From Nostoc sp. NMS4 (lineage in GTDB: Bacteria > Cyanobacteriota > Cyanobacteriia > Cyanobacteriales > Nostocaceae): a stretch of 36,499 nucleotides of DNA. Positions 1 through 36,499 of this stretch are shown here, piece after piece. The notes beneath the pieces were generated by a model, which saw nothing but the letters and a program-made list of their open reading frames with translations, ran no database searches and was not told the DNA's origin. The stretch is from NCBI RefSeq assembly GCF_017115095.1, contig NZ_JABXKI010000039.1:1-36499 (forward strand), in the 5' to 3' direction. Within the stretch, counting starts at the first letter, position 1, and each line of letters starts with the position of its first letter. The position numbers were made by a program, and so were the translations under genes.

Positions 1-25
1 GACACAACAAATATTGTATCTTTTG

Positions 26-292
26 TCAACTACTTTTACTCGACCGGCGCTCTAGTCCTGGTTCATTGATAAAAACTTGATTCAGCCCAGGCCCACTAAT
101 GTTGAATCCAAGTGGATTGGTTGTACTAAAAATGACATCATTGATTTTGTCACCATTACTATCAAAACCAAAAGATGTTTGACCCAATGCTAGGTCATCG
201 AAGGTAATTAGGGCAGCTTTTGCTGGTTCAACAACAAATGAAGAAGCTATGCCTAAAAATGCTGCGATCCAAAAATTTCTTAATAAAGACAT
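26..292 (-). CDS. Short secreted protein, likely truncated PEP-CTERM-like protein
   Basis: An 88-residue protein with a clear N-terminal signal peptide (about residues 1-27, ending A-K-A) followed by a sequence (ITFDDLA, NPLGF, EPGLE) of the kind found at the start of secreted cyanobacterial proteins of the PEP-CTERM type. A GAGAGG ribosome-binding site sits six bases before the ATG. The reading frame ends abruptly in a low-complexity R-R-S-S-K-S-S tail with no C-terminal anchor. Other frames stay open downstream towards the window edge, so a frameshift or decay is likely, but the window ends too soon to tell. Function unknown; the family assignment is inference from general composition. Confidence 0.45.
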   Translation of the reverse strand: MSLLRNFWIAAFLGIASSFVVEPAKAALITFDDLALGQTSFGFDSNGDKINDVIFSTTNPLGFNISGPGLNQVFINEPGLERRSSKSS

Positions 293-342
293 TTGTACCT
301 CTCAAGAACTAACCCGATTTTGCTATTTAACAACTTAAACAG

Positions 343-374
343 GGAAAAAAATGGTGCATATAAATGCACCATTT
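343..374 (-). terminator. Intrinsic terminator of the copper operon
   Basis: Perfect 11-base stem (AAATGGTGCAT at 349-359 pairing with ATGCACCATTT at 364-374) with a 4-base loop. Read on the minus strand it is followed by a run of seven or more T. It lies 7 bases after the stop codon of the 381-794 gene, so it ends the chaperone/ATPase/membrane-protein transcript. Confidence 0.85.
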
Positions 375-380
375 AACCCA

Positions 381-794
381 TCAAAGTTGGTGTGGTGGGC
401 TACCATTACTCGACCAATCCAAAATTGCTCGATAGAGTAGACTGGGCGAATGTAGGGTACCGGAGGATAAATTACTTCTCCAACCTCCCCACTTTGTCAC
501 GATGCGAAGTTGGCTTGGCAAATTACTAAGTAGTGTAAATATTTGAGTTGCTAGTTTTGTCCCCACTCGGTCTTGAGTTAGCAGAAACCACGATAGCTCT
601 AAATAAATCAGTGCCAACCCTGCTAATGTAACCGTTAGTTTCAGTAAAAAAGGTTGTTCAATTCTGCTAAATTGACTACTCTGTGGTGAGTGTATGGGGT
701 TATACGCTAGTAAAGTTGAAATGGTGATAATTACGAGCAATAAACCCAAGCCGATAAGTTGACTGCGAATCTTTTTTCTTGGTAATCTTTGCAT
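381..794 (-). CDS. Small two-helix membrane protein in copper operon
   Basis: A 137-residue protein. It has a basic N-terminus (RLPRKKIR), a first hydrophobic helix at about residues 12-30, a second at about 50-70, and a polar C-terminal half. I do not recognise the family. It starts 30 bases after the stop of the copper ATPase gene on the same strand and is followed directly by an intrinsic terminator, so it is probably the last gene of the copper operon. A role in copper handling or in supporting the ATPase is a context inference only. Confidence 0.6.
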   Translation of the reverse strand: MQRLPRKKIRSQLIGLGLLLVIITISTLLAYNPIHSPQSSQFSRIEQPFLLKLTVTLAGLALIYLELSWFLLTQDRVGTKLATQIFTLLSNLPSQLRIVTKWGGWRSNLSSGTLHSPSLLYRAILDWSSNGSPPHQL

Positions 795-824
795 ATTGGT
801 AATTCAGTTTTTGTAGAGACACAA

Positions 825-3101
825 TTAGAGGCTGGCTTTGGGCTGGAAGGAACGCAAGCGTAAGGCATTAGTGACAACAGAAACCGAGCTAAAAGCCATC
901 GCTGCACCGGCGATAATTGGGTTAAGTAACCAGCCATAGAAGGGAAAGAGAATACCAGCTGCAATGGGAATGCCGGTGAGGTTGTAAATTAAAGCAAAGA
1001 AGAGATTTTGACGGATGTTACGAATGGTGGCGCGACTTAGCTGAATTGCCGTAACGATCCCTTGCAAGTCTCCAGAGATTAAAGTGATATCACTGGCGGC
1101 GATCGCTACATCTGTTCCTGTTCCAATTGCTATACCCACATCTGCTTGAGCCAATGCTGGAGCGTCGTTGATCCCATCACCGACCATTGCCACAATTTTA
1201 GATTTGGGATTGGGAATTTTTTCTATCTTCCCTTGTAAGGATTTAATAATTGCGACTTTTTCCTCTGGTCGGACTTCTGCAAATACTTTCCTGATACCGA
1301 CTTTTTGAGCGATCGCTTGTGCAGAAGAGTGATTATCGCCAGTCAGCATCACAACTTCTAAACCTAACCGATTGAGCGTTGAAACAACCGATGCTGAGGA
1401 GGGTTTGAGACTATCTGACATTGCCATTAAGCCTTGAATTTCCCCATCCACTGCAATCCAAACCACGGTTTTACCTGCTGCTTCCAGAGCGGCTTTGCTT
1501 TCGGTTAAGACACGAGATTTAATCCCCAATTCCTCAAGCCACCGTTGTGTTCCAATTTGCACTAAGCAATCTGAAACGACACCTTGAACGCCTCTACCCG
1601 CCAAGGCTTGAAAATTTCTTACCTCTAGTGAACTTACATTCTGAGATTCAGCATACTTAACGATAGCGATCGCCAAAGGATGCTCAGAATTCTTTTCTAC
1701 AGAAGTTGCCAATTCCAAGAGTTTTTGCTCATTGCCCTCTTTTGTACCATTGACAGTTACAAAGTTTGTGACAGTAGGCTTTCCTTCAGTCAAGGTTCCA
1801 GTTTTATCCAACACAATGGTCTGAATTTTGTGTGCTAGTTCTAAGCTTTGGGCACCCTTAATTAAAATCCCATTTTCAGCACCTTTGCCCGTTCCCACCA
1901 TCACAGACATCGGAGTAGCTAAACCCAAGGCACAGGGACAAGCAATAATCAGCACCTCCACGGCGGTGATTGTTGCCAAACTCAAATTACCCATAACATC
2001 AAACCAGATTACAAAAGTGGCGATTGCGATCGCAATAACTGCTGGTACAAACCATCCCGTTACTCGATCTGCCAAACGCTGAATTGATGTTTTGCTTCCT
2101 TGAGCTTGTTGCACCAACTTGACAATTTGCGACAAAACTGTATCGCGTCCTATTCGTATCGCTCGGAACTTTAAAGCACCTGTCCCATTAATCGTGGCTC
2201 CAATTACTTCGTCTCCCGATTGCTTCAAGACTGGCTGACTCTCACCTGTCACCATCGCTTCATCTACAGTGGAAGAGCCGTCAATTACTTCTCCATCTAC
2301 AGGAATTTTTTCGCCGGGACGCACGAATACGATATCGCCGATCTGAACTTCCTGAATTGGAATACTAGTTTTCTTACCATTGCGGATCACACGAGCATTT
2401 TTGGGTTGCAAACTAATGAGTTTAGTAATAGCTTCCTTAGTTTGACTCTTGGCACGGCTTTCTAACAGCCGACCTAGCAAAATTAACGTGATCACAATTG
2501 TTGCGGCTTCATAGTACAAATCAGGCATTAAGCCACCAGAGCTAAAGAAAACAGTAACAAACAGCGAATAAAAATAAGCGGCGCTGATGCCCAAAGCAAC
2601 TAATGTGTCCATAGTTGCGGTATGACATTTGAAGGCTTTCCAGCTGTTTTGATAAAAAGGTATACCACACCAAAACTGTACTGGAGTAGCTAACAATAAC
2701 TGTACCCAAGGATTGTAAAACCACGCTGGAATAAAAGGCAAGCTTAACCCTGTCATCGCCGGTAGTGACCCTACTACAATCAAGGTACTGAAAGTACTTC
2801 CAAGTACAACTTTGCGCGTGAGGTCGCGTAACTTTCCCAGACGGGCTAATTTATCAGCACGATCTTCCACCGTATGCATTTCTGCATCAGATTCGGAATA
2901 AGATGAGTATCCCGCAGCATCGACAGCTGTTTGAATTTTCTCTAGATTGGTTCGCTTTTGGTCGTACTCAATAGTAGCTAGTTCCGCGCCGAAATTAACG
3001 TTGCAGCTAATCACCCCAGAAACGGAGCGAATTGCTTCTTCAACGCCACAGGCACAGGCAGCACAACTCATACCTCGGAGTTTTAGCGTCAGAGTATCCA
3101 T
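825..3101 (-). CDS. Copper-transporting P1B-type ATPase (CopA/PacS/CtaA family)
   Basis: A 758-residue heavy-metal P-type ATPase that pumps Cu(I) across the plasma or thylakoid membrane using ATP. It has one N-terminal HMA domain (residues 3-65) with the metal-binding pair C13-A-A-C16, then paired helices, the TGES actuator loop (285-288), the membrane metal site C388-P-C390, the phosphorylated Asp in DKTGT (D432), the S-E-H-P nucleotide site near 474 and GDGIND near 650. The final helix motif M-A-F-S-S-V-S-V-V is typical of copper rather than zinc or cadmium pumps. Length is normal and all catalytic motifs are intact. It follows the Atx1-like chaperone gene by 42 bases. PacS (thylakoid) and CtaA (plasma membrane) cannot be told apart safely by eye. 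Confidence 0.95.
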
Positions 3102-3143
3102 ATAAAATAAATTGCTTTAACTGAAGTGTAGGGATATTAACGA

Positions 3144-3338
3144 TTAGGCAGATAGATAACCAATTGCTGCTAGTGCTTTCTTAATTGCTATTTCTGATAC
3201 TTGAGTTTCTACACTGACTAGCTTTGTTTTTGCATTGGTCTGAACTAAGGCGTTGTTATCGATGGCTTTAATTGCTTTGGTAACTCTGTTTGCACAAGCA
3301 GAACAAGCCATGTTTGTGATTTTGAATTGGAGTGTCAT
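3144..3338 (-). CDS. Atx1-like copper metallochaperone
   Basis: A single HMA domain of 64 residues that would carry Cu(I) to the copper ATPase encoded just downstream. The metal loop is M10-A-C12-S-A-C15. I chose the ATG at 3338 over an upstream in-frame GTG at 3350 because it gives the same length and Cys numbering as the Synechocystis Atx1 as I recall it; neither start has a convincing ribosome-binding site. Position 61, a copper-coordinating His in Synechocystis Atx1, is Tyr here (G60-Y61), as in many other bacterial copper chaperones. It is the first gene of the chaperone/ATPase/membrane-protein operon. Confidence 0.85.
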   Translation of the reverse strand: MTLQFKITNMACSACANRVTKAIKAIDNNALVQTNAKTKLVSVETQVSEIAIKKALAAIGYLSA

Positions 3339-3350
3339 AACTAGTTGCAC

Positions 3351-4358
3351 AAAATTAAATTCATTGGTCTAGTGAGTGATACCAATTTGAAAAAAGAATG
3401 CGACAAGTAGACCATTTGTAGAGACGCGATTCATCGCGTGTTTACCCAAGGATGTGTTGCAATCATGAATTGAATTGGTATGAGCAGAGAAATAAGGTAG
3501 ATCAGAATTCAGGAGTTGTGTACCTCACCAACTTGAAATCTGCTATATGTAATTAATTTTGTTGAGGTACTTGATACCTTTATGATTAAGATTGAGGATT
3601 TCAATCAAATTGAGGATCGTTGGCTGTGGGTTTGTAACAGCACCTTACTAAGCGATACCTTTGCCGAACATAAAACTAGGTCTAACTTTTGCCAAAACAG
3701 TTCAAGATAAGCTCCTTGCACAACATTTATGAGACATAAATTCAAAGCTATCCATACTGTGAATAAGGCAGAAGGGAGGAAGCACCAAGAAGATAGAAAG
3801 GTTGTAATGCAGTGAGAACACATCATATTTATTTACACTTTCAAATACAGAAAGTATTTTAAAAAGCAATAATATAATTATAAAAACAATAAATATACTG
3901 GCAATGGTCATTTTTTTTCAGCAAGTTTGTATTTTTTAGTTAATGGTCACTTCGACTACGCCCTTCCCTGCGGGACGCTACGCGTAGCTTGCTACGGCTA
4001 CGCTCAGGACAAGCTCAGTAGACTTCTTGCAAAAGTCCTTCTTTTTGCCCTTTTCTTTGCGCCTACTCTTCTCTAGGAGACGCTGCGCGAAGAAGATTGC
4101 TAAGAGCGATCGCACTTTTGCCTAAAACCAATCTAATCGCCAAAAAATATCTAAAATAATCGATATAGATATTTTTTTGCTTTGTATTTACCTGAAACTT
4201 AGATTAAGTATAAAGGTAATTCTCAGTAATTGTCGAGATGTTGTTTTCCAAAAAATGCAACCTTATAACGAAAAATCAGCCATTGTAATTTTGTTTTGTG
4301 GTTTTTCAAACTACATCCGAATCAGTAAACAAAAAATTTCACCTTCCTGCAAAACATT
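3351..4358. other. Gene-poor, repeat-rich intergenic region
   Basis: About 1 kb without a convincing gene. It holds an inverted-repeat element (3379-3481), a copy of a dispersed repeat (about 3516-3549) also found at 5237-5273, and GC-rich interspersed repeat modules around 3951-4020 and 4070-4115 of the kind scattered through Nostoc genomes (for example the palindrome CTACGCGTAG). The remaining DNA is AT-rich. Short open frames here have no family resemblance and no good start sites. Confidence 0.6.
3379..3481. repeat. MITE-like element with ATACCAATT inverted ends
   Basis: 103 bases bounded by ATACCAATT (3379-3387) and AATTGGTAT (3473-3481), with an internal palindromic segment (GACGCGATTCATCGCGT, near 3422-3438). 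The same inverted ends, with an unrelated interior, bound 26210-26325. No coding capacity. Confidence 0.65.
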
Positions 4359-4376
4359 AACCCTTGTAGTTATGTT
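4359..4376 (+). promoter_or_regulatory. Shared upstream motif, copy 1
   Basis: AACCCTTGTAGTTATGTT lies 93 bases before the start of the first DJ-1 gene. A closely similar sequence, AACCCTTGTAACTATATT, lies at 15903-15920 in the leader of the lti2-like gene (15/18 identical). Both are preceded at the same distance by CAAAA. This may be a promoter element or activator site; its function is inferred only from its recurrence. Confidence 0.4.
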
Positions 4377-4469
4377 TTACTCTCTCTAAACTTGTCAACA
4401 AAGACTTAAGAATAAGTCACATACATTCCAAATAAAGAATCTAGTGACCCTAAGAAATATTGAACCAAT

Positions 4470-5153
4470 ATGATACCTAGATCCCTTGGTGGGAAAAAAA
4501 TCGCCATTCTTCTAGAAAGTGAGTTCATTCCTGAAGAAATTGAAGCATATCAAAAACGCTTCTCAGAACTTCAAGCAACGGTACATCTGATGTCTAGGCT
4601 CTGGAATCAGCCGAGCGTTCGTTTTTTCAGTGATGAAGATACGGGCAATACACCTCGAACAATAGATGTAAACATTGATTTTCAAAACGTAGATGTTAAC
4701 GACTATGCGGCGGTAATTATGACCGCTAATTATACTAGCGTCCGTCTACGTTATTTTGAGCCACCAACAGGTCAGCCAATCGGTGCTGAACAAGTTCGCA
4801 CTTCACCGGCTGTACAATTTTATGCCAGCGCAATGGCAAATCCCAGGATTATTAAAGGCGCACTTTGTCACGGTCTTTGGATCATGACACCAATACCTGA
4901 ATTACTCAAAGACCGAAAAGTTATCTGCCATGAGGTTGTCCTTGCAGATATCATCAATGCTGGTGCAATTTATACAACATCACCTTCAGGTGTTGTGGTA
5001 GATGGCGACCTTGTTACCGGTCGCTCGAAACACGAAGTTGAACCATTCATTGATGCGATTACTGAACAAATCCAGCAATTATCTATTGCTACTAATCGTT
5101 TCTCAAGCAGAAGGGCTACCACATCTGTTTCAAGACTGAAAGTTGCAAGCTAA
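4470..5153 (+). CDS. DJ-1/PfpI family protein (Cys-His type)
   Basis: A 227-residue flavodoxin-like protein of the DJ-1/PfpI superfamily, whose members act as proteases, chaperones, glyoxalase III or deglycases. The nucleophile elbow is A131-L-C133-H134-G135, giving the usual Cys-His pair, with acidic residues E22/E23 in the N-terminal region where the family places its supporting Glu. A short Ser/Arg-rich tail follows residue 200. The ATG has no strong ribosome-binding site. It is the first gene of the DJ-1/ThDP/NTF2/VOC cluster and is separated from the second DJ-1 gene by a repeat insertion. The substrate is unknown; reactive-carbonyl chemistry is plausible from family and context. Confidence 0.85.
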   Translation: MIPRSLGGKKIAILLESEFIPEEIEAYQKRFSELQATVHLMSRLWNQPSVRFFSDEDTGNTPRTIDVNIDFQNVDVNDYAAVIMTANYTSVRLRYFEPPTGQPIGAEQVRTSPAVQFYASAMANPRIIKGALCHGLWIMTPIPELLKDRKVICHEVVLADIINAGAIYTTSPSGVVVDGDLVTGRSKHEVEPFIDAITEQIQQLSIATNRFSSRRATTSVSRLKVAS

Positions 5154-5155
5154 TT

Positions 5156-5273
5156 ACAGCAGAATTCAGAATTCAGAATTCAGAATTCAGAATTCAGAAT
5201 TCAGGAGTAAAACAGGCTTTATACGTGGGTAACAGACTTACCTTGTGTACCTCACCAACTTCAAATCTGCTGT
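5156..5273. repeat. Inverted-repeat element containing a heptamer tandem array
   Basis: Bounded by ACAGCAGA and TCTGCTGT. It contains six tandem copies of AGAATTC (5161-5202) and ends with a dispersed sequence (GTGTACCTCACCAACTT then AAATCTGCT) that recurs near 3518-3546 and, more diverged and inverted, near 26324-26350. The element sits between the two DJ-1 genes, three bases after the first stop codon. Confidence 0.7.
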
Positions 5274-5308
5274 ATTTCAAAACAAATTCATGACGAGGAG
5301 ACAATCTT

Positions 5309-6136
5309 GTGAAAAAAATTCTCATAATTTTATCGGAATATGGTTATTGGGGTGAGGAACTGGTAGGTCCCCTAGAAACTTTTGATGCTGCGGGTTATCA
5401 AGTTGATTTTGCAACTCCCACAGGAAAAAGACCAGTAGCGCTTCCTCCTAGTATGGACCCTACTTATATTGACCCACCTTTAGGTCGTCCAGTTGTCTCT
5501 CAAGAGATGGCGGAAAAAGTCAAGAATTTGGAAGATCCGAAAAATCCCCGACTGGACAACCCAATCATTCTCTCACAATGGTTGCCCGATCGCCCCTACT
5601 GGAGTGCAGAAAAATTCCTGCGGGAAATGGAAGCATATAACAATGCTGTAGACGAAATACAAAAGGATTTGGAACAATACGACGCTCTATTAATAGTCGG
5701 CGGTAGTGGGCCAATCGTTGATTTAGTCAATAACCATCGAGTTCATGACTTGATTCTCAGCTTTTACAAAAAAGACAAACCCATCGCCGCAGAATGCTAC
5801 GGTGTAACTTGTCTAGCCTTTGCTCGTGACTTAGCAGACCGCAAGAGTATTATTCGCGGTAAGCACGTTACAGGTCATTGCAAGGAATATGATTACAAAG
5901 ATGGCACAGGATTTATCGGCGCAGACATTAACATGGGGCCACCTCCTTATCCTTTAGAGTATATTCTCCATGATGCCACAGCCCCAGATGGAGCATATCA
6001 CGGTAATTTTGGCAAAGAAATCTCTGTAATTGTCGATTATCCCTTTGTTACAGGTCGGTCTACCGCAGACTCTTATACAACCGGTCAAAAGTTAGTAGAA
6101 GTTCTCGATAAAGGACTGAGGCGGTACGGATGGTAA
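5309..6136 (+). CDS. DJ-1/PfpI family protein, Hsp31-like (Cys-Tyr type)
   Basis: A 275-residue type 1 glutamine-amidotransferase-like protein closer to the larger Hsp31/glyoxalase III branch. Acidic residues E16/E17 lie in the N-terminal motif, a G-G-S-G-P loop at 131-135, and the nucleophile elbow is A161-E-C163-Y164-G165. The residue after the nucleophile is Tyr, not the His usual in Hsp31 and present in the neighbouring paralogue. The start is GTG, preceded by GAGGAG at good spacing. The stop overlaps the start of the ThDP enzyme gene by 7 bases, so the two are translationally coupled and probably work together. Exact reaction unknown. Confidence 0.85.
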   Translation: MKKILIILSEYGYWGEELVGPLETFDAAGYQVDFATPTGKRPVALPPSMDPTYIDPPLGRPVVSQEMAEKVKNLEDPKNPRLDNPIILSQWLPDRPYWSAEKFLREMEAYNNAVDEIQKDLEQYDALLIVGGSGPIVDLVNNHRVHDLILSFYKKDKPIAAECYGVTCLAFARDLADRKSIIRGKHVTGHCKEYDYKDGTGFIGADINMGPPPYPLEYILHDATAPDGAYHGNFGKEISVIVDYPFVTGRSTADSYTTGQKLVEVLDKGLRRYGW

Positions 6137-7878
6137 GCTTGACCAAAAAGAGCAGCGAAAAGCCTTTAATGGCTAACAGAAATGGTCGCTTTGCAATCAT
6201 TGAACAACTTCTGGCAGATGGTATAAACTATATGTTTGGCAACCCTGGCACTGTTGAGCAGGGGTTTCTAGATGCGTTAAAAGACTATTATCCAGAATTT
6301 GAATATATCTTTGCATTGCAAGAAACAATCGCAGTCGGTATGGGCGATGGCTATGCCCGCGCCACCAAAAAGCCGACTATTGTGCAACTCCATAGCGGAG
6401 TCGGTTTAGGAAATGGCATCGGGATGATTTATCAGGCGATGCGCGGTCATGCACCATTAGTTGTATTAGCTGGTGAAGCTGGTATCTGCTACGATGCGAT
6501 GGATGCTCAAATGGCAGCAGATTTGGTCAGTATGGCGAAACCTGTAACAAAATGGTCAACTAGAGTCGTTGATCCTGCTTCTTTGTTACGTGTGCTACGC
6601 CGAGCGATTAAAATAGCTGCTACGCCGCCGATGGGACCAGTGTTCGTCTCCCTACCGATGGATATCCTGGATGCTGTGAATTATGAAGAAGTTGTGCCGA
6701 CTTCTTTTCCAGGGACACGGGTTGCTCCTGAACCCGACCAACTGGCGACAGCAGCAAGTTTATTGGCTGCTGCCAAACATCCCCTGATTATTATGGGCGA
6801 TGGTGTAGCTTTTTCCGATGCTCAGGCGGAATTGACAAATGTTGCCGAACTCATCGGCGCGCAAGTTTGGGGCGCAGACTCATCGGAAGCGAATATGAGC
6901 GCCACACATCCTCTGTTTGGAGGGTTGTTGGGTCACATGTTCGGCGATGATAGCCGTCGGGTGACATCACAAGCAGACGTAATATTGATTACTGGAACCT
7001 ACGTTTTTCCAGAGGTATTCCCGGCGCTGTCTGGAGTTTTTGCTCCTTCAGCGAAAATCATTCACATTGACTTGAATACCTACGAAATAGCGAAGAATTT
7101 TCCGGTGGATCTGGGACTGCTTGGCGATCCCAAAACTAGTTTGAGTAAATTAAGTACTGTTCTTGAGTCAACTTTGACACCTGAACAGAAAAAAGAAGCT
7201 TTTGCTAGAGCTAGTCAGATAGCCGAGAATAAGAAGCGGGAATCTGCGGCTCGATTGGAAGCTGACAAGGCGGTTCGAGATGCAGTACCTCTGCACATGA
7301 CTCGTTTTGCTGAAGAATTAGCTGCCCAGTTGCCAGCAGATGCGATTATTTTCGATGAAGCCATTACCAATTCTCCCGAACTTTGTCGATATATACCACC
7401 GACAAAACTAGGAAACTATTACCAAACACGAGGCGGTTCGCTGGGTGTTGGGATTCCGGGAGCGATCGGCATTAAGCTGGCTAATCCAGATAAAACTGTG
7501 GTTGGGTTCACGGGTGACGGCGGGAGTATGTATACCATCCAAGCCCTTTGGACTGCTGCCCACCACAATATAGATGCTAAATTTGTCATCTGTAATAATC
7601 GCAGCTATCAAATTCTCAAGCTCAACATTCTCCACTATTGGGGCGAGCAGCAAATACCAGAACACGATTACCCGTCTTCTTTTAACCTCTGCGATCCTAA
7701 TATCGATTTTGCTGAATTAGCAAGGTCTTTAGGGGTTCAGGCTGTTCGGGTAGAGAACCCAGATCAAATTGCTCCAGCTATCCAAAAAGCATTGGATCAC
7801 AATGGACCATTTTTGATTGAGTTGGTACTGACAAACGAAATTGTCGGTACAAAGATTGGCGTTAAGTGTGGCCAATAG
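6130..7878 (+). CDS. Thiamine-diphosphate-dependent enzyme, benzoylformate decarboxylase-like
   Basis: A 582-residue enzyme of the acetolactate synthase/benzoylformate decarboxylase superfamily, acting on 2-keto acids by decarboxylation or carboligation. The three usual domains are present: catalytic Glu E65 (A-L-Q-E-T), an active-site-type H88 in L-H-S-G-V-G as in benzoylformate decarboxylase, a central domain, and the ThDP/Mg motif G462-D-G-G ending in N489-N490. The ATG at 6130 overlaps the upstream DJ-1 stop and has GAGG before it; a second ATG at 6169 is possible. No regulatory subunit gene is present, which argues against a biosynthetic acetolactate synthase. The substrate cannot be read from sequence. 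Confidence 0.88.
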   Translation: MVSLTKKSSEKPLMANRNGRFAIIEQLLADGINYMFGNPGTVEQGFLDALKDYYPEFEYIFALQETIAVGMGDGYARATKKPTIVQLHSGVGLGNGIGMIYQAMRGHAPLVVLAGEAGICYDAMDAQMAADLVSMAKPVTKWSTRVVDPASLLRVLRRAIKIAATPPMGPVFVSLPMDILDAVNYEEVVPTSFPGTRVAPEPDQLATAASLLAAAKHPLIIMGDGVAFSDAQAELTNVAELIGAQVWGADSSEANMSATHPLFGGLLGHMFGDDSRRVTSQADVILITGTYVFPEVFPALSGVFAPSAKIIHIDLNTYEIAKNFPVDLGLLGDPKTSLSKLSTVLESTLTPEQKKEAFARASQIAENKKRESAARLEADKAVRDAVPLHMTRFAEELAAQLPADAIIFDEAITNSPELCRYIPPTKLGNYYQTRGGSLGVGIPGAIGIKLANPDKTVVGFTGDGGSMYTIQALWTAAHHNIDAKFVICNNRSYQILKLNILHYWGEQQIPEHDYPSSFNLCDPNIDFAELARSLGVQAVRVENPDQIAPAIQKALDHNGPFLIELVLTNEIVGTKIGVKCGQ

Positions 7879-7913
7879 TAGACCATTTTACTGAATTAAA
7901 AGGAAGAAAAACA

Positions 7914-8363
7914 ATGACAGTAGCTAAAACAGCACCTTTAACACAATCAGAAATCAAGCAACTAGCAACTGACTGGTATTTGAAGCTAGATGTTCACGCT
8001 CCCCTTGAGGATTATACTTCTTTCCTGGCTGAAGAAGGTCTAGAAATGCGCTTTCCTGAAGCTACAGTTTATGGTTTTGATGGATTTAAAGGTTGGTATG
8101 AGCGGGTTATCGGGATTTTCTTTGATGAAGTTCATACTTTAAAGCAAGTCACCGTTACTCCTTCTGGAGACGAGGCGAGTGTTCAAGTCATCGTTAAGTG
8201 GGAAGCTAGCGTGTGGAATCCACCAGCAGCCAAAAGTCAACGGATTGTTTTAGATGCTTATCAAACTTGGATTATTAAGCGATCGCTTAATACTGGTAAG
8301 CCAGTAATTGCAACTTATATTGTCGATTCACTTAGCTACTATGAAGGGTCTGCTCAACTTTAA
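7914..8363 (+). CDS. NTF2/SnoaL-like small protein
   Basis: A 149-residue protein with the cone-shaped NTF2/SnoaL fold signature (W-Y-L-K-L-D near residue 22, F-K-G-W-Y near 64, a long C-terminal beta region). I took the ATG at 7914 because AAAGGA precedes it at good spacing; an upstream in-frame start overlapping the ThDP gene has none. Such proteins act as small isomerases, cyclases, dehydratases or ligand-binding subunits. It follows the ThDP enzyme by 35 bases. It is not close in sequence to the next two NTF2-like proteins. Function unknown. Confidence 0.75.
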   Translation: MTVAKTAPLTQSEIKQLATDWYLKLDVHAPLEDYTSFLAEEGLEMRFPEATVYGFDGFKGWYERVIGIFFDEVHTLKQVTVTPSGDEASVQVIVKWEASVWNPPAAKSQRIVLDAYQTWIIKRSLNTGKPVIATYIVDSLSYYEGSAQL

Positions 8364-8463
8364 TATTGCAGACATCGGCGAAAAAATCAAGTTTTGGGGC
8401 GCACATCACAACTTAATGGCGCTCCATACTTATAATTCCCTCACAATTACAGGAGATATGAAA

Positions 8464-8835
8464 ATGGCGGTTTCAACAATTTCACCCGGACGGCAATTTT
8501 TTGACAAGCATCTTGAGACTATTTCTGCTGGAAAAATCGATGAAATGGTAGATAGGGATTATGCAGAAGATGCTGTATTAATTACCTTTTTTAATGGGTT
8601 TAAAAGTACACCTGCACCGATTACAATTAATGGTCGGGAAAACATTAAGGCGTTTTTTCACGACTATCTAAAAACAATTGAATTTATTGATATAAAATCT
8701 CTGGATTTTACTGAAGCAGAAAATGCTATCTTTTTCCAAGCAAAGTTTAACTGTAAGCTTGGTTCTGTATCAGTTGGAGATGCTTGGACTATCCGTAATG
8801 GACAAATTGCTTATCATTTTGGTTTTTGGGTTTAA
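8464..8835 (+). CDS. NTF2/SnoaL-like small protein
   Basis: A 123-residue NTF2-like protein (F-F-D-K-H-L-E near the start, I-N-G-R-E-N-I-K-A-F-F in the middle, D-A-W-T-I-R-N-G-Q-I-A-Y-H-F near the end), typical of the SnoaL/ketosteroid-isomerase-like group. The ATG at 8464 is eight bases after AGGAG; another ATG at 8458 is in frame but too close to it. It shares the G-R-x-x-I/L-K-x-F-F and G-x-I-A-x-H-F patterns with the next gene, so the two are probably paralogues. Enzyme or binding role unknown. Confidence 0.75.
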   Translation: MAVSTISPGRQFFDKHLETISAGKIDEMVDRDYAEDAVLITFFNGFKSTPAPITINGRENIKAFFHDYLKTIEFIDIKSLDFTEAENAIFFQAKFNCKLGSVSVGDAWTIRNGQIAYHFGFWV

Positions 8836-8954
8836 TTTTTTTAAACGCAAAGTGGCGCTAAGGTAATGCAGAGGTACGCGGAGTTTAATTAAGGTATTTC
8901 TGTGTTTAGTTTCGATTTCGTTTTGGTCTGAGTACACTACAATAGAGGGTTAGT

Positions 8955-9776
8955 ATGAGTACACCAATTGAACAATTGATTGTATCTCCCATCAGTAAGC
9001 TTTATAAGGAACATATTGGTTTTATTAAGGCGAAGAATGTTGATGGTTTACTTAGTCAATATGCTGATGATGCTTTGTTGATTAGTACTTTAACTGAAGA
9101 CCGTCAGCCGCTTTATGTGCAGGGTCGTCAAGCATTAAAAGAGTTTTTTGAAGGTCGGATTTTCGGTTTGGAAGATTTTGAAATTAGGCTCAATCAATGG
9201 GCGGAAACTGAAAATACCCTGATGATGGTGGAGGAGCTCAAAACTACAAGTAAGACTGGTGAAGTCGGTACTGTGGAGTTCTACGATAACTGGTTTTTAC
9301 AAGATGGTAAAATCGCCATTCACTTTGCTGGTGTAATTCAATATCCAGATAAAACTTATGTAAATGCCGGAACGATTAAAGGCGAAGTACCTGCATCTCC
9401 ATTGGGCAATTTTTATCACGAGCATATCGGCTTTATTAAAGCGAAGAATGTTGATGGTTTGCTCAACCAATATACTGATGATGTTCTGCTGATTAGTACT
9501 TTAACTGAAAACCGTAAACCGCTTTATGTGCGTGGTCGTCAAGCGCTGAAACAGTTCTTTGAAAGTCGCATCTTCAGTTTAGAAGATTTTGAGGTGAAGC
9601 TTGACCAGTGGGCTGAAACTGAGAATACGCTCATGATAGTGGAAAGCCTGAAAACCAGAAGCGTCAATGGCGATGTTGGTGAGGTGAGTTTCTATGATAA
9701 CTGGGTGCTGCGCGATCGCAAAATTGCTGTTCACTTTGCTGGTGTAGTTCAGTATCCCGATGGTTCATACGCATAG
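8955..9776 (+). CDS. Tandem-duplicated NTF2/SnoaL-like protein
   Basis: A 273-residue protein made of two NTF2-like domains, residues about 11-137 and 147-273, that are roughly three quarters identical (94 of 127 by eye). Shared blocks include EHIGFIKAKNVDGLL, LLISTLTE and QWAETENTLM. NTF2-like proteins normally dimerise, so the fusion could make an obligate single-chain dimer. The start is ATG after a weak GAGGG. It sits 119 bases after the previous NTF2-like gene and 32 bases before the VOC gene. Reaction unknown. Confidence 0.82.
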   Translation: MSTPIEQLIVSPISKLYKEHIGFIKAKNVDGLLSQYADDALLISTLTEDRQPLYVQGRQALKEFFEGRIFGLEDFEIRLNQWAETENTLMMVEELKTTSKTGEVGTVEFYDNWFLQDGKIAIHFAGVIQYPDKTYVNAGTIKGEVPASPLGNFYHEHIGFIKAKNVDGLLNQYTDDVLLISTLTENRKPLYVRGRQALKQFFESRIFSLEDFEVKLDQWAETENTLMIVESLKTRSVNGDVGEVSFYDNWVLRDRKIAVHFAGVVQYPDGSYA

Positions 9777-9808
9777 TTCACTTTTTTCTGTTAGTAAGGA
9801 GTGAAGTA

Positions 9809-10246
9809 ATGGCTTTACTAAAAGTTTCTCAAATGGCAATGAGTTGCAAAGATCCGATTGCAACTGAAAAGTTCTACACGAAGTATTTCGGTTTTAAACG
9901 AGCAAGGGTTGCACCAATTGGCAATAATGAGCAAATTGTCTTTCTGAAGTTAGGTGATATGTACCTAGAACTCTTCCAAGCCAAGGAAGAAACCCCTGTC
10001 CCCTCAGCTACTCAAGATGGACCAACCTATCCCGCTTGGCGTCATTTTGGTTTCCAAGTTGATGACGTTGATGCTAAATTAGCTGAAATCGGCAAGGATG
10101 CCAAAGTAACCCTTGGCCCACTCAACTTTGATAGCTTTATTCCAGGGTGGCGCACCGTTTGGGTATCCGATCCAGATGGGAATATCGTTGAAATTAGCCA
10201 AGGATACGTCGATCAAGATAATCCACCAGCATTACAGGCAAACTAA
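9809..10246 (+). CDS. VOC/glyoxalase-fold protein
   Basis: A 145-residue vicinal-oxygen-chelate protein with two beta-alpha-beta-beta-beta modules. Residues at the usual metal-ligand places are Q8, E54 (Y-L-E-L-F), H79 (R-H-F-G-F) and E128 (I-V-E-I-S), and the C-terminal D-P-D-G-N signature is present. The family includes glyoxalase I, dioxygenases and antibiotic-binding proteins. AAGGAG precedes the ATG at good spacing. It is the last gene of the 4.5-10.2 kb cluster; together with two DJ-1 proteins it points to small-carbonyl chemistry, but that is inference. Confidence 0.85.
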   Translation: MALLKVSQMAMSCKDPIATEKFYTKYFGFKRARVAPIGNNEQIVFLKLGDMYLELFQAKEETPVPSATQDGPTYPAWRHFGFQVDDVDAKLAEIGKDAKVTLGPLNFDSFIPGWRTVWVSDPDGNIVEISQGYVDQDNPPALQAN

Positions 10247-10306
10247 GGATAATTTCAACTTTAACTACATACAGCATTCCTCAGTTCAGAATCAAAATCC
10301 TTATCT

Positions 10307-10569
10307 ACTAGTGGTCTATGCCATTAACTTTGATGTTCATTCATGTTTGTAGTAAGAACTTCAGTCCTTGATATTTTCAGCACTAAAGTGCTTACTACCA
10401 ACCTCCCAAAACTTTTACAACAGACCACTAATCGTCTGTCCCATTAAACTAATCGTCTGTCCCATTAATATGATGGGTGAACTCATTCTTAATTTTTCTT
10501 CCTTCGCGCCCTTCGCGTCTTTGCGGTTCGTTTCTCAACCTCTCAAAATCAATGACATAGGCCACTAGC
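10307..10569. repeat. MITE-like element with ACTAGTGGTC-type inverted ends
   Basis: 263 bases bounded by 19-base imperfect inverted repeats: ACTAGTGGTCTATGCCATT at 10307-10325 and its near complement at 10551-10569 (16/19). CTA occurs just outside the CTAG at both ends, a possible 3-base target duplication. Inside are the palindrome at 10345-10402 and a twice-repeated TAATCGTCTGTCCCATTAA-type unit near 10429-10468. It fills most of the gap between the VOC and aquaporin genes; there is no coding capacity. A related element is at 20622-20808. Confidence 0.65.
10345..10402. repeat. Interspersed palindrome GTTTGTAGTAAG, copy 1
   Basis: 58 bases with GTTTGTAGTAAG at one end, CTTACTACCAAC at the other and a core containing TTCAGCACTAAAGTGCTTAC. 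A copy in the opposite orientation lies at 20499-20550. Confidence 0.7.
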
Positions 10570-10636
10570 TAATTTTGTTCAAAACTTAAATGGAATTGCT
10601 GTATAAAGTTAATTGACGATCGCCAGCAAGAAACTC

Positions 10637-11446
10637 ATGAATGCTATCACCAATTGGAAAACCCTGAACTGGACTGAATATGGCGCTGAGTTGGTGGGAA
10701 CTGCTTTTAATCTCTTGGTTGGATTCAGTATCATCACCTTCAACTTTGGCAAAGGCTTGCCTATGGAGCATCTCATCCCAGCTGTCAGCCCTCGTTTATT
10801 AATTAATGGTCTGATCTTTGCTGGAAGTGGTGCATTATTTAGTCTTTCACCTTTGGGAAAACTAAGTGGTTCACACCTCAACCCATGTTTATCATTGGCC
10901 TTCTGGATGCAAGGCAAAATGCACAAACAGGACTTAATTGGCTATATCTTTGGTCAATTTCTCGGCGCAATTCTTGGGACATCTTTAGCATTAGCTTTGT
11001 GGCGAAATTACCTGATCAGCGTCAATTATTGTATCACTACACCTGCAATAGGTTATCCATTGTGGTATGTATTTCTGGCTGAAGTTTTCATGACGTTTCT
11101 GTTAGTGCTATCTATCTTTATCTTCTTGAGTCATCATCATTTATTGCGCTGGACACCTTTAATGGTATGGCTGCTGGTGGCAAGTATGGTGTGGTTGGGA
11201 GCGCCTATTTCTGGTACTAGTTTAAATACAGCACGCAGCATTGGCCCCGCTTTATTAGCATGGTCTTGGCAAAACCAATGGCTTTATTGTATTGCACCCC
11301 CATTAGGGGCATTAGTTGCTGTAAAAGTTTTTGACCTGATAACTATGGGTGAACGCGAAGTTTTGACAGGCAAACTTTTTCATGTTCCCAACTATCGTTG
11401 TATTTTTAAAAATGTTAAAGTACCACATCTGCCAAAACATGGGTAA
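10637..11446 (+). CDS. Divergent MIP family (aquaporin-like) channel
   Basis: A 269-residue integral membrane protein of the major intrinsic protein family, with six predicted helices and two half-helix loops. The first pore motif is N82-P-C84 in S-G-S-H-L-N-P-C and the second is N197-T-A199 followed by R200 (L-N-T-A-R-S-I-G-P-A). Both differ from canonical NPA, while the selectivity-filter Arg is kept. It would let water or small neutral solutes cross the membrane; the substrate is uncertain. I chose ATG 10637; a TTG at 10613 would add eight residues. Its position beside sugar and glucan enzymes fits a role in osmotic adjustment. Confidence 0.88.
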   Translation: MNAITNWKTLNWTEYGAELVGTAFNLLVGFSIITFNFGKGLPMEHLIPAVSPRLLINGLIFAGSGALFSLSPLGKLSGSHLNPCLSLAFWMQGKMHKQDLIGYIFGQFLGAILGTSLALALWRNYLISVNYCITTPAIGYPLWYVFLAEVFMTFLLVLSIFIFLSHHHLLRWTPLMVWLLVASMVWLGAPISGTSLNTARSIGPALLAWSWQNQWLYCIAPPLGALVAVKVFDLITMGEREVLTGKLFHVPNYRCIFKNVKVPHLPKHG

Positions 11447-11781
11447 ATTTAACCTGAAAACAACAAAGTTGCTCCCAATATTGGACTAGCAAAAAATATG
11501 GCATCCCAATAAACTTCAATTAAGCAATTTTTTCCTTCTCTTTCTTTTCTCTGCGTCCTCTGCGCCTCTGCGGTTCGTAAAAATAAAGCTTTCCACTTTC
11601 GCAACAAATCAGCTAAAATAAAGCGATAGTGTAAAGCATTTAGCTTATTTTCATTCTCCGAACTTGTGAGCGGCAAAAGCTGCGCTAGACAGTTCTTTGA
11701 GAATTCTGACTCCTATTCTTTTAGTTGAGAATCATTTAGAAACCCTAGAAAACATCAAAATACTCTAGAAGGAGAAAGTTA
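11447..11781. other. Intergenic region before the SDR gene
   Basis: 335 bases without a convincing gene. It contains a pyrimidine-rich interspersed repeat (around 11530-11580, including CTCTGCGCCTCTGCGGTTCG), seen in related form near 10505-10530 and inverted near 29491-29517. The final 100 bases probably hold the promoter of the SDR gene, but I see no decisive box. Confidence 0.5.
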
Positions 11782-12555
11782 ATGAAGAAACTAGAAGGTA
11801 AGGTAGCTTTAGTAACAGGTAGTAGCAGTGGAATTGGTCAAGCTATTGCTATATATCTCGCTGAACAAGGTGCAGATGTAGTCATAGATTACCGTTCTCA
11901 TCCCGAAGGCGCTCAAGAAACTCTCTCGAAAGTAGAAGCAGTTGGTAGCAAAGGTTTAACTGTTAAAGCTGATTTAAGTATAATTAGCGATATTCGTCAA
12001 CTTATAGACCAAGGTATTCAACACTTTGGCAAGTTAGACATTCTGGTGAACAATGCCGGCATCGACGGTCGAAATGCTGACTTCTGGGACATCACCGAAG
12101 CCGACTATGATGCAGTAATCGATCTCAACCTCAAAGGGACATTTTTCGCCACTCAAGCGATCGTCCAGCACTTCATCGACACCAAGCGAAAAGGTAAAAT
12201 CATCAATATTAGCTCCACCCATGAAGAAATAGCATTTCCCCACTTTACTGGCTACTGTGTCAGCAAGGGCGGGGTCAAAATGATGATGCGTAACTTAGCA
12301 GTTGAACTTGGTCCGTTGGGAATTACAATTAATAACGTGGCTCCTGGAGCAATTGAGACACCAATCAATACTAAGCTGTTAAACGATCCCGAAAAATTAA
12401 CAGCCCTGTTGAAAAATATTCCTTTGGGTCGTTTAGGTAAGCCAGAGGATATCGCGCCTATAGTTGCGTTCTTAGCCTCTGCTGATGCTGACTATATTAC
12501 AGGTGCAACCTTGTATGTAGATGGAGGATTGAGCCGGAACTATCACGAGCAATAG
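11782..12555 (+). CDS. Short-chain dehydrogenase, glucose 1-dehydrogenase-like
   Basis: A 257-residue classical SDR that oxidises or reduces an alcohol or sugar with NAD(P). The cofactor loop is T12-G-S-S-S-G-I-G19, the stabilising motif N90-N-A-G93, and the catalytic residues S144/S145, Y158 and K162. The S-S-T-H-E segment before the active Tyr and the C-terminal V-D-G-G-L-S are typical of the glucose 1-dehydrogenase group. AGAAGGAG lies just before the ATG. It precedes the GH63-type glucosidase, whose product could be glucose, so substrate coupling is plausible but unproven. Confidence 0.88.
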   Translation: MKKLEGKVALVTGSSSGIGQAIAIYLAEQGADVVIDYRSHPEGAQETLSKVEAVGSKGLTVKADLSIISDIRQLIDQGIQHFGKLDILVNNAGIDGRNADFWDITEADYDAVIDLNLKGTFFATQAIVQHFIDTKRKGKIINISSTHEEIAFPHFTGYCVSKGGVKMMMRNLAVELGPLGITINNVAPGAIETPINTKLLNDPEKLTALLKNIPLGRLGKPEDIAPIVAFLASADADYITGATLYVDGGLSRNYHEQ

Positions 12556-12619
12556 ATAGTTTGTCTTGGCTCTACCGTTCGAGAATTTTTGCGATCAGGA
12601 GTGCAGAACCGTACTATCA

Positions 12620-12758
12620 CGAATGGCACTAAGATAAGCTCAAAGTCTTGTGTTGCCTCTCCTTAACCTACTGGAGGCGGAGCCTCCCCGAATGGGTTCC
12701 CAGCCTGGAGGCTTGTTCCAGTCAGGTAAAGGGCTGTATCTTTTCTTAGTGCCATTCG
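12620..12758. repeat. MITE-like element with CGAATGGCACTAAG inverted ends, copy 1
   Basis: 139 bases with near-perfect terminal inverted repeats: CGAATGGCACTAAG at 12620-12633 and CTTAGTGCCATTCG at 12745-12758, with similarity extending inward. The interior has GGAGGCGGAGCCTCC and TTCCCAGCCTGGAGGC palindromic pieces. Related copies are at 25299-25397 and about 15588-15680. It lies between the SDR and glucosidase genes, ending about 95 bases before the glucosidase start. Confidence 0.8.
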
Positions 12759-12853
12759 ATGCTATTGAGTATGGTGTCCGTGTTACTGCTTTTAGAGAAG
12801 TTGCACCACTATATCTAGTGCTAAAGATTTTTAATCCAAAATCCAAAATCGCT

Positions 12854-15514
12854 ATGACCCAAGAAGAAGTAAGATTAGTAGCAGACCGCGATCGCACCGC
12901 TTATTGGAAACGATGGGGTTCCTATTTAAGTGAGCGCCAGTGGGGAACAGTCCGGGAAGACTATAGCCCTAATGGTACTGCCTGGGAATTCTTTCCTCAC
13001 GATCACGCCCGCTCCCGCGCCTATCGCTGGGGAGAAGATGGGATTGGGGGAATTTCTGATAATCATCAGCGACTATGTTTTGCGATCGCTCTTTGGAATG
13101 GTGAAGATGCAATTCTCAAAGAAAGGCTTTTCGGTCTGACAGGGAATGAGGGGAATCACGGAGAAGATGTTAAAGAATACTACTTCTACTTGGATAACAC
13201 CCCGACTCACTCCTATATGAAATATCTTTATAAATATCCCCAAGCAGCTTTTCCATACAGTCAACTGGTTGAAGAAAATCGGCGCAGAGGTCGCCAGAGA
13301 TCGGAGTTTGAATTAATTGACACAGGTATATTTGACCAAGACCGCTATTTTGATGTATTCGTTGAGTATGCCAAGGCTTCACCCGACGATATTTTAATTG
13401 AAATCACTGTGATTAACCGAGGGACAGAAGCAAAAACACTGCATTTGTTACCAACGCTTTGGTTTCGCAACACCTGGTCTTGGACTGATCATCAAGAAGA
13501 AAAGCCGTGGTTAAAAATTAGCCAATCTAACTCTGATCTGGGCACCATCGAAGCTTATCACCCTTCTTTAAAAACTCGATGGCTCTATTGTAATGGAACT
13601 CCAGAACTACTATTTACAGAAAATGAGACTAATAATCAAAGATTATTTGGGGTTAACAATGCTTCGCCATACGTTAAAGATGGCATAAATAATTATCTAG
13701 TGAATGGGGAAAAAACGGCTGTTAATCCCAATCGAATTGGTACTAAGTTCGCCGCTCGTTACCAATTAGAAATCGGTGCAGGTGAAACTAAGACAGTACG
13801 ATTGCGATTAAGTGACGCGCAAAATTTAATTGCACCATTCGGGACTGAATTTGATACAGTTTGGCAAGAGCGCCAACGCGAAGCAGATGAATTTTATCAG
13901 CGAATTTGTCCGTCGCCAATGTTAGCAGACAGCCGCAATGTGCAGCGACAGGCATTTGCTGGGATGTTATGGAGCAAACAATTTTACTATTATGTAGCCG
14001 ACCAATGGCTAAAAGGCGATCCGGCTGGCCCGACACCGCCAGCATCCCGGCTCAATGGCAGAAACCATGAATGGTTTCATTTATTTAACGACGATGTACT
14101 TTCCATGCCCGATAAATGGGAATATCCTTGGTTTGCGGCTTGGGATTTAGCTTTTCATGTAATTCCCCTCTCCATGATTGACCCAGATTTTGCCAAGCTG
14201 CAACTGAGCCGTTTGACACGAGAATGGTATATGCATCCAAACGGCCAACTACCGGCTTATGAATGGGCTTTTGGTGATGTTAATCCACCCGTTCATGCTT
14301 GGGCAGCATGGCAAGTTTATCAGATTGAGCAGAAAATCTATGGTCGTGCTGATAAAAAATTTCTCGAAAGTGTTTTTCAAAAATTACTCCTAAACTTTAC
14401 TTGGTGGGTTAACCGGAAAGATTTTGAGGGCAAAAATATCTTTCAGGGTGGCTTTTTAGGTATGGATAACATTGGCGTTTTCGATCGCAGTGTTCAACTA
14501 CCAACTGGTGGATATTTGCAACAAGCAGATGGTACAAGTTGGATGGCGATGTATTCTCTGAATATGCTGACGATCGCTCTAGAGTTAGCAAAGGAAAATT
14601 CTGTCTACGAAGACATCGCCAGCAAGTTTTTCGAGCATTTCTTGTACATTGCTGATGCCATGAATGGCGTTGGTGCAGCCGAAATAGCGCTATGGGATGA
14701 AACTGATGGTTTTTACTACGATGCCCTCCATTTACCGAATAATCATCAATTCCCGATGAAAGTGCGATCGCTCGTGGGGTTAATTCCATTATGTGCGGTG
14801 GGCATTTTAGAACCAGAAACCTTAGAGCAACTTCCAGGCTTTAGAGAACGGACGCAATGGTTTCTGAAAAATCGCCCCGATCTGACCCGAAATATTGCTT
14901 GTATGCAGAAAGAAGGGATTGGTGAACGCCGACTGCTAGCGATCGCTTATCCAGATAAACTCCGTTGCATTCTAGAAAAAATGTTGGATGCAACAGAATT
15001 TTTCAGCCCTTATGGTATTCGCTCTGTTTCTAAAGTTCATGAGTCCCATCCTTACGCTTTGACCGTAGATGGTCGGGAATATCGAGTAGATTATGAACCA
15101 TCTGAATCTAGCACAGGAATGTTTGGCGGTAATTCCAACTGGCGCGGGCCAATTTGGTTTCCGATTAATTATCTACTGCTAGAGTCCCTACAAAAATTCT
15201 ATCGCTACTTCGGCGACGATTTTAAAGTTGAGTGTCCCACCGGTTCAGGCCAAATGATGACGCTTAAGGAAGTATCAATTGAATTAGCTCAAAGGCTGAT
15301 CGAAATTTTTCTGGCGGATGATTCTGGTAGACGACCTTTTTATGGTGGAACAGAAAAATTCCAAACTGACCCAAATTGGCGCGACCTGATTCTATTCAAT
15401 GAATACTTTCATGGAGATAATGGCGCTGGTATTGGTGCTAGCCATCAAACTGGTTGGACAGGTTTAATCGCCAAATTAATCCAGCAATGTGCAGAACAAG
15501 TGTTGTCAGATTAA
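12854..15514 (+). CDS. GH63/MGH1-type glucosidase
   Basis: An 886-residue glycoside hydrolase with an N-terminal beta-sandwich region ([12 protein letters not shown] at residues 32-43 from this start) and a C-terminal (alpha/alpha)6 barrel with the motifs [10 protein letters not shown] (candidate acid Asp) and N-W-R-G-P-I-W-F-P. This is the architecture of GH63-like alpha-glucosidases and glucosylglycerate-type hydrolases. I start it at ATG 12854, where family-like sequence begins; an in-frame GTG at 12650 would read through the repeat element. No export signal is seen, so it probably acts in the cytoplasm on a glucan, glucoside or compatible solute. A hairpin terminator follows. Confidence 0.85.
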
Positions 15515-15539
15515 TTTCCTAATTTTGGGAAATAATTAA

Positions 15540-15567
15540 GGATGCGTTTGCTCAAGCTAACGCATCC
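15540..15567 (+). terminator. Hairpin after the glucosidase gene
   Basis: GGATGCGTT (15540-15548) pairs with AACGCATCC (15559-15567) around a 10-base loop, 26 bases after the glucosidase stop. It is followed by TAAAATTT, a weak T tract. Probably a transcription terminator or 3' end stabiliser. Confidence 0.5.
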
Positions 15568-15902
15568 TAAAATTTAAGTATCTTAGAGGAATGGCACTAA
15601 GAAAAGCCTAAAGGCTTGTGTAGCCTCGTTCCCAGCCTCCAGGCTGGGAACGGATTCTGAGAGGCTCTGCCTCTGGTCAAGAAAGCTACGGTGTATACAC
15701 AAGTCGAATTACCCCCCTTAATCCCCCCTTGCAAAGGGGGGAAACCGGAAAATCTAGTTCCCTCCCCTTTGCAAGGGGAGGGTTAGGGTGGGGTAAAAAA
15801 TATTTAATACCGACAAGAAGACTTTTAAAACATCCTCTTAAATAGTTAAAAATATTGTTATTTATTCATTATCAAAAAAATACAAACCTCACCCAAAAGT
15901 TA

Positions 15903-15920
15903 AACCCTTGTAACTATATT
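15903..15920 (+). promoter_or_regulatory. Shared upstream motif, copy 2
   Basis: AACCCTTGTAACTATATT, 229 bases before the lti2-like start, 15/18 identical to 4359-4376 upstream of the first DJ-1 gene, with CAAAA conserved at the same distance 5' of it. Candidate promoter or regulator site for the stress island. Confidence 0.4.
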
Positions 15921-16076
15921 AAACACTTATTAAAATTAACTCATATAACCTACTTAACAGGCAATTAAATTACCAGAATGAGTAGATTTAACTTTTCAAA
16001 CTATTTGCGAAACTTTGACCTAGTAATTCTCAAAATTACTGAATAGATATATTGTAGTCAAAGAATAATAGGTAAC

Positions 16077-16098
16077 TTAGCGATTAAGTAATCGCTAA
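16077..16098 (+). promoter_or_regulatory. Perfect dyad in the lti2-like leader
   Basis: TTAGCGATTA and TAATCGCTAA form a perfect 10-base inverted repeat separated by AG, 51 bases before the ATG. A run of A, not T, follows on the coding strand, so it is unlikely to be a terminator. It could bind a dimeric regulator or form a leader hairpin. A second smaller dyad, AGTAATT/AATTACT, lies at 16022-16040. Confidence 0.45.
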
Positions 16099-16149
16099 AA
16101 AATCATTCTGAAATACCACCAATAAATTCCATAAGGACAAAGAGAAAGA

Positions 16150-18270
16150 ATGACTTTAACTACAGATAGACATCAGGTTGAACTAGCAATACCTGATTAT
16201 CAATTAGAATCAGGATGCTCACATCCTTTCGGTGCAATCCCAAACAAAGATGGAGTAAACTTTTCCATCTTTTCAGAACACGCTACTTCTGTCGAACTCT
16301 TATTGTTCGATCAAGATGATTCCCCCCTACCGACACATACTATTCAGTTAGACCCAAAAATTAATAAAACCTTCCACTTTTGGCATATTTATGTGAGAGG
16401 GTTAAAACCAGGCGCTCACTACGCTTATCGAGTTAATGGTAATTCTGATTTACACCAAGCAGGACACCGCTTTAATAAAAATAAAGTATTGCTTGACCCT
16501 TATGCTAGAGGAAACACTAACGCTCTTTGGCAGCGTAGCGATGCTTTAGGGTCAAAAGACAATGTAACTACTTCAATGCGTAGTGTAGTTATAGATATAT
16601 CCGATTATGATTGGGAAGGCGATCGCCCGCTCAACCGATCGATGAGTGACACCATCATTTATGAGGTACACGTTGGCGGATTTACCAGATCGTCCTCTTC
16701 TGGCTGCAAATACCCCGGCACTTTTTCGGGAATTATCGAAAAAATTCCTTACTTGAAAGAGTTAGGAATCACAGCTATTGAACTACTACCAATATTTGAC
16801 TTTGACGAAAAGAACCTTCTCCGAGAAGTCAACGGCAAACAACTAAAAGACTACTGGGGATACAACCCACACAGTTACTTTGCTCCAGAAGCTTCCTATT
16901 GTGCTTTTCCTGATGTTGGCAATCATATCAGAGAGTTTCGAGATTTGGTCAAGGCTTTACACAAAGAAGGGATTGAAGTAATTCTCGATGTAGTCTTTAA
17001 CCACACCGATGAAGGCAACCATGAAGGCCCAACCATCAGCTTCAAAGGCCTTTTTAATGATATCTTTTATCACCTAGTACATTGGGATAAGCAGTACTAC
17101 ATGGACTACTCCGGGTGTGGCAATACCGTCAATTGCAACCATCCCATAGTAGAAAAGTTAATTGTAGATTGCCTGGAATTTTGGGTGAAAGAGATGCACG
17201 TCGATGGTTTCCGCTTTGATGAAGCCTCTATTTTATCTCGCAGCCAAGACGGAGTACCAATGATCCATCCGCCAGTGATTTGGCACATTGAAACATCCGA
17301 AACACTAGCTGACACCAAAATCATTGCCGAGGCTTGGGATGCTGGTGGACTTTATCAAATTGGTGACTTCCCTGGATATCGTTGGGCAGAATGGAACGGA
17401 CGTTTTCGAGACGATATTCGGCGCTTTGTCAAAGGAGATGCCGGAATAGTTGGGGCAGTTGCTTGGCGCATTGGTGGAAGTTCCGATCTTTACCAATCAA
17501 GCAGACATTTACCGATTAACAGTATCAACTTCATTAGTTGTCATGATGGGTTTACCCTCAATGATTTAGTTTCCTACAACCACAAACACAATGAAGCCAA
17601 TGGTGAAAACAATCGGGATGGCATCAATGACAATTTAAGTTGGAATTGTGGTGTTGAAGGAGAAACTGACAATCCACAAATTGATGGGTTACGTCGGCGA
17701 CAGATTAAGAATTTTGCAGCCATTCTCATGCTTTCTCAAGGTGTACCAATGATTGTGGCTGGTGATGAAATCAGACGTACTCAAAAAGGTAACAACAACG
17801 CTTACTGCCAAGATAACGAAATTAGTTGGTTTGATTGGGATCTTGCTCAGAAGAATGCTGATATTTTCAGGTTCTTCAAACTGATAATTAATTTCCGTAA
17901 GTGTTACTGCCATTCTGCTTTACGCCGGAGTAATTTTTTCACCGGTGAAGTTAACGAGCGCGGTTTAGCAGATATTGCTTGGCATGGCTGCAAGTTGTTT
18001 AAACCAGGTTGGCACGACTTTCATGCCAGAGTCCTGGCATTTACTCTCGGCGGCTTTGAAGGAGAAGCAGATATTCACGTCATGCTCAATATGTACTGGG
18101 AGGATCTAGAGTTTGAAATTCCTTCTATTAAAAATAGAAAATGGTACAGAGTCGTAGATACTGCGCTTCCTTCTCCGATAGATATTGCAGAGCCAGGGGA
18201 AGAAACTGTAGTTTCAGATAATACCTATTCTGTTAAAGAGCGTAGCGTTGTTGTGCTGATTTCTAAATAG
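16150..18270 (+). CDS. lti2: GH13 isoamylase/GlgX-type debranching enzyme, Lti2-like
   Basis: A 706-residue alpha-amylase-family enzyme with an N-terminal CBM48-like domain (about 25-130) and a GH13 barrel. All four conserved regions are present: D280-V-V-F-N-H285, G-F-R-F-D357 (nucleophile), I-I-A-E394-A-W (acid/base) and S-C-H465-D466. This organisation fits isoamylase or glycogen debranching enzymes that cleave alpha-1,6 branches. The gene lti2 of Anabaena variabilis, induced by cold and related to alpha-amylases, and its osmotically induced homologue in Anabaena 7120 (controlled by OrrA) are the likely relatives; the symbol is my inference from family and neighbours. The leader carries two candidate regulatory sites. 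It is followed after 37 bases by the AGE-STAS gene. Confidence 0.85.
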   Translation: MTLTTDRHQVELAIPDYQLESGCSHPFGAIPNKDGVNFSIFSEHATSVELLLFDQDDSPLPTHTIQLDPKINKTFHFWHIYVRGLKPGAHYAYRVNGNSDLHQAGHRFNKNKVLLDPYARGNTNALWQRSDALGSKDNVTTSMRSVVIDISDYDWEGDRPLNRSMSDTIIYEVHVGGFTRSSSSGCKYPGTFSGIIEKIPYLKELGITAIELLPIFDFDEKNLLREVNGKQLKDYWGYNPHSYFAPEASYCAFPDVGNHIREFRDLVKALHKEGIEVILDVVFNHTDEGNHEGPTISFKGLFNDIFYHLVHWDKQYYMDYSGCGNTVNCNHPIVEKLIVDCLEFWVKEMHVDGFRFDEASILSRSQDGVPMIHPPVIWHIETSETLADTKIIAEAWDAGGLYQIGDFPGYRWAEWNGRFRDDIRRFVKGDAGIVGAVAWRIGGSSDLYQSSRHLPINSINFISCHDGFTLNDLVSYNHKHNEANGENNRDGINDNLSWNCGVEGETDNPQIDGLRRRQIKNFAAILMLSQGVPMIVAGDEIRRTQKGNNNAYCQDNEISWFDWDLAQKNADIFRFFKLIINFRKCYCHSALRRSNFFTGEVNERGLADIAWHGCKLFKPGWHDFHARVLAFTLGGFEGEADIHVMLNMYWEDLEFEIPSIKNRKWYRVVDTALPSPIDIAEPGEETVVSDNTYSVKERSVVVLISK

Positions 18271-18307
18271 TTTCCAGTTAATAAGTTTCCAATTTGGAGT
18301 TAATTCA

Positions 18308-20479
18308 ATGAGTAATTTAGGCTTCTCATTTTCGGATTTGATTGCTGGGTATGTTACCGCTTTTGATTCAAGTCAGGGAGAGCATGGTACTTTTAATCTC
18401 AAAACCTCAGATGGGAGAAAATTTGAAGTAGCATTGACCTCAATGACTTATGCTGAACTAGTACGCAATTTAGATGAGCCTTTCTTTGATTGCACTAGCC
18501 AAATAAGTTCAATGCTCATTCCTAATTGCTATCTTTTCGCCTATGGCATTTTTTATCCTGAAGCAGGTGAGCATAAATTTGAAGCTAAACACATAGTTTT
18601 TCTCGGTAGAACAGAAAACGAATATCTTTTTGAAAGACCAGATTGGTGGGTCAAGCAGATCCGAAGCCTTGGCGATTTTTACCTCAAAGCTCAGTTTGAA
18701 GATGGCGATATTGATTATCGGAAATATCGCACAGGTATCGGTTTAGTTGGTTCCAAAGAAGATAGCACTCGTCAGGAAACTGACACCATTTCTCGTCTAG
18801 TTTACGGTTTTGCCACAGCCTACATGATGACTGGAGACGATCGCTATCTTGAAGCTGCGGAAAAAGGCACTGAATACCTCCGCCAACACATGCGTTTTCT
18901 CGATGAAGGCGAAGGAATTTGCTATTGGTATCATGCTGTTGATGTCAAACCAGGTGGTAGCGAACAGAAAATATTCTCCTCAGAATTTGGGGATGATTAT
19001 GACGCTATTCCAGCTTACGAACAAATTTATGCCCTGGCTGGCCCCACTCAAACCTATCGGATCACGGGCGATCCACGGATCATCAAAGATATCGACTTGA
19101 CGATTAATCTGTTTAACAAGTATTTCTTGGACAAGACAGAGAAAGGCGGATTTTTCTCCCACATCGATCCGATTACTCTCAGCCCCCATTCTCACACTCT
19201 AGGTCACAATCGCGCCAAGAAAAATTGGAACTCCGTAGGCGATCATGCCCCAGCTTATTTGATCAATCTTTGGCTAGCGACTGGCAAAGAAGAATACGCA
19301 AATTTCCTTGAGTACACCTTCGACACCATTGAAAAGCGGTTCCCAGATTACGACCATAGCCCATTTGTTCAAGAGCGTTTTTATGAAGACTGGACTCATG
19401 ATACAACTTGGGGATGGCAGCAGAATCGAGCAGTTGTCGGTCATAACCTGAAAATTGCTTGGAACTTAATGCGAATGAACCACTTAAAGCCAAAAGAAAA
19501 CTATGTGGCTTTGGCAGAAAAGATTGCCGAAATCATGCCAGCAGTCGGTAGCGACCAACAGCGTGGGGGGTGGTACGATGTGGTGGAACGCACCTTAAAA
19601 CCAGGGCAAGAGGTACACCGCTTTGTCTGGCATAACCGGAAAGCTTGGTGGCAGCAAGAACAAGCCATCTTAGCTTACTTGATCTTGAATGGCTCACTTG
19701 ATAAACCTGAGTATCAACGCCAAGCCCGTGAAGCGGCAGCTTTTTATAATGCTTGGTTCCTCGATTACGTGGCTGGCGGTATCTACTTCAATGTTCTCTC
19801 AAATGGGATTCCCTACTTGTTAGGAACAGAACGAGGCAAGGGAAGCCACTCAATGAGCGGTTATCACTCCTTTGAATTAGCTTACTTAGCTTGCGTTTAT
19901 ACGAATCTGTTGATTACCAAACAGCCAATGGATTTGTACTTTAAACCAAAGCCAGGTGGCTTTAAGGACAACATTCTGCGAGTCGCACCAGATATCTTAC
20001 CACCCGGTAGTGTGCGGATTGGCGATGTATGGATCAATGGGCAAAGGTATGCCGATTTTGATGCTGCAAACTTGACAGTCAAACTGCCTGTTACTCAAGA
20101 TGATGTGAAAGTTAGAGTCAGACTTCTGCCGACTCAAATATCTTTCGATGCAACTTTGTTAGAAGTCAGTAATGGTACTGCCAAAATCTCCTTAACTGGT
20201 TTATTGGATGCTAATGGTGTGGTACATTTTCAGGAAGCGATCGCTAAAGCTACAGCACAGCCAATCAATCGTCTAGTCTTACTACTACAAGACCTGGAAT
20301 GTATTACTACTGCTGGTCTACGGTCTTTGATTTTCGCTAAACAAAAACTGGGTTCTGATGTTGAACTCTACATGGTTGGCGCACCGGAGAACGTGAAACA
20401 ATTCCTGATGATGAGTGCATTTTGTGACAGTGTAACTGTGTTAGATAAGTATGAAACTACTGAAATGGCTACTGTGTAG
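18308..20479 (+). CDS. AGE-type (alpha/alpha)6 barrel protein fused to a STAS domain
   Basis: A 723-residue three-part protein. Residues 1-110 form a short beta-rich domain. Residues about 115-540 look like an N-acylglucosamine 2-epimerase/cellobiose 2-epimerase barrel, with conserved-type His and aromatic positions (V-V-G-H379-N-L-K, A-W-W-Q-Q-E 446-451, S-G-Y-H520). Residues about 615-715 resemble a STAS domain (R-L-V-L-L-L-Q-D-L-E, then I-T-T-A-G-L-R at 666-672), where anti-sigma-factor antagonists carry the phosphorylated Ser; here Thr668 is at that place. The function may be sugar epimerisation with regulatory control. It lies 37 bases after the GH13 gene and is probably cotranscribed with it. 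Confidence 0.78.
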   Translation: MSNLGFSFSDLIAGYVTAFDSSQGEHGTFNLKTSDGRKFEVALTSMTYAELVRNLDEPFFDCTSQISSMLIPNCYLFAYGIFYPEAGEHKFEAKHIVFLGRTENEYLFERPDWWVKQIRSLGDFYLKAQFEDGDIDYRKYRTGIGLVGSKEDSTRQETDTISRLVYGFATAYMMTGDDRYLEAAEKGTEYLRQHMRFLDEGEGICYWYHAVDVKPGGSEQKIFSSEFGDDYDAIPAYEQIYALAGPTQTYRITGDPRIIKDIDLTINLFNKYFLDKTEKGGFFSHIDPITLSPHSHTLGHNRAKKNWNSVGDHAPAYLINLWLATGKEEYANFLEYTFDTIEKRFPDYDHSPFVQERFYEDWTHDTTWGWQQNRAVVGHNLKIAWNLMRMNHLKPKENYVALAEKIAEIMPAVGSDQQRGGWYDVVERTLKPGQEVHRFVWHNRKAWWQQEQAILAYLILNGSLDKPEYQRQAREAAAFYNAWFLDYVAGGIYFNVLSNGIPYLLGTERGKGSHSMSGYHSFELAYLACVYTNLLITKQPMDLYFKPKPGGFKDNILRVAPDILPPGSVRIGDVWINGQRYADFDAANLTVKLPVTQDDVKVRVRLLPTQISFDATLLEVSNGTAKISLTGLLDANGVVHFQEAIAKATAQPINRLVLLLQDLECITTAGLRSLIFAKQKLGSDVELYMVGAPENVKQFLMMSAFCDSVTVLDKYETTEMATV

Positions 20480-20498
20480 ATTGGGTTAGTTTTGAGAG

Positions 20499-20550
20499 GT
20501 TTGTAGTAAGCACTTTAGTGCTGAAAAAATCAAGAACTCTTACTACAAAC
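20499..20550. repeat. Interspersed palindrome GTTTGTAGTAAG, copy 2
   Basis: 52 bases, GTTTGTAGTAAG to CTTACTACAAAC, an inverted-orientation relative of 10345-10402. It sits 19 bases after the AGE-STAS stop codon and could also act as a 3' hairpin. Confidence 0.7.
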
Positions 20551-20563
20551 TTATTTGGTGGTC

Positions 20564-20596
20564 AGATCCCCGACTTCTTGAAGAAGTCGGGGATCT
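20564..20596. repeat. Perfect 16+1+16 palindrome
   Basis: AGATCCCCGACTTCTT, one G, then its exact complement AAGAAGTCGGGGATCT. This very stable hairpin is a typical dispersed element of Nostoc-type genomes. It has no T tract. Confidence 0.85.
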
Positions 20597-20621
20597 CGCA
20601 ACCTTATTAATGGGACAGATT

Positions 20622-20808
20622 ACTAGTAGTCTGTCAAGCGAAGTTTGAAGGGTAAAGGAACGAACCGCATTCGCGTTAGCGTCTCCCCTTCTCCCAAAGG
20701 GAGAGGCTAACGCCAAGGGAGAAGGACGCAAAGAGCGCAAAGGAAGAAGGAAAAGAGAGAAGTAAAAATTTCATTTACCAAGCATTGTTTGCTTGACGGA
20801 CTACTAGT
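20622..20808. repeat. MITE-like element with ACTAGTAGTC inverted ends
   Basis: 187 bases with 18-base inverted ends: ACTAGTAGTCTGTCAAGC (20622-20639) and GCTTGACGGACTACTAGT (20791-20808), 17/18 complementary. TTA flanks CTAG on both outer sides, a possible 3-base target duplication. The interior includes an inverted CTCCC/GGGAG-rich module. It is related in its ends to 10307-10569. Confidence 0.75.
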
Positions 20809-20846
20809 TAAACAATTACAAGTATTATTCCCAGAAAGGAGCTATC

Positions 20847-22508
20847 TTGGTTAATCCTGTACTACTTACTGTTGACGATGACCCCGGAGTTTTACGAGTC
20901 ATAGAGCGAGATCTCCGACATGAATATGGCGATCGCTTTCGAGTACTAAGAGCCGACTCAGGTGCAAATGCTTTGAGAGTATTGCAACAGGTAAAATTAC
21001 GTAACGAGACAGTTGCGCTCTGTGTGGTAGACCAGCGAATGCCACAAATGTCGGGTGTGCAGTTCCTTGAACAGGCTATGGAAATTTTCCCGGCTGCAAA
21101 ACGAGTTTTACTAACAGCTTATGCAGACACCGATGCTGCGATCTCTGCGATCAATACAGCCAAAATTGATTACTATCTTCTCAAACCCTGGGAGCCGCCA
21201 CAAGACCTTTTATACCCAGTTCTGAGCGATTTATTAGACGATTGGGTTTCGTCATACCGCCCACCTTTTGAAGGTATCCGCGTTATTGGCTCTCGTTGGT
21301 CGCCCAAGAGTCATCACATTAAGGACTTTTTGGCCCGCAACTATATGCCTTATCAGTGGTTAGACATTGAGGTAGAGGAAGAAGCGCGCCAGTGGGTTAG
21401 TTATGCTCAATGTAATACCGCACATTTGCCACTAGTAGTTTGCCCTGATGGTTCGTATCTTACACAACCAACCCACGCCGAAATTGCTGAAAAAATCGGG
21501 TTGAAGATGCAAGCCCAAATGCCCTTTTATGACTTGGTGATCGTTGGGGCTGGGCCAGCTGGTTTGGCAGCAGCAGTCTACGGAGCTTCTGAAGGTCTAC
21601 GCACAGTATTAATTGAAAAAGAGGCTCCAGGGGGTCAAGCCGGAACGAGTTCGCGTATCGAGAACTATTTAGGCTTTCCCCAAGGAATTGCCGGATCGGA
21701 ATTAGCTCGCCGCGCCGTTACTCAAGCGAAACGATTCGGGGTAGAGATTCTCTCACCTCAAGAGGTAATTAACATTCGTTTGCAAGATTCTTATCGCATC
21801 ATCAAACTGAAAGATGGGACAGAATTAAGCTGTTACGCATTACTGATTGCCACAGGTGTGTCATATCGCAAGCTTGATGTACCGGGCATTGAGAATCTGA
21901 CTGGGGCGGGTGTGTACTATGGGGCGGCAATGACCGAAGCCCTTTCCTGCCAAAATGAAGATGTTTATGTAGTTGGTGGAGCGAACTCAGCTGGACAGGC
22001 TGCGGTTTACATTTCTAAGTACGCTCGTCATGTGACTATATTGGTACGTGGCAATTCCCTGGCTACAAGTATGTCAAAGTACTTAATAGACCGAATTTTA
22101 GCAACAGACAATATCACAGTACGTTTTCACTCCCACATCGTCGAGGTTCATGGCCAGACTAGCTTAGAGGCAATTACACTCGCTAACACTAAAACCCATG
22201 AAAAGGAAACTATTCCGACAAAGTTGCTGTTTATCTTAATCGGTGCAAAACCACACACTGATTGGCTGGCGGGAATTGTGGAGAGAGACGAACAAGGCTT
22301 TATCTTAACCGGGCCGAGCCTAACACTAAATAAACGCTGTTCAAAGCAATGGCAACTCGATCGCGAACCCTTCCTGCTTGAATCCAGTATACCAGGCATT
22401 TTTGTGGCTGGAGATGTGCGTAACGGCTCTGTGAAGCGAGTTGCTTCTGGGGTTGGAGAGGGTGCGATCGCTATTCAGTTTATCCATCAATATCTAAGTA
22501 AGGTGTAA
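20847..22508 (+). CDS. Receiver domain fused to thioredoxin-reductase-like flavoprotein
   Basis: A 553-residue protein starting at TTG, supported by AAAGGAG before it. Residues 1-130 form a response-regulator receiver with acidic D10-D12, phospho-acceptor D62, T90 and K113. Residues about 143-222 resemble a glutaredoxin-like domain in which the redox motif is replaced by W-S-P-K-S (151-155). Residues 228-550 are a two-dinucleotide-fold reductase with G234-x-G-x-x-G for FAD, G377-G-A-N-S-A for NAD(P)H and a terminal G-I-F-V-A-G-D-V-R. The CxxC of thioredoxin reductase is absent (Y-Y-G-A-A-M-T at 357-363). It is probably controlled by the histidine kinase encoded 2 bases downstream. Confidence 0.88.
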   Translation: MVNPVLLTVDDDPGVLRVIERDLRHEYGDRFRVLRADSGANALRVLQQVKLRNETVALCVVDQRMPQMSGVQFLEQAMEIFPAAKRVLLTAYADTDAAISAINTAKIDYYLLKPWEPPQDLLYPVLSDLLDDWVSSYRPPFEGIRVIGSRWSPKSHHIKDFLARNYMPYQWLDIEVEEEARQWVSYAQCNTAHLPLVVCPDGSYLTQPTHAEIAEKIGLKMQAQMPFYDLVIVGAGPAGLAAAVYGASEGLRTVLIEKEAPGGQAGTSSRIENYLGFPQGIAGSELARRAVTQAKRFGVEILSPQEVINIRLQDSYRIIKLKDGTELSCYALLIATGVSYRKLDVPGIENLTGAGVYYGAAMTEALSCQNEDVYVVGGANSAGQAAVYISKYARHVTILVRGNSLATSMSKYLIDRILATDNITVRFHSHIVEVHGQTSLEAITLANTKTHEKETIPTKLLFILIGAKPHTDWLAGIVERDEQGFILTGPSLTLNKRCSKQWQLDREPFLLESSIPGIFVAGDVRNGSVKRVASGVGEGAIAIQFIHQYLSKV

Positions 22509-22510
22509 TT

Positions 22511-23968
22511 ATGTTAGATGCTTTGCGTCAGGTGTCACTTTTTGCACAATTGACAGATGAGCAATTGCAATGGTTATCTGAACATAGCTGTGAACTATGT
22601 CTGATTTCGGGAGAATACATAGCCATTGAAGGAGAACCACTAGACTATTTCTACGTGCTGATAGAAGGCGAAATTGAGTTTACCAAAAAGGTCGGCAATG
22701 CAGAAAAACACGTCATGAGTTTTGGTGCTGGAACATACACAGGTCATGAGTTGATTCTCTTAGATGCTCCTCACCATCTCGTTAACGTGCGTGCCGTCAA
22801 ACCGAGCTATATGTTGAAATGGAAGACAGATACTTTCTGGGAAATGCTGACAACCTGTCCGTCGATTACACGCGACCTTTTAATCATGACGGCGCAACGG
22901 GTGCAAATGTTGGAATCTATGTCACAACACCACCAAAAGCTAATTGCACTCGGCACTTTAGCAGCTGGACTGGCCCACGAGTTAAATAACCCAGCAACAG
23001 CTGTTGTCCGAGGTGGGAAGCACTTGCACAAAATCTTTCAACAATTGCCATCTCTGGGACTCAAACTCAATCACAGGCAGATGACAAAAAAACAACTGCT
23101 GTTTCTTGACAATTTGCTGCACACAGTAATTGTACGTGCTGAAACACCCTGCGACTTAGAAGATTTACTCGCGCAGAGCGATCGCGAGCAAGAAGTGACA
23201 GTCTGGCTGGATTTACACAATGTACCTGATGGCTGGAAAATTGTTTCTTCCTTAGTCCGGGGAGGATTGGATACTCAATACCTGGATACCATTGTGGAGT
23301 ATTTACCCCCAGAATCCCTCGCTGAAGTTCTAGCTTGGCTCGATGCCACACTCACAGGAATTGAACTGTTGGATGAAATTGACCAAAGTTCGGGGCGCAT
23401 TTCCGAACTGGTCAAAGCTATTAAAGAGTACTCCTATATGGATCAAGCTCCTATGCAGGAGGTAGATATACATCAGGGAGTTGAAAGTACGCTAACTATT
23501 CTCGGTCATAAGCTCAAGGGCGGCATTAGTTTAACGCGCGATTATGACAAAAGCCTACCGCTAATCTCAGTGTATGGTAGCGAACTCAATCAGGTATGGA
23601 CGAATCTGATTGACAATGCGATCGATGCAATGAATGGACAAGGACAAATCAGAATTCGCACAGCAAGAGAAAATAACTGTGTGCTAGTAGAAGTTGCTAA
23701 TAACGGCCCAGTAATTCCGCCAGAAATCCAAGAGCGCATATTCGAGCCGTTCTTCACCACTAAGGGGGTAGGCCAAGGAACAGGCTTAGGTCTAGTGATT
23801 AGTTACCGAATTGTTGAAAAGCATAAAGGCGAGATCCGCTTGTTCTCCGAACCAGGAAGCACACGTTTTCAGGTTATTTTGCCCATATCTTTGGCTGAAA
23901 CAACATCTGAATGCCATCAATGCAAATTTATACCATCCGATAATACTATGCAATTTATACACAGTTGA
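22511..23968 (+). CDS. Cytosolic histidine kinase with cNMP-binding-type sensor domain
   Basis: A 485-residue kinase without membrane helices. Residues 1-130 match a cyclic-nucleotide-binding/CRP-type beta-roll. A dimerisation helix follows with the H-box G-L-A-H156-E-L-N-N-P, then an unusually long insert (about 170-310) before the ATP-binding core with the N-box N-L-I-D-N-A-I-D-A-M, F-box F-E-P-F-F-T-T-K and G-box G-T-G-L-G-L. Only 2 bases separate it from the receiver-flavoprotein gene, so the two form a kinase/regulator pair. The ligand of the sensor domain is unknown. Confidence 0.9.
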   Translation: MLDALRQVSLFAQLTDEQLQWLSEHSCELCLISGEYIAIEGEPLDYFYVLIEGEIEFTKKVGNAEKHVMSFGAGTYTGHELILLDAPHHLVNVRAVKPSYMLKWKTDTFWEMLTTCPSITRDLLIMTAQRVQMLESMSQHHQKLIALGTLAAGLAHELNNPATAVVRGGKHLHKIFQQLPSLGLKLNHRQMTKKQLLFLDNLLHTVIVRAETPCDLEDLLAQSDREQEVTVWLDLHNVPDGWKIVSSLVRGGLDTQYLDTIVEYLPPESLAEVLAWLDATLTGIELLDEIDQSSGRISELVKAIKEYSYMDQAPMQEVDIHQGVESTLTILGHKLKGGISLTRDYDKSLPLISVYGSELNQVWTNLIDNAIDAMNGQGQIRIRTARENNCVLVEVANNGPVIPPEIQERIFEPFFTTKGVGQGTGLGLVISYRIVEKHKGEIRLFSEPGSTRFQVILPISLAETTSECHQCKFIPSDNTMQFIHS

Positions 23969-23984
23969 TTAAGGAGTGTATGGC

Positions 23985-25160
23985 ATGAATAAATGGTTGA
24001 AATCTCCTGAGTTACGTATTAGTGAAGATCGGGAAGAAGAACGACACGCAACGTGGTTAGAACTTTTTTTTGATCTATTTTTCGTGGTTGCGATTTCGGA
24101 GCTTGCTCACAATCTCAATCGGGATGTCTCACTATCGGGCTTCCTTGGCTTTCTGCTGCTCTTTGTACCAATTTGGTGGTCTTGGATTGGTGCTACTTTC
24201 TACGCCAATCTTTTTGATACTGATGATTTGGGACACCGGCTCCTGACCGCTTTACAAATGCTTGCAGTGGCAGCACTAGCAGTTAACGTACACGATGGGT
24301 TGGGTAAAGGTTCAGTTGGTTTTGCTCTTGCTTACGCTATTGTTCGAGTGTTGCTTGTTGTCGAGTTCTTACGTGCTGGAAGGCATATAGTTACAGCACG
24401 ACCACTAACAACCCGAATCGCCAGCAGTTCTGGACTAGGGGCTTTACTTTGGTTGGCATCGGTATTTGTACCAATACCACTACGATTTGGGTTTTGGATT
24501 TTAGCGCTGACAGTAGAATTTGGAATAGTATTGACAGCCGGAAAGTCTGTCCATGTGGAACTGGCTCCCCACGCTTCACACTTGCCTGAACGTTTTGGCT
24601 TATTTACCTTAATTGTGCTAGGCGAGACGGTATTAGCGGTAGTGAATGGAGTCGCACAGCAGGAGTGGAATTTCTCATCTGCATATACTGCCGTATTTGG
24701 CTTGAGTATTGCTTTTAGTTTGTGGTGGCTGTATTTTGACAACCTTGGTGGTTCAGCAATCCAGGCTGCTCGTGCTTGCCGCCACATCAGAGCTTATCAG
24801 ACTTGGGTCTATATGCATTTACCTTTGGTAATTGGTATTGCCGCTACCGGAGTTGGGGTGGAACACGCCCTAGCAAGTGATACAGGTGTAGTACTGGCAT
24901 CTGCTGAACGCTGGCTGATTTGCGCTAGCTTGGTGCTGTGCTTCTTTACCCTTGGAATCATCTATCTGACTGGTGTAAGTACTGACACTAGACTACGCTG
25001 CAAAGTCCGGGCGGGGTATCGCTTTCTGGCAGCAGCTGTTATTTTGATTATTGCTGTAACTGGCGCGGGTTTGTCAGCTATGGAGTTGATTGGGCTGATA
25101 GCTGTGGTTGGTATTGTTCAAGTTATTCTCGATCTGCGTCAGGTTACTAGTTTTTTATAA
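23985..25160 (+). CDS. LtrA family membrane protein (low temperature requirement protein A)
   Basis: A 391-residue polytopic membrane protein with many predicted helices. The N-terminal family signature H-A-T-W-L-E-L-F-F-D-L-F-F-V-V-A is at residues 21-36. I use ATG 23985 because AAGGAG lies eight bases before it; a GTG at 23976 overlaps that site. LtrA was first linked to cold growth in Listeria; its biochemical role is unsettled. It starts 16 bases after the kinase gene and probably belongs to the same transcript, closing the stress island. Confidence 0.85.
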   Translation: MNKWLKSPELRISEDREEERHATWLELFFDLFFVVAISELAHNLNRDVSLSGFLGFLLLFVPIWWSWIGATFYANLFDTDDLGHRLLTALQMLAVAALAVNVHDGLGKGSVGFALAYAIVRVLLVVEFLRAGRHIVTARPLTTRIASSSGLGALLWLASVFVPIPLRFGFWILALTVEFGIVLTAGKSVHVELAPHASHLPERFGLFTLIVLGETVLAVVNGVAQQEWNFSSAYTAVFGLSIAFSLWWLYFDNLGGSAIQAARACRHIRAYQTWVYMHLPLVIGIAATGVGVEHALASDTGVVLASAERWLICASLVLCFFTLGIIYLTGVSTDTRLRCKVRAGYRFLAAAVILIIAVTGAGLSAMELIGLIAVVGIVQVILDLRQVTSFL

Positions 25161-25298
25161 ATCTAGACTTTAGACTGAAATAGAGCGATCGCTCAGTTAG
25201 TAGCTGTACAAAAAAAGAAAGGGATGCCAGTAAAAGAAGCATCCCAGTAAGGGAAAATGAAAAAAGCACAACCAATTTTCATCTATATGGATGTGATG

Positions 25299-25397
25299 GA
25301 ATGGCACGCTTGTAAAGCCCAAAGACTTATCTAGCCTCGTTCCCAGCCTACAGGCTGGAAGTTCGGGCAAGGATTGTATCTTAACTTAGTGCCATTC
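25299..25397. repeat. GAATGGCAC element, copy with target duplication
   Basis: 99 bases with ends GAATGGCAC and GTGCCATTC. Perfect direct repeats of GGATGTGAT flank it (25289-25297 and 25398-25406), as expected of target-site duplication on insertion. The interior shares GCCTCGTTCCCAGCCT with the copy at 15588 and GTATCTT plus CTTAGTGCCATTCG with the copy at 12620. Confidence 0.82.
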
Positions 25398-25451
25398 GGA
25401 TGTGATGTTTTTGCACGGTTAAGAGAATTTCATCAAGCAGCATACCGCTAA

Positions 25452-25766
25452 TTATTGCTGCATCGAAGCTGTAGGAAAAATTCTGCTGGATATAGGAACC
25501 CGTGGCTGAGGCTTATTTGTTGTTATCTTGGCATTAGCAGTAGAAGAGTTATTAATTACCTCAGAGAGGAGAGGTAGTTTGCTATTAGCAGGATTGGTAA
25601 AATCCCTCAATTGAATAGCTGAGGGTGAATTTGAAGATATGGAACTAACATTCTCAGGATTTTGACTGTTGGTTTTTTCTGGAGTTTGAGCTTGACATGG
25701 AGTAACAAGGAAAGTTGAACTTGTGCCTAATACCAGTAGGAGCAAATGAGAAATATATTGTTGCAT
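25452..25766 (-). CDS. Small secreted hypothetical protein
   Basis: A 104-residue protein from ATG 25766, with a signal peptide (residues 1-26, ending T-P-C-Q-A) and a low-complexity Ser/Asn/Pro-rich mature part. An upstream ATG at 25799 would add 11 residues; neither start has a clear ribosome-binding site. The Cys near the cleavage site could make it a lipoprotein, but the lipobox is weak. I do not recognise the family. It lies alone between a MITE copy and a long non-coding region. Confidence 0.45.
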   Translation of the reverse strand: MQQYISHLLLLVLGTSSTFLVTPCQAQTPEKTNSQNPENVSSISSNSPSAIQLRDFTNPANSKLPLLSEVINNSSTANAKITTNKPQPRVPISSRIFPTASMQQ

Positions 25767-26209
25767 GAGGATTGGTAAAATGGGTTGATAAATATTCAAA
25801 GCTTACAGAAGTTGTGTTTGTTCTCAGTTAGAAATAAAACTGCAATTTCCCAATAGAAATCATGACACTGTTGTTCAATCAGACTTGAACACAGCGATTT
25901 ACAAATGAATAGACTACTAATGCTTAGTACATTAATTCGCTAACAAAAATTCAACCTTACTCAACCAAGAAGAAGGTAAATTTCTATTTCGTGAAAAGAG
26001 AGCGGTTATTTTAAGACTACTGAATCTGCTTGAAAGAGAGTTAGCAAATAGATACACCTGGAATAATTGACATTTTTTTATCAACTAAGCCAGCACAACC
26101 ATTAATAGTTTAGTTATATTTAACTTGTTAAGAAAAGAGGAATTTTACTGAAATTTTTGAAAAGGCTGATTTATATAGATAAGCTCTAATTCGCATATTT
26201 AACTAACTA

Positions 26210-26325
26210 ATACCAATTCTTGATGAAGACGCATGGAAAGAAACCCGCCACCTGCGACACCTCGTCTTGATAAGGGGAGATTAGGAGGCGTTAAAATAAT
26301 GTCTAACTTCACAGAGAATTGGTAT
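26210..26325. repeat. MITE-like element with ATACCAATT inverted ends, copy 2
   Basis: 116 bases bounded by ATACCAATTCT (26210-26220) and AGAATTGGTAT (26315-26325), perfectly complementary over 11 bases. Shares its ends with 3379-3481. Confidence 0.7.
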
Positions 26326-26620
26326 ACAGCAGATTGCAAGTTAATGAAATACAAAAATACCCCACCCTAACCCGCCACTTGGAAACTACTCCACCATAAT
26401 TGTCAAATATGTAGTTAACGATCGCCTCTCAAATCTCTCACATTACACATTTATCTATTTTTGTCAATTACTCACAGATTACCTCTTTCTACAATCCTTT
26501 CCCTGACTCCTTTACAGAAACATTAAGAAAGATGTGACTAATGGATAGCTTTACAAGGGGGGATTAAGGGGGATAATAATTCGATTAAAATCACAACGTA
26601 CCACTTTTCAAACATCCTCT

Positions 26621-26664
26621 AATCCCCAATCCCCAATCCCCAGTCCCTAGTCCCTAATCCCCAT
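26621..26664 (+). repeat. Heptamer tandem array AATCCCC
   Basis: Six consecutive AATCCCC-type heptamers, the later ones degenerate (AGTCCCT, AATCCCC). Short tandemly repeated repetitive sequence. Confidence 0.8.
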
Positions 26665-26749
26665 CTCTTCCAAAATGCAGGGATTAAAGAGCGCTTGTAG
26701 TCAGCTAAACTAAAGAAGAAATTGCTTAATAAGTTTTAATAATTCTGTT

Positions 26750-27340
26750 ATGAGTACTGATTCACCTGTTAATTCTCCCGAAAAACCTGAATCCACATTT
26801 GGGAAGCGTCTGAGAAACTTCTTAATTGTAATAGTAGCGATCGCACTTAGCGTTTCCCTCGTCTTAGGATTGCGAACTGAAACAACTTCGGCAACTCTAG
26901 CCAAGTTAAGCGAAACTTCCACACCGTTAGAAGTAGCAATTAGCAACGGCAAACCATCTCTAGTAGAGTTTTATGCTGATTGGTGTACTGTCTGCCAAAA
27001 AATGGCACCAGATATTACTCAATTAGAAACAGAGTATGCTGAGAAGATGAATTTTGTCATGCTGAATGTAGATAATACCAAATGGCTGCCGGAGATGCTG
27101 AGATATCGGGTAGATGGGATTCCCCATTTTGTATTTTTGAGTCAGCAAGGCGAAACCATCGCTCAAGCGATTGGCGATCAACCCCGGACGATTATGGCTA
27201 GTAACTTGGAAGCTTTAGTTACTGGTTCGTCTCTCCCTTATGCTCAAGCTAGCGGGAAAGTTTCTAAATTTTCAGCCCCAGTAGCACCAACGGCGAATCA
27301 AGATGACCCCCGCAGTCATGGCAGTCAGGTGGTAAAGTAA
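26750..27340 (+). CDS. txlA: TxlA/HCF164-type membrane-anchored thioredoxin
   Basis: A 196-residue protein with one N-terminal membrane anchor (residues 21-41) and a thioredoxin domain (about 55-160) with active site W78-C79-T-V-C82 and the cis-Pro in G-I-P-H. It matches the TxlA/HCF164 family, which passes reducing power across the thylakoid membrane for cytochrome b6f and photosystem assembly. The Asn/Asp-rich tail is poorly conserved in such proteins. Its stop codon lies inside the left inverted repeat of the element at 27337-27651, so the last one or two residues may derive from the element. Confidence 0.9.
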   Translation: MSTDSPVNSPEKPESTFGKRLRNFLIVIVAIALSVSLVLGLRTETTSATLAKLSETSTPLEVAISNGKPSLVEFYADWCTVCQKMAPDITQLETEYAEKMNFVMLNVDNTKWLPEMLRYRVDGIPHFVFLSQQGETIAQAIGDQPRTIMASNLEALVTGSSLPYAQASGKVSKFSAPVAPTANQDDPRSHGSQVVK

Positions 27341-27651
27341 TTCGTAATGACGCTCGTTCGCTCTTAGTGTCTCCCCTTGGGAGATGACTCGCTACCGCTT
27401 CTCTACGAGATACTTCGTGAACGCTAACGTAATTCGTAATTCGAGACTGTTATGTAAGTTAAGAATATTCGTAGGTTGGGTTGAGGCAATGCGTTACCCA
27501 ACAAACCCAAGAAAATGTTGGGTTTCGTTGCTCAACCCAACCAACAAATTTCTATTTTTTATGCAAAACCTACCCCTGCGGGGAAGCAAGCTACGCGCAG
27601 CGTCTGTCTGCGACACGCTGCGCGAACGTAGAGAGCGTCATTACGAATTAC
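27337..27651. repeat. Composite element with perfect 19-base inverted ends between convergent genes
   Basis: 315 bases bounded by GTAATTCGTAATGACGCTC (27337-27355) and its exact complement (27633-27651). Inside are GC-rich Nostoc-type modules and a nested palindrome (GGTTGGGTTGAG near 27474 and CTCAACCCAACC near 27532). It exactly fills the gap between txlA (stop at 27338-27340) and the convergent folate-protein gene (stop at 27655-27657). No supported gene inside. Confidence 0.8.
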
Positions 27652-27654
27652 AAA

Positions 27655-28650
27655 TTATGGGTACTCGTGAGAAACAAACGGGATTTCTACGATTTCACCC
27701 TCAGTTTGTCCCACTTTGACTTTTAAACCTACGCCACCAGCTTTGGTACGAATGTAACCTAGTCCAAAGTAACCATCAGCTGTTTGGGTGTAACTGGTAA
27801 GTTTGCCGACCTTTTCATCTCCAACTGCGATCGCACTTCCAACTTCGGCAGGGGCAGTTAGTCGTATTCCCAAAAGGTGTTGTTTTACACCTTTATATGT
27901 ATTTAACCGAGCAATAGTTTCTTGCCCAATATAGCAACCTTTAGTAAAAGAAATTGTTTGCCACAAACCAACTTCCAGAGGATTATAATCATCTGTGAGT
28001 TCTGCATCTGGGGCGGGGCGACCCTGTAAGATTCGCAAAGCATCCCAGGCGCGATCGCTCATCTCTACCGCCCCAACTTCTAACAATTTGTTCCACACCG
28101 TTTCTTTGTCAGTATAGGGGAAAGTAAAGGTGTATCCGGGAGCCGCTAACCCACTCCCCACAGCAATCCGCACACCCTCAGCCGGAGGGATTGTATATAC
28201 TTGGTGACTACCATAAGGTTGCCCAATGAGTTCGCCAATACCCAACTTTTCTAAAACAGCGTCGCTTCCTGGACCAATGAGGCTGAAGGTGTTGGTGTAT
28301 TTTGTGATATCAGATAATTTCACCTTGTCGGCAGAGAAAATATATTTATCCAGCCATTCCATGAGATATTGGCGGCGGTTAGGTGAAACCAGCAGAATTA
28401 CGGCATCTTCTCGAACATAGGCGGTTGCTAAATCAATTGTCCTGGCTGTGGAAGTGACAAAAACCGTATCACAACCTTGTCCAGGCTTGAGTATTTGGAA
28501 ATTGTTAGTACTTTGGTTGTGTAAAAAATTGAGGCGATCGTCGCCAGCTACTTTGATACGTCCCCAGGCGGTGCGATCGCATATTGCAACCCCAACTCTG
28601 GCGGCTTCGATAGCTGCTGTGTCTTTATCGTCAAGTGTAGATGTTGGCAT
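27655..28650 (-). CDS. ygfZ: YgfZ/GcvT-domain folate-binding protein
   Basis: A 331-residue protein of the YgfZ family (IBA57-like), which uses folate in iron-sulfur cluster assembly or repair. The family signature K237-G-C-Y-I-G-Q-E244 is intact, with the redox-relevant Cys239, and the GcvT-like domain covers residues about 20-320. It starts at ATG 28650, with an in-frame stop not far upstream. Its end lies four bases from the 315-base element, and the last residues (F-V-S-H-E-Y-P) may be slightly altered by that insertion. In cyanobacteria this is a housekeeping gene, here facing txlA tail to tail. Confidence 0.9.
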   Translation of the reverse strand: MPTSTLDDKDTAAIEAARVGVAICDRTAWGRIKVAGDDRLNFLHNQSTNNFQILKPGQGCDTVFVTSTARTIDLATAYVREDAVILLVSPNRRQYLMEWLDKYIFSADKVKLSDITKYTNTFSLIGPGSDAVLEKLGIGELIGQPYGSHQVYTIPPAEGVRIAVGSGLAAPGYTFTFPYTDKETVWNKLLEVGAVEMSDRAWDALRILQGRPAPDAELTDDYNPLEVGLWQTISFTKGCYIGQETIARLNTYKGVKQHLLGIRLTAPAEVGSAIAVGDEKVGKLTSYTQTADGYFGLGYIRTKAGGVGLKVKVGQTEGEIVEIPFVSHEYP

Positions 28651-28759
28651 GGTGATGAGAAGTTGCCCTGTTTCAATGTTGTCGCACTGGAAATCTTAGC
28701 AAATAAGCGTTTGCGGCTTCAATAGCGTAGAGGTGAAAGGGGTGAGGCGATCGCTTAAA

Positions 28760-29026
28760 TTACGGAAAGTACCTGTAAATATCTTTTCTGTGCAATACCC
28801 TCACAAAAATTACTACGCTCTCTGATACTGTAATTCCAACTCTGTAGTCTCCAATTCTGATGCGATAATAGTTGCCATCAGCTTGGAGTTTTTTAATATT
28901 ACTTATATTTGCTAGATTTTCGGCATTTTCTACTTCTTCAATCACCGCCTTAATCTTTTTAAATAAGGCTTCACCCCGAATATTATTTAAATCTTTCTCA
29001 AAGTTTTTTCTGAACTCTATATTCAT
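28760..29026 (-). CDS. RelE/ParE-type toxin
   Basis: An 88-residue protein of the RelE/ParE superfamily, which cleaves mRNA on the ribosome or inhibits gyrase. Typical features are F-E-K-D-L-N near residue 8, Y-Y-R-I-R-I-G-D-Y-R-V-G at about 54-65 and the C-terminal R-V-L-H-R-K-D-I-Y-R-Y-F. The basic residues and terminal Tyr resemble catalytic residues of RelE more than ParE. Its ATG overlaps the antitoxin stop by four bases, so the two are translated together. Likely active as no frame damage is seen. Confidence 0.9.
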   Translation of the reverse strand: MNIEFRKNFEKDLNNIRGEALFKKIKAVIEEVENAENLANISNIKKLQADGNYYRIRIGDYRVGITVSESVVIFVRVLHRKDIYRYFP

Positions 29027-29430
29027 CCTTTAGTTTCCAAAATTTGGAAAATAGCTTCGCGGCTGACAGTTTCACTATTTTCACCTTCTTTAATAGCTCT
29101 TTCTAAAGCTATATCTTCCATAATTTCTGCGAATAAATCATAAAGTACTTCTTTTTGCTCTTGAAGTACCTCAACAATTGCTGTTTTCAACAGTTCTTTA
29201 TTAGTCTTAGCTTTAACACGTTGTAAAGCATCTAAAAGACGTGCTGCATTCTCAGGTGATTGAAACAAGTATGCTGTCTCCATAATGCTATTAAGTTCCG
29301 CAGTAGGAATTACGGATACACTTTCTGCACCTTCACGATTAATAACTACAGATTCACGACTGTTAATTACCTCTTCGTAAATTTTGTCAAAATTATTGCA
29401 AGCTTCGTTGTAATTTTTTTGGTTAGACAT
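29023..29430 (-). CDS. YefM/Phd-type antitoxin with C-terminal extension
   Basis: A 135-residue antitoxin. Residues 1-73 resemble YefM/Phd (N-N-F-D-K-I-Y-E-E-V, V-V-I-N-R-E-G-A-E-S-V-S-V-I), the DNA-binding and toxin-binding part. Residues about 75-135 form a second helical module ending E-D-I-A-L-E-R-A-I-K-E-G, of a type that often occurs alone as an antitoxin next to RelE-like toxins in cyanobacteria. CAGGAA precedes the ATG. It is encoded directly before, and overlaps by four bases, the RelE-type toxin. Such antitoxins usually repress their own promoter. Confidence 0.85.
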   Translation of the reverse strand: MSNQKNYNEACNNFDKIYEEVINSRESVVINREGAESVSVIPTAELNSIMETAYLFQSPENAARLLDALQRVKAKTNKELLKTAIVEVLQEQKEVLYDLFAEIMEDIALERAIKEGENSETVSREAIFQILETKG

Positions 29431-29679
29431 TTTTATTCCTGAAATTATCTTTTACTCTTAGGACTTACGCACGAGTTACGGAATAACGAACCGCAGAGAC
29501 GCAGAGGACACGGAGAAATCAGAGTTTGAGAGATATTTTGCGTAAGTCCTAACTCTTTGATAGCAGGTCACTAAAGAGTTGCTTCAGCTTGATTTTTTTG
29601 GAATGATCGTTAAATTTTCCTCTTTTGATTCGATGTGCCTTGCTAGAACTTGAGCGATTTATTCCAATACCTACTCAGA

Positions 29680-29868
29680 TCATAACTTGGCTAAATCTTG
29701 CCGCAAACTCTGCCCAATGTAAAACTTGAGTAATGCTTCAAGTGTCATATCTCGATTAGCTGCAACTTTTTTGAGCGATTCTAATGCCTCTATTGGTATT
29801 TTTATTGATACTGTTTCTGTAGTACGGGGTTTTAAGCATAGTTCGAGTTCTTCATTATGCTTGTTCAT
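29680..29868 (-). CDS. Ribbon-helix-helix (CopG/BrnA-like) antitoxin
   Basis: A 62-residue protein from ATG 29868 with a ribbon-helix-helix pattern (V-S-I-K-I-P-I-E-A-L-E-S-L-K-K-V-A, then M-T-L-E-A-L-L-K-F-Y-I). An ATG at 29883 would add five residues but lies inside the upstream BrnT remnant. The chosen start overlaps the end of that remnant, as in brnT-brnA operons. With its toxin partner broken, it is an orphan antitoxin here. Confidence 0.7.
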   Translation of the reverse strand: MNKHNEELELCLKPRTTETVSIKIPIEALESLKKVAANRDMTLEALLKFYIGQSLRQDLAKL

Positions 29869-29965
29869 ATAACTTTCTTTCATTACGAGTCGCGGGACGA
29901 GCAGAAATAATGCGTGTTCGCCTACTGCGTTCTAGATAAACTACGAGCAATAAGCCAGTCAGAAT
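29855..29965 (-). pseudogene. C-terminal remnant of a BrnT-type toxin
   Basis: Translating the minus strand from 29965 gives 36 residues starting I-L-T-G-L-L-L-V-V-Y and containing R-I-I-S-A-R-P-A-T-R-N-E-R, then Y-E-Q-A and a stop. This matches the conserved C-terminal third of BrnT ribonuclease toxins. An in-frame TAA lies directly upstream, and the N-terminal two thirds are missing, replaced by repeat-like DNA (30020-30110). It overlaps the start of the RHH gene. Confidence 0.78.
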
Positions 29966-30124
29966 TTACTAACTCAATAGACTACAGCCGTATGAGTGAA
30001 AATTTTGCTGCTTGAAGAAAAAGCGTAGGCGCAGCCCGCCGTAGGCATCGCTTTCCTCATTAACCCACGCAGGTGGGTTTCGTTTGTATAGCCCCAGAAT
30101 TCTATTCTGAGGGTATTTTATTTG

Positions 30125-30613
30125 TTAACTCTCTGACAATTTAGCAAAAGCCTCCTCAACCAACTCCTTTGACTTAGCATCCAAACGCAGCCAATCCACT
30201 TCACCCAGTTCATCGATTAAACTAGTATCAATATCTGCAACTTCCTTCTGTGGTGTGTATTCAAAAAAACACACTTCATAACACAGTTCCCACAAATCGA
30301 TACTCGCTTCTTGCTGTTGACGCTGCAAACGTAGATGATATCCTGGATGGGGCATCGGCAGACGAACCAGAGTCTCTCTGATTTCATCTGCTTCTTGGGG
30401 CGTTGCAGTTTCCATCGCTTGCAACAGTTCAGTCACCAATGCTTTGATTTCATCAGTGGTGCTAGGCGGCCAAATCAGGACATCGTGGTAAGTTCCCGTC
30501 CAGGAAGATTCATCAAGCTGCTTGCGGATATTATCGATAACGCGAATGAAAGCAGGTTGCATGAGGATTTCAGCCTGCTGCCATGCAACTGGATTTGTTA
30601 TTTTCGGTGGCAT
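30125..30613 (-). CDS. Conserved-looking hypothetical protein
   Basis: A 162-residue acidic, mostly helical soluble protein without signal peptide or membrane segment. Notable segments are W-T-G-T-Y-H-D-V-L-I-W-P-P (38-50) and H-P-G-Y-H-L-R-L (89-96). I do not recognise a domain. It is divergent from the Ser/Thr kinase gene, with 163 bases between the two starts. Amino-acid composition and base use match neighbouring genes, so it is likely real. Confidence 0.7.
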   Translation of the reverse strand: MPPKITNPVAWQQAEILMQPAFIRVIDNIRKQLDESSWTGTYHDVLIWPPSTTDEIKALVTELLQAMETATPQEADEIRETLVRLPMPHPGYHLRLQRQQQEASIDLWELCYEVCFFEYTPQKEVADIDTSLIDELGEVDWLRLDAKSKELVEEAFAKLSES

Positions 30614-30776
30614 TGGTAATAAACAGGGACACTAAAAGAAAAATAAACAGTCTGCATTTATTAAAAAGCTGCGTTTTTAATCTAAATCTTTTCTCAAGAT
30701 AGCGGATTTCATTGAAGAAAATTTGGAGATATTTATTACCAGCTGGAAAATTAGGTAATAACTCTGGGGAGGGAAT

Positions 30777-32699
30777 ATGATCGGCAAGCTACTAGACCAC
30801 CGTTACCAAGTAATTCGAGTCCTCGCAATGGGAGGATTTGGTCAAACATACATTGCCCAAGATACTAGGCGGCCAGGAAATCCCATTTGCGTTGTCAAGC
30901 ACCTCAAGCCCGGAACTGACCCCAGAGTTTTTGATACTGCTAAACGCCTGTTCAACAGCGAAGCCGAAACCTTAGAAAAACTGGGCAACCATGACCAAAT
31001 ACCCAGGCTACTAGCGTACTTTGACGAAAACCAAGAATTTTATTTAGTACAAGAATATATTGAAGGGCATACCCTAGCTGAGGAACTTATACCTGGTAAG
31101 CGCTGGAGTGAAAGCCAAGTAGTTCAACTGTTGCAGGAAGTTCTAGAAATTCTCGAATTTGTCCATCGCCAAGGCGTGATTCACCGCGACATCAAACCGG
31201 ATAATATCATCCGTCGCGCCTCAGATAATAAGTTAGTTTTAGTTGATTTTGGAGCAGTGAAACAACTGCGTACACAACTGGTAACAGTAGGCGGACAAGC
31301 CTCTCCCACAGTGGTTATCGGTACTCCTGGCTATATGCCCACAGAACAAGGGCAAGGTAAACCCCGTCCTAACAGTGATATCTATTCCCTTGGTATTATT
31401 GCCATTCAAGCACTAACAGGATTACAGCCAACAGAATTGCAAGAAGACCCAGCGACTGGCGAAATTATCTGGCGACATTCAGTAACCGTGAACCATCGAT
31501 TGGCGGCAGTGTTATCTAAAATGGTGCGCTATCACTTCAAAGACCGCTATCAAAATGCTACGGAAGCACTGCAAGCGTGTCAAGATGCGATTAATCCAGT
31601 ACCTGCACTTTCTACCTCTCAAGAAGCCGCCAAAAATTCCAGTTACCAAGCGGCCCAATCGCAGCCTCAAGTATCTCGGTTGCAAACTATTGCAGTTGCA
31701 CCAGCAAATCCTGTCAAACCTGCGCGTAAAGACTCCAATAAATCCGACCCCTGGCCGATATTAATTGGCATATTATTGGCGGGTGGTGCGGCTGCCTTGG
31801 TAGCAAATGTATATCCAAATGTGAAAAACTTGGCTTTAAATTTTACAGGTAAGGATACCACCTTAGCAAATAAATGCTCGGCTGTTGTCGTCGGAAATTC
31901 TAATATCCGTTCTGAACCTAGTTCGATAAATTCTGATAATATTGTGCAAACTGTTGCTAATAATACCAATTTCGAGGTAACAGGCAAGCGGACAAAAGCA
32001 GGTTGGGTAGAAGTTAAACTTAAATCTGGTGGTTTGGCTTGGGCACACCCGGCTGTGATAGACAATAAAGATGAATGGGCCTCTTGCCTACGTGAAAAGG
32101 GCATTGCAACTAAAGTTGTAGATGATAGTAGCTTGATTGCGACTCGAACAATTCCCCAGCCAAAACCAAAATCTAGGGATGTAGTAACTTCATTACCAGA
32201 AAAGCCGAAGGAGTCAACTGTCGATGCTGGGAAATCAGAGCGATCGCAACCTAATGATAACAGTGCCAATATTATCGAACAAGCAAAAAAGAAGTATGAC
32301 TCAGGCGATATAATTGGAGCGATCGCACTTTTAAGATCGGTTCCGGCAAATGCTGCTTCTGGTATCCAAGAGACGGGCAAAATGATTGCCCAGTGGCAGT
32401 CAGATTGGGCGAAGGCGGAGGCGTTATCTAATGAGATCAATAAAGCAATAGATGATGGTAAATGGGATAAAGTTTTAGATTATAGAAACCATCCAGAAAA
32501 GTTGCCTAATACTAAATACTGGCGAAACAAAATAGAACCATTATTTAAACAAGCAGCCGAAAATCTGGCAAAACAGGCACTAACTCAGCTAGAAAATCAA
32601 GGTAATCAGAAAAAGACCCCACAGAAACTTCCCGATAATAAGCAACCTGCAACCACAAGCAGTCCCAATACCACAGAAACTCCTAAAAGCAGTCTTTAA
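30777..32699 (+). CDS. Membrane-anchored Ser/Thr protein kinase with SH3-like domain
   Basis: A 640-residue Hanks-type kinase. The kinase domain (10-272) has the glycine loop G19-G-F-G, ATP Lys41, catalytic H136-R-D138-I-K-P-D-N and D157-F-G. A linker leads to one membrane helix (about 326-346), then a bacterial SH3-like domain (365-430) and a helical, low-complexity tail. It would phosphorylate cytosolic targets while the C-terminal part senses outside or periplasmic cues. GGGGAGGG lies just before the ATG. All catalytic residues are present. Confidence 0.92.
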   Translation: MIGKLLDHRYQVIRVLAMGGFGQTYIAQDTRRPGNPICVVKHLKPGTDPRVFDTAKRLFNSEAETLEKLGNHDQIPRLLAYFDENQEFYLVQEYIEGHTLAEELIPGKRWSESQVVQLLQEVLEILEFVHRQGVIHRDIKPDNIIRRASDNKLVLVDFGAVKQLRTQLVTVGGQASPTVVIGTPGYMPTEQGQGKPRPNSDIYSLGIIAIQALTGLQPTELQEDPATGEIIWRHSVTVNHRLAAVLSKMVRYHFKDRYQNATEALQACQDAINPVPALSTSQEAAKNSSYQAAQSQPQVSRLQTIAVAPANPVKPARKDSNKSDPWPILIGILLAGGAAALVANVYPNVKNLALNFTGKDTTLANKCSAVVVGNSNIRSEPSSINSDNIVQTVANNTNFEVTGKRTKAGWVEVKLKSGGLAWAHPAVIDNKDEWASCLREKGIATKVVDDSSLIATRTIPQPKPKSRDVVTSLPEKPKESTVDAGKSERSQPNDNSANIIEQAKKKYDSGDIIGAIALLRSVPANAASGIQETGKMIAQWQSDWAKAEALSNEINKAIDDGKWDKVLDYRNHPEKLPNTKYWRNKIEPLFKQAAENLAKQALTQLENQGNQKKTPQKLPDNKQPATTSSPNTTETPKSSL

Positions 32700-32867
32700 C
32701 AGTTATCAGTAAACACAGTTTTCCTCGTTTCCAGCTTCTTCTGACTGGGAATGAATAAAGGAGGGCTGCACCGCCCGGATTCGCAGTATTGTCCCAATAA
32801 ATCTCGTTCCCAAGTTATACCTGGAAACGAGATTTTAAATAGGTATTTATCTGTGGTTTTATTTTCC

Positions 32868-33542
32868 CTATCCGTGCATCTCGTCGTATTCTTGGGCTTC
32901 GACTCGTCTTGCTTCCATCCGCGAAGCAGGTAGAAACTCAGCACGGCGGACTGGAACCAAGGGCGGTGTATTTCCTTGGTAGGGGTGAATAACTTGTACA
33001 GTACGGGCTGGACGCTGCCGTGGTGAAAATAAAGCCAATACCCCAGCAACTACAACACCACCACCAATAGTGAGAGTTGCGCCTCCAACAGCCCAAAGCA
33101 CGGGTGAAGACCACCAAGCATTTTGCGGCTGGAATGTTGTTGCTGCTGCTTTTTGTTGGTTATTCTGCTGGGCTAATTGCCACTGCTGCTGAGTATTGAA
33201 ATTTTGAACTTGTCCCTGGAGTTGTTGATTTTGCAACTTCAGCTGTTCATTGTCGTTTTTTAAACGCTCCAACTGCATCTGCGTGTTCAGTTTCTCCATC
33301 TCTAGGCGCTGGTCAGCACTGGTAGCAGTCGGTGGCTGAACCTGGCCAGGATACACTGGTTGCGGCGCATAAGGATTGTAAGGAGAATACATTTGTGCCG
33401 GCATTCCCGGTGCTACAGCACCTGGGATTTGCGGAGCAACAGCGAAGTTAGATTGTAGAGGGGTATTAGTTCCTTTGAGCAATACGAGAGCCGCCAGCCC
33501 AGCTACGGCAACCCCGCCGATAAATGCCATACTCTCACTCAT
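32868..33542 (-). CDS. Coiled-coil membrane protein, unknown function
   Basis: A 224-residue protein with an N-terminal hydrophobic helix (5-23), a Pro/Gln/Tyr-rich stretch (28-75), a coiled-coil (about 77-120, E-M-E-K-L-N-T-Q-M-Q-L-E-R-L), a Gln-rich segment, a second membrane helix (about 148-170) and a basic tail. AGGAG precedes the ATG at 33542. I do not recognise the family; the architecture suggests a scaffold or envelope-associated protein. Confidence 0.75.
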   Translation of the reverse strand: MSESMAFIGGVAVAGLAALVLLKGTNTPLQSNFAVAPQIPGAVAPGMPAQMYSPYNPYAPQPVYPGQVQPPTATSADQRLEMEKLNTQMQLERLKNDNEQLKLQNQQLQGQVQNFNTQQQWQLAQQNNQQKAAATTFQPQNAWWSSPVLWAVGGATLTIGGGVVVAGVLALFSPRQRPARTVQVIHPYQGNTPPLVPVRRAEFLPASRMEARRVEAQEYDEMHG

Positions 33543-33778
33543 CGCCTTTGCTCCTCGATTGCGACGTAACTATAATCATTTTTGACTGACTCACTCTCAC
33601 ACTCATAAATTATGCCTACTTAATTTCACATAATACTCAAACTATAAGCGACTGTATCAGCTAGTTTTTTTACACGATCATATCTGATGTTAATATTCAA
33701 GACCATAATGGTCAAATTGTCTACCAAACAAGGATAGAAAAACTACACTGTTATACTTTTTTAATCTACTTTCTCCGT

Positions 33779-34606
33779 CTAATCAAGAGGAGTATTTGTG
33801 CTGGTGTTGGTGGTCTTGATGGCTGCCTTGAGACTTTGGCAAAATTGGGCGATCGCATTTAGCCCTTCCTCTGGTGTACCTTCTGCTAACCGTTTCACAA
33901 AACCACTACCCACGATCACTGCATCTGCACCCCATTCCCTTACCTGACGGGCTTGTGCGGCTTCGGAGATCCCAAAGCCCACTCCGATGGGTTTATCAGT
34001 AACACTACGAATTTGTTGGAGTAAATCGGACACGCGCATTTCTAGTTGCGATCGCATCCCTGTTACCCCAGTGACGCTGACTAAATAAATAAATCCAAGG
34101 GAAGAACGAGCGATCGCTTCGATCCGTTCAGCAGAACTTGTAGGAGCTACCAACAATATTACATCAATTTCCATCTCACTAGCTGATTGCAGCAAGCTGG
34201 CGGCTTCCTCTAAAGGTAAGTCAGGTACTACTAATCCCGCCACCCCAGCCGCCGCAATTTCTTGGAGAAATTTGTCAATTCCCCGATGTAAAATTGGGTT
34301 GTAATAGGTAAATAGAATAATTGGCGATCGCAATTTGGGAGTAATCCCTTGCAGCATTTCTAGCACCTGCTCTAACTTCGTACCCCTTTGCAAGGCGCGG
34401 GTAGCAGCAGCTTGAATTACCGGACCATCAGCCAGAGGATCGGAATAGGGTATACCCAGTTCTATAATGTCGGCTCCACTACGATCTAGAACCTGCAAGG
34501 CTTTTGCTGTTGTTTCTAAATCTGGATCGCCAGCAGTGATAAACGGAATCAGAGCGCACTCACGATTGTGTCCAAGGGTTTTAAAGCAATCAGAAATTGC
34601 AGTCAT
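33779..34606 (-). CDS. trpA: Tryptophan synthase alpha subunit
   Basis: A 275-residue TIM-barrel enzyme that splits indole-3-glycerol phosphate to indole and glyceraldehyde 3-phosphate and passes indole to TrpB. The catalytic pair falls at E49 and D60, the same numbers as in the Salmonella enzyme, within [14 protein letters not shown]. The phosphate-binding glycines (G-V-G-F-G-I-S and V-G-S-G) are present. It lies downstream of the DUF3007 gene on the same strand. Full length and intact. Confidence 0.97.
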
Positions 34607-34634
34607 TTAGTCAAGTCTCAAAGGTCAGTGTTCA

Positions 34635-34662
34635 TTGGTCAGTGGTCATTAGTCATTGGTCA
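34635..34662 (+). repeat. Heptamer tandem array TTGGTCA
   Basis: Four consecutive heptamers TTGGTCA, GTGGTCA, TTAGTCA, TTGGTCA between trpA and the DUF3007 gene, with degenerate flanking units. Confidence 0.75.
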
Positions 34663-34713
34663 TTAACTTTAGGCAAGTTACAAAAGACAAACGACAGCTG
34701 ACCAATGATCACT

Positions 34714-35025
34714 TTACACCTGAGATTGCTCTTCTTGTTCTATTTCGGTTTGAATTCGTGCTAGTTCTTCGGGAGTAAGCTCGTCTAGCCGCTTTTGCAG
34801 AAAGTCTTGCTCATACTGTTCCCTCTGTTGGTGGTAGGTCATTTTTTGTCCCACCGCACGGAAAAAATAGGTAGCCAGCCAGCCAACTAACCCACTGACT
34901 AGTAAGACTTGGCTCCATATACCAGCTTTCTGATTATCCAAACCGACTAGCTGCAATCCTAAGTATGCCAAGCCACCGGCAATAAAAACACCCAAGCCAA
35001 TTCCAATCGCGTCAATCCGTCGCAT
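34714..35025 (-). CDS. DUF3007 family membrane protein
   Basis: A 103-residue protein with two membrane helices (about 6-27 and 36-56) and an acidic helical tail (L-D-E-L-T-P-E-E-L-A-R-I). It matches the cyanobacterial DUF3007 family in my recollection (M-R-R-I-D-A-I-G-I-G-L-G-V-F-I-A-G-G start). It lies 24 bases after ndhL on the same strand and is probably cotranscribed. Function unknown; the conserved link with ndhL suggests a thylakoid role. Confidence 0.82.
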   Translation of the reverse strand: MRRIDAIGIGLGVFIAGGLAYLGLQLVGLDNQKAGIWSQVLLVSGLVGWLATYFFRAVGQKMTYHQQREQYEQDFLQKRLDELTPEELARIQTEIEQEEQSQV

Positions 35026-35049
35026 GAGAGTTATGACCTACCAATCTCG

Positions 35050-35262
35050 TTAAACTTGAACTTGTCGCCGTTGGGGTCGAAAATTTACAAACGGCGATAG
35101 AACCAACAGACCCGGAAAGAAGAAAAACACTAAAAAGTACATCAGGACACGCTCGATTGAGCTAGCTACATACCAACGCTGCTTTAGGTACAGCAGGATA
35201 GCGATCGGGATTACCAGAAGGTAAGCTCCAGCCAAAATCAGATACAGTAGGGCGACAATCAT
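35050..35262 (-). CDS. ndhL: NAD(P)H-quinone oxidoreductase subunit L
   Basis: A 70-residue hydrophobic protein with two membrane helices and the motif [17 protein letters not shown] between them, typical of NdhL. This small subunit of the thylakoid NDH-1 complex is needed for cyclic electron flow and CO2 uptake and is tied to ferredoxin docking. The gene order ndhL, DUF3007, trpA supports the call. Full length. Confidence 0.93.
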
Positions 35263-35671
35263 ACACTTTCAGTCTTAAGCATCTGTTTTCCATCATAGGC
35301 TGAAGAGACAGACTCAGAGAATTATAGTCATAATGCTTTCAACATAACTACGCCATAATTCCTCGAAAGCGCAGCTTTGACGGGCTGGAGTACTTTTACT
35401 GGGGGCGATTCAACGGATGTAATGACAAAAGCTAATATCATGCTATTATGTGAATCCACTAGCAAACAAATGCTCTAGTCAGACAAGATCGAAAACTCAT
35501 CCAGATTATTACGAGAAAATAAAAAAACTTCCAAATTTAGGAAGCGATCGCACAATCAGGAAAAAATATTTTCAATCTAGTTGGACAAAAGACACAATTG
35601 ATGGTGGAATAGATAAGGAGGTATTTGCTACCTCTAAAAAATAACTAGTTCACTAGTTGTTAAACACCTGC
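35263..35671. other. Gap between ndhL and tRNA-Leu
   Basis: 409 bases. The left part should hold the divergent ndhL promoter. A 64-codon open frame from a GTG at 35450 is AT-rich, lacks a ribosome-binding site and has no recognisable similarity, so I do not call it. No terminator or RNA structure is evident before the tRNA. Confidence 0.5.
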
Positions 35672-36057
35672 GGGGGTGTGGCGGAATGGTAGACGCTACG
35701 GACTTAAATAATTGAGCCTTGAAGGAGAAATCCCTCAAGTGGAAGCTCTCAAACTCAGGGAAACCTAAATCTGGTGACAGACATGGCAATCCTGAGCCAA
35801 GCCGAAAAAAGTCCTGAGTCATGAGTGTTGAGTGCTGAGTAAATTTAAAACTCTTAACTCCTAACTCCTAACTCATAACTGTTCGGAAGGTGCAGAGACC
35901 CGACGGGAGCTACCCTAACGTTAAGTCGAGGGTAAAGGGAGAGTCCGATTCTCAAAATCTGAGTTGGCTATTGTCATCAGGTAGCAGTGAAAATTGCAGG
36001 AGAATGAAAATCCGTTGACCGTAAAAGGTCGTGTGGGTTCAAGTCCCTCCACCCCCA
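35672..36057 (+). tRNA. trnL: tRNA-Leu(UAA) split by a group I intron
   Basis: The 5' exon is 35672-35705 and the 3' exon 36007-36057, with a 7-base-pair acceptor stem (GGGGGTG/CACCCCC) and anticodon loop C-T-T-A-A-A-A. The intron enters after the first anticodon base, the conserved position in cyanobacteria and chloroplasts. CCA is not encoded (CTA follows the discriminator A). Two oddities: the D-loop has one T fewer than the form I remember from Anabaena, and the T-stem shows a U-U mismatch (GTGGG opposite CCCTC). Confidence 0.95.
35706..36006 (+). ncRNA. Self-splicing group I intron of tRNA-Leu
   Basis: 301 bases, starting AAATAATTGAGCCTTG and ending in the terminal G at 36006. Core segments such as AATCCTGAGCCAAGCC (P, Q) and GACGGGAGCTACCC with later AGAGTCC (R, S/P7 region) are visible. 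The variable P6b hairpin (about 35811-35880) is built of heptamers: four TGAGT-type units on the left arm and complementary CTCCTAA-type units on the right. There is no homing-endonuclease gene. Confidence 0.93.
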
Positions 36058-36074
36058 CTAAAAATTTAATATGT

Positions 36075-36118
36075 TCGCTTACATACCCAACCCTGTACAA
36101 GTTTGGGTATGTAAGCGA
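36075..36118 (+). terminator. Strong hairpin downstream of tRNA-Leu
   Basis: TCGCTTACATACCCAA (36075-36090) pairs perfectly with TTGGGTATGTAAGCGA (36103-36118) around a 12-base loop, 18 bases after the tRNA. There is no T tract, so it may be a processing or stability element, or a dispersed palindrome, rather than an intrinsic terminator. Confidence 0.5.
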
Positions 36119-36202
36119 GTGGAAAACGATACATCTCTAGCGTGTGTTTCGGCGTAGCTGGAACAATCTTTAGAAAAGTTGAGTTTTTGACAGCATTTTA
36201 TA

Positions 36203-36408
36203 TTACGTGCAAGGTGACTCCTGGCTCTTAATATATTCTTTTACTATTTCCAATGGCGCACCACCACATAAAACAATGCAGTAAGCGTCAGTCCAGAAAC
36301 TAGGATCTTTTTTTTCTAGTAAAACTGTTTTGGGTACTCTTGAAATTCCTTCCTGATGATACGACTTAATGCGGATTTGAGAGAACTAATTAGTTGTGAA
36401 AGCACCAG
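36203..36408 (-). pseudogene. IS200/IS605 Y1 transposase (TnpA) C-terminal remnant
   Basis: Minus-strand translation gives L-V-L-S-Q-L-I-S-S-L-K-S-A-L-S-R-I-I-R-K-E-F in one frame, then after a stop and frameshift F-W-T-D-A-Y-C-I-V-L-C-G-G-A-P-L-E and Y-I-K-S-Q-E before the stop at 36203. This is the C-terminal half of a Y1 transposase, including the Tyr of the Y-I-x-x-Q-E motif that acts as nucleophile. The N-terminal HUH part is missing. Confidence 0.8.
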
Positions 36409-36414
36409 TTATGA

Positions 36415-36499
36415 GTTTGAACCTCACACGACTTGAAGTCGTGTGATTCCTGCTTCAACGATCTGTGCCTGAATTGCTCCAGGTCTTACAAGTTCTCCA
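36415..36499 (-). mobile_element. Right end of an IS200/IS605-family element (tnpB side), running off the window
   Basis: Minus-strand sequence has GAATC, then a perfect 10-base hairpin (CACACGACTT/AAGTCGTGTG, 36425-36445), then AGGTTCAA, the layout of IS605-family right ends next to the tnpB C-terminus. An open frame entering from the window edge ends at the hairpin. It abuts the tnpA remnant, so it may have inserted into it. Confidence 0.6.

Follow-up and report, generated by a model that had tools for sequence, protein, structure and literature searches.

What might seven adjacent genes of the cyanobacterium Nostoc sp. NMS4, encoding two DJ-1 proteins, a ThDP-dependent enzyme, three NTF2-like proteins and a VOC protein, do together, and do they form a unit in their own right? 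The preliminary description of the window, by which we mean the whole stretch of 36 499 nucleotides analysed, reported seven co-oriented genes at 4470–10246. This was borne out: all seven were found, intact and in one orientation (+), with families assigned by Pfam or fold. The features of this region and of the DNA upstream are as follows.

4249–4378, + strand: two imperfect direct repeats of 49 nt (4249–4297 and 4330–4378), 71% alike, 5′ of DJ1a
4403–4418, + strand: inverted repeat (GACTTA-4 bases-TAAGTC) lying 51 bases ahead of the DJ1a start
4470–5153, + strand: DJ1a, DJ-1/PfpI family (Pfam DJ-1_PfpI, 1.5e-9)
5309–6136, + strand: DJ1b, ThiJ/DJ-1-like (ThiJ_like PF17124, 1e-21; also DJ-1_PfpI)
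6130–7878, + strand: ThDP-dependent enzyme, benzoylformate-decarboxylase-like (start 6130 or 6172)
7914–8363, + strand: N1, NTF2/SnoaL-fold (model pLDDT 93.5)
8458–8835, + strand: N2, SnoaL-like (SnoaL_2, 2.2e-5; 25.4 bits, just under the cut-off of 27)
8955–9776, + strand: N3, tandem SnoaL_2 pair (6.8e-18, two stretches)
9809–10246, + strand: VOC protein whose metal ligands are of the glyoxalase I type (Glyoxalase, 2.5e-8)

The reported 7-base overlap of DJ1b and the ThDP gene (6130–6136) holds if the ATG at 6130 is the start, but not if the start lies at about 6172. Five loci (L024, L025, L029, L031 and L033) have a ThDP gene whose start corresponds to 6172; in the record of Nostoc sp. C052 the annotated start lies one codon earlier. 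For N1 and N2, ribosome-site-like bases and the lengths of relatives favour 7914 over 7866 and 8458 over 8308, respectively. Upstream of DJ1a, the stretch from the second 49-nt repeat copy through to the start codon is conserved in Nostocales relatives. The inverted repeat is possibly an operator; in an alignment of 16 upstream regions it was recognisable in 14 rows (four with one mismatch, a few with shorter arms), altered in L022 and absent from L048.

The statement that no transporter is present stands within the seven genes and fails directly after them, where an aquaporin gene opens a further series.

10613–11446, + strand: MIP aquaporin-family channel, following VOC in Nostocaceae relatives
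11782–12555, + strand: SDR oxidoreductase (glucose-1-dehydrogenase-like)
12854–15514, + strand: MGH1/GH63-like glucosidase (ORF from 12650; 886-aa relatives favour the start at 12854)
16150–18270, + strand: GlgX-type glycogen debranching enzyme
18308–20479, + strand: AGE-family epimerase/isomerase, carrying a beta domain at the N terminus and STAS at the C terminus
20847–22508, + strand: response regulator fused to a thioredoxin-reductase-like domain, near AGE in relatives
22511–23968, + strand: cyclic-nucleotide-binding-domain histidine kinase (from family scan and relatives' neighbourhoods)
23976–25160, + strand: LtrA-family protein (11/101 loci, nine outside cyanobacteria)

Because these genes, up to 25160, share the same neighbourhood in relatives, 4470–10246 is too narrow: the seven genes are not the natural unit but a single local form of a larger island. 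None of eight proteins matched PADLOC models for anti-phage defence.

Comparison of 101 ThDP loci with 17 control loci showed that the genes are not scattered in relatives. ThDP, DJ1a, DJ1b, NTF2 and VOC genes occur all together in 41 loci and in none of the controls, far beyond chance, and the exact seven-gene order is kept in 12. DJ1b lies directly 5′ of ThDP in 90 of the 97 loci with enough upstream DNA and is present anywhere at the locus in 97/101 (1/17 controls); in a test unanchored on the ThDP locus, which covered 59 genomes, the 10 with ThDP were exactly those with DJ1b. Other frequent neighbours, each absent from all 17 controls, were NTF2-like genes (87/101), DJ1a (65/101), VOC (54/101), GMC oxidoreductases (50/101), GlgX (49/101) and AGE (49/101). 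An oxidoreductase of any kind was present in 69/101 loci and any alpha-glucan gene in 64/101, both against 0/17. EthD (p = 0.07), STAS/SpoIIE/anti-sigma (p = 0.07), LtrA (p = 0.36) and Nif11/NHLP (p = 0.35) were not significant alone against the 17 controls, which were cyanobacterial only, and as the loci are related by descent these p-values overstate independence. No consistent exporter was noticed.

Of the seven-family set, only DJ1b–ThDP is near-constant. Gene comparison shows three parts in the island: the DJ1b–ThDP pair; an alpha-glucan module, which comprises DJ1a, AGE epimerase and GlgX together with STAS and regulators of the partner-switch or two-component kind; and tailoring modules (NTF2/SnoaL, VOC, EthD, GMC, SDR and molybdenum hydroxylase) that are exchanged between loci. 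The preliminary description had overlooked the tie to glycogen debranching, to an AGE epimerase and to regulators of the partner-switch type. DJ1a–AGE–GlgX is an independent module: AGE is present in 10/10 ThDP-positive and 15/49 ThDP-negative genomes, and DJ1a clustered with AGE and GlgX in 13/13 loci examined from ThDP-lacking genomes. The sugar link is not obligatory, as 37/101 loci have no alpha-glucan gene within the sequence at hand.

The ThDP protein has all three TPP-enzyme domains (Pfam), with T41, E65 and H88 invariant in 14/14 aligned sequences. Benzoylformate decarboxylase (BFDC, MdlC) is its best NCBIfam and PDB match, at 337.1 bits against the 493 required by the NF005485 equivalog model. 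The active-site Glu and first His of BFDC, Glu47 and His70, are aligned and kept as E65 and H88; the active-site Ser is replaced by Thr41. The position corresponding to His281 of native BFDC is Val296, invariant in 14/14; the two solved chains compared have no His there. With no His281 equivalent, the nearest family is no guide to the reaction. Mandelate-pathway genes were absent from the scanned window proteins. Acetolactate synthase was considered as an identity and rejected (266.8 bits against the TIGR00118 cut-off of 538); true ALS genes are encoded separately in nine of ten genomes, and that of the Nostoc genome itself is apparently split on contig ends. The scytonemin cluster, with the ThDP enzyme ScyA alongside ScyB and ScyC, is a precedent for such an enzyme in a cyanobacterial stress-metabolism cluster. 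At the level of gene content it differs in that the ThDP partner here is DJ1b and the ScyB-type leucine-dehydrogenase-like family was absent from the Pfam matches of the scanned window proteins; the present system also occurs across many phyla.

Both DJ-1 families carry the catalytic E-C-H set of DJ-1/Hsp31-type glyoxalase III. E17, C163 and H190 of DJ1b are kept in 86/86 sequences, and in DJ1a E16, C133 and H134 are kept in 59/59 and H154 in 57/59. DJ1b differs from glyoxalase III in having Tyr rather than His after the Cys, and in its tie to the ThDP enzyme. The VOC protein keeps the metal ligands of glyoxalase I (Q/H8, E54 and E128 in 46/46, H79 in 45/46). These complete sets fit alpha-oxoaldehyde chemistry. 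All three proteins score far below the curated HchA, PfpI and YaeR models; DJ1b reached 28.3 bits for HchA (cut-off 365), and DJ1b and DJ1a 52.9 and 52.5 for PfpI (cut-off 139).

N1 matched no Pfam family at the default cut, with weak SnoaL matches, and is predicted from its model to adopt the cone-shaped NTF2 fold: Foldseek aligned it with LinA (3s5c) at TM 0.73, and scytalone-dehydratase-like chains scored about the same. H74 is invariant and D26 at least 90% conserved in 38 rows. N1 occurs in 8/59 genomes, every one ThDP-positive. The two halves of N3 are identical at 93/125 positions. Up to ten NTF2-like frames occur at one locus, and a fusion to ankyrin repeats was seen.

The AGE protein has an (alpha/alpha)6 barrel (best Foldseek match 8h1n, E 2.8e-18), a fold in common with glucose 2-epimerase, cellobiose 2-epimerase and mannose isomerase, and is a predicted member of this epimerase/isomerase family. 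It differs in its extra N-terminal beta domain, its C-terminal or adjacent STAS and an invariant Lys382 in a GHNxK motif, and is 13–20% identical to the solved AGE-family chains listed. H313, H379 and H520 are invariant in 33 rows and include the catalytic histidines of the family. STAS is either part of the AGE polypeptide or the product of a neighbouring gene; separate STAS genes are present in 8/13 AGE loci of ThDP-lacking genomes. As in RsbU/V/W partner-switching modules, STAS, HATPase anti-sigma and SpoIIE phosphatase genes stand in a row by GlgX/AGE; in contrast to these modules, the window and other cyanobacteria have STAS joined to a metabolic enzyme, and no sigma factor was seen in the annotated stretches read.

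EthD proteins were found in 15/59 genomes, all AGE-positive, and in 11 of the 15 AGE-positive genomes lacking ThDP, with many fused to SnoaL, VOC or CMD domains; 7/9 EthD proteins scanned from ThDP-negative genomes were fused with SnoaL. CMD-EthD-VOC-SnoaL fusions also occur, and CMD genes lie beside DJ1a–AGE–GlgX. One EthD, two Nif11-type and two GMC genes form a block on Nostoc and Gemmobacter plasmids, and in L039 the seven-gene order is interrupted by an EthD-Nif11-Nif11-GMC version. The ThDP gene spans about eleven phyla and is carried on 14 plasmids, yet just 11/386 cyanobacterial genomes have it. The island appears to move horizontally; a point against is that MOB-suite rates 12 of the 14 plasmids non-mobilizable.

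The reading we prefer, at not quite an even chance of being right, is a stress-regulated mobile metabolic island, fed by alpha-glucan, in which the ThDP enzyme and DJ1b act on an alpha-oxo compound and small enzymes tailor it. On a regulator signal of drying, salt or cold, GlgX and AGE would release sugar from glycogen and re-shape it; the ThDP enzyme would start from a 2-keto acid or aldehyde and make or use an alpha-oxo or acyloin compound; DJ1b would handle the same reactive intermediate, on the substrate or product side; and NTF2-fold proteins, acting as dehydratases or cyclases together with VOC and an oxidoreductase, would yield a small protective metabolite. Catalytic residues are kept in DJ1b, DJ1a and VOC, and partly in ThDP. 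The catalytic promiscuity of the NTF2, EthD and VOC folds counts against this pathway. The stress link is drawn from regulator families and hosts only.

Between the earlier guesses of detoxification and biosynthesis, the exchangeable tailoring modules and SnoaL/EthD/VOC fusions lean biosynthetic. The main rival, unlikely in our view, is reactive-carbonyl detoxification, with two DJ-1 proteins and VOC (glyoxalase III and I type) and a ThDP carboligase removing methylglyoxal, glyoxal or aldehydes from glycogen mobilisation under drying or salt. The complete E-C-H and VOC ligand sets, the frequent oxidoreductases and the adjoining GlgX/AGE agree with it, but the many NTF2-like frames per locus, the four-domain fusions and the patchy cyanobacterial distribution would be odd for housekeeping, and the low scores against named glyoxalase/deglycase models also speak against it. 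Benzoylformate-decarboxylase, EthD, muconolactone-isomerase-like, CMD, GMC and molybdenum-hydroxylase families all figure in aromatic or ether pathways, and an island that breaks down an aromatic or ether compound from plants or soil would account for the closest solved ThDP relatives, the EthD (20/101), muconolactone-isomerase-like (4/101) and CoxL-type (8/101) genes, the adjoining CMD genes and plasmid carriage. It is improbable, as the partners that recur are regulators and enzymes of glycogen metabolism, and we noticed no ring-cleaving dioxygenase, mandelate enzyme or uptake system in the annotated or recurring genes that were read or in the part of the unassigned frames scanned.

We give a slim chance to the small folds being mainly ligand-binding sensors or carriers that feed a STAS/SpoIIE/anti-sigma switch: such regulatory genes are present in 18/101 loci, and the separate STAS genes of ThDP-lacking genomes and the NTF2-ankyrin fusion point the same way, but the catalytic residues conserved in DJ1b, DJ1a, VOC and AGE, and partly in ThDP, and the oxidoreductases in 69/101 loci argue against it. 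Equally far-fetched is a stress or plasmid island of unrelated protective genes with no common pathway; extensive gene exchange and plasmid carriage would suit it, and the exact DJ1b/ThDP co-presence, the retained gene order and the domain fusions argue against it.

The earlier remark that no described pathway with this gene set was known is supported, in that a search of open-library literature found no published description. A more novel reading, which we hold tentatively and as less likely than not, is an undescribed modular mobile system, in which a partner-switch-controlled GlgX/STAS-AGE/DJ1a module for glycogen-derived sugar might feed exchangeable enzyme sets. These would be either ThDP–DJ1b accompanied by NTF2, VOC and EthD as individual proteins, or a single giant CMD-EthD-VOC-SnoaL polypeptide, and would produce a family of protective small molecules across some eleven phyla. 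A conserved pair found across phyla and on plasmids, in the company of glycogen-mobilising enzymes and switches of the stress type, suggests that a metabolite or a detoxification route is widespread. It gives context to families usually annotated merely as NTF2, EthD, DJ-1 or AGE, and offers an entry point for testing how stored sugar may be coupled to protection in cyanobacteria and in Deinococcus and Streptomyces relatives.

The seven genes that the preliminary description had grouped are all present and undamaged on a single strand of contig C52 of a 7.58-Mb draft genome, and scans bore out their families: two DJ-1 proteins (DJ1a and DJ1b), a three-domain ThDP enzyme, SnoaL-type proteins (N1–N3) and a VOC protein. 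They are not the natural unit: the neighbourhood in relatives continues past VOC, to the equivalent of position 25160 in the window, with genes for MIP, SDR, a glucosidase, GlgX (glycogen debranching), AGE-STAS (an AGE-family epimerase/isomerase with a C-terminal STAS domain), a response-regulator/TrxR fusion, a kinase and LtrA. The features referred to here are as follows.

4249–4418: two 49-nt direct repeats (71% alike) and an inverted repeat, 5' of DJ1a
4470–5153, + strand: DJ1a
5160–5208: short tandem repeat of a CAGAATT unit, within the 155 bases that separate DJ1a from DJ1b
5309–6136, + strand: DJ1b
6130–7878, + strand: ThDP protein
7914–8363, + strand: N1
8955–9776, + strand: N3
9809–10246, + strand: VOC
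16150–18270: GlgX
18308–20479: AGE with C-terminal STAS
20847–22508: response-regulator receiver domain fused to a thioredoxin-reductase-like protein
29023–29430: Phd/YefM-type antitoxin-like gene

Much of the stretch at 4249–4418 is common to Nostocales relatives, and its repeats are possibly a control region. Promoter and terminator scans gave no excess over shuffles. The gap between DJ1a and DJ1b is about 37 bases in several Nostoc relatives (e.g. L018 and L019). A 7-base overlap of DJ1b and ThDP, reported earlier, holds with ATG 6130 but disappears with ATG 6172, the start common to several more distant relatives. Further along, a cyclic-nucleotide-domain kinase starts 2 bases 3' of the receiver/thioredoxin-reductase fusion. 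No recognised toxin was found beside the Phd/YefM-type gene, whose neighbour (30125–30613) has no Pfam match.

The ThDP protein most resembles benzoylformate decarboxylases (BFDC), yet scores under that family's cut-off. The aligned Glu (E65) and first His (H88) are retained, whereas Thr41 and Val296 stand in place of what we take to be Ser26 and His281 in BFDC numbering. The ThDP enzyme BbmA is among its PDB matches. Acetolactate synthase and scytonemin identities were both rejected on scores and on the lack of partner genes. A search at E 1e-100 had raised the possibility that the genome lacks a housekeeping acetolactate synthase; this is explained by partial matches at contig ends, the gene seemingly being split over the ends of contigs C365, C268 and C225 as an assembly effect. 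Candidate catalytic positions are well conserved in the partner proteins: E17, C163 and H190 of DJ1b in 86/86 sequences; E16, C133 and H134 of DJ1a in 59/59, with H154 in 57/59; Q or H at position 8, E54, H79 and E128 of VOC; and H313, H379 and H520 of AGE in 33 aligned rows. By fold, AGE comes closest to glucose and cellobiose 2-epimerases and mannose isomerase. At the default cut-off N1 matches no Pfam family, and it and its relatives give weak SnoaL matches; its model, built on 36 sequences, is predicted to adopt an NTF2 fold (pLDDT 93.5, pTM 0.85) and matches LinA and scytalone-dehydratase-like chains. H74 of N1 is invariant and D26 nearly so, with a spacing that is presumably that of the LinA Asp-His pair. 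N3 is a tandem duplicate, its halves identical at 93/125 positions.

A scan of the genome collection yielded at least 543 confirmed ThDP relatives among at least 592 candidate stretches. The best 80 loci, together with plasmid loci and loci of further genomes and minus seven duplicates (L036, L043, L056, L071, L086, L111 and L118), gave 101 ThDP loci. These were compared with 17 of 18 acetolactate-synthase-like places (G007:C33 was left out), taken from nine of the same cyanobacterial genomes; two of these control stretches were short. DJ1b was found anywhere in 97/101 ThDP loci against 1/17 controls, and lies directly 5' of ThDP in 90 of the 97 loci with at least 0.9 kb upstream (the exceptions are L046, L061, L065, L069, L077, L094 and L095). 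These final counts are profile matches without an overlap filter, which was dropped because long false frames hid true genes; with the strict filter, the values were 91/101 anywhere and 78/97 close 5' of ThDP. NTF2-like proteins (87 loci), N1 (68), DJ1a (65), VOC (54), GMC (50), GlgX (49) and AGE (49) were each significantly associated, with 0/17 controls. EthD (20 loci), STAS/SpoIIE/anti-sigma (18), LtrA (11) and Nif11/NHLP (9) were likewise absent from the 17 controls but individually non-significant (p 0.07 to 0.36). All neighbourhood counts are lower bounds, since contig ends truncate many loci. The p-values are indicative only: the loci share ancestry, and every control comes from a cyanobacterium.

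The exact order of the seven genes is found in 12/101 loci. An EthD-Nif11-Nif11-GMC block is inserted 3' of ThDP in L039, and L048 has an NHLP gene inserted 3' of N1. In Nostoc and Gemmobacter clusters (L030:2038-6673, L031:15413-19956 and L039:11962-15371), paired Nif11 leader-type genes adjoin those for EthD and GMC, possibly linking them to a peptide product; a Nif11-type gene is also found in Streptacidiphilus (L103). Beside another ThDP cluster, a SnoaL/NTF2 domain is fused to ankyrin repeats (L026:4186-5646, by Pfam), with a relative at L023:3607-5067 recognised by likeness only.

A test independent of neighbourhood used 59 genomes, including that of Nostoc sp. NMS4. ThDP is present in 10 and DJ1b in exactly those 10 (Fisher p 1.6e-11, descent ignored), while N1 is found in eight of the 10 and in none of the remaining 49. 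AGE is present in 25/59 genomes: every one of the 10 that carry ThDP, plus 15 of the 49 that do not. The DJ1a-AGE-GlgX module therefore also occurs independently of ThDP. Thirteen of the 15 AGE genomes without ThDP were covered (all but G027 and G034), and DJ1a, AGE and GlgX occurred together in 13/13 loci; eight of these have separate STAS genes, and the remaining five have genes for TrxR and a kinase.

EthD domains were found in 15/59 genomes, every one AGE-positive (p 8e-8, uncorrected); none was found in the Nostoc sp. NMS4 genome, and four of the 15 ThDP-negative AGE genomes lack them. The EthD frames are 236–257 aa long in the four ThDP-positive genomes and 308–1183 aa, mostly above 500, in the eleven ThDP-negative ones. 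Nine proteins of the latter group were scanned: seven contain SnoaL, five also glyoxalase/VOC and four CMD, while two have EthD with none of these. Giant cyanobacterial proteins with CMD, EthD, glyoxalase and SnoaL domains lie near DJ1a-AGE-GlgX at L147:139-3675, L142:2093-5401, L145:14012-16540 and L146:16134-19223. Small folds encoded by separate genes near ThDP thus reappear elsewhere as domains of a single chain near AGE-GlgX, which supports a common function.

The ThDP gene is sparsely distributed, in 11/386 cyanobacterial genomes including our own (E 1e-120) and 14/72 556 plasmid records (Streptomyces 8, Nostoc 3, Deinococcus 1, Runella 1, Gemmobacter 1), of which MOB-suite rated 12 non-mobilizable and two conjugative. 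The nearest relatives among the matches listed are from Nostoc and Anabaena strains. Named loci span Cyanobacteriota, Chloroflexota, Actinomycetota, Deinococcota, Bacteroidota, Planctomycetota, Myxococcota, Thermodesulfobacteriota, Pseudomonadota, Acidobacteriota and Bacillota, many being metagenome bins and the Acetivibrio record being titled contamination-suspect. In a quick tree, which left out two of the 101 loci (L068 and L098, without the alignment motif), the clade that holds the window sequence (24 rows, all cyanobacterial) is nested within a supported group of 60 rows, to which other phyla contribute 36; a further cyanobacterial group, with 26 rows and weak support, branches separately, and one genome (G049) has both types. 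This pattern fits horizontal transfer, with long branches and the quick method as cautions. A phage origin was rejected: DJ1b and ThDP each match one PHROG family (function unknown) and the three NTF2-like proteins none. Anti-phage defence was likewise rejected, with no PADLOC match for any of eight proteins.

No description of a DJ1b-ThDP cluster or pathway was found in the literature searched; as most subscription journals lay outside it, novelty is provisional. Cyanobacterial lti2 is, we assume, a GlgX relative. Three papers, whose subjects are osmotic signalling, salt acclimation and Nostoc flagelliforme, were searched for a few words each (OrrA, lti and low temperature in PMC4390839): thiamine, glgX, DJ-1 and aquaporin are absent from PMC12157317, and PMC13131328 gave no word matches. 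Of the 15 papers listed for lti2 and OrrA, which include OrrA papers, none contains lti2.

It is established by these comparisons that the DJ1b-ThDP pair is nearly constant, that the glycogen-sugar module is independent and often accompanied by stress-type regulators, and that the small-enzyme modules are exchangeable. We prefer biosynthesis over detoxification for three reasons: the tailoring genes are swapped in modules and also fused, a single locus can hold up to ten NTF2 frames, and the island is patchy. Detoxification must still be taken seriously as an alternative; catabolism of aromatic or ether compounds is a less likely one. In the biosynthetic route that we favour, sugar would be freed from alpha-glucan under stress and isomerised; the ThDP enzyme would produce or consume an alpha-oxo or acyloin compound, an intermediate on which DJ1b would also act; and NTF2-fold dehydratases or cyclases, together with VOC and an oxidoreductase, may complete a small protective molecule.
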